In this document: positions 1 through 37,349 of the stretch, piece by piece
Position numbering within the stretch: position 1 is the stretch's first letter
Layout of the letters: each line of letters begins with the position of its first letter
DNA from: an uncultured Spirochaetales bacterium
Lineage (GTDB): Bacteria > Spirochaetota > Spirochaetia > Sphaerochaetales > Sphaerochaetaceae
Reading direction: 5' to 3'
Assembly (NCBI GenBank): GCA_902773355.1
Contig: CACYEI010000056.1
Location: 1-37,349, forward strand
DNA: 37,349 bases
Notes under the pieces: model-generated
What the model saw: only the letters and a program-made list of their open reading frames with translations
The model's database searches: none
What the model was told of the DNA's origin: nothing
Program-made: the position numbers and the translations under genes

Positions 1-56
1 GGTAGTCCGGCTATTATTTCGTTTACAACCTTTGTTTTGAATTCTTTTGAATACAT
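1..56 (-). CDS. Probable IS transposase, N-terminus only (cut by window edge)
   Basis: On the minus strand an AGGAGG ribosome binding site (61-66) lies four bases before an ATG at 54-56, and the reading frame runs off the left edge after 18 codons: MYSKEFKTKVVNEIIAGL. This opening resembles the helix-turn-helix start of IS3-type OrfA/IS-family transposases, which often begin with a Ser/Lys/Glu-Phe-Lys stretch followed by Val-Val. Only 18 residues are visible, so family and integrity cannot be judged. The strong RBS makes it a real translation start; the transposase label is an inference. Confidence 0.45.
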   Translation of the reverse strand, partial: MYSKEFKTKVVNEIIAGL

Positions 57-127
57 TGTTCCTCCTAGTGTTACCTAGAAGGAACCGATGGTGCTTCAAT
101 CTTGTTACCTTCTTGGGGTCCGGATCA

Positions 128-186
128 TAATAAACCCAGACTTGAAAGCATCGCTAAAGTCGTGCTTTCAGCCTGGGTTTTATTAT
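128..186 (-). terminator. Hairpin terminator downstream of tmRNA (likely bidirectional)
   Basis: Arms 129-150 and 163-184 form a long stem, AAACCCAG-(AC/GC)-TTGAAAGCA pairing with TGCTTTCA..CTGGGTTT, around a 12-base loop. AT-rich tails flank both sides (TTTATTAT on the minus transcript, TTTTATTATTTGTTT on the plus). It begins 6 bases past the tmRNA 3' end and also separates tmRNA from the transposase-like start at the left edge. Confidence 0.75.
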
Positions 187-191
187 TTGTT

Positions 192-564
192 TGGAGGTGG
201 GGAGAGTTGAACTCCCGTCCAGATAATTTGTCTAATAACATCTACATGCTTAGATTCTGTTTGGTTTTTAGTTTGAATAGTAAACAGAATCAAACATTCA
301 AACCTATACAGTTAAGTGTCCCTTATACATCCTGTATCTGTACAAGGTAAGTTCTTGAAATTTACAGGGAAGTGGAGCCAGAACATTCTGCACACTTCCT
401 TGCCTGCATAAACTACAATCAAGCAGCTAATGCAAGTTCTTCTTCTGCTTCAGAATAATCATCTTCTTTCTTTGCAGTTAAATTTAATTGTGTCAGTTTT
501 ACAAGTTAACGCTTGGCATGCAATTATTAACCCAATATTACCTGTCAAAACCAAGTACACCCCC
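192..564 (-). ncRNA. ssrA: Transfer-messenger RNA (tmRNA)
   Basis: Read on the minus strand, the 5' end is GGGGGTG followed by the conserved tRNA-like start (..TTGGTTTTGACAGG). The 3' end is GGACGGGAGTTCAACTCTCC, a T-arm with a GTTCAA loop, followed by CACCTCC and discriminator A. The terminal 7-base arms (558-564 and 193-199) pair with one G-U, giving the tRNA-like acceptor stem. CCA is not encoded. The mRNA-like part carries a resume codon GCA and a tag frame ending in Leu-Ala-Leu-Ala-Ala-stop. Length of about 373 nt is normal. The RNA rescues stalled ribosomes together with SmpB, which is not in this window. It lies just downstream of grpE on the same strand. A TATATAAA-like -10 lies about 7-8 bases before the 5' end (plus coordinates about 573-580). 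Confidence 0.95.
419..475 (-). other. tmRNA proteolysis tag reading frame
   Basis: Starting at GCA (475-473) the frame reads AKKEDDYSEAEEELALAA and stops at TGA (421-419). The hydrophobic LALAA end is the usual ClpXP-type degradation signal. The tag is 18 residues including the resume alanine, rich in Glu and Asp, and longer than the 11-residue E. coli tag. The exact resume codon is inferred from the usual Ala start. Confidence 0.85.
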
Positions 565-612
565 TAAGGTGTTTATATAAAATAACATAAACAAAAATAA
601 AAAAAAAGATAA

Positions 613-1221
613 TTAAGGTTTTGCAATTTTTACCTTAGCTGGACGTATGACTCTTCCATGTAGCTTATAGCCAGTTTGTAATTCGGAAACTACCATTTCT
701 TTTTCTAAATCAGAATTTGTTTCAGCCATACAAGCTTCATGTTCATCTGGGTTAAATTCAACGTTATCAGTTAAAATTTTTTCCAAACCCCAGTTTTTAT
801 TCAAAGTGTTTAGGAGTTGTTCTTTAATCAACTTAACACCATCTGTGAGTGAATTTATATCTCCTCCATTCTGTGCTGCATTTATAGCTCTATCCATATT
901 GTCTATAAAACTTAGAAGTTCCAGGATAATTTTTTCATTTGCAAAATTAACGGCATCTTCCTTCTCACGCAGCATACGTTTTCTATAATTATCTGTATCT
1001 GCCTGCAGTCTTAACATCTTATCTTTTAAATCTTTAACTTGTTCTGTTAATGATTCATTTTCTTCTTTCAGCTTATCACTTTCATCTATAATTTCTTCAG
1101 AAATATTATCAGTGTCTATTTCTTCATCTCTGTTTGCGTCTTCAGAATCTATATATTCAGATTTAATTTCTGATTTTTCATTAATTTTTTTATCATTAAA
1201 ATGTTTTTCATTTTTTTTCAT
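613..1221 (-). CDS. grpE: GrpE nucleotide exchange factor of DnaK
   Basis: 202 residues, typical for GrpE. It releases ADP from DnaK in the cytoplasm so the chaperone can rebind ATP. The first 60 residues are charged and disordered (Lys/Glu/Asp/Ser). Residues about 50-110 form the long dimerising coiled coil, including DNYRKRMLREKED, and a four-helix-bundle segment follows (LLSFIDNMDRAINAA). The C-terminal beta domain contains the family signature from NPDEHEACMAE through GYKLHGRVIRPAKVKIAKP. The start has only a distant AGAGG upstream, so a slightly different start is possible. dnaK and dnaJ, often neighbours of grpE, are not in view; tmRNA follows 48 bases downstream instead. No CIRCE or other heat-shock operator was seen. 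Confidence 0.95.
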   Translation of the reverse strand: MKKNEKHFNDKKINEKSEIKSEYIDSEDANRDEEIDTDNISEEIIDESDKLKEENESLTEQVKDLKDKMLRLQADTDNYRKRMLREKEDAVNFANEKIILELLSFIDNMDRAINAAQNGGDINSLTDGVKLIKEQLLNTLNKNWGLEKILTDNVEFNPDEHEACMAETNSDLEKEMVVSELQTGYKLHGRVIRPAKVKIAKP

Positions 1222-1303
1222 GTTTTTGATTTAACCTCTTTTAATGTTACATTTTTAATTATTTTTGCTATTAATTAAAAGATAAGTATCTAAATTAAAA
1301 GCG

Positions 1304-1921
1304 TCAACCTTGATTTTGACTACTGTCTGTGTTCCAGTTTAGATTAAAAGTGGGATCTTCTCCTTTTAATGCAGACATTTTTGCTTGATTTATAGCTTGA
1401 ATTTCCTGAGAATATTTTTCTTTTAATGCATTTAATTCTTCAGCAGAACTTATAATAATATTATTGGCATTTTCTCTGATTTTTGAGGAAACATCTTTGC
1501 TAAAATCCGTTAGTTTGCTTTCCATTTCTTTTATTGTTACCATGGTTTCTTCTATTCTTCTAGTTCTTTCTGTAGCTTCTTCAGTGAGTGAGATTAAACC
1601 TTGAACAGCATTTTTACAGTTGTTAATGGCAATATTGCATAATTTAAAATCTTCTTTGTAGGACATCATGGTGTCCAGTTCGGTTTTCAGAAGGCTTATG
1701 TAACTTTTAACCTGTTTTTCTTGAGTTGACAGTGTAGCACTGATATCTGCAATATCCTGTTTAAAAACATCATCACTGTTTCTTATATCAGTAACTAGCT
1801 GTTCTTTTAATGCTGTGGCCTGGTCATATCCATATTTTTTTTTATCAGAAATTCTAAATGTCAGTAAAAGAAAAAAATTAAGTATAGCTAATATAATTGA
1901 AATTGTTATGGCAGTTGACAT
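1304..1921 (-). CDS. Membrane-anchored coiled-coil protein of unknown function
   Basis: I do not recognise a named family. The preferred start is the ATG at 1921 because GGGAGG lies just upstream; a 16-codon longer frame to 1969 would overlap the neighbouring HAD gene and has no ribosome site. The 205-residue product begins with one hydrophobic segment (STAITISIILAILNFFLLL) that should anchor it in the inner membrane. The rest is charged, heptad-like coiled coil without Cys-rich or enzymatic motifs. It ends in a short polar tail (NLNWNTDSSQNQG). Such one-helix, coiled-coil proteins can act as scaffolds or envelope organisers, but nothing here identifies a partner. The HAD gene ends 16 bases upstream, suggesting co-transcription. 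Confidence 0.75.
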   Translation of the reverse strand: MSTAITISIILAILNFFLLLTFRISDKKKYGYDQATALKEQLVTDIRNSDDVFKQDIADISATLSTQEKQVKSYISLLKTELDTMMSYKEDFKLCNIAINNCKNAVQGLISLTEEATERTRRIEETMVTIKEMESKLTDFSKDVSSKIRENANNIIISSAEELNALKEKYSQEIQAINQAKMSALKGEDPTFNLNWNTDSSQNQG

Positions 1922-1937
1922 ATTTCCCTCCCATTCT

Positions 1938-2636
1938 TTATAAGTTTGTAATCCAATTCTCAAATTCATGAAAATTTTTAAACTTTTTAAAAGCCTTATT
2001 AAAGTTACTTTCTTCTTTATAATTTATCAACACAGCATCCATACCTGCATCATACGCCCCACAAATATCTTTATTGTAACTGTCACCAACAAATAAAACT
2101 TTATCTGCAGAAAGATTATATTTATTAAGCATGTAATTGAAACATTTTATACTTGGTTTTAAGTATCCAGTTTCTTCTGAAGACATTGAAAAATCAAAAT
2201 ATTCTGAAAGCCCTAGTTTGTTTAACTTATCATATAAAGGCCAGTCAGAAAGTGCTCCTATGATTATATTTTTATCTTTTAAATATTTAAGTGTTTTTAT
2301 TGGTGCTGTTTCTGGTTTAAGTCTGGAAAAAATTATTTTTAGATTCAAATAGTATTTATTCTCAAGGGTATTTATGAATTTTTGTATTTTATTTAAATTT
2401 GCATTTTCCCCAAGTAGTGAATAGGCTTCTTTTTCTCTAAAACTATAACCAGATGAAAAAATTTTACTTTCCCTTTCTTGAAGTATTCTGAAATTGTTTC
2501 TAAGTTTTCTGTATTTTAAATTTAGTACTGGATGTTTTCTGATAAAATTAGACATAAGTTCAATCTCTTCTGATTCAGGGTATAGTGTTCCGTCTATATC
2601 AAAACAAACTGCTGTGTATTTCATATACATAATCAT
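1938..2636 (-). CDS. HAD-superfamily hydrolase (YjjG/phosphoglycolate-phosphatase-like)
   Basis: A cytoplasmic phosphatase-type HAD enzyme of 232 residues. Motif I is FDIDGTLYP near residue 12, with the nucleophile and acid/base aspartates. Motif II is the Ser of IGALSDWP, motif III the Lys of GYLKPS, and motif IV the acidic VLFVGDSYNKDICGA. Between motifs I and II there is a helical cap of the C1 type seen in YjjG and phosphoglycolate phosphatases. Three in-frame ATGs (2636, 2630, 2624) are close together and none has a clear Shine-Dalgarno; the one at 2624 (MKYTAVCFD) would fit family starts best. The substrate cannot be inferred; house-cleaning of nucleotides or sugar phosphates is common for this group. 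Confidence 0.88.
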   Translation of the reverse strand: MIMYMKYTAVCFDIDGTLYPESEEIELMSNFIRKHPVLNLKYRKLRNNFRILQERESKIFSSGYSFREKEAYSLLGENANLNKIQKFINTLENKYYLNLKIIFSRLKPETAPIKTLKYLKDKNIIIGALSDWPLYDKLNKLGLSEYFDFSMSSEETGYLKPSIKCFNYMLNKYNLSADKVLFVGDSYNKDICGAYDAGMDAVLINYKEESNFNKAFKKFKNFHEFENWITNL

Positions 2637-2685
2637 ATAGAAACTTAGGAAACTTGAAAAGAAACACGATGCGTAAAAACAGCTT

Positions 2686-2727
2686 AAAAAAAAAGAAGTA
2701 TAAGCTACATAAAAGCTTATACTTCTT
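2686..2727 (-). terminator. Rho-independent terminator of the M16 peptidase gene
   Basis: A perfect 14-bp inverted repeat (AAGAAGTATAAGCT at 2693-2706 with AGCTTATACTTCTT at 2714-2727) has a 7-base loop. On the minus transcript it is followed by an uninterrupted U run (plus-strand A run from 2686). It sits about 30 bases past the peptidase stop codon and separates it from the HAD gene. Confidence 0.88.
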
Positions 2728-2758
2728 GATTTAAATATTTGCAGTTTATTTAAACAGG

Positions 2759-5700
2759 TTAATTAAACACTACGTAAAGTATATGGGCTAATTCACCTTT
2801 AGTGGCATTTCTTGGAACAGGAATAAAAGAAGAATCTAAATTAAGTGAATTGCAAAAATATAATATGTATTGATAAAAACTTTCAGGAGTAAGTTTTTCA
2901 TTTGGTTCAGTTACTGGAAGGAGGGTAGCGTCAGCTAAAAGTTTTGGAGCTTCTTCTTTTGGAACATTTACTCCAGCAATTTTACATAATACATAGGAAA
3001 GATCATTTATTGTAATAATATCATCTGCTCCAAAATCTCCATTAGTGTCTGGCTCAATAAATCCATTAATGTATGAGAACATTAGTTCTTCATTTATTTC
3101 TTCAGATTCAGATTCGGATTCTGACTCAAATTCAGATTCATTTAAATTAGGAGTGTTATTATAAGTTTTTTCTTGATTTCCAAATGGATTAAGTATTTCA
3201 GAATAATACGGCTTCATTTTGTTAATATTTTCTGCACTGCCTGAAGTGGAATAATAAACATTTTCTATAAATTTCTTATATATTTCCCAGTAATCTGAAA
3301 AGTTTTCAACTTTTAGATTCTTTAATTTTTTTATGTTTTCAGCAGTAATATCTTCTGTATTATTCAATATATTCATAAGTTTATCATTAGCTGCTGAAAG
3401 TTCTCCATTAGGTTTAACCAAATCTGAATAGACAGAAAGTATATATCCATTTAAAATGTTCTGATTTATGTTATCAAATGTTTCATCTATCCTATCTTGT
3501 AATCCTACAAGTGCTTCTGCTGTAGTTTTTAAGTCATTAGGGTCTCTGTATGTTACTAAATAAGCTCCGGAATCTTTTAAAAAACCAAAAACTGGAGTAT
3601 AGACCCCCATTTTATCTCTTAATAATGGAAATAAAATATTATCTAGAATAACAGATTTCATAACTGAATAATCAGATGTAAATTTGTTAATTCCTAGCGT
3701 TTCATTATCTAAGTAAAAAGCATGAAATAAAATATTTGAACTTGTAATAATTCCTTCTTCACCTGAAGAAACAGGTAAGTTTAGTTCTGCTTTGTTTATT
3801 TCATTATAAGGTAGTTTTGCAATGAATTTATCAAATTCTATGGTATTCAAATTATTTGAAATATCATTTCCAGATATAGCCAAAATTAAGTTATAAGAAT
3901 TTTTCAAATATTCTTTTATTGATTCAAGCCCTGTTATTATATAGTCTATATTGCCGTTATCTATTTGATTTTTAAGTTCTTTTAAGAATTCATAGTATTC
4001 TATATAGTTCATATAAGATACATAGGCATATTTTGGATCTTTTATTCCAGCTAATCTCATAATCTGAATGTTATACATGATGCTTTGTAGCCTATTGCTA
4101 TTTTGAGTATATAGATTGTACACAACATTAGAAATTATTTCAGGATCAAGAACACTGTTAAATAATATTTCATATAGAAGTTCATATGCTTTTGGTAAGT
4201 TTTCATCTAATGCTATAAAAGAAGTAATGAGTACAGGTGAAATATCTGTTCTTTCAGTGTTTTCAAATGCATTGGTAGTGAATGATGGACTATAAATATA
4301 TTTGTTGATTTCATTGATTAAATCGGCTCTGGTATAGTTTTCTGTATCAAGTTCACCTAAAAGGTTTGAATAAAGTTGGATGAAATGGATTTTATCCTGT
4401 TCTACACCAGAAGTATCAAATATTAAGTTTATGTAACTGACATCAGTTACATCAGCTTTAGCAAAATAGTGCTTTATTGTGCTATTAGGATAATTGTTTA
4501 CAGTTATTTCATATTTTTTATAGTCTTCAGGTAAGTTATCAACAGTTATAACATTGATTTTCTCTACATATTCAGAGCTGTCTTTGGTAGTTGTTGATTT
4601 TTTTGTTTGATCTATTATTAATTCAAGTTCTTCTTCTGACATGGATTCTTTTATTGAAGAAAGTTTGTTTTTAAGTTCTTCATTTTTCTTCTCTTTTAAT
4701 CCTGCCACAGAATAAGTGTAGTTTAAATTTCTATATGGATTATTTATTATGTATCTTTCAAAAATATCTATAATCTGACCATTATTTACATAATCTTTAA
4801 AATTGGTAACAGTGTCCACATAATTTAAATAGTTTAGTGCATTTCCTTCTATAGCCCAGTATTGAGCAAAGGATGGGCTTATATCAATACCTAAATTTGG
4901 GTCTTCACCTGTTAATAATAGTTCTATTTTAGTATTTGATATAACTGAATTTATCAAATCATCATCAAAACTTTCAGCATATATTTCGCTTAATGAATAA
5001 TCTATAACATCCTTAAATGTACTTACATCTTCTTTTCTTAGTCCATTTCCCATGAAATATACAGATGATTCGGGCCCATAATTATCAACATATACACTAA
5101 GATTTATGTAGGGTAGTGCATTATTCATATTTTCCATTAATACAGAAGATTCACTCCCTATAAGGTATGACATAAGCTGTAATAGATTATTATCTTTTGT
5201 TGTAGCATCATGACATATAAATGTGTAGAAGGCTACGCATGAATAGTCTGTGTCACTTGTTTTTTCTACTGGATATTCAAATTCGTTTTGTCTGAATTCA
5301 GTTATTTCTTCATATCCAGAGTCAATAAAGCTGTATTCATTTTTTTTGTATTTTGAGAAATAGGAATCTAAAAGTTTTAAGAATTTAGTATGGTCATCTA
5401 TTTCCCCATATAAAATGGTTAAACTGTTTGTTGGAGTGTAATATTTATCATGATAATTTAGCAAATCCTGATATGTCATATTTGGAATAGTATCAGTATT
5501 ACCTCCACTGTTGTTCCCAGCTATACTACCAGGAAATGAAGCTTTATAATTGTTAAAAAGAGCTTCTCTTGTAAGTGTGTTTGCTCCTAACATTTCACTA
5601 TACACTGTGCCGTAATATTTTAGTTCATCGTCTTTACTGTTTAATTCATATCTCCAAGCTTCAGTATCAAATATTGTTTTGTCCCTAAGGATTATAGGAT

Positions 5701-6175
5701 TAAAACAGCTATCCAGATAATAATCAGAAAGATTATAAAGTTGTTCTTCTGAAAGTGAAGATACAGGATACGTGGTCATGAATGGATATGTGTTTGCATT
5801 CATGTATGTTTGATATATCTGATTTCTTAAGTTAAAAAATAAAGTTTTAGATGGATATTTTTCTGAACCACTGAGAGTGGCATGTTCAAAGACATGAGAT
5901 ATACCCATATCTGTCTCAGTTGGAGTCCTAAATGTAATATCAAATGCTCTGTTAATATCATCATTTTTAATAAGTAATACTTCAGCCCCTGTTTTATTGT
6001 GTTGAAACAAAGTAATGGTAGCTCCAATTAATGGAAAATCTTCTATTTCTTTTATGGTGAAATTATTAATAGTTTTTCCAATTTCAACATTATTTCTGTC
6101 TTCATAAAGTGCAAGGGAAAACATAGGTACAATACAAAGCAGAAAGAACAATAATGATAAAAATATTTTTTTCAT
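2759..6175 (-). CDS. Secreted M16 (presequence protease/Cym1-type) metallopeptidase with C-terminal dockerin/SLH-like extension
   Basis: 1138 residues. An N-terminal signal peptide (MKKIFLSLLFFLLCIVPMFS) predicts export to the periplasm or surface. The M16 inverted zinc motif HxxEH is HVFEH at residues 94-98, and the third zinc ligand is probably Glu194 in VYSEMLGA, matching the spacing in presequence proteases (M16C). The four-domain body runs to about residue 1010. Then come a Ser/Glu linker (SEFESESESESEE), an EF-hand/dockerin-like segment (DTNGDFGADDIITINDL, about 1043-1059) and a last 50 residues resembling an SLH repeat end (NATKGELAHILYVVF). M16C enzymes degrade peptides in a closed chamber and are usually near 970-1000 residues without this tail. 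The RBS GGAGG before ATG 6175 is clear, and a terminator follows. The tail labels are tentative. Confidence 0.85.
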   Translation of the reverse strand: MKKIFLSLLFFLLCIVPMFSLALYEDRNNVEIGKTINNFTIKEIEDFPLIGATITLFQHNKTGAEVLLIKNDDINRAFDITFRTPTETDMGISHVFEHATLSGSEKYPSKTLFFNLRNQIYQTYMNANTYPFMTTYPVSSLSEEQLYNLSDYYLDSCFNPIILRDKTIFDTEAWRYELNSKDDELKYYGTVYSEMLGANTLTREALFNNYKASFPGSIAGNNSGGNTDTIPNMTYQDLLNYHDKYYTPTNSLTILYGEIDDHTKFLKLLDSYFSKYKKNEYSFIDSGYEEITEFRQNEFEYPVEKTSDTDYSCVAFYTFICHDATTKDNNLLQLMSYLIGSESSVLMENMNNALPYINLSVYVDNYGPESSVYFMGNGLRKEDVSTFKDVIDYSLSEIYAESFDDDLINSVISNTKIELLLTGEDPNLGIDISPSFAQYWAIEGNALNYLNYVDTVTNFKDYVNNGQIIDIFERYIINNPYRNLNYTYSVAGLKEKKNEELKNKLSSIKESMSEEELELIIDQTKKSTTTKDSSEYVEKINVITVDNLPEDYKKYEITVNNYPNSTIKHYFAKADVTDVSYINLIFDTSGVEQDKIHFIQLYSNLLGELDTENYTRADLINEINKYIYSPSFTTNAFENTERTDISPVLITSFIALDENLPKAYELLYEILFNSVLDPEIISNVVYNLYTQNSNRLQSIMYNIQIMRLAGIKDPKYAYVSYMNYIEYYEFLKELKNQIDNGNIDYIITGLESIKEYLKNSYNLILAISGNDISNNLNTIEFDKFIAKLPYNEINKAELNLPVSSGEEGIITSSNILFHAFYLDNETLGINKFTSDYSVMKSVILDNILFPLLRDKMGVYTPVFGFLKDSGAYLVTYRDPNDLKTTAEALVGLQDRIDETFDNINQNILNGYILSVYSDLVKPNGELSAANDKLMNILNNTEDITAENIKKLKNLKVENFSDYWEIYKKFIENVYYSTSGSAENINKMKPYYSEILNPFGNQEKTYNNTPNLNESEFESESESESEEINEELMFSYINGFIEPDTNGDFGADDIITINDLSYVLCKIAGVNVPKEEAPKLLADATLLPVTEPNEKLTPESFYQYILYFCNSLNLDSSFIPVPRNATKGELAHILYVVFN

Positions 6176-6235
6176 ATTTCCTCCATTTAATTTATTATAA
6201 AAATCTAGTTATAATAATCTGGAATTTTATAAAAG

Positions 6236-7744
6236 TTAAGAATTTATATTGCGGATAGTTTTATGTGCTTTATCTATAGCTCGGGCTGGGCATACAATCC
6301 TGCATAAGTGGCAGCCTACACATTTACTTCCTATAAGTTTTGGTATTCTTTTTTCATTGTCAAAATTAATAGCCTGATGGCCTCCGTCCATGCATGAAAT
6401 ATAGCACCTGCCACATCCATTACATTTATCTAAATTAAAAACAGGGTAGGTTATGGTTTCTCTTTCTATAGTGTTATGGTTTACTACAGTTCTGGAAGAT
6501 AAACCTATAAGATCTTTTATACTGGATTTATCTGATGAAAGCAGATAGTTTTTTATGCCATCCAGTAGGTCTTCTATTATCCTATATCCATATTGCATTA
6601 CTGATGTGGTTATTTGAAGGCTGGAAGAACCAAGTAATATAAATTCCAGGGCATCTACCCATGATTCTATTCCGCCCATTCCGCTTATATGCATATCTTT
6701 CAGTTCTTCACATTTGGATAAATCTGAAATAAATCTTAGTGCAATAGGTTTGACAGCATGACCTGAATAGCCTCCTACTATAGTTTGCCCGTGTATTACA
6801 GGTTCTGCAGAGTAAGAATTTAAATTTACACCTGTAATTGAATTAATGGTGTTAATTGCAGCAATACCATTAGCTCCACCTTTTTTAGCAGCCAAAGCAA
6901 AAGGTATCATATCAGTTACGTTTGGAGTGAGTTTGGCCAGAATAGGAAGTTTTGTTCCTTTTCTAACAGCTCTGGTAAACCGTTCAATTAGTTCTTCTGA
7001 TTGCCCTATTGTAACCCCAAGTGATTCATTTTCCATGTTTGGACATGAGAAATTACATTCAATTACTGAAGCACCAGAATTTTCACTCTCAGAAGCTAAC
7101 ATGGTCCATTCAGCTTCATTTCTACCCATAATAGAAGAGATAATTATTTTATTAGGGTAGTTCTTAGTGAGATTTCTTATTATTTCCATATTTTCACTTA
7201 CACTTAAATTGGAAAGTTGCTCAATATTTTTGAAACCGCAAAAAGAATTTGCATGATTATGAATAGCAGAGAATCTGGGAGAGGCTTCATGTTGTGGAAA
7301 ATTACAGATTGTTTTTAAACTTGCACCTGCCCAGCCTTCTTCAAAAGCTCTACTACACATATCATAAGTACTTGAAACTACAGAAGAAGAGAGTAAAAAC
7401 GGATTTTCCAGTGGTATGCCACAGATTTCAGAAGATAAATCTATCTTATTGTTTTTATTGGTTTGGGGTTTATAATCCTGAGATTGTTTTTTTAAATCCG
7501 TGAATATGTTTTTAATCTCTACATGTCTATTTTTCTTTGATAATACACATGCTTTTTCACATGGTGCACTGCAGGTGGAACAATCATTGTTTTTAAGCTC
7601 TTTTATTCCACCTACAGCATTTTCAAAGTACAAACTACGGATTATTTTGGAAATTTTTATTCCTTTAGGACAAGCTTTTTCACATGGTCCGTTTAAACAT
7701 AGCATGCATCTGTTTACTTCAGATATATCATATATATTTTTCAT
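6236..7744 (-). CDS. preA: PreA-type dihydropyrimidine dehydrogenase-like protein with N-terminal Fe-S domain
   Basis: 502 residues. Residues 1-70 carry eight cysteines in two groups (C13, C16, C21, C25 and C55, C58, C62, C66), like the N-terminal Fe-S domain of dihydropyrimidine dehydrogenase (DPD) or PreT. Residues about 100-410 are a dihydroorotate-dehydrogenase-like FMN barrel with the DPD active loop (ECNFSCPN, the Cys corresponding to the general acid of DPD) and the substrate-binding INT motif. The C-terminus has two 4Fe-4S ferredoxin motifs (CNGCGRCYISC and CVGCHLCRIVCP). The FAD- and NADPH-binding domains between these parts in DPD are absent, and no PreT gene is adjacent. Expected chemistry is reduction of a pyrimidine or related ring; with ferredoxin-like input the donor is unknown. 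The start at 7744 has only a weak RBS. Confidence 0.85.
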   Translation of the reverse strand: MKNIYDISEVNRCMLCLNGPCEKACPKGIKISKIIRSLYFENAVGGIKELKNNDCSTCSAPCEKACVLSKKNRHVEIKNIFTDLKKQSQDYKPQTNKNNKIDLSSEICGIPLENPFLLSSSVVSSTYDMCSRAFEEGWAGASLKTICNFPQHEASPRFSAIHNHANSFCGFKNIEQLSNLSVSENMEIIRNLTKNYPNKIIISSIMGRNEAEWTMLASESENSGASVIECNFSCPNMENESLGVTIGQSEELIERFTRAVRKGTKLPILAKLTPNVTDMIPFALAAKKGGANGIAAINTINSITGVNLNSYSAEPVIHGQTIVGGYSGHAVKPIALRFISDLSKCEELKDMHISGMGGIESWVDALEFILLGSSSLQITTSVMQYGYRIIEDLLDGIKNYLLSSDKSSIKDLIGLSSRTVVNHNTIERETITYPVFNLDKCNGCGRCYISCMDGGHQAINFDNEKRIPKLIGSKCVGCHLCRIVCPARAIDKAHKTIRNINS

Positions 7745-7776
7745 CTTGACTTCTAAACCTACATATAAAAATTGAA

Positions 7777-8790
7777 TTATTTTTTAGCTATATATTTTCT
7801 TATGTCCAGTGCTACTGCTACAACAATTACTAAGCCTTGAACAATATAGTTATAATAAGGATTCACTCCCAAGAACTGTAAAACTATTTTAAGTAGCTCA
7901 AATACCAGGACACCTACTAATACGCCGGGTATTGTTCCAATTCCTCCAGTAGTTGAAACACCACCAATTGTACAACCAGCTATAGCTTCAAGTTCATATC
8001 CAGAACCCATGGATGCAGAAGCTCCACCTGATTTTGCAGCAAGTAAATATCCTGCTAATGCATACATTACACCTGCTATAACATAAATTCTTAGTATTGT
8101 ATTTTTTGTATTGACTCCACTTACTTCTGCTGCTACTTCATTTCCACCTATAGCATACATATATTTTCCATGACATGTTTTATTATATATAAACCAGAAC
8201 AATACTCCAAAAATTGCAGCTATAAATAATAAATATGGAAGATAAAAGCCATCAACTTTTCCAATTCTTCCTGTTACCAGGTTTATGTATGAATCCTGAA
8301 ATCCCCCTATGGGTTGAGCATCTGTAAAAACTAGGCATAATCCGTAAACGATGGTTTGTGTTCCTAAGGTGGTAATAAAAGGAGGAACTTTCAGTCTGGA
8401 AATTATAAAACCGTTTATTAATCCAATAACTGCACCTATGATTAATACAATAAAAAGAACTATGAACATATTCATTTCAGGAATAACTTGTGCAGAAAAA
8501 CGCCTACCAGCATAAGAAGCACGCTGAATAAGAACTCCAGCAATACAGGCAGCAAAACCTACTTGTCTTCCTGCTGAAAGGTCTGTCCCCTTGGTTATAA
8601 GACATCCTGAAACTCCCAGTGCTATTAAAAATCTTATAGCTGTGTTACTAATTAGGTTTCCCAGACTTCCCCATGAAAAAAAGTTTTCAACAAAGATTCC
8701 TACAAAAATACTTGCAATTACCAGAAGAAAAACTATAGGGTTTGATTTAACAATATAAAATATTTTATCTGATACTGATTCCTTCTTCAT
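7777..8790 (-). CDS. mglC: Galactose/glucose ABC transporter permease MglC
   Basis: 337 residues, almost entirely hydrophobic with about ten membrane segments, belonging to the monosaccharide (CUT2) ABC permease family. Family stretches include GTDLSAGRQVGFAA near the N-terminus, KVPPFITTLGTQTIVYG in the middle, and the EAIAGCTIGGVSTTGG region that contacts the ATPase. It forms the inner-membrane channel for hexose taken up with MglA and MglB. AAGGAG lies a few bases before the ATG at 8790, and the gene follows mglA by 14 bases, so they are co-transcribed. It is the last gene of the mglBAC operon. Confidence 0.93.
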   Translation of the reverse strand: MKKESVSDKIFYIVKSNPIVFLLVIASIFVGIFVENFFSWGSLGNLISNTAIRFLIALGVSGCLITKGTDLSAGRQVGFAACIAGVLIQRASYAGRRFSAQVIPEMNMFIVLFIVLIIGAVIGLINGFIISRLKVPPFITTLGTQTIVYGLCLVFTDAQPIGGFQDSYINLVTGRIGKVDGFYLPYLLFIAAIFGVLFWFIYNKTCHGKYMYAIGGNEVAAEVSGVNTKNTILRIYVIAGVMYALAGYLLAAKSGGASASMGSGYELEAIAGCTIGGVSTTGGIGTIPGVLVGVLVFELLKIVLQFLGVNPYYNYIVQGLVIVVAVALDIRKYIAKK

Positions 8791-8804
8791 ACTAACTCCT
8801 TAAC

Positions 8805-10319
8805 TTATGAACTAAATTTTGTGGCTAAAGCCATTACGTTTTCTTGGGTAGCATCTTTTCTATCTATAAATCCTGTGCATCTACCATCACACATAACCAT
8901 AATTCTATCTGACATTCCCAGTATCTCTCCCATTTCACTTGAAATCATCAGAATACTTTTACCTTGTTTGGCCAGGTCTGCTATTATGCAATAAATTTCA
9001 TATTTGGCACCAACATCTATACCTCTGGTAGGCTCGTCTAAAATTAATACTTCAGGACTATTGGCTAGCCATCTGCCTATTATTACTTTCTGTTGATTTC
9101 CTCCTGAAAGAGATTTAATAGGGGTTTTACTGGAAGGTGTTTTAATATTCATTTTTTTTACATTTTCTTTTACCAGATTATCAACTTTTCCTGAGTTAAT
9201 ACTGATTTTATAATCTAAATAGTTTTTTAAAGATGAAATTGAAATATTGTCTGCTACAGAAAGAACTCCCATTATACCAGAGGTTCTTCTGCTTTCTGTA
9301 AGCATGGCCACACCGTTATCTATAGCGTCTTTAGGCCTGTTTATATGCAATTCTTTACCATGTAACATAACTTTACCAGAAGATTTGCTTCTTATTCCAA
9401 AAATACCTTCCATAAGTTCAGTTCTTTGAGCTCCAACTAATCCACTTACACCTAGGATTTCACCTTTTCTTATATTGAATGAAACATGTCGGAAACTTTT
9501 TGGATTAATTGACGTAAAATCTTCAACCTCAAATACTACTTCTCCTGGTACATTTTCTTTTTTGGGAAATAAGTTTGTAAGTTCTCTACCAACCATTTTA
9601 GTAATTATGGAATTAATGGTTAATTCTTTTGCTTCCCATGTTCCTACATATTGACCATCTCTCATTATGGTTACTTCATCACTTATCTGGAGTATTTCAT
9701 CCATTTTATGTGAGATATAGACAATGGCTACACCATTGCTTTTTAGATTTTTAATAATTGCAAAAAGGGAATCTACTTCGTTTTGTGTTAATGAGGAAGT
9801 GGGTTCATCTAGTATAAGGACTTTACAGTTTGCAGAAACTGCTTTAGCAATTTCTACCAGTTGCATCTGTGAAGTGCTTAAGGAACCAACTTTTTGCTTT
9901 GAATCAAAATTAAGTTTAACTTTTTTAAGCAGTTCATTGGTATCATTGTTCATTTTAGTATGGTCAACCACAGGTATAAAACCTAAAACTTTTTTTTGGG
10001 GGTATCTGCCTAAAAATATATTTTCACTTATAGTCATGGCAGGAATGGGTTGGAGCTCCTGATGAACCATAGCAATTCCTTTACTAAGTGCATCTATAGG
10101 ATCTTTTATGGTTACAGCTTTTCCATTCATGTAAATCTGCCCTTTGTCCATTTTATAAATTCCAAACATACATTTCATAAGTGTAGATTTTCCAGCACCA
10201 TTTTCCCCCATTAGTGCGTGAACATGACCAGCTTTCAGCTGAAGTTTTGCATGATTTAGTGCCTGTACACCTGGAAAGGCTTTACAAACATCATCCATTT
10301 CTAGTAAATAATCGGCCAT
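8805..10319 (-). CDS. mglA: Galactose/glucose ABC transporter ATP-binding protein MglA
   Basis: 504 residues with two fused ABC ATPase domains, the layout of sugar importers of the CUT2 type. Domain 1 has Walker A GENGAGKST (38-46), a modified signature (LSTSQMQLVEIAKA) and Walker B VLILDEPTSS. Domain 2 has the degenerate Walker A typical of this family (GLVGAQRTE), an intact signature LSGGNQQKV and Walker B VLILDEPTRGID. It hydrolyses ATP on the cytoplasmic side to power hexose import through MglC. A GGGAGG site precedes the ATG at 10319. A hairpin lies between it and mglB upstream. Confidence 0.95.
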   Translation of the reverse strand: MADYLLEMDDVCKAFPGVQALNHAKLQLKAGHVHALMGENGAGKSTLMKCMFGIYKMDKGQIYMNGKAVTIKDPIDALSKGIAMVHQELQPIPAMTISENIFLGRYPQKKVLGFIPVVDHTKMNNDTNELLKKVKLNFDSKQKVGSLSTSQMQLVEIAKAVSANCKVLILDEPTSSLTQNEVDSLFAIIKNLKSNGVAIVYISHKMDEILQISDEVTIMRDGQYVGTWEAKELTINSIITKMVGRELTNLFPKKENVPGEVVFEVEDFTSINPKSFRHVSFNIRKGEILGVSGLVGAQRTELMEGIFGIRSKSSGKVMLHGKELHINRPKDAIDNGVAMLTESRRTSGIMGVLSVADNISISSLKNYLDYKISINSGKVDNLVKENVKKMNIKTPSSKTPIKSLSGGNQQKVIIGRWLANSPEVLILDEPTRGIDVGAKYEIYCIIADLAKQGKSILMISSEMGEILGMSDRIMVMCDGRCTGFIDRKDATQENVMALATKFSS

Positions 10320-10359
10320 TTACCCTCCCTATATTTTTTGGTAAAAACGTCAAAAAATA

Positions 10360-10396
10360 ACGGACTGTCTTGATTGTAACTACCAAGATAGTCCGT
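10360..10396 (-). promoter_or_regulatory. Intercistronic hairpin between mglB and mglA
   Basis: A 13-base inverted repeat (ACGGACTGTCTTG at 10360-10372 and CAAGATAGTCCGT at 10384-10396) has a single A-C mismatch on the minus transcript and is followed by UUAUUUUUUG. It lies just past the mglB stop and 40 bases before mglA. It looks like an attenuator or mRNA-stabilising element that keeps binding-protein levels above those of the ATPase and permease. Confidence 0.75.
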
Positions 10397-10425
10397 TTGT
10401 AAAAATTAAAGTAATACGCTTTGGA

Positions 10426-11430
10426 TTATTTTACCATTACGTAGTCAACCCAGTAGTAATTCTGAATTGGTTTATTGTTTAGAAGTTCTATAGCTACATC
10501 TACAGCCTTATGTGATTGTCCTACGTGGTCGTTTAAAACAGTTCCTGTCATGGTTCCAGCTTTTACCATTTCCTGACATTCTTCTAATGCATCTACACCT
10601 ACTAGATATATATCTTTGCCAACTGTTCTACCAGCAGCCTTAATTGCTGCTGCAGCACCCAGAGCCATGGCATCATTGTTGCAGAATACAACTTCAACTT
10701 GTCTCCCAAATTTAGCTAAGGCGTTTGCACATAATTCCTGACCTTTGGATTGTGCCCAGTTTCCTACTTGATCATCCAAACATTCTACTTTATATCCAGC
10801 ATCTGTTAAGTATTTGATTGAGAACTGTGTCCTGTACTGTGCATCTATATTTTCAGGGTCACCTTCAATCATGATATAGGAAATTTTTCCGTCACGGTTT
10901 ATATCTCCGTGGTCAGGAAGTTCTGCAATTATTCTTCCCTGGAATGAACCAGACTGTCTGGCATCTGCTCCTACATAACAGACTTTGGCATTTTTTAGTA
11001 TTCCTTCATACTGTTCATCTAGTGTAGAACCGTCTTTGGCATAGGCTAATGGTTCTCTGTTAATCAAAACTAATGGTATGTTTGCAGCCACAACTTTATT
11101 AATAACAGCATCAGCTGAAGATGTCTGAACAAGATTCAGAATAATAACATCCATTTTCTGAGTTATGAAGTTATCAATTTGGTTAGACTGTTCAGCCATG
11201 TCATTTTTCCCATCAACAACTGTTACATTATACTTGACGTTATCAGTTTCAAGACTTTTGAAATAGCTAAGAATTTCATTTCTGTATAAAGTCATGAAAT
11301 TATCATCAAACTGATAAATGGCTACACCAACTTTATAAGTTTTAGCTCCTTTACTTTCAGGTTTAGGAGATGCAAATACACCTGTAATTGCTACAGCCAA
11401 AATTAAAAGAACAAAAATAATTTTTTTCAT
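10426..11430 (-). CDS. mglB: Periplasmic galactose/glucose-binding protein MglB
   Basis: 334 residues. A signal peptide (MKKIIFVLLILAVAITGVFA) ends at an Ala-Ser junction with no lipobox cysteine, so a soluble periplasmic protein is expected. The mature part is a type I sugar-binding protein of the LacI/RbsB fold: KVGVAIYQFDDNFM opening strand, FCNNDAMALGAAAAIKA, and LVGVDALEECQEMVKAGTMTGTV in the second lobe. It resembles MglB proteins known from treponemes. It captures hexose and delivers it to MglC. GGAGGAAATA precedes the ATG at 11430, and a sigma70-like promoter lies upstream in the mglB-galK divergent region. Confidence 0.93.
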   Translation of the reverse strand: MKKIIFVLLILAVAITGVFASPKPESKGAKTYKVGVAIYQFDDNFMTLYRNEILSYFKSLETDNVKYNVTVVDGKNDMAEQSNQIDNFITQKMDVIILNLVQTSSADAVINKVVAANIPLVLINREPLAYAKDGSTLDEQYEGILKNAKVCYVGADARQSGSFQGRIIAELPDHGDINRDGKISYIMIEGDPENIDAQYRTQFSIKYLTDAGYKVECLDDQVGNWAQSKGQELCANALAKFGRQVEVVFCNNDAMALGAAAAIKAAGRTVGKDIYLVGVDALEECQEMVKAGTMTGTVLNDHVGQSHKAVDVAIELLNNKPIQNYYWVDYVMVK

Positions 11431-11453
11431 TATTTCCTCCGAAACTTTTATTT

Positions 11454-11481
11454 ATTTTATCACAAATATTTCAGCTGTAAA
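11454..11481 (-). promoter_or_regulatory. Probable promoter of mglBAC
   Basis: On the minus strand TTTACA (11481-11476) is followed after 16 bases by TAAAAT (11459-11454), with TGA immediately before it as an extended -10. The transcript would start about 15-20 bases before the mglB start codon and include its GGAGG site. No sugar operator palindrome was identified with confidence. Confidence 0.55.
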
Positions 11482-11524
11482 CTTAAATAAAATTAAATTG
11501 TGTGTTATTCTTACGGTATTAAAT

Positions 11525-12661
11525 ATGAGAGTCTTAGAGAGCATTGATTTAAAAAAAAATAAAAATGAATTTTTCTTTTCAGCTCCAGGAAGAACTGAAT
11601 TGGCAGGAAACCATACTGATCATAATGGTGGATTAGCATTAGTCATGTCTATAAATTTAAAATCTGAAGCATATGTTAAAATCAGAAATGATAACATGGT
11701 TTATTTCAAAAGTGAAAACTTTCCTTTATATGTTGTGGATTTGAACAATACTGACGTGATTGAAGAAGAAAAAGGTACAACCGCTTCACTTATAAGGGGA
11801 ATGGCTTTTTCAATAAAAAAAAGAGGTGGGCATGTTGGTGGTTTTGAGGCTTCTGTTAAATCATCTGTTCTTCCTGGCTCTGGATTAAGTTCCAGTGCAT
11901 CAATTGAAATATTAATTGGCAGAATTTTTAACAAATTGTTTAATAATGATGAATTCAGTCAGGTTGATTTGGCTATAATTGGAAGAGAAGCAGAAAATGT
12001 TTTTTTTGGTAAACCCTGTGGACTTATGGATCAGCTGGCTTGTTCTTTTGATGATATAATAAAAATAGATTTTAAAAATCCAGAACAGCCTGTAATAACA
12101 CCAATAAAGGAGAAAATAAAAGATTTTGGCTACAATATTGTCATAGTGGACACTAAAGGTAGTCATGCAAATTTAACTGATGATTATAAATCTATTCCAG
12201 AGGAGATGATGGAAGTGGCATCTTTCTTTGGTCAGAAAGTTTTAGGAATGGTTGAACCCGAAATTTTTTTTGATTCTATAAATGAGGTAAGAAAAAGTTT
12301 AAATAACGACAGAGCAGTTTTAAGAGCAGTTCATTTTTTTGAAGAAAATAAAAGAGTTATTGATATGGTCAATTCTCTTATGTCAGGTAATTTTTCCAGT
12401 TATTTAAGTATAGTGAAAAATTGTGGAAAATCTTCTTCAGAATATTTACAGAACCTATTCAGTATTAAAAATTATCATTCTCAGGGGTTGGGGTTAGGAT
12501 TATCTTTAACTGATATTTTTTTAAATGGAGAAGGGGCTTCAAGAATCCATGGTGGTGGATTTGCTGGAACTATTCAGACATATGTCCCACTGGATAAAAC
12601 AGATTCTTATGTTGAATATATGAATACTGTTTTTGGTGCTAAATCCTGTTATATCGTATAA
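11525..12661 (+). CDS. galK: Galactokinase
   Basis: A GHMP kinase of about 378 residues that phosphorylates galactose at C1 in the cytoplasm. Motif 1 is PGRTELAGNHTDHNGG (residues 21-36), the galactokinase signature in its clostridial/spirochaetal form. Motif 2, the ATP loop, is LPGSGLSSSASIEILIG (116-132). CGLMDQLACSF contains the catalytic Asp, and the C-terminal motif 3 is IHGGGFAGTIQ. The ATG at 11525 is preferred; an upstream TTG at 11498 would add nine residues. Neither has a good Shine-Dalgarno. It is transcribed away from mglB, so import and first metabolic step are adjacent; galT and galE are not in the window. Confidence 0.93.
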   Translation: MRVLESIDLKKNKNEFFFSAPGRTELAGNHTDHNGGLALVMSINLKSEAYVKIRNDNMVYFKSENFPLYVVDLNNTDVIEEEKGTTASLIRGMAFSIKKRGGHVGGFEASVKSSVLPGSGLSSSASIEILIGRIFNKLFNNDEFSQVDLAIIGREAENVFFGKPCGLMDQLACSFDDIIKIDFKNPEQPVITPIKEKIKDFGYNIVIVDTKGSHANLTDDYKSIPEEMMEVASFFGQKVLGMVEPEIFFDSINEVRKSLNNDRAVLRAVHFFEENKRVIDMVNSLMSGNFSSYLSIVKNCGKSSSEYLQNLFSIKNYHSQGLGLGLSLTDIFLNGEGASRIHGGGFAGTIQTYVPLDKTDSYVEYMNTVFGAKSCYIV

Positions 12662-12711
12662 AAATAATCAAATTGTATTGTAAAAAATAATCAAAAAAAG
12701 ATTAAAAATAT

Positions 12712-12742
12712 TTGTGTAATTTTATTGTTATCAGGTTATAAT
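12712..12742 (+). promoter_or_regulatory. Candidate promoter of the SDMH operon
   Basis: A perfect TATAAT lies at 12737-12742; a TTGTGT 19 bases upstream (12712) is a poor -35. The predicted transcription start is only a few bases before the ATG at 12753, and no ribosome binding site is visible, so the message may be leaderless. Two copies of AATAATCAAA (12663-12672 and 12687-12696) lie upstream and could bind a regulator. Confidence 0.4.
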
Positions 12743-12752
12743 TATATTTAGT

Positions 12753-14936
12753 ATGAAAAAAATGGATATAAATGATATTTCTACTGCTGTCAGACGAGTA
12801 GATGCTTTAGAAAAATGTAGTGGCACTGCTAAGTATGTAAGTGATTATGATTTTAATGATTGTCTGTGGTCTAAGATGATCCGTTCCTCCATCCCAAGAG
12901 GGATAATAAAAAATATAAGAATTCCAACACTGCCAGATGGGTATTTTTGGGTAGATTATAAAGATATTCCAAAAGGCGGAAAGAATTATTTGCATATGAT
13001 TGCTACTGACTGGAAATGTTTTGCAGAACATGATGTCAGATATACTGGAGAAACTATAGCACTGTTATGTGGTCCTGATAAAAAAATATTAGAAGATCTC
13101 TATAAGCAGGTAGAGATAGAATATGAAGAATTAGAACCTGCTGTAACTATAGATGAAGGTTTAAACTGTAAAGGTGGCGCATTTGTTAATGATAATAACA
13201 TACACTGTCACTTAAAACTTCAGGTAGGGGATGTTGACAGTGCTTTTAAGAAAGCTGACAGGATTGTTACAGAAACAATAGAAACAGGTTTTCAGGAACA
13301 TGTCTATTTAGAAACTAATGGTGCTTGCTGTAAAATAGAAAACAATAAATACGTGTTTTATGTTTCAGCTCAGTGTCCTTTTTATATAAGGAAGTCTATA
13401 GCTCCGTTATTAAATATTTCTCCTGATGAAATAATAGTAAAACAGACAGTCACAGGTGGTGCCTTTGGAGGAAAGGAGCACTTCCCTGATGTATTATGTG
13501 GCCCTCTCCTTGTAGCTGTTCATAAGATAGGAAAAGGTGTAAAACTTTTCTTTACCAGAGAAGAAGATATGGAAAATTCTGTAAAAAGGCATCCTTCTAA
13601 AGTTGTTTTCAAGACAGGATTAGATAAAAACGGAAATATTTTAGCAATGGAAAGTAAAGTTTACTATAATGCAGGAGGATATCTTTCTTCTTCATTTGTG
13701 GTGCTTCAGAGAGGTTGCTTCCATGTAAGTGGATGCTATGAATTTCCTAATTTTAGTTCAGAAGGGTTTGGCGTTGCTACAAATACATTTCCAAGCTGTG
13801 CATTTAGAGGTTTTGGTGCGCCGCAAACTTTATTTGCCATAGAAACACACATGTGTCATTTGGCTGAAATGCAAGGGTTAGATCCTTTAGAGTTCAAAAA
13901 ACGATACTTCATAAAAAAGGGTGGAATAACCAGTACAAATGGAAAAGTTGTAGAAGATGTAAAAATACCAGAAATGCTTAATCAGGTTCTGAAGACCTCT
14001 GATTACAAAAGAAAGGTAAAGCAATACGCATTAGGTTCTGGTAAAGGTATAGGTATTTCTTTTTACAATCATGGAGGTGCATTTACTGGTAACGGTGAAC
14101 AAGCCATTATAAAGGCTAAGTGTAAACTGAAAAAATATTCAAATGGAAAGGTGGAAATACTTTGTGGTCAGACAGAAATGGGACAGGGATTTAAAACCAT
14201 TTTACCTAAGATAGCAGCTAAGGTTTTAAATATTCCTTTAATAGATGTCATTTATAATAATCCTGATACATCAAAAGTTCCTGACAGTGGACCTACGGCT
14301 GCTTCAAGGTCAACTATGATAGTGGGAAAACTAGTTGAAAAAGCGGCTTTGCTGATGAAAGAAAGGTTTAACAAGGAAAAAGAGTTTGAAGTTGAAACTA
14401 GTTATGAACATCCTGAGGGATATGATTGGGATCAGGAAAATTTTCAGGGCTATGCCTATTTAGGTTATGGCTGGGGAGTGTGTGTTGTAGAAGTAGAAGT
14501 TGATCCTTGTACAGGAGAAGTTACAACAAAAGGTATTTGGTCATCCCATGATGCAGGACATCTTATAGATGAAAAAATAGTTCATGGACAGGTTAATGGT
14601 GGTGTTATCCAAGGTATAGGTTGGGCTTCTACGGAAGTTATGGAAAACATTAACGGATATTTTAAACAGAAGTCTATGAGTGACTACATTATACCTACAT
14701 CTATGGATTATCCGTCACAATATGTTGATTTTGTTGAAAATCCATATAAATGGGGACCTTTTGGAGCTAAAGGAATGGGAGAGCTGGTGTTTAATGGATC
14801 AGGTGCTGCATATATTGATGCTTTGTCTAGGGCTATAGGTAAAAGAATTTCTTCCATCCCCTGTCCTACAGAAAAAGTTATGGAATATATGCTGAATGGA
14901 AAAGATATAAAAGATAGTTTGAATATATGCAGGTAA
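12753..14936 (+). CDS. xdhA: Xanthine dehydrogenase-type molybdenum-binding subunit
   Basis: 727 residues, the length of separate XdhA-type Mo subunits. It hydroxylates a heterocycle at a pyranopterin-bound Mo centre. The N-terminus (RRVDALEKCSGTAKY) is the family opening. Mo-pterin motifs include GGAFGGKEHF, CAFRGFGAPQ with the substrate-positioning Arg, GQTEMGQGF and, near the end, GPFGAKGMGE, whose Glu is the catalytic base position. It leads a run of twelve close genes and is followed 3 bases later by the Fe-S subunit. It starts just after a TATAAT box and lacks a ribosome site; ATG 12762 is an alternative start. Substrate could be xanthine, hypoxanthine, nicotinate or another purine; the sequence does not decide. 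Confidence 0.92.
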   Translation: MKKMDINDISTAVRRVDALEKCSGTAKYVSDYDFNDCLWSKMIRSSIPRGIIKNIRIPTLPDGYFWVDYKDIPKGGKNYLHMIATDWKCFAEHDVRYTGETIALLCGPDKKILEDLYKQVEIEYEELEPAVTIDEGLNCKGGAFVNDNNIHCHLKLQVGDVDSAFKKADRIVTETIETGFQEHVYLETNGACCKIENNKYVFYVSAQCPFYIRKSIAPLLNISPDEIIVKQTVTGGAFGGKEHFPDVLCGPLLVAVHKIGKGVKLFFTREEDMENSVKRHPSKVVFKTGLDKNGNILAMESKVYYNAGGYLSSSFVVLQRGCFHVSGCYEFPNFSSEGFGVATNTFPSCAFRGFGAPQTLFAIETHMCHLAEMQGLDPLEFKKRYFIKKGGITSTNGKVVEDVKIPEMLNQVLKTSDYKRKVKQYALGSGKGIGISFYNHGGAFTGNGEQAIIKAKCKLKKYSNGKVEILCGQTEMGQGFKTILPKIAAKVLNIPLIDVIYNNPDTSKVPDSGPTAASRSTMIVGKLVEKAALLMKERFNKEKEFEVETSYEHPEGYDWDQENFQGYAYLGYGWGVCVVEVEVDPCTGEVTTKGIWSSHDAGHLIDEKIVHGQVNGGVIQGIGWASTEVMENINGYFKQKSMSDYIIPTSMDYPSQYVDFVENPYKWGPFGAKGMGELVFNGSGAAYIDALSRAIGKRISSIPCPTEKVMEYMLNGKDIKDSLNICR

Positions 14937-14939
14937 TAT

Positions 14940-15422
14940 ATGATTAAGGATATTGATTTTATTTTAAATGGGAAAAAAGTCACTATTAAAGTGAATCCGC
15001 TTTCCAGGCTTTTGGATGTATTAAGAGATAATCTTAATTGTAAAGATGTAAAAGAAGGTTGTTCTGAAGGAGAATGTGGAGCTTGTTCAGTGTTACTTGA
15101 TGATAGAATTGTAACTTCTTGTTTGATTCCAATAGGTGCAGTTCAGAATCATGAAATAAAAACATCTAATTATGTTACAAGTACAGAAAAAGGTAAAATA
15201 ATAGCAGAGGCTTTTGCTGATGGTGGTGCAGTCCAATGTGGTTTTTGTATACCTGGCATGATTATTGCGGCTTATGATTTGCTTTCAAGAAACAGTAATC
15301 CAACTGAAGAAGAAATAAGATTAGGAATAAGTGGAAATATTTGCAGATGCACTGGCTATGATTTGATTGTTTCAAGCATAAGACTTGCTGTAGAGAGAGG
15401 TGGAGACATATGGAAAAAATAG
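14940..15422 (+). CDS. xdhC: Molybdenum hydroxylase 2Fe-2S subunit
   Basis: 160 residues, the normal size of the small Fe-S subunit. The plant-ferredoxin-like N-terminal domain binds the first 2Fe-2S cluster through CSEGECGAC and a fourth Cys in TSCLIP. The helical C-terminal domain binds the second cluster through QCGFC and NICRCTGY. All eight ligands are present. It passes electrons from the Mo centre to the FAD subunit. It overlaps the next gene by 13 bases, a sign of translational coupling. It is the only intact Fe-S subunit in an operon that holds two Mo subunits, so it may serve both. Confidence 0.94.
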   Translation: MIKDIDFILNGKKVTIKVNPLSRLLDVLRDNLNCKDVKEGCSEGECGACSVLLDDRIVTSCLIPIGAVQNHEIKTSNYVTSTEKGKIIAEAFADGGAVQCGFCIPGMIIAAYDLLSRNSNPTEEEIRLGISGNICRCTGYDLIVSSIRLAVERGGDIWKK

Positions 15423-16330
15423 ATTGTTATATCCCTGAAACTTTACAGGAAGCGTTGGAAATCTTACACAGAGAAGATGTTATTATTTTGGCTGGGGGTT
15501 CAGATCTTATGGTATTTCATAAAAATGAACCTTCTCTTATACCTGAATTTGAAAAAAGTGTAATGATTATAAGAAATTTGAACGAACTTAAAGGCATACG
15601 GATTAATTCCAACGGGGAATGTGAAATAGGTGCTTTATGTACAAGTAATGAAATAGCAGAAAGTACTATTGTTCCATGGCATTTAAGACAGGCTGCTTCC
15701 AGAATGGGGGCAGTAGGGTTAAGAAATAGTGCCACAATAGGAGGAAATATAGCAAATGCCAGTCCTAAAGGAGATATGCCAGGTCCATTATATTTATTGG
15801 ATGCAAGAGTTAAACTCACATCTTTAAATGGATCCAGAGAGATGTTGGTTTCTGATTTTATCATTAAGTTTAAATCCATAGATTTAAAAAAGGACGAACT
15901 TATTACCAAAATCATTATCCCATATTCAGAAAGAGATTTTGATTATATTTTCTGGCACAAGGTTGGTACTAGAAAATCAAATGCCATCAGTAAAATTACT
16001 GTAGGTATGGCATTAAAATTTGCAGAAGATGAAATTGTAAAAGATTTTAGATTATCTGCAACTTCAACGGGTGCTAAAACTAATAGAAACAGAGATGTGG
16101 AAAATTTATTGATTGGAAGTAAAATAACTGAGGAAAATATCAGTAGGGTAATAGAAGCATTTGATCAGGTCATTTCTCCACGTGCCATGCCAGTTTTTAG
16201 ACGTGAATCTACAAAAAGAATGATTAGACGTTTTCTTTCTCAGTGTTTATTACATCCAGAAAGTAGAGTAATAGACACTTATGATTCATATTATGTGCCA
16301 GGATCTCCAAAACCTGTTTTCAATATTTAA
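15410..16330 (+). CDS. xdhB: Molybdenum hydroxylase FAD-binding subunit
   Basis: 306 residues, matching the FAD subunit of XdhABC-type enzymes (CO-dehydrogenase flavoprotein family). FAD-binding motifs are ILAGGSDLM (residues 26-34) and ATIGGNIANASPKGD, which contact the pyrophosphate and the isoalloxazine region. The C-terminal domain is complete. It takes electrons from the Fe-S subunit and reduces NAD+ or another acceptor. The start lies inside the preceding gene, with GGTGGAGA as its ribosome site. Confidence 0.92.
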   Translation: MEKIDCYIPETLQEALEILHREDVIILAGGSDLMVFHKNEPSLIPEFEKSVMIIRNLNELKGIRINSNGECEIGALCTSNEIAESTIVPWHLRQAASRMGAVGLRNSATIGGNIANASPKGDMPGPLYLLDARVKLTSLNGSREMLVSDFIIKFKSIDLKKDELITKIIIPYSERDFDYIFWHKVGTRKSNAISKITVGMALKFAEDEIVKDFRLSATSTGAKTNRNRDVENLLIGSKITEENISRVIEAFDQVISPRAMPVFRRESTKRMIRRFLSQCLLHPESRVIDTYDSYYVPGSPKPVFNI

Positions 16331-16355
16331 CATGTGGTAATAGAAGGAGTGTATA

Positions 16356-17186
16356 ATGGAAGAAAAAAAATTAATTATAGCAAAATCAATAACTCAGGCT
16401 GTTAAGCTAAAGGACAAAGATAGTACGTTTCTTTCTGGAGGGACAGAAATAAACAGATTGGGTTCCTTGGTAAATGTGAATAATCTGATAAGTATAAAAA
16501 AACTTTTTTTGAATGAAATATCTTTAGCAAAACTAGAAGAGAAAGATGGTAAGCACCATGAATATGTAAAAATTGGGGCAGGTGCTACGTTTCAGAGTAT
16601 GATAGAATCTGAAATTGTGCCAGATTATTTAAAAACTGCGTGCTATTTTATGAGTAGCAGAACTAAGCGTAATATGGCAACAATAGGAGGAAATGTAGCA
16701 TTACTTAGAGATGATTCTTACTTACTACCAACATTACTTGCTTCTGATTCAAAACTGGAATTTTCTACTGGTAGAATTATCAATTTGGACAATTACCTTA
16801 TTGATAATGATAAATACAAAGATAATTTAATTGTATGTTTTTATGTAAATTCCAAAACATTTGTTTCTTCAAAAAGATATTCAAATACTGCAGCATCTCA
16901 TGCAGTAATAACCATGTCTGTTGGTTGGAGTAGGAAAAACGGATTTAAAGTTTCATTAGCTTTAAAAAATTCAGGTGTTTATGTTTTTCCTGAATTAGCA
17001 GAATTTATGGATGCCAATTTAAGAAGTACTGAAACAGAATTTTTAAATCATTTTAAAAGCACTAAAGATTTTAGAATCAAAGATGATATGTACGGAAGTG
17101 CTGACTATAAACGCTATCTTTTAGGTATAACATGTTTTGATTTAACTAATGCTGTTAAAACAATGAGAGAGGAGGTGAAAAAATGA
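16356..17186 (+). CDS. ygfM: Second FAD-binding subunit, YgfM type
   Basis: 276 residues, homologous to the FAD subunit just upstream but divergent. FLSGGTEINR (about 26-35) and ATIGGNVALLRDDSY correspond to the two FAD motifs; the usual Ser-Pro-x-Gly-Asp after the second motif is replaced, as I recall for the E. coli YgfM class. It is followed, with a 4-base ATGA overlap, by the XdhD-type enzyme, the same pairing as ygfM-xdhD in E. coli. A GAAGGAG site precedes its ATG. It probably forms the flavin partner of XdhD, though weaker or altered flavin binding cannot be excluded. Confidence 0.82.
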   Translation: MEEKKLIIAKSITQAVKLKDKDSTFLSGGTEINRLGSLVNVNNLISIKKLFLNEISLAKLEEKDGKHHEYVKIGAGATFQSMIESEIVPDYLKTACYFMSSRTKRNMATIGGNVALLRDDSYLLPTLLASDSKLEFSTGRIINLDNYLIDNDKYKDNLIVCFYVNSKTFVSSKRYSNTAASHAVITMSVGWSRKNGFKVSLALKNSGVYVFPELAEFMDANLRSTETEFLNHFKSTKDFRIKDDMYGSADYKRYLLGITCFDLTNAVKTMREEVKK

Positions 17187-20059
17187 TCAACTGTAAAGTT
17201 AATGGTAAAGTTTGTAGCTTTAACGTAGATCCTGCCATTACTCTTAGAGATATGCTTTTTTATAATGGCTATAGGTCGGTCAGGGATTCTGATGATGGTG
17301 AAGGTTTTTGTGGAAGTGACACAGTATTATTAAATGGTATACCAGTGTATGCAAACTTAGTTTTAGCAGGAGAAGTGGAAGAGTGTGAGATTTTAACTGC
17401 AGAAGGTTTAGGAGATTCCTCCCATTTAAGTATAGTACAGAAAGCATTGATAGATGCAGGGGTAGTTCAAAGTGCTTATAACTCACCAGCAACAGCACTT
17501 CTTTTAACATGGCTTTTAGAAAGAAATCCAGATCCAACAAAGGAAGATATTAAAGATGTTCTAAGCGGTATTTTTATACGTGATGCAGGATATGAACACT
17601 ATTATTTAGCCGTGAAACTTGCCAGAGATAAGATTAGGTATGGTACATATAGAACTAAAATTTCTCCAACATTTAGAAGTGATTTGGATATAATAGGTAA
17701 ACCTAGTGCCAAGATAGATGGAGCTAATCTAATTACTGCTGAAAAATCCTATGTAGAGGATTTTGTAGATAAAGATACATGTTATCTGGTTGTTTTAAGA
17801 AGTCCTCACGCTAGTGCATATATAAAGAGTATTGATGTTTCAAAAGCATTAAATGTAGATGGGGTTATAGAAATTTTAACTGCTTTTAACACTCCTGAAA
17901 CGTATTATATGCAGGCTGGACAGGGAAATCCTGAGCCTTCTCCTCATGATAGAAGACTTTTTAATATGAAAGTTAGGCATGTGGGAGATAGAGTTGCAGG
18001 GATAATAGCAGAAACTAAGGAAGCAGCTGAAAAAGCCAGAGATTTAATTAAAGTTGAGTATGAGGTTCTTCCTGCTGTCTTTACCGTGGAAGATGCCATG
18101 GCAGAAGGTGCCCCTTTAGTACACAATGGTATAGTTGAATATAAAACAGGTGCACCTGAAGATTTGAATTTGTACAATAAAAAAGCAGGGGATAAGAGGG
18201 AAGGTAAGGTTATTTACCAATTCCCTTTACATGCTGATATCAGAAAAAACATAGCAGCTTCCAATAAAGGTGAAATTGGAGATGTTGAAAAGGCTTTTTC
18301 TGAGGCTGATGCCATAGTTGAAAATACTTATCAGACAACACAAATTCAGCACACTCCACTTGAAACACACATATGTTATGCAAAAATGGAAGCAGGTAGA
18401 TTGGTAGTATATGCTTCTACACAAGTTCCATATCATGTTAGACGAATTGTGAGTTGGGTTACTGGTCTATCAGAGAATAAGATTCATATAATTAAAACTA
18501 GAGTTGGTGGTGGTTACGGAAGCAAGCAGGATATTTTACTTGAAGATTTGACAGCGTATGCTTCTTTTGTAACCAAAAGACCTGTTCTATGCCATTACAC
18601 TAGAGAAGAAGAATTTATTGCTTCTTCTACACGTCATCCTATGAGAGTTCATGTTAAAATTGCGGGGAAAAAAGATGGAAGTATTACCGCTATATATATG
18701 GAAGTTTGTGCTAATACTGGTCCATATGGTAATCATTGTCTTACTGTGCCAATGAATAGCTGTTCTAAAACATTACCTTTATTTAAGTGTGATAATATGA
18801 AGTATGATCTTAAGGTCTATTATACAAATACACCTCCAGCTGGTGCTTATCAGGGCTATGGTACTCCTAAGGGAACATATGGTCTTATGATGGCAGTCTC
18901 AGAATTAGCTGAAAAATTAAATGTTGATTATAAAGATATGATATTGAAAAATCATGTAGAAGAAGGATACATGCTTGAGATACTAAAGGGATTAGGAGAA
19001 GGCAGAGAAGGTGCAGTGGTTCCTGTAGGTTCTTGTGGGTTAAGAGAAGCTATTCTTCAGGGCTGTGACATGATTCAATGGGGTAAGAAAGTTAAGACAG
19101 AAGATCCAGATTGGAAGATTGGTAAAGGTTTTGCTATGATTATGCAGGGCTCAGGACTTCCTGGATTGGATCATAGTGAGGCTATAGCTAAACTTGAAAC
19201 AGATGGTTCTTTAATTATCAATAGCGGTGGAGCAGATATAGGTACAGGTTTAGATACTATTTCAGCTAAAATTGCAGCAGAAGTATTAAAAATGTCTTTA
19301 GATAGGATTACCGTAATATCAGGGGATACAGATTCATGTGTTTTTGATACTGGTTCATATGCTTCTTCTGGTACTTTCTTTAGTGGAAATGCTTCACTTT
19401 CTGCAGTAAATAATTTAAAAGAATATATTTTGGATGAAGCTGCTTATCAATTAAATGAAAGCAAAAAACATTTAGTTTTAATTGCACCAGGAGCTGTTCA
19501 ATCTTCTAAGACAGGTAAGATATTAACTTATGCTGAATTATCACATAATGCCTGTTCAGGTAGTGGATACGGTCAGCTGGTTGCTCATGGAGTTTTTACA
19601 ACTAAGGCTTCATCTGTTCCGTATGGGGCTCATTTTGTACAATTAGCTGTAAATATACGTACAGGAGAAATAAAAATACAGAAGTTTTATGCTTTACAGG
19701 ATGCAGGAACACCAATTAATCCTGAAATTGCACTCTGTCAGATGTATGGTGCAGTAATGAAATCTATAGGGCACACTCTTTATGAAAATATGATTTTGGA
19801 CAAAAAAGGCAAATGTATAAATGCAAATATGACTGATTATGGTGTACCTATGATAAATGAAGCACCTGAAGATTTTAAGTGTGTTCTTATAGATGTAAAT
19901 GATAAATACGGACCATTTGGTGCTAAATCTATTTCTGAGATAGCATGTAATGGTGCTGCACCAGCTATAGGAATAGCTATTCATGATGCTATAGGCGTGT
20001 GGATTAATTCATGGCCTATGACACCAGAGAAAATATTAAAAGCATTGGGAAAAATCTAA
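17183..20059 (+). CDS. xdhD: Selenium-dependent molybdenum hydroxylase, XdhD/YgfN type
   Basis: 958 residues. Residues 1-160 have the fold of the two-domain 2Fe-2S module but only Cys43 remains of the eight ligands: positions 38, 46 and 58 are Asp, Asp and Asn, and 97, 100, 132 and 134 are Ser, Asn, Ile and Asp. Residues about 165-958 are a full Mo-hydroxylase domain: SPHASAYIKSIDVSKA, VGGGYGSKQDI, GAYQGYGTPKG, GGADIGTGLDT and the terminal GPFGAKSISEIACNG with the catalytic Glu. Length and the degenerate N-terminus match E. coli XdhD as I remember it. GGAGGTGA gives it the strongest ribosome site of the operon. In the SDMH system these enzymes carry a labile Se ligand on Mo; purine hydroxylation is the usual assignment. 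Confidence 0.9.
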   Translation: MINCKVNGKVCSFNVDPAITLRDMLFYNGYRSVRDSDDGEGFCGSDTVLLNGIPVYANLVLAGEVEECEILTAEGLGDSSHLSIVQKALIDAGVVQSAYNSPATALLLTWLLERNPDPTKEDIKDVLSGIFIRDAGYEHYYLAVKLARDKIRYGTYRTKISPTFRSDLDIIGKPSAKIDGANLITAEKSYVEDFVDKDTCYLVVLRSPHASAYIKSIDVSKALNVDGVIEILTAFNTPETYYMQAGQGNPEPSPHDRRLFNMKVRHVGDRVAGIIAETKEAAEKARDLIKVEYEVLPAVFTVEDAMAEGAPLVHNGIVEYKTGAPEDLNLYNKKAGDKREGKVIYQFPLHADIRKNIAASNKGEIGDVEKAFSEADAIVENTYQTTQIQHTPLETHICYAKMEAGRLVVYASTQVPYHVRRIVSWVTGLSENKIHIIKTRVGGGYGSKQDILLEDLTAYASFVTKRPVLCHYTREEEFIASSTRHPMRVHVKIAGKKDGSITAIYMEVCANTGPYGNHCLTVPMNSCSKTLPLFKCDNMKYDLKVYYTNTPPAGAYQGYGTPKGTYGLMMAVSELAEKLNVDYKDMILKNHVEEGYMLEILKGLGEGREGAVVPVGSCGLREAILQGCDMIQWGKKVKTEDPDWKIGKGFAMIMQGSGLPGLDHSEAIAKLETDGSLIINSGGADIGTGLDTISAKIAAEVLKMSLDRITVISGDTDSCVFDTGSYASSGTFFSGNASLSAVNNLKEYILDEAAYQLNESKKHLVLIAPGAVQSSKTGKILTYAELSHNACSGSGYGQLVAHGVFTTKASSVPYGAHFVQLAVNIRTGEIKIQKFYALQDAGTPINPEIALCQMYGAVMKSIGHTLYENMILDKKGKCINANMTDYGVPMINEAPEDFKCVLIDVNDKYGPFGAKSISEIACNGAAPAIGIAIHDAIGVWINSWPMTPEKILKALGKI

Positions 20060-20817
20060 TGAAATTAATTACGGCTCTAACTGAGCGTTATAGCTGTAAT
20101 CATGTTTTTATTAGTGTAATAGGAAGCGGAGGAAAGACAAGTCTTATAAAACTTCTTTCTTCCGAATTTTCACACCTAGGTAAGTCCGTTTTAATTACTA
20201 CTACAACTAAAATTCAAAGTCCCTTTTTTTTTGATTGGGGAACAAACCTTGTTACAGATGATTTAAATATGGTAAAAAAATTGGTTACTAAAAGTTTATA
20301 CAATAAAATAGCTGTTTTATATGCATTAAAGTCTGATTCTTCTGAAAAATGGTGTGCTCCAAATTTTAATGATTTAAATGACCTGAAAAACTATTATGAT
20401 GTAATTTTATGTGAAGCAGATGGAGCTAAAGGTTTCCCTTTAAAAATACATACAGAAAAAGATCCAGTAATCTTATCTTTCAGCAATTTTACTATTGCGG
20501 TAATGGGAGTTTGGGCGTTAGGTTTAAAAATTAAAGATTCAATTTTTGGCTATAAACCTTATATAGAAAGGAATTATAAAAGTGAAGATGATATTGTAGA
20601 TATTGATATAATTAAGGAATATATAAATAATCCAGATGCCTTAATTAAAGGTCTGAACGTTAATGATTTGATACTGGTAAATGGGATAGATGTTTTTAAA
20701 AACAAGGAAGAAAAGATTAGTATGTTTAAAAATTTGTTTACTGATAATATGCAAAATTATATAAACAATATTCTCTTATGTAGTATAAAAGGAGATTATG
20801 GTAACTGGTTATGCTAG
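20059..20817 (+). CDS. yqeC: YqeC, selenium-dependent hydroxylase accessory protein
   Basis: About 252 residues from the ATG that overlaps the xdhD stop (TAATG); a frame extending 16 codons upstream lies inside xdhD. A P-loop-like GSGGKTSLIKLL is near residue 26, followed by a switch-like TTTTKIQSP and an EADGAKGFPLKIH motif characteristic of the YqeC family. The family is confined to genomes with selenium-dependent molybdenum hydroxylases and is taken to help insert or process the selenium-modified cofactor. The exact reaction is not established. yqeB follows with a 7-base overlap. Confidence 0.88.
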   Translation: MKLITALTERYSCNHVFISVIGSGGKTSLIKLLSSEFSHLGKSVLITTTTKIQSPFFFDWGTNLVTDDLNMVKKLVTKSLYNKIAVLYALKSDSSEKWCAPNFNDLNDLKNYYDVILCEADGAKGFPLKIHTEKDPVILSFSNFTIAVMGVWALGLKIKDSIFGYKPYIERNYKSEDDIVDIDIIKEYINNPDALIKGLNVNDLILVNGIDVFKNKEEKISMFKNLFTDNMQNYINNILLCSIKGDYGNWLC

Positions 20818-21620
20818 GTGATTATATACATAATACATTAATAATTATTAGAGGCGCAGGAGATATAGCATCAGGTTGTGCTGTAAGATTATATAAAATT
20901 GGTTTCCCAATAATAATGTTAGAAGTTCCTGAACCCTTGGTTGTGCGCCGAACAGTTTCTTTTGCTCAAGCTATAATGTCAGAAACAGTAGAAATTGAGG
21001 GTATAAAAGGAATGAAGTGCAGTTTTGAAAGTGCTTTAAGTACCGCAAAAAATGGTATTGTTTCAGTTGTTATAGATCCGAATGCTTCTCTAATTGATTA
21101 TTTAAAACCTGAGATAGTAATAGATGCAATAATTGCAAAAAAGAATTTTGGAACAAGCAGAAACATGGCTGATTTTACCATAGCATTAGGGCCAGGATTT
21201 TATGCAGGTAAAGACGTAGATGCAGTAATAGAAACAATGCGTGGACACACCTTGGGTAGAGTAATTTATAAAGGTGAAGCTATAGCAAATACTGGTATAG
21301 CTGGTATGGTGGGGGGGTACTCAGTGGAAAGAGTTTTGCATGCTGACCATAAGGGTGTTTTCCATGCGGTTAAAAAAATAGGTGATTTAGTAGAACAAGG
21401 TCAGATAGTAGGTTATGTAGATTCTACACCTGTAGTAGCCAAAATCTCAGGTAAATTAAGAGGTTTATTAGCAGATGGTTTAACTGTAGGAGGTAGTTTT
21501 AAGGTTGGAGATATAGATCCTAGGGGAAATGAAATTGATCATAATACCTGTTCAGATAAGGCTTTTGCAGTAGCTGGTGGTGTATTAGAAGCCATATTTA
21601 CTTATCTATCAAAAAAATAG
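20811..21620 (+). CDS. yqeB: YqeB, selenium-dependent molybdenum cofactor maturation protein
   Basis: 269 residues. The N-terminus has an XdhC/CoxI-like Rossmann motif (IIRGAGDIASGCAVRLYKIGF in part), then the YqeB-specific region with RRTVSFAQAI, DFTIALGPGF and GHTLGRVIYKG. A C-terminal biotinyl-lipoyl-like or sandwich region follows (VEQGQIVGYVDSTPVVAKISG). YqeB is one of the two marker proteins of the SDMH trait and is thought to act on the Mo cofactor, by analogy with XdhC-type sulfuration chaperones. It overlaps yqeC by 7 bases and is followed by a cysteine desulfurase-like gene that could supply S or Se. Confidence 0.9.
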   Translation: MLGDYIHNTLIIIRGAGDIASGCAVRLYKIGFPIIMLEVPEPLVVRRTVSFAQAIMSETVEIEGIKGMKCSFESALSTAKNGIVSVVIDPNASLIDYLKPEIVIDAIIAKKNFGTSRNMADFTIALGPGFYAGKDVDAVIETMRGHTLGRVIYKGEAIANTGIAGMVGGYSVERVLHADHKGVFHAVKKIGDLVEQGQIVGYVDSTPVVAKISGKLRGLLADGLTVGGSFKVGDIDPRGNEIDHNTCSDKAFAVAGGVLEAIFTYLSKK

Positions 21621-21626
21621 GGTAAA

Positions 21627-22784
21627 ATGAAGAGAATTTATTTAGATAACTGTTCTACATCTTATCCAAAAGCCCCAGAGCTTGGAAAACATATTTCACA
21701 TTACATAGATAATTTAACGTTGAATTTTAACAGAACCTCAAGTAGATATAACATAGAGAATTTTGGTTTTCTTTTTGATTTAAGGCAGTTATTATGTACT
21801 TTGTTTCACTATAATCATCCAGAATGTGTTATTTTTACAAAAAATATTACAGAAAGTTTAAACTTATTGATAAAAGGTTATTTAAATAAAAATGATCATG
21901 TAATTATTTCAGCATTAGAGCATAATTCTGTTGTAAGACCGTTAAATCAGATTGGTGTTTCTTATACTGTTATTCCTTGTAATGAATTTGGATTTTCTAA
22001 AATTGGTGAAATTGAAAAAATTATCAATAAAAGAACTAAGGCTTTTATAATTAATGTAGCTAGTAATGTTTTTGGAACAGTTCAGGATATAAAAGGAATA
22101 TCTGAAATAGCTAATTACCATCATATTCCTCTAATATTGGATACCGCACAAAGTACACCTTATGTTGATATTGATATGGAATCTCTTCATGTTAGTGCCT
22201 TAGCTTTTACAGGGCATAAAGGATTGTTAGGACCACAGGGAACAGGTGGATTTATAATTGATAAGGATTTTTCAGATAAGGTTTCTCCATTAATAGTTGG
22301 AGGAACGGGCAGTATAAGTTCATCAGAAGTGCAGCCAAATTTTCTTCCTGATAAATACTCATCTGGAACAGAAAATATGCCTGGATTATATGGTTTGAAT
22401 TACAGTCTAAAATATATTATGGAAAATCTTTCCAAAATAAGAATTAAAATTAACTCTATAACTGAACTATTATTAGATGAATTAAAAAAAATAGAAGAAA
22501 TTAGAATAGTTGGACCAAATAGGGATATGGATAGAATAGGTGTTGTATCCATAGTATCTTCAGGTTCTTCAGATAAAAAAAATGGTGATATATCTTCTCT
22601 CTCAGATTTTTTGATGGAGAATAATATAGAAAGTAGAGTTGGATTACATTGTAGTCCTCTGGCACATAAGGCATTAGGAACCTTCCCCTCTGGCACATTG
22701 CGGTTTTCTCCTGGTTTCTATACTGAAGAAGATGATATATACTACCTTTGTTCAAAAATCAAATTATTTTATAATTCACTTTAA
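21627..22784 (+). CDS. Class V PLP enzyme: cysteine desulfurase/selenocysteine lyase-like
   Basis: 385 residues of the SufS/CsdB group. The PLP-binding lysine is Lys198 in TGHKGLLGPQGTGG; the phosphate-contacting histidine and aspartate lie in SALEHNSVVRP and LDTAQSTPYVD. The persulfide/perselenide cysteine is Cys342 in GLHCSPLAHK, followed by the FPSGTLRFSPG substrate-carboxylate loop. It would release sulfur or selenium from Cys or Sec. Its place between yqeB and yedE indicates it feeds selenium to SelD or to the Mo cofactor. Its ribosome site is weak (AGGGTAAA) and the gap to yqeB is 6 bases. Confidence 0.9.
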   Translation: MKRIYLDNCSTSYPKAPELGKHISHYIDNLTLNFNRTSSRYNIENFGFLFDLRQLLCTLFHYNHPECVIFTKNITESLNLLIKGYLNKNDHVIISALEHNSVVRPLNQIGVSYTVIPCNEFGFSKIGEIEKIINKRTKAFIINVASNVFGTVQDIKGISEIANYHHIPLILDTAQSTPYVDIDMESLHVSALAFTGHKGLLGPQGTGGFIIDKDFSDKVSPLIVGGTGSISSSEVQPNFLPDKYSSGTENMPGLYGLNYSLKYIMENLSKIRIKINSITELLLDELKKIEEIRIVGPNRDMDRIGVVSIVSSGSSDKKNGDISSLSDFLMENNIESRVGLHCSPLAHKALGTFPSGTLRFSPGFYTEEDDIYYLCSKIKLFYNSL

Positions 22785-22795
22785 GGAGTTTATAA

Positions 22796-23884
22796 ATGAA
22801 TAATGGTAGATTTTTTACAAAAGATAGAACATCTCTCATTTTAGGTGGGTTTATTATTGGTATTATATCTGTAGTTCTAGTCTTACTTGGAAATCCAAAA
22901 AATATGGGATTTTGCATTGCGTGCTTTATAAGAGATATATCGGGTTCTTTATATCTTCATAATGCCTCTCCAGTCCAATATATAAGACCTGAGATATTAG
23001 GTTTGGTTATTGGTTCATTTATCATTAGTATTTTCTCTGGCGAATTCAAATCTTATGGAGGCTCCAGCCCAATTTTGAGGTATTTTATTTCTGCTATGGT
23101 TATGATTGGAGCCTTAGCCTTTTTAGGTTGTCCTTTTAGGATGATTTTAAGACTTTCTGCAGGAGATTTAAATGCATTAATAGGTTTTGTGGGTTTTATT
23201 TTAGGTATTAGTGTGGGATGTTTTTTCTTGAATAAAGGGTTTAATTTAGGAAGGTATCATGAACAGAATGTGTTAAATGGTTGCACTTTACCGCTAGTAA
23301 ATATAGTCCTTTTGGCTTTAGCAGTGTTTTTACCAACTCTTTTCATATCTTCAGCTTCAGGTCCTGGTTCTATGCATGCTCCAATAATATATTCACTATT
23401 GGCAGGTTTATTGGTAGGGATTATTTCTCAAAAAACAAGATTATGTATGGCAGGTGGCATCAGGGATATAGTTTTAATTAAAGATAGCACCTTAATCAGC
23501 GGTTTTATAGCTATTTTTGTTTCTTCTCTTATTATGAACTTAGCTACTGGAAATTTTAAGTTGGGCTTTTCAGGTCAACCAGTTGCTCATACAGCATGGT
23601 TCTGGAATTTAATGGGTATGTTTATAGTTGGTTTGGGATCAGCTTTACTTGGTGGTTGCCCCCTAAGACAGTTGATATTAGCAGGCACAGGTAATAGTGA
23701 TTCAGCCATAAGTGTATTAGGCATGCTTACTGGTGCAGCTTTTGCTCATAATTTTGGTTTAGCAGGTGTAGCTGGAACAGATTATGGCTTGAATATGAAA
23801 GGTAAAATAGTAGTTGTTTTTTCAGCTCTTATTTTATTGATAATAGGTTTTGTAGTTACTTTTGTGAAAACAGAAAAGAAATAA
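22796..23884 (+). CDS. yedE: YedE-type selenium metabolism membrane protein
   Basis: 362 residues with about nine to ten membrane helices. YeeE/YedE hallmarks are present: MGFCIACFIRD near the N-terminus, GCPFRMILRL, RLCMAGGIRD and GGCPLRQLILAGTGNSDSA. In E. coli and other genomes YeeE/YedE proteins carry thiosulfate or related species; the selenium branch sits next to yedF and selD. The conserved cysteines line the predicted path of the chalcogen. AAGGAG precedes the ATG. It is likely the importer or membrane relay that supplies selenium for this operon. Confidence 0.9.
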   Translation: MNNGRFFTKDRTSLILGGFIIGIISVVLVLLGNPKNMGFCIACFIRDISGSLYLHNASPVQYIRPEILGLVIGSFIISIFSGEFKSYGGSSPILRYFISAMVMIGALAFLGCPFRMILRLSAGDLNALIGFVGFILGISVGCFFLNKGFNLGRYHEQNVLNGCTLPLVNIVLLALAVFLPTLFISSASGPGSMHAPIIYSLLAGLLVGIISQKTRLCMAGGIRDIVLIKDSTLISGFIAIFVSSLIMNLATGNFKLGFSGQPVAHTAWFWNLMGMFIVGLGSALLGGCPLRQLILAGTGNSDSAISVLGMLTGAAFAHNFGLAGVAGTDYGLNMKGKIVVVFSALILLIIGFVVTFVKTEKK

Positions 23885-23940
23885 TCTTAAAATCATATGT
23901 TTTAAATTTATAATCTGGTAAATATGGAGTTAATTTTGGT

Positions 23941-24153
23941 ATGTTGTTAAAAGAACTTAATTTAAGAGGTTTAAGTTGTCCTATTCCTGTTTTACAGGTA
24001 AAAAAAGGATTAAAAGATAATCCAGAAGGTTTGATTGTTTATGTGGATAATATAGCTGCATGTGAAAATATAACCAGATTTTCACAGACTACTGGGTATA
24101 ATGTTGATACAAAGGAAAAAGACAAGGAATGGATATTAAAAATCAGCAAATGA
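23941..24153 (+). CDS. yedF: TusA/SirA-like sulfur (selenium) carrier, YedF N-terminal type
   Basis: 70 residues, one TusA-fold domain. The carrier cysteine lies in GLSCPIPVLQVKKGL (CPxP motif, residues 13-16). Full YedF proteins of selenium operons have a second DsrE-like domain of about 100 residues; here only the TusA part is present and a separate DUF3343 gene follows. It probably receives Se or S as a per-chalcogenide from the cysteine desulfurase-like enzyme or from YedE. It overlaps the next frame by 25 bases if that starts at 24129. Confidence 0.85.
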   Translation: MLLKELNLRGLSCPIPVLQVKKGLKDNPEGLIVYVDNIAACENITRFSQTTGYNVDTKEKDKEWILKISK

Positions 24154-24377
24154 TTTTAATCACTTTTTTTTCTCAATACTATGCTTTTTTGTTAAAACAA
24201 ACCTTAAAAGACAGGTGTACTTTAAAATCAGTACCTAGAAGTCTTTCTTCTTCATGTGGTATCTGTGCTTTAATTAATGAAGAAGATTTTCCATCTATTA
24301 ATGTTTTCTCTGATAATATTGATAGAGTATTTTATATCAATGATAATAAGTATGAGGAGATAATATGGAAGAAGTGA
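24129..24377 (+). CDS. DUF3343 small protein of selenium operons
   Basis: 82 residues. The family is the putative Se/S carrier-like DUF3343 group that neighbours yedF and selD. The opening strand ILITFFSQYYAFLLKQTL and the Cys pair in SSSCGICALI fit. ATG 24129 has an AAAGGA 12 bases upstream; ATG 24150, which overlaps the TusA stop as ATGA, is the alternative and would remove seven residues. It overlaps selD by 13 bases. The CxxC arrangement suggests it binds or passes a chalcogen, but this is inference. Confidence 0.78.
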   Translation: MDIKNQQMILITFFSQYYAFLLKQTLKDRCTLKSVPRSLSSSCGICALINEEDFPSINVFSDNIDRVFYINDNKYEEIIWKK

Positions 24378-25393
24378 AACTTACAAGCATGGTAAAAACA
24401 AGTGGATGTGCCGCTAAGTTACCACCTGATAAACTACACAGTATAATAGACAGTCTACCTATAATGAAATCAAAAAAATTGATTCAAGGTTTTGAAACAG
24501 CTGATGATGCACTAGTCTATTCTATTGATGATGAAAATGTTTGCGTTCAGACTGTGGATTTCTTTCCTCCTATGGTAGATGATCCTTATATTTTTGGTCA
24601 GGTTGCAGCTGCAAATGCTCTTTCAGACATATATGCCATGGGTGGTAAACCTGCGGTAGCTTTGAATCTTATGTGTTTCCCTTCCTGCCTAGACTTATCC
24701 GTAATGAAAGATATCCTTTTAGGTGGTATGGATAAGGTAAAAGAAGCGGGGGCTGTAATTGCAGGTGGGCATACCATAGAAGATCCAATACCCAAATATG
24801 GATTGTGTGTGACTTCATTCATGAAAAAAAACTGTGTAATTACTAACAGTGGAGCTAAACCTGATAATTATATTGTTTTAACTAAAGCTTTAGGTGCAGG
24901 TATTATAAATACTGCTGCTAAAGTAGATGAAGCTTCAGAAAGCAGTAAGAAAGATGTGATTAAATCCATGACTACATTAAATAAAAAATCCATGGAATTA
25001 TCTTTAAAATATAAGGTCTATGCCTCTACAGATGTTACAGGTTTTGGTCTTATTGGACATTTAAGTGAAGTGGCTAAGGCATCAGGTGTGTCTATATCTA
25101 TTGATACAAAAAAATTACCTATTTTAGAAGGAGCGTTAGAACTAGCCAGGTTTGGTTTTTTACCAGAAGGCAGATATTCTAATGAGATATATATAAAAAA
25201 TGAGGTAAATTTTCAGAGTAATATTAGTAGAGAAGTAATAGATATATGTTATGATCCTCAGACCAGTGGTGGTTTGTTATTGTTTATGGATGAAAGTGAT
25301 GCAGAAAAATATGTTAGTACATTTAATGATGATTGTTGTAAAATAATTGGTAAGGCTACTAAAAAAGATAAAAAGTTACTTTATTTTTTTTAG
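24365..25393 (+). CDS. selD: Selenophosphate synthetase SelD
   Basis: 342 residues. It makes selenophosphate from selenide and ATP. The glycine-rich N-terminus carries the catalytic pair Cys15 and Lys18 in TSGCAAK; the codon for Cys15 is TGT, so this is the Cys form and not the selenocysteine form. The ATP/Mg motifs are TADDALVY, QTVDFFPPMVDDPY with the conserved aspartates, NALSDIYAMGGKP and GGHTIEDP. The C-terminal half has TDVTGFGLIGHL and CYDPQTSGGLL. GAGGAGA lies just before the ATG. It closes the SDMH operon. Without selA, selB or a Sec tRNA in view, its product most likely serves the Mo hydroxylases. Confidence 0.96.
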   Translation: MEEVKLTSMVKTSGCAAKLPPDKLHSIIDSLPIMKSKKLIQGFETADDALVYSIDDENVCVQTVDFFPPMVDDPYIFGQVAAANALSDIYAMGGKPAVALNLMCFPSCLDLSVMKDILLGGMDKVKEAGAVIAGGHTIEDPIPKYGLCVTSFMKKNCVITNSGAKPDNYIVLTKALGAGIINTAAKVDEASESSKKDVIKSMTTLNKKSMELSLKYKVYASTDVTGFGLIGHLSEVAKASGVSISIDTKKLPILEGALELARFGFLPEGRYSNEIYIKNEVNFQSNISREVIDICYDPQTSGGLLLFMDESDAEKYVSTFNDDCCKIIGKATKKDKKLLYFF

Positions 25394-25394
25394 A

Positions 25395-25422
25395 TTGTTT
25401 ATATTTGTTTTTGAAGTAAAAT
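25395..25422 (+). promoter_or_regulatory. Candidate promoter of the nfeD-SPFH-PUR-troR operon
   Basis: TTGTTT (25395-25400) and TAAAAT (25417-25422) are 16 bases apart, immediately after the selD stop and 18 bases before the next ATG, which has its own GAGG site. No terminator separates it from selD, so read-through is possible. Confidence 0.45.
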
Positions 25423-25439
25423 TTATTTTGAGGTAAAAA

Positions 25440-25883
25440 ATGGATTATTTAGAATACATGCCATGGATATGGCTAGCTTTATTTGTCATACTTCTGATGA
25501 TAGAAGCATTTTCCATGTCTTTAATTACAATATGGGGAGCTGTTTCGTCATTATTATTGGTTTTTATTTCGTTGATTAGAATGCCATTGCTTTTACAGAT
25601 ATGTATTTTCCTTTTTATATCATTTCTATTGTTTTTCACCACTAGACCATTTGCCTTAAAAAAATTAAAAATGGGTAAATATAAAACAAACTTAGATTCA
25701 TTGATTGGACAGGAGGTAAAAATTAAAGCTCCTGTTGGTAAGTTTGAAAAGGGAGAAGGTGAAACAAGAAATGGTGTTATTTGGACTGTAACTTCAGTGG
25801 ATGGTACTTCCATTAATATAAATTCTACCTGTAAAATAGTAGGGATAGAAGGTAATACTTTAATTGTTAAGGAGATTTTTTGA
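25440..25883 (+). CDS. NfeD-like membrane protein (short form)
   Basis: 147 residues. Two or three membrane helices in the first 75 residues (MPWIWLALFVILLMIEAF and the following LLLQICIFLFISFLLFF) are followed by a small soluble OB-fold domain with GQEVKIKAPVGKFEKGEG and GVIWTVTSVDG. This is the NfeD1b-type arrangement, without the ClpP-like protease domain of long NfeD proteins. It overlaps the stomatin-like gene by one base, the classic NfeD-SPFH pair. These partners assemble in membrane microdomains. Confidence 0.88.
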   Translation: MDYLEYMPWIWLALFVILLMIEAFSMSLITIWGAVSSLLLVFISLIRMPLLLQICIFLFISFLLFFTTRPFALKKLKMGKYKTNLDSLIGQEVKIKAPVGKFEKGEGETRNGVIWTVTSVDGTSININSTCKIVGIEGNTLIVKEIF

Positions 25884-26773
25884 TGATAGGTTTTATAGCT
25901 ATAGTTGCTTTGTTTTTTATTATTTTGCTTATTCTTGTTTCATGTCTTAAAATAGTTCCTCAATCTTTTACTTATGTAATAGAGCGTTTGGGGACTTATG
26001 TAGGTACATGGAATACAGGAATACATTTTTTAATTCCGTTTATTGATAAGATTGCTAAAAAAGTTTCAATGAAGGAGCGTGTTCTGGATTTTGAGCCACA
26101 GCCTGTTATAACTAAGGATAATGTAACCATGATGATAGATACGGTTATATACTTCCAGATAACAGATTCTAAACTTTTTACTTATGGAGCTGAAGACCCA
26201 CTAAGAGCGCTGGAAAACCTTTCCGCTACAACTTTAAGAAATTTAATAGGTGAGCTGAATTTAGATGATACTTTAACAAGTAGAGATACCATAAATAATA
26301 AACTCAGATCTATTTTGGATGTAGCTACAGACCCATGGGGAATAAAAGTTAATAGGGTAGAAGTAAAGAATATTATTCCTCCAGAGCCAATTAGAGCAGC
26401 AATGGAAAAACAGATGAAAGCAGAACGGGAGAAAAGGGAATCCATTTTAATTGCTGAAGGACAGAAACAGAGTGCCATTCTAGTTGCTGAAGGTAAAAAA
26501 CAGTCAGCTATATTGGAAGCAGAGGCATTAAAGGAAGCTGCTATTATGAAGGCAGAAGGTGAAGCTAGAGCAATTTTAGAAATAAATAAAGCAAAAGCAG
26601 AAGGAATTAAGATGCTTAAGGATGCTGGTGCAGATGCTACGGTAGTCAAACTAAAAAGTTTGGAAACATTTGAAAAAGTGTCTGATGGACAGAGTACTAA
26701 GATTATTATTCCATCAGATTTGCAGAATATGGCTGGCTTGGTTACTACCGTTAAAGAGTTAGCAAAGAAATAA
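25883..26773 (+). CDS. SPFH/band 7 (stomatin, QmcA-like) membrane protein
   Basis: About 296 residues from ATG 25883, which has GGAG eight bases upstream; a TTG three bases earlier is possible. One N-terminal membrane helix (FIAIVALFFIILLILVSC) is followed by the SPFH domain (VPQSFTYVIERLGTY, KVSMKERVLDFEPQPVITKDNV, FQITDSKLFTYG) and a long Glu/Ala/Lys coiled coil with short repeats (AEGQKQSAILVAEGKKQSAI). It forms oligomeric membrane scaffolds with its NfeD partner and is often linked to FtsH regulation in bacteria. Confidence 0.92.
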   Translation: MIGFIAIVALFFIILLILVSCLKIVPQSFTYVIERLGTYVGTWNTGIHFLIPFIDKIAKKVSMKERVLDFEPQPVITKDNVTMMIDTVIYFQITDSKLFTYGAEDPLRALENLSATTLRNLIGELNLDDTLTSRDTINNKLRSILDVATDPWGIKVNRVEVKNIIPPEPIRAAMEKQMKAEREKRESILIAEGQKQSAILVAEGKKQSAILEAEALKEAAIMKAEGEARAILEINKAKAEGIKMLKDAGADATVVKLKSLETFEKVSDGQSTKIIIPSDLQNMAGLVTTVKELAKK

Positions 26774-26786
26774 AAGAGTAAAAAAG

Positions 26787-27029
26787 ATGGGACAGAGAGG
26801 AGAAGTTTTTTCAACAAAATTTTCCACAGATGAGCGTACTTATTTTTTCAATGTTAAGGAAAATTTCAGAGGTGAAATGTATTTGAATATTGTGGAAAGT
26901 AAGTCTTCAGAAGATGGAAAATTTATCAGACAGAGTATTATTGTTTATCCAGAATGTTTGCAGGAGTTTATAAGACAGTTCCAAAAATCCATAGATTTTA
27001 TGAAATTGAATTCAAAGGATGAAACTTAA
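26787..27029 (+). CDS. PUR-domain (DUF3276, BpuR-type) nucleic-acid-binding protein
   Basis: 80 residues, a single PUR-alpha-like domain. GEVFSTKFSTDERTYFFNVKEN contains the first beta strands, KFIRQSIIVYPE the next, and the C-terminal helix is LQEFIRQFQKSIDFMK. In Borrelia burgdorferi the homologue BpuR binds DNA and RNA and alters expression of surface and other genes. Here it may regulate its own operon or act as an RNA-binding protein; targets are unknown. The downstream repressor starts inside its stop codon (TAATG), so translation is coupled. Confidence 0.85.
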   Translation: MGQRGEVFSTKFSTDERTYFFNVKENFRGEMYLNIVESKSSEDGKFIRQSIIVYPECLQEFIRQFQKSIDFMKLNSKDET

Positions 27030-27397
27030 TGAAACTTCAGGAATCTGGTGAAATGTATTTGGAGAATATTCTTATCTTATCGGAAAAAAGTGATATGGTT
27101 AGATCTGTTGATCTTTCTAAATATATGTCTTTTTCCAAGCCTTCTGTAAGCAGAGGGCTTGGAATATTAAAAGATGGTGGATATATCACTATAAAAGAGA
27201 ACGGTTCTATATCTTTAACTGATCTTGGTTTAAAAAAAGCAAAGAAAATATATGAAAAGCATAAGGTACTTTCATCACTACTTATTAAAATAGGTGTAGA
27301 TGAAAGTACTGCTATAAATGATGCTTGTAAAATTGAACATGTAATCAGTGATGAAACATTTAATAAGATAAGACAATTAAGTTGCTTGGATTTTTAA
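27029..27397 (+). CDS. DtxR/MntR-family metal-dependent repressor (TroR-like)
   Basis: 122 residues. The N-terminal winged helix opens with ESGEMYLENILILSEK, the family hallmark, and has the recognition region VDLSKYMSFSKPSVSRGLGILKDGGYI. The dimerisation/metal domain contains KHKVLSSLLIKIGVDESTAINDACKIEHVIS, where Glu and His residues align with the metal ligands of MntR and IdeR. There is no C-terminal SH3-like domain, so it is of the short MntR type. Expected function is Mn, Zn or Fe-dependent repression of metal transport genes; none are in the window. The start overlaps the PUR gene stop by one base. Confidence 0.9.
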   Translation: MKLQESGEMYLENILILSEKSDMVRSVDLSKYMSFSKPSVSRGLGILKDGGYITIKENGSISLTDLGLKKAKKIYEKHKVLSSLLIKIGVDESTAINDACKIEHVISDETFNKIRQLSCLDF

Positions 27398-27402
27398 ATA
27401 AA

Positions 27403-28536
27403 TTAAAATACACTCATATCTTTAAAGCCTATTCCAGTTATAAGTACACATACTTTTTTATTTAGTGCTTTACTGTCTTCTTTTAAGCATGCATATGCTG
27501 TACTAGATGCTGGTTCTGCAAAAATGCCAGCCATTTTACAAAGTTCCCTTTGAGCGTTCAATATCTTTTTATCAGAAACTGTAATGCATCTTCCACCATA
27601 CTGTTTTAAGTATTTAACAGCCATTCTTCCACATGCTGGACTATCAACTGATATTGAATCTGCAACCGTATTAGCGTTAATATTTTCAAACTTATTGTCA
27701 TTAAACGCTTTAGAAATGGCATTAGAGCCTTCTGACTGACAGCAAATTATTTCTGGAACTTTTTCAATTAACCCAGCATTCAGTAAATCTATAAATCCTT
27801 TATAAACACCTGAAATTATGCATCCATCTCCTACTGGAACATAAATAGAATCTGGAAGATTTTTATTAAAATCATTATAAAGTTCAATACTTACTGATTT
27901 TTTCCCTTCTATAGTCATGGGATTAAATGCTGTGTTTCTGTTTAAAAGTCCTTTTTCTTTAGAATATTTTATTGACATAAGATAGGCTTCATCATAGTTT
28001 CCATCAATTGGAATAACATTTGCACCGTATAAGATACTTTGTTTTAATTTGTTTTCAGGTGCTGATTTAGGAATAAATAAAGTTATATTTAAACCATAGC
28101 TTGCTCCTGCACAACTCATGGAAGCCCCTGCATTACCAGTAGAAGCCAAAACTATATCTTTTTGCTTAAAATGAATGGCCTGCGCCACTATTAACTGGCT
28201 AGCTCTGTCTTTAAAAGATCCTGAAGGTAAAAGACTGTCCATTTTAAAATAAACTTCACTGGCACTAACTAGTTCAGATATTCTTTCAGATCTAATAAGT
28301 GGCGTGTTCCCCACTGGAAAAACTCTGTAATCTGGCAGAACATATGGGCTGAAGTCTTTATAGTATATTTTATCTTTTTTAGAAAGTTTTTTTAAATATG
28401 AATCATCAATAATAACTTCTAGATAACCTTTAGGAAAAAAACTTGTTGCCTCACTGTTACAGTGAGGACAAGTGTATGTTATTTTTTCAGATTCAAATTC
28501 GTAATTACAATCTACACATCTATAGTGGAACTTCAT
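27403..28536 (-). CDS. Threonine synthase-like PLP enzyme with N-terminal zinc ribbon
   Basis: 377 residues of PLP fold type II. Cys7, Cys10, Cys23 and Cys26 form a zinc-ribbon-like N-terminus. Lys109 in SGSFKDRAS is the PLP lysine; the phosphate-binding glycine-rich turn is STGNAGASM and VPVGDGCIISGVYKG. This is the architecture of class II threonine synthases, which turn O-phosphohomoserine into threonine. No homoserine genes are nearby, so a different substrate is possible. It overlaps the upstream PLP gene by 4 bases (ATGA) and meets the TroR-like gene tail to tail with only 5 bases between, with no visible terminator. Confidence 0.78.
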   Translation of the reverse strand: MKFHYRCVDCNYEFESEKITYTCPHCNSEATSFFPKGYLEVIIDDSYLKKLSKKDKIYYKDFSPYVLPDYRVFPVGNTPLIRSERISELVSASEVYFKMDSLLPSGSFKDRASQLIVAQAIHFKQKDIVLASTGNAGASMSCAGASYGLNITLFIPKSAPENKLKQSILYGANVIPIDGNYDEAYLMSIKYSKEKGLLNRNTAFNPMTIEGKKSVSIELYNDFNKNLPDSIYVPVGDGCIISGVYKGFIDLLNAGLIEKVPEIICCQSEGSNAISKAFNDNKFENINANTVADSISVDSPACGRMAVKYLKQYGGRCITVSDKKILNAQRELCKMAGIFAEPASSTAYACLKEDSKALNKKVCVLITGIGFKDMSVF

Positions 28537-30002
28537 GCTTTTACTTCTTTATTGAATTCTTCTATAAGTGTATCTATTTTATCAGCCATAGCAGGTAAAC
28601 TCTTCCAATAGTTTCTATCATACCACTGTGCATTTAGTTCAGCTATAGTTTTACCTTGCTGTTCTATCCATGTATAGTATTTAAGATTATGGATTCTTAA
28701 CCTGTCATAATAGGTAAGCTCTAACGTATTATCAATATCCTGATGAAGCAGGCTTCCACTATGAACTGCAACAGCATCTTTATATGTAAATGCACCATTC
28801 TGAGCGTTAAGTTCTTCAAGTCTAGACTTATACATGGAGCTGGAATCTGTTAAAACGGTAAAGACTGCATCATCTTCATCCATCTGATAGTATTTAGCCA
28901 TTTTAATAGCAGAAAGAACGTTTGCAATTCCTGAAATACCATAAAGTTGTAGGTCTTCTATTTGTTTATCTGATAATTGAACTTCATTTTTAAGATAGTT
29001 TATACCTTCATTTTCATTAAATAATCTGAAAATCCTCATACAGTCTTCATCATCTATACTGGTAATCATATCCGTATTTTTTACATTATGAATCCATGGT
29101 ACATGCTTATCTCCAATACCTTCTATTCTGTGTCCACCAAAACCATTCCTTAAGAGAGTAGGGCACTGTAAGGCTTCAGAGGCTCCTATCTTAAGATTAG
29201 GATATGTATCTTTTAATTTATCTCCAGCAGCTAAAGTTCCGCCACTTCCAGTGGCAGAAACATAACCACGTATATTGTCTGTCTTTATATTAAGTTTCTT
29301 TATGACTTCTAATATAGCTTCTCCAGTTACAGTATAATGCCAAAGGTAGTTTTCAAACTGTTCAAACTGATTAAAGATTACTATATGGTTTCCTCTTGTG
29401 GCATTAAGTTCATGACATTTGTCAAATATTTCCTTTACGTTAGATTCACATCCAGGAGTAGCAATTATCTCTCCAGCTACAGTTTTTAACCAATTAAAAC
29501 GTTCCTGAGACATTTCCTCTGGAAGAATTGCTATAGACTGGCATCCTAATAAAGCCGAATTATAAGCTCCCCCTCTGCAGTAGTTACCAGTTGAAGGCCA
29601 AACTGCCTGCTGATTCAAAGCATCAAAATTACCTGTAACCAGTGCAGGTGCTAAACATGAATATGTAGCCCCAACCTTATGAACACCACATGGAAAATAT
29701 TTACCAACCAAAGCAAAAATTCTGGCTTTAGTACCAGTAAGTTTTTTTGGTATTTCAATAAAATTTACACCGCCAAATCTACCACCTGTTTCAACTGGTT
29801 CATTATGCCATGTAATCCTGAACAGATTTACAGGATCAACATCCCAAAGACCTGTGCGTTTTAGCTTCTCTTTTATGGACACAGGAACAGTGGCAGGGTT
29901 TATCATATTTTTAAATGTAGGAAGAATAATTCCTTTTTCTCTACAAACCTGAATATTTGTTTCTCTTATTTTTTTCTTTTTGTTTAAATTGATTAAATTC
30001 AT
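28533..30002 (-). CDS. PLP-dependent fold-type II enzyme (cysteine synthase superfamily), function unassigned
   Basis: 489 residues, about 150 more than CysK or a typical cystathionine beta-synthase catalytic domain. The PLP lysine is probably Lys109 in FPCGVHKVGATYS; PSTGNYCRGGAYN and SATGSGGTLAAGD are substrate and phosphate loops. About 60 residues precede the core and about 100 follow it, and the C-terminal region (WYDRNYWKSLP) is not seen in standard cysteine synthases. I recognise it as a member of a long, poorly characterised branch found in anaerobes, not as a defined enzyme. ACGGAG precedes the ATG. It leads a two-gene operon with the threonine synthase-like protein, hinting at consecutive beta/gamma-replacement or elimination steps. 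Confidence 0.75.
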   Translation of the reverse strand: MNLINLNKKKKIRETNIQVCREKGIILPTFKNMINPATVPVSIKEKLKRTGLWDVDPVNLFRITWHNEPVETGGRFGGVNFIEIPKKLTGTKARIFALVGKYFPCGVHKVGATYSCLAPALVTGNFDALNQQAVWPSTGNYCRGGAYNSALLGCQSIAILPEEMSQERFNWLKTVAGEIIATPGCESNVKEIFDKCHELNATRGNHIVIFNQFEQFENYLWHYTVTGEAILEVIKKLNIKTDNIRGYVSATGSGGTLAAGDKLKDTYPNLKIGASEALQCPTLLRNGFGGHRIEGIGDKHVPWIHNVKNTDMITSIDDEDCMRIFRLFNENEGINYLKNEVQLSDKQIEDLQLYGISGIANVLSAIKMAKYYQMDEDDAVFTVLTDSSSMYKSRLEELNAQNGAFTYKDAVAVHSGSLLHQDIDNTLELTYYDRLRIHNLKYYTWIEQQGKTIAELNAQWYDRNYWKSLPAMADKIDTLIEEFNKEVKA

Positions 30003-30056
30003 AAAAGCTCCGTAAAATTATTGTTATTGATTATTTTTAATTATCTCACTTAAGAT

Positions 30057-31799
30057 TTAATTTTGTAAATTGGTTTCTTCTTCTTTTTCTAATTCTCTAT
30101 AGGCAATTTTCCCCACTAATGTTTTTGGTAATTCATCTCTGAATTCAATATCATACGGCATGGCATATTTAGCTATGTTTTTTCTACAGTGATTTAGAAT
30201 TTTTTCTTTAGTTTTATCAGAAGGTTTGTATTGGGGGTTTAAGACTACAAATGCTTTTATTTTGTGCATTTTATAGGAATCAGGAACACCAATACAGCAG
30301 CTGTATCTAACTTCTTCTAATGAATCAATAATGTTTTCAAGTTGTGATGGGTAGACATTATATCCTGAAGTTATAATCATTCTTTTAATTCTTTGTTTGA
30401 AATAGATAAAGCCTTCATCATCCATCATGCCTACATCTCCAGTATGAAGGTATGTATAGCCATCAGGATGTTTTACTAATGTATTTGCATTTTCTTCTTC
30501 ATGACCAATATAACCATACATAACAGAAGGTCCACGTAAACAGATTTCACCTTCTTCTCCAAATGGAAGTATTTCAGTTGTATTTGGTTTACATATAACG
30601 TAGTACGTATCGGGGTATGGAAGACCTATAGAGCCTTCTTTCTCTTTATTATATGGTGTCAGGCATGATGCTGTTACACATTCTGTGGTTCCATATCCCT
30701 CTCTAACCTTAACACTTGCCCCATGTTCCTTTAAGAACTTATCAATTTTTTTCTTAAGTTCTATAGATAGGGAATCCCCTCCAGAGAAGACTCCCATAAG
30801 ACATGACAGATCTACATTTTCCATTTCCTGATTTCTTGTAATACCTTCATATAAAGTAGGAACACCAGCTATATAATTTGGCTTAGCTGTTTTTAACAGA
30901 TTAGAATATCCTTTTACACTTACCTGAGGTACTAGATAACTTCGTCCCCCCCAGTACATCATGGTGTGTACACAAACACCTAAACCAAAACCATGGAACA
31001 TTGGCATGGCTGCCAACATAGTTTTACCAGTAACCACAGAGTTACACATTGTTCCAGTTTGTAAGGCTAATGCATTAAAATTTAGGTTTGTAAGTTGAAT
31101 TCCTTTACTTGTTCCTGTTGTGCCACCAGAAAACAGTATAACAGATATATCCTTTCCTTTCTTGGTTATTCTAGGATCCTTTTTTTGTTTCTTGGATAAT
31201 TTATAAAAATTATTCCATCTTATTATAGTGTTGTTTTCTTCTATTTTTGGAAACTTCCTTTCTTTAATGAACCTGTATAAGATAGATTTTAAGGGAGATA
31301 GTGCATCTGAGACTCTGGCTATAATTACATGTTCCAGAGTTATGTTTTTACTTATTTCTTCAACCTTATTATAAAATTGATCAATTGTTATTAATATTTT
31401 GGAATTAGCTTCTTTTAGATAGAACTCTATTTCTCCAGTGGCTGAAAGAGGATGAATCATGGAAGCTATGGCTCCAATTGAATTTACAGCATAAAGACAC
31501 ATAACTGTCTGCGGTATATTTGGCATACAGATTGTAACCACATCACCTTCTTTTATGCCTAAAGAAGAAAAAGCTTTAGCTACTGTATCAATTTCTGTTT
31601 TTAATTTACCAAAGTTTGTATTTTTACCTTGAAAGCAGATAGCATCCTGATTTGGTGCTTTTTCAGCTGAATTTACTAAAGCTTGATACATTGAAATATC
31701 TGGGTAGTCCAAATGAAATTTTACATCACCATAGCTTTTAAGCCATGGTGCAATTTTAAGTTCATCTGCACTGAAATTATTTTCATAAGTATTATACAT
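30057..31799 (-). CDS. AMP-forming acyl-CoA synthetase
   Basis: 580 residues of the ANL superfamily, which activate carboxylic acids to acyl-adenylate and then acyl-CoA. The P-loop-like motif is FSGGTTGTSKG (residues 223-233). Other core motifs are GYGTTEC, YLHTGDVGMMDDEG and the C-terminal catalytic lysine in PKTLVGKIAYREL. Length and motifs fit fatty or medium-chain acyl-CoA ligases. No transmembrane segment or signal is seen. The start overlaps the E2-like gene by 8 bases, so the two are translated together; the acyl-CoA made here may be the donor for that protein. Substrate chain length is not readable. Confidence 0.9.
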   Translation of the reverse strand: MYNTYENNFSADELKIAPWLKSYGDVKFHLDYPDISMYQALVNSAEKAPNQDAICFQGKNTNFGKLKTEIDTVAKAFSSLGIKEGDVVTICMPNIPQTVMCLYAVNSIGAIASMIHPLSATGEIEFYLKEANSKILITIDQFYNKVEEISKNITLEHVIIARVSDALSPLKSILYRFIKERKFPKIEENNTIIRWNNFYKLSKKQKKDPRITKKGKDISVILFSGGTTGTSKGIQLTNLNFNALALQTGTMCNSVVTGKTMLAAMPMFHGFGLGVCVHTMMYWGGRSYLVPQVSVKGYSNLLKTAKPNYIAGVPTLYEGITRNQEMENVDLSCLMGVFSGGDSLSIELKKKIDKFLKEHGASVKVREGYGTTECVTASCLTPYNKEKEGSIGLPYPDTYYVICKPNTTEILPFGEEGEICLRGPSVMYGYIGHEEENANTLVKHPDGYTYLHTGDVGMMDDEGFIYFKQRIKRMIITSGYNVYPSQLENIIDSLEEVRYSCCIGVPDSYKMHKIKAFVVLNPQYKPSDKTKEKILNHCRKNIAKYAMPYDIEFRDELPKTLVGKIAYRELEKEEETNLQN

Positions 31800-32724
31800 T
31801 TAACTCTCCAAGTAATGTTTCATAATCTATTTGATCTTTTGCTGGCAAATCTAAAAGTTCAGGTTTTAACAGCAGTGCTTTTAAAATTCTAAGACTTTTT
31901 GCAAAATAGACCCCATCTGCAATTCTTTCATCTAAAGTTACTGAAATTGGCAAAAAATCCTCAAGTATAAATGTTCCGTCATCTTTAAAAATAGGTTTTT
32001 TTTCTTTCATCCCTATAATAATAAAAAGGGAATTTGAACCAAAATTAACCAGGTGATGATAATTTAAGTTAAGTTTTATGCTTCCTAAATTTGATACAAA
32101 ACAGGTGGCATCATATGGGTTAGCTTTAACAAATGCTTTTGGTAGTCTTCCATGCTTACTTAATTTACGGATGAGGAAACCTACAAAGGTAAGTAAGAAA
32201 CTAGGAAATTTTAGAAGGTTTTGTATTATCTTGATAGTTTCATCATGTGATTCATTACTTTTTCTGATTTCAGATACCATTTTACATGTGGAATTATGCA
32301 TTTGTTCTAAAGGACTAATTTCACTATCTGGATTATACTTTGTAATAATTAATTCTTCAGAACTACCATCAATCTTCTGTTTTTTAGCTATAAATGCAAA
32401 AGAAATAACTCTTCTTTCCCAAAATTTTTTGTTTCTTATAAACCAATTAAGTTTAGGTCTTTCCTGAATTGTTCTAGCTATGGCAGCTAAGACTGCATGA
32501 AAAAATGTATATTTAAAAGCTGGATTTGTATTATCTAAATTTTTTTTCTTAACATACTCATTAAGAGCAGTCATATTTATTTGAAGTTCACTTACTGCTT
32601 CATTGTCTGCTCTTTCTCCCATAAGCAGATTCATAAAACTCTGCATTGGATCTAGATTTTTTATGCGTTTAGCATCATATCTATCTCCAAATTTTATTTT
32701 TGTTTTTTTTGAATTATCTGTCAT
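31792..32724 (-). CDS. E2 acyltransferase-like (CAT-fold) protein lacking lipoyl domain and catalytic His
   Basis: 310 residues resembling only the catalytic domain of 2-oxoacid dehydrogenase E2 acyltransferases. PAFKYTFFHAVLAAIARTI is the first CAT-fold helix; CFVSNLGSIKLN and SLFIIIGMKEKKPIFKDDG match the E2 core. The signature DHRxxDG is LDERIADG (residues 264-271), so the catalytic His is Glu266 while the Asp is kept. No lipoyl or E1-binding segment precedes the domain, and no E1 or E3 gene is near. AGAG lies just before the ATG, and a sigma70-type promoter is upstream. It may be an acyl-CoA-dependent transferase with altered chemistry or a binding protein. Confidence 0.75.
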   Translation of the reverse strand: MTDNSKKTKIKFGDRYDAKRIKNLDPMQSFMNLLMGERADNEAVSELQINMTALNEYVKKKNLDNTNPAFKYTFFHAVLAAIARTIQERPKLNWFIRNKKFWERRVISFAFIAKKQKIDGSSEELIITKYNPDSEISPLEQMHNSTCKMVSEIRKSNESHDETIKIIQNLLKFPSFLLTFVGFLIRKLSKHGRLPKAFVKANPYDATCFVSNLGSIKLNLNYHHLVNFGSNSLFIIIGMKEKKPIFKDDGTFILEDFLPISVTLDERIADGVYFAKSLRILKALLLKPELLDLPAKDQIDYETLLGELNV

Positions 32725-32739
32725 AAATTTCTCTTTGTT

Positions 32740-32768
32740 TTTATATCACAAGCTTATTACACGGTCAA
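32740..32768 (-). promoter_or_regulatory. Promoter of the E2-like/acyl-CoA synthetase operon
   Basis: On the minus strand TTGACC (32768-32763) and TATAAA (32745-32740) are separated by 17 bases, with TGA just before the -10. This is the best sigma70-like promoter in the window. A pair of ACTAGT palindromes (32790-32795 and 32800-32805) lies about 22 bases upstream of the -35. Confidence 0.65.
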
Positions 32769-32860
32769 TAAAATGTTTTAGTTTATTTTACTAGTATTAA
32801 CTAGTGAACTATAACTATGTTTCTTTTATGTACCTCTTGTTATAGACTTATTATAAAAAA

Positions 32861-32919
32861 TTCTAAATAGTTCTAAAAAGTTCTAAATATTGAGTAAAGT
32901 TCTAAAAAGTTTTAAATTT
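32861..32919 (+). repeat. Helically phased 10-bp direct repeats (TTCTAAAWAK)
   Basis: Copies TTCTAAATAG, TTCTAAAAAG and TTCTAAATAT start at 32861, 32871 and 32881; then TGAGTAAAG is a degenerate 9-base unit; TTCTAAAAAG and TTTTAAATTT start at 32900 and 32910. The units are one helical turn apart. They lie 22 bases before the start of the decayed ATPase. They could curve the DNA or form a multi-site operator. Confidence 0.7.
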
Positions 32920-32941
32920 AAATATATGGATAATTAGATAT

Positions 32942-33404
32942 ATGGAAAATCCTTTTGTAACTACTTTTGGTATAGAACCAGAAAATTTTATAAAAAGACC
33001 CGTAGAGTCAGAAAAAATAATCTCAGAATTCTTATCTTCATCTCCATCTAATTTTGTTTATATAATTACTGGCGTTAGAGGAAGTGGGAAAACAGTTTTA
33101 CTTACATCTATAGCTAATTATTTTTCAAATAGAAAAGATAATAGATGGTGGTCTTTTGTCTGTTTATGATAAAATTTTTTCAGAGCTATCATTAAAAGAA
33201 ATAAAACTTCTTCAAAGTTTTAAAGACGGGATTCAAAATAAGATATTTAATTTAGGTAAATCTTCTGGTATGTATATAAAAACATTAAGTGTATATAGAG
33301 ACAGGCTTTTAAAAAAGGGAATTATAAAAGCACCAATATATGGATATTTGGAATTAAGTTTGCCAAGATTTAGTGATTATCTGAAAACTAAAACAACTTA
33401 TTAA
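32942..33404 (+). pseudogene. Decayed AAA-type ATP-binding protein (internal deletion and frameshift)
   Basis: The 5' part (32942-33169, 75 residues) encodes an ATPase N-terminus with a Walker A motif, VYIITGVRGSGKTVLL. The frame then ends soon after KDNRWW. The next frame, readable from about 33138 through 33404, encodes what looks like the C-terminal winged-helix part of the same kind of protein (SVYDKIFSELSLKEI, YRDRLLKKGIIKAPIYGYLELSLPRFSDYL). Family members are about 380-400 residues; Walker B, sensor and lid regions of about 230 residues are missing. The junction is therefore a deletion that also shifted the frame. No transposon ends were seen at it. Either fragment alone is unlikely to work. 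Confidence 0.75.
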
Positions 33405-33418
33405 TTTAAGGAGAACTT

Positions 33419-34153
33419 ATGAAACTAATTTCATGGAATGTAAATGGACTGCGTGCTGTTCTAAATAAGGGCTTTGATGAATTTCTAAATAAAATAAGTC
33501 CAGATATAATCTGTCTTCAAGAAATAAAACTAAGTTCTAACCAACTTGACTATAATCCAGAAGGTTATCAGACATTTTTTAACTATGCGGGAAAAAAAGG
33601 CTATAGTGGAACAGCTGTTTTTACTAAAATTAAGCCATTATCTAATCATTTTTTCCCAGATGCAGAGGGCAGAATAACCTATTTAGAATATGAAAAGTTT
33701 TTCTTAGTTTGTGTATATGTACCAAATTCACAAGAGGGGTTAAAAAGGTTAGACTACAGACTAAAGTGGGATGAAAAATTTAAAGAATTTCTTTTAGCTT
33801 TAAAAAAAATTAAACCAGTAGTTGTTTGTGGGGATTTTAATGTTGCTCATAATGAGATAGATATAAAAAACCCTAAATCAAATTTAAGAAATGCAGGATT
33901 CACCATTGAAGAAAGAGACAGCTTTTCATCTCTTCTATCATCAGGGTTTACTGATTCATTTAGATTTTTACATCCAGACTTAATAAAATATTCATGGTGG
34001 AGCTATAGATTTAATTCAAGAGAAAAAAACGTAGGTTGGAGAATTGATTATTTTCTGGTTTCAGAATCTTTAATACCAGATATAAAAACTGCTGAAATAT
34101 ATACTGAAGTCTTAGGTTCAGATCATGCACCTGTTCTTTTAGAATTATTTTAA
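33419..34153 (+). CDS. xthA: Exodeoxyribonuclease III
   Basis: 244 residues of the exonuclease III/AP endonuclease (EEP) family. It cleaves DNA at abasic sites and removes 3' blocking groups during base-excision repair. The opening KLISWNVNGLRAVLNKGF, the metal-binding Glu in CLQEIKLS, the catalytic VCGDFNVAHNEID and the final GWRIDYFLVS and SDHAPVLLE are all present, and the length is normal. AAGGAGA precedes the ATG, 14 bases after the ATPase remnant. It converges on the EF-G gene 26 bases downstream; only a weak AT-rich hairpin lies between them. Confidence 0.95.
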   Translation: MKLISWNVNGLRAVLNKGFDEFLNKISPDIICLQEIKLSSNQLDYNPEGYQTFFNYAGKKGYSGTAVFTKIKPLSNHFFPDAEGRITYLEYEKFFLVCVYVPNSQEGLKRLDYRLKWDEKFKEFLLALKKIKPVVVCGDFNVAHNEIDIKNPKSNLRNAGFTIEERDSFSSLLSSGFTDSFRFLHPDLIKYSWWSYRFNSREKNVGWRIDYFLVSESLIPDIKTAEIYTEVLGSDHAPVLLELF

Positions 34154-34179
34154 CCAGCCTTTTTTAAAAAAAAGTTATT

Positions 34180-36225
34180 TTAGTTTTTTTCTGAATAATA
34201 TTTAAATTGCATGCTGAAAGAACCTCTTCCTTGTGTAGCTGATCTTAGAGAAGTAGTGTATCCAAAAAGTTTGGATAATGGTGCCTGGGCGTTTATAATA
34301 CTGATACCTGCTTTATTTTGTATGTCTGAAACTAAACCACCTCTACTGGTTAAGCCAGAGATACAGTCTCCCACATATGAATCTGGAACTGTAATACTTA
34401 CATCCATGACCGGTTCCATCAGAACAGGATTAGCTTTTAAACATGCACTATTAAAACATTGAACAGCACAGGCAGAGAAAGCATATTCTGTAGAAGTTAA
34501 TTCATTATATGTAATATCTACTAATTCAACACATATATTACAGCACTCATAGCCTAAGTTTATGCCACTTTTAAATGTATTGTTAACAGCAGTCTCTATG
34601 GCACTCAGTATGTTTTCAGGAATTTCTTTTGATTGGTGCTTTTCAAGTGAATTTTTGTAAACATTAGATGAGCTATCAATAGGATAAATTTTGAGTGTAA
34701 GTTTTGCGTTGTTTTCCTTACCTCCAAGAAGTTTTGAAAATTCTGAAGTTTCAGTTACTTCTGATTTAATACTTTCTCTATAGGATACCTGAGGATTGCC
34801 AATTTTACATAAGACCTTATGTTCTTTTTTAAGTCGTGTCACAATTATATCTAAATGCAATTCTCCCATACCGCTTATAAGTGTTTGACCTGTTTCTTCA
34901 TCTTCCTTATAAGTAAAGGTGGGATCTTCCAGTTTCATTATCAAAAGTGCTTTAGACAGCTTATCTCTATCAGAAGCTGTCTCTGGCTCTATGGCAACAG
35001 AAATAACTGGGGAAGGGAAAACAACCTTTTCCAAGAGAACTTGAAAATTTTCAGAACCAATGGTATCCCCTGTTTTAGATTCTTTAAATCCAATAATAAC
35101 GCCAATGTCTCCGCTTTTAAGTTCATCTACTTCTTCAGCATGATTGGCTTGCATTCTCAGTATTTTATTAATCCTTTCTTTTTTTTTCTCTGTTATGTTT
35201 AGTATTCCAGTTTTAGCTTTTATAGTACCGCTATAAACTCTAGTAAATGCCATGAAACCTAGGTTTGAATTGTATTGTAGTTTGAAGATAAGAGCTAATG
35301 ACTGACCATTTGGATTATTTTTTATTATTTCATCCTGATTCTTTTTTATATTGTGTCCTACTGTTGGTTTAACTTCATCTGGAGACGGTAAAAGAGCAGT
35401 TATTCCATCAAGAAGACACTGGACCCCTGTATTCTTTAAGGAAGAACCACAGAATACAGGTAGAAGATCTCTGCTTAATGTATATTTGTGGATTGTTTTA
35501 TAAATCAAATTTTCAGGTATATCTGAGCCAGAGAAGTACAGCTCAGTAATCTCATCACTATAAGATGAAACCACATCTATAAGTTTTTCATGCCAAGTAT
35601 TTGCTGTTTCTATCATATCCTTTGGTATATTTTCATAAGTATAATTTTTACCTAGTGAATTTTGATCAAAAAATATTGCTTTCATTTTTACCAAATCTAT
35701 TATTCCGTTAAAAGAACTTTCAGAACCAATAGGAATAAAAAGAGGAACAGGGTTTTCTGATAGTTTTTCTTTAATGTCTGTTAAAACAGAATAAAAATTG
35801 GCACCAAGTCTATCCATCTTATTTATATACGCAATTCTTGGTATGTTATAGTTGTCAGCCTGTTTCCAAACAGTTTCAGTTTGTGGTTGTACACCACTTA
35901 CAGCACAAAAAATGCCTACGGCACCATCAAGAACCCTTAGTGCTCGTTCAACTTCTGCTGTAAAATCTACATGTCCTGGGGTATCTATAATGTTAATCTG
36001 TGTTTTGTTCCAGAATACGGTTGTTGCAGCACTGGTAATGGTTATTCCTCTGTTTTGTTCTTCCTCCATCCAGTCCATGGTGGCTTCACCATTATCCACT
36101 TCACCTATTTTATGATTCTGTCCTGTATAGTATAAAATTCTTTCTGTTGTTGTAGTTTTACCAGCATCAATATGAGCTATAATCCCAATATTTCTTATAT
36201 TTGCATCTTCCATATTCTTATCCAT
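34180..36225 (-). CDS. Elongation factor G paralogue (non-canonical, EF-G2-type)
   Basis: 681 residues. The GTPase domain is intact: AHIDAGKT (17-24), [23 protein letters not shown] and the FCGSS G5 loop. Domains II, III and V are recognisable, ending with [20 protein letters not shown]. Domain IV is altered: the usual GGRGQYGHV strand is GGKENNAKL, and the region has several cysteines ([10 protein letters not shown]). Spirochaetes usually carry two EF-Gs, one for translocation and one specialised for ribosome recycling; the altered domain IV suggests this is the second kind. Start choice is uncertain between ATG 36225 and ATG 36213, since neither has a strong ribosome site. No ribosomal protein genes are adjacent, which also argues against the main fusA. 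Confidence 0.88.
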
Positions 36226-36515
36226 TCTTGTTCAATTAAAAGATAGCAAAATATCATTTTTTACTCAATTCTCTTTAAGAATCATAACTAATACTTAACT
36301 GTTTTTTATTATAAAATCTGTTTTCTGATTATAGATACTTTTAAGTTATTACTGAAAAAACATAAAAATTCTTTTAACGCAAAATGATTTAATATTCAAA
36401 AGTTATTGAGGATTTTTAAATATGAGAACTGCACAAATAAAAATAAATAACAAAGGTATTTTTAAAGCTAATCAATTTTATACACAAGTTTTAGGAAATG
36501 TATTATAATTTGATT
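36226..36515. other. Intergenic region with a minimal ORF of doubtful meaning
   Basis: This AT-rich stretch holds the upstream region of the EF-G gene (minus) and of the PD-(D/E)XK gene (plus). A 28-codon frame at 36422-36508 has a GAGG nine bases before its ATG (MRTAQIKINNKG...), but no family is recognisable and it may be a leader peptide, a gene remnant or chance. A TATAAT sits at 36504-36509, seven bases before the next ATG. No tRNA or other structured RNA was seen. Confidence 0.4.
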
Positions 36516-37349
36516 ATGGAAGATAAAGGTATAAGAACTAAAGAAGAATATTTAGCTCAAATGGAAGAAGGTAAGCTGTTAAATCCTAGAATAGATAGTA
36601 CTTTTAAGGCAATATTTACGCAGCCTACTAAGGATTCTGAAAAAGCGTTAAAGTCATTTATAGAGGCAGTAATAGGGAAGGATGTAGAACAAATAGACTT
36701 AACGACTAATAATGCAGTGAAAAGTTATGAAGGGCAAAGGGATGTTTTTTATGATATCCTATGTAGGCTGACAGATGGGGAAGTGGTAAATATAGAGATG
36801 CAAGCATTTAATCAGAATTATGATTATGGAAGTAGAGCGGAATACCATGTAGCAAGGCTAGAGACTTCATATTTTGATAAAGGTGGAGTTTGGGGTAAAA
36901 ATCCAAGAGTATATCAGATTAATGTAGTAAATTTTTTATATCATTCAGATAGGAAGTGGAGTAAGGATGATTCACCAATAGGATATTATTCCATGCGAAC
37001 TAAGGATGGAAAAGAGCTAGCAAATATGATGAATATTGTTTTAATTGAATTACCAAAAGTAGAAAGTTTATTAGATAGTATAGATAAAAATACAGCATTA
37101 GAGAATTGGGCAATATTTTTCAAATATGCAGATGATAAAGATAAAAATGGATTAATAAAGAAACTTACAGATAAGGAGGAAGGGCTAATGGGTGCAAAGC
37201 AATCACTTATGTCAATTAGTGGGGATAAGAATTATTGGATAGAACAATACATGAGGGAGATGCATGAGATAGATGAACGTTCAGCACGTGTAGCTTCAGA
37301 AGAGATAGGATTACAAAAAGGATTACAAAAAGGATTACAAAAAGGATTA
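36516..37349 (+). CDS. PD-(D/E)XK nuclease family transposase-like protein (cut by window edge)
   Basis: 278 residues are visible and the frame is still open at the right edge. The family is the Rpn/PD-(D/E)XK 'transposase' group (PF12784-like). LLNPRIDSTFKAIF near residue 20 is its typical opening, and YDILCRLTDGEVVNIEMQAF contains the nuclease core Asp and the Glu-x-Gln (ExQ variant) motif. RAEYHVARLETSYF and the NVVNFLYH strand follow. The C-terminal tail is GLQKGLQKGLQKGL, encoded by 12-bp tandem repeats. A TATAAT ends seven bases before the ATG and there is no ribosome site, so translation may be leaderless or start at the Met at 36561. Members are often multicopy and are linked to recombination-promoting nucleases. 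Confidence 0.88.
   Translation, partial: MEDKGIRTKEEYLAQMEEGKLLNPRIDSTFKAIFTQPTKDSEKALKSFIEAVIGKDVEQIDLTTNNAVKSYEGQRDVFYDILCRLTDGEVVNIEMQAFNQNYDYGSRAEYHVARLETSYFDKGGVWGKNPRVYQINVVNFLYHSDRKWSKDDSPIGYYSMRTKDGKELANMMNIVLIELPKVESLLDSIDKNTALENWAIFFKYADDKDKNGLIKKLTDKEEGLMGAKQSLMSISGDKNYWIEQYMREMHEIDERSARVASEEIGLQKGLQKGLQKGL
37308..37349 (+). repeat. 12-bp tandem repeat encoding GLQK, continuing past window
   Basis: The unit GGATTACAAAAA occurs three and a half times without a mismatch (37308, 37320, 37332, 37344 onwards) up to the window edge. It is in frame with the nuclease gene and encodes Gly-Leu-Gln-Lys, predicting an extended coiled helix. Copy number can change by slippage without a frameshift because 12 is a multiple of three. 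Confidence 0.92.

Follow-up and report, generated by a model that had tools for sequence, protein, structure and literature searches.

XdhD starts anaerobic uric acid breakdown in gut bacteria, a pathway that was described in 2025 and has been proposed for gout treatment. Supplied with NADH, E. coli XdhD reduces urate to yanthine, and a ~30 kDa protein that is putatively YgfM comes along in its purification, according to the 2025 report (PMC12507026), in which the yanthine assay uses 10 µM enzyme and rates are not reported. In the current picture, electrons pass from NADH through YgfM to molybdenum, and the NCBI label of E. coli XdhD is Mo/Fe-S-binding subunit. In mammalian XDH, the cofactors are known to follow one another as Mo - Fe/S I - Fe/S II - FAD, and the rat XOR substitutions Cys43Ser and Cys51Ala yield insoluble or monomeric protein (PMC3509653), so that cluster loss is not structurally trivial. 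Missing cluster ligands in XdhD are not mentioned in the searched parts of the main text of the 2025 report, where the word 'cysteine' is absent and Fe-S is discussed for YgfK (PMC12507026), nor are absent ligands of the XdhD N-terminal domain mentioned in a commentary (PMC12990295).

Here, we describe an XdhD encoded in a 37,349-nucleotide stretch of DNA (the window) from an uncultured Spirochaetales bacterium (assembly GCA_902773355.1, contig CACYEI010000056.1). The xdhD gene (17183..20059, + strand) encodes 958 aa and matches TIGR03313 (molybdopterin-dependent oxidoreductase Mo/Fe-S-binding subunit) with 1203 bits (cut-off 1101.9), the match covering positions 3-951 of the 951-position profile. 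The Pfam families MoCoBD_1, MoCoBD_2 and Ald_Xan_dh_C score above cut-off, and Fer2_2 is also matched despite the absent ligands described below. Judged from its sequence, the protein is XdhD, the molybdenum subunit of the urate-reducing enzyme, with urate to yanthine activity assigned by family membership. Glu606, proposed in PMC12507026 as a urate-orienting residue, is invariant in a 17-sequence alignment that spans XdhDs with and without the cluster ligands. The preceding gene (16356..17186, +) encodes a ygfM-like FAD-binding subunit, its stop overlapping the xdhD start by 4 bases; its best family match is TIGR03312 (100 bits, under the 241.5 cut-off), and FAD_binding_5 is above cut-off.

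A complete gene set for a separate, ordinary xanthine dehydrogenase precedes the ygfM-xdhD pair, comprising the Mo subunit (12753..14936, +), an intact [2Fe-2S] small subunit with all eight cysteines that serves as an internal control (14940..15422, +), and the FAD subunit (15410..16330, +). Directly downstream of xdhD lies a selenium-cofactor maturation cassette running from YqeC to SelD (20011..25393, +), with YqeC, YqeB, a class V aminotransferase (cysteine desulfurase/selenocysteine lyase-like), the selenium transporter YedE and SelD, and with a candidate TusA-like 70-aa ORF and an 82-aa ORF between YedE and SelD; YqeB, YqeC and SelD are selenium maturation genes, a trait of selenium-dependent Mo hydroxylases, enzymes that carry labile Se at the Mo centre. 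YqeB was found in 15/15 genomes with cluster-less XdhD and in 9/14 with eight-cysteine XdhD (three of the nine in pieces only); as the genomes are related, we take this distribution as a lead rather than as a result. Elsewhere in the window's genome, YgfK and SsnA score above cut-off, so the urate-degradation context is present, though split between contigs.

Residues 1-150 of XdhD (17183..17632, +) make up a degenerate N-terminal domain (N-domain), a beta-grasp plus helical [2Fe-2S] fold that lacks the cluster ligands. The xanthine oxidase family carries two [2Fe-2S] clusters on eight cysteines; one of these is left in the window protein and none in that of E. coli. The protein sequence encoded by 17183-17660, once aligned with that of the intact small subunit (14940-15422), bears out the initial annotation, which had seen seven of eight cluster cysteines lost and Cys43 as the sole survivor. 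Seven entries of its residue list stand, and one is shifted: the first column is Asp37 rather than Asp38, because XdhD follows a C-x5-C pattern, one residue longer than the C-x4-C of XDH small subunits. The full ligand spacing is C-x5-C-x2-C in the closer eight-cysteine XdhDs versus C-x4-C-x2-C in XDH small subunits. At the Fe/S II columns (all + strand), the window protein has Asp37 (17291..17293; in the place of the first Fe/S II cysteine; Asp in 92/92 of the cluster-less homologues), Asp46 (17318..17320; Asp in 92/92) and Asn58 (17354..17356; Asn in 84/92). Cys43 (17309..17311, +), the only cysteine remaining at any ligand column, occupies a variable position (C 42, A 40, T 8, S 1, V 1). 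The Fe/S I columns (+ strand) hold Ser97 (17471..17473; Ser in 90/92), Asn100 (17480..17482; Asn in 92/92), Ile132 (17576..17578; Ile in 84/92) and Asp134 (17582..17584; Asp in 92/92).

Across the cluster-less set, the seven replaced columns (column 43 being left out) are 97% conserved versus an N-domain average of 70%, and random sets of seven N-domain columns are equally conserved with p about 0.00025. Between close cluster-less pairs, N-domain dN/dS is 0.016-0.10; by these sequence measures the domain is under purifying selection. Fer2_2 is still matched by 41/41 cluster-less homologues. An AlphaFold2 model of the window XdhD (pLDDT 82.9, pTM 0.85) predicts the N-domain confidently except for residues 37-41, the loop of the lost Fe/S II site, where pLDDT is <50. 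In the PDB, the model is matched best by D. gigas aldehyde oxidoreductase, a single-chain enzyme, along the whole length and with a TM score of 0.86 by target length. In the model, the [2Fe-2S] fold of the N-domain is preserved without the cluster ligands; the initial annotation's description of a loss that preserves the domain, and not random decay, agrees with the conserved replacements, the low dN/dS, the predicted fold and the Fer2_2 match.

XdhD sequences were gathered from a Spirochaetota search, a public genome scan, one Spirochaetota family and plasmid records. Among the 109 compared, 92 are cluster-less and the other 17 retain the full set of eight cysteines, the public sample being the best 80 matches and biased to the window protein's own neighbourhood; no intermediate between the two forms was seen among these 109. 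The cluster-less proteins come from four phyla (Spirochaetota, Bacillota, Chloroflexota and that of E. coli), and another five XdhDs, from the L010 lineage, are of this form too. The eight-cysteine proteins include those of Cetobacterium and of one Spirochaetota clade; such homologues, above the TIGR03313 cut-off, are ~50% identical to the window XdhD and stand in equivalent operons. That of Cetobacterium somerae shares the C-x5-C spacing of the other eight-cysteine XdhDs. Operons with ygfK, ssnA, ygeY, ygfM and ygeW house both forms, and some cluster-less loci show the ygfM-xdhD pair alone within the DNA retrieved. The initial annotation had ascribed a similarly degenerate start to E. coli XdhD, and the E. 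coli K-12 translation bears this out more strongly, with 0/8 ligand cysteines; the corresponding stretch of xdhD is carried by 5,130/5,426 E. coli genomes. The further suggestion that the loss is a class property, to be checked for fixation by homologue alignment, holds for a large derived subclade and fails for XdhD as a whole, since eight-cysteine homologues exist.

A tree of N-domains was built without the eight cysteine columns, with XDH small subunits as outgroup. XdhD N-domains group together, apart from the XDH small subunits (100/98), and within them the cluster-less sequences form one clade (99/98) and the eight-cysteine XdhDs another (98/81). All outgroup small subunits have the eight cysteines, and cluster loss is therefore the derived state. 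In a tree of the catalytic domains, the eight-cysteine clade lies amid cluster-less lineages, with E. coli and the L010 lineage nearer to it; the grouping of all cluster-less sequences in one clade is only just compatible with these data (AU p = 0.087). On these sequences, one loss from an eight-cysteine ancestor is the simplest account. Several independent losses, hinted at by the catalytic-domain tree, were set aside, as one clade is not rejected there and the tree of N-domains points to a single loss. Replacement of the eight-cysteine N-domain by a swapped-in XDH small subunit was rejected, since this domain groups with XdhD and shares its C-x5-C spacing. Long frames at L014 and L018 that suggested YgfM fused to eight-cysteine XdhD were likewise rejected, the extra residues being out-of-frame translation of GC-rich DNA.

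Among 46 long loci, ygfM adjoins xdhD in all 46 and is its sole constant neighbour. The YgfM model (pLDDT 93.6) has an intact fold and matches the FAD subunits of CO dehydrogenase and glyceraldehyde oxidoreductase, and an AlphaFold3 prediction of the XdhD-YgfM pair is of high confidence (PMC12990295). The AGGT and ATIGGN motifs are retained by YgfM partners of both XdhD types. At column 181 (window YgfM numbering), Asp is present in 18/18 partners of eight-cysteine XdhDs and replaced, mostly by Ser, in 82 cluster-less partners, of which <10% could still hold Asp under the filter applied. Such an altered FAD subunit would be consistent with an altered donor site. As a separate observation, the segment around column 181 resembles, in a motif match made by eye and not by superposition, the near-flavin loop of mammalian XOR with Asp428/429, which tunes FAD in that enzyme (PMC3509653, PMC4832347).

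Very probably, the N-domain is a cluster-free scaffold. We also favour, with somewhat better than even confidence, a fuller reading in which it is the cofactor-free descendant of a two-cluster [2Fe-2S] domain, fixed once in a urate reductase subclade that includes E. coli, where it would serve as the scaffold for YgfM with relay-free FAD to Mo transfer. The domain would rigidly hold YgfM to the molybdenum subunit, with both former cluster sites occupied by a conserved polar core. Electrons would pass from NADH to the FAD in YgfM and on to molybdenum with no Fe/S I - Fe/S II relay in between, either by a slow long-range transfer or by one that depends on a remodelled FAD-Mo approach. Against this reading, a direct step from FAD to Mo over the canonical spacing would be very slow. 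The active E. coli XdhD has no ligand cysteine and therefore works without the canonical relay. That widespread active Mo hydroxylases, E. coli's included, have dropped the Fe-S relay and reduce urate across a polar cluster-free spacer, with an FAD subunit changed to match, seems to us an evenly balanced proposition, and an electron route through YgfM alone is a tentative one that falls a little short of even.

The initial annotation had suggested a cluster-free dock for another electron carrier, by which a ferredoxin, flavodoxin or Fe-S flavoprotein (UacF/AegA, YgfK) would feed molybdenum directly. An outside donor taking over would make sense of the removal of internal clusters, AegA and UacF had previously been connected with formate-linked urate breakdown in E. 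coli (work cited by PMC12507026), and YgfK is present in 18/18 XdhD genomes tested, the window's own included. YgfK occurs, however, equally with eight-cysteine XdhD, and its Fe-S cysteines are all kept in both groups; no ferredoxin- or flavodoxin-type gene was seen as a constant xdhD neighbour in the 46 long loci, and purified XdhD with its ~30 kDa partner sufficed for yanthine formation with NADH in the assay as described (PMC12507026). We consider such a dock unlikely. A compensating Fe-S gain in YgfK was also looked for, and neither group has one; with the YgfK cysteines intact, the loss is confined to XdhD rather than being part of a general iron-saving trend.

Less likely still, Asp37, Asp46 and Asn58, together with Ser97, Asn100 and Asp134, might form new sites for a metal ion or other cofactor that acts as an electron relay or stabilises the fold. 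Four columns that hold Asp or Asn without exception in the 92 sequences, from four phyla, exceed what a mere gap-filler would need, but hydrogen-bonded packing accounts for this conservation equally well, and the low pLDDT of loop 37-41 means that no geometry is readable from the model.

An absent relay is consistent, too, with redox-neutral hydroxyl transfer, in which the hydroxylation of one purine would reduce molybdenum and the dehydroxylation of urate would return it to the oxidised state, with no outside electrons; a no-NADH control is not stated in the assay text of PMC12507026. We regard this as very improbable: YgfM with its FAD motifs is always retained, net urate reduction with NADH is reported, and a further point against the idea is that E. 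coli deleted for xdhA, in which XdhD is still present, does not consume xanthine (PMC12507026). That a useless domain is simply decaying, or that the pattern stems from faulty assembly or alignment, would come to mind at first glance, when only the loss of known motifs is visible, and is practically dismissed by 92 sequences that are alike, their near-invariant replacements, the low dN/dS and the E. coli genome counts.

Urate reduction by XdhD was already known; what is added here, from sequence comparison, is the loss of its ligand cysteines with strictly conserved replacements. As the normal relay cannot be assembled in the E. coli enzyme, there must be an electron route that is still uncharted or a partner that has escaped recognition. 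Forms with and without the ligands stand in equivalent operons, making the question of the route directly testable, and the answer bears on the engineering of urate-degrading probiotics.

Compared with known systems, XdhD shares its Mo domains, hammerhead domain, FAD subunit and N-domain fold with XdhABC, R. capsulatus XDH and bovine XOR, in which, unlike in XdhD, Fe/S I and Fe/S II serve as the electron relay. D. gigas aldehyde oxidoreductase (MOP, 1SIJ) is likewise a single chain with an N-terminal two-cluster domain followed by the Moco domains; both clusters are present in MOP and an FAD subunit is absent, and XdhD differs on these points. The eight-cysteine XdhDs of Cetobacterium somerae and of one Spirochaetota clade (L014, L018, L023, L024, L130-L139) belong to the same family and stand in a urate-degradation operon with ygfM, but they have all eight ligands and a YgfM partner that retains the loop Asp; in Cetobacterium, a dihydroorotate dehydrogenase-like 4Fe-4S protein lies nearby, in YgfK's place. 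E. coli XdhD-YgfM has no cysteine at any ligand column, whereas the window protein keeps Cys43, and SelD with the selenium-cofactor cassette is a feature of the window locus in which the two differ. The pair otherwise agrees with that of the window in full-length TIGR03313 membership, ~51% identity, a cluster-less N-domain and a ygfM neighbour, and both genomes have YgfK and SsnA.

YqeB, a maturation factor of selenium-dependent molybdenum enzymes that is encoded downstream of the window xdhD, is present in all 15 Spirochaetota genomes with cluster-less XdhD and in 9 of the 14 with eight-Cys XdhD. Because these 29 genomes are related to one another, the distribution of YqeB is only a lead towards a possible tie between the selenium cofactor and cluster loss in XdhD. 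RefSeq labels XdhD (record L009 and the E. coli records) as the Mo/Fe-S-binding subunit, a name that is misleading for the E. coli protein, which lacks any cluster ligands.

The cluster-less N-domain carries an insertion of approximately 40 residues, between window residues ~76 and ~82, in Lachnospiraceae and other Clostridia (loci L070, L071, L075, L088, L089 and L090). At locus L069 (4326-7240), xdhD is broken across two reading frames, with the break inside the N-domain, reflecting either a frameshift or a misassembly. The genome that holds the window encodes a YgfK (L173, G000:C68) of only ~940 aa, compared to ~1,030-1,080 aa in relatives.

The window also encodes a tmRNA (191-564, minus strand; tag AKKEDDYSEAEEELALAA) and a PreA-like dihydropyrimidine dehydrogenase subunit (6236-7744, minus strand) with additional N-terminal Fer4_20 and C-terminal Fer4 domains, a possible pyrimidine reductase or UacX-like enzyme. 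A galactose-type ABC transporter adjoins this gene.

Two PLP-dependent enzymes, one threonine synthase-like (27403-28536) and one cysteine synthase-like (28533-30002), are encoded on the minus strand, and both score below all NCBIfam cut-offs. Urate-degradation operons of the eight-Cys clade (loci L119-L122) contain homologues of both, with ~41% and ~55% identity, respectively, and a ~73% homologue of the cysteine synthase-like enzyme adjoins ygfK in loci L124 and L129. The two enzymes may take the role of the diaminopropionate lyase YgeX.
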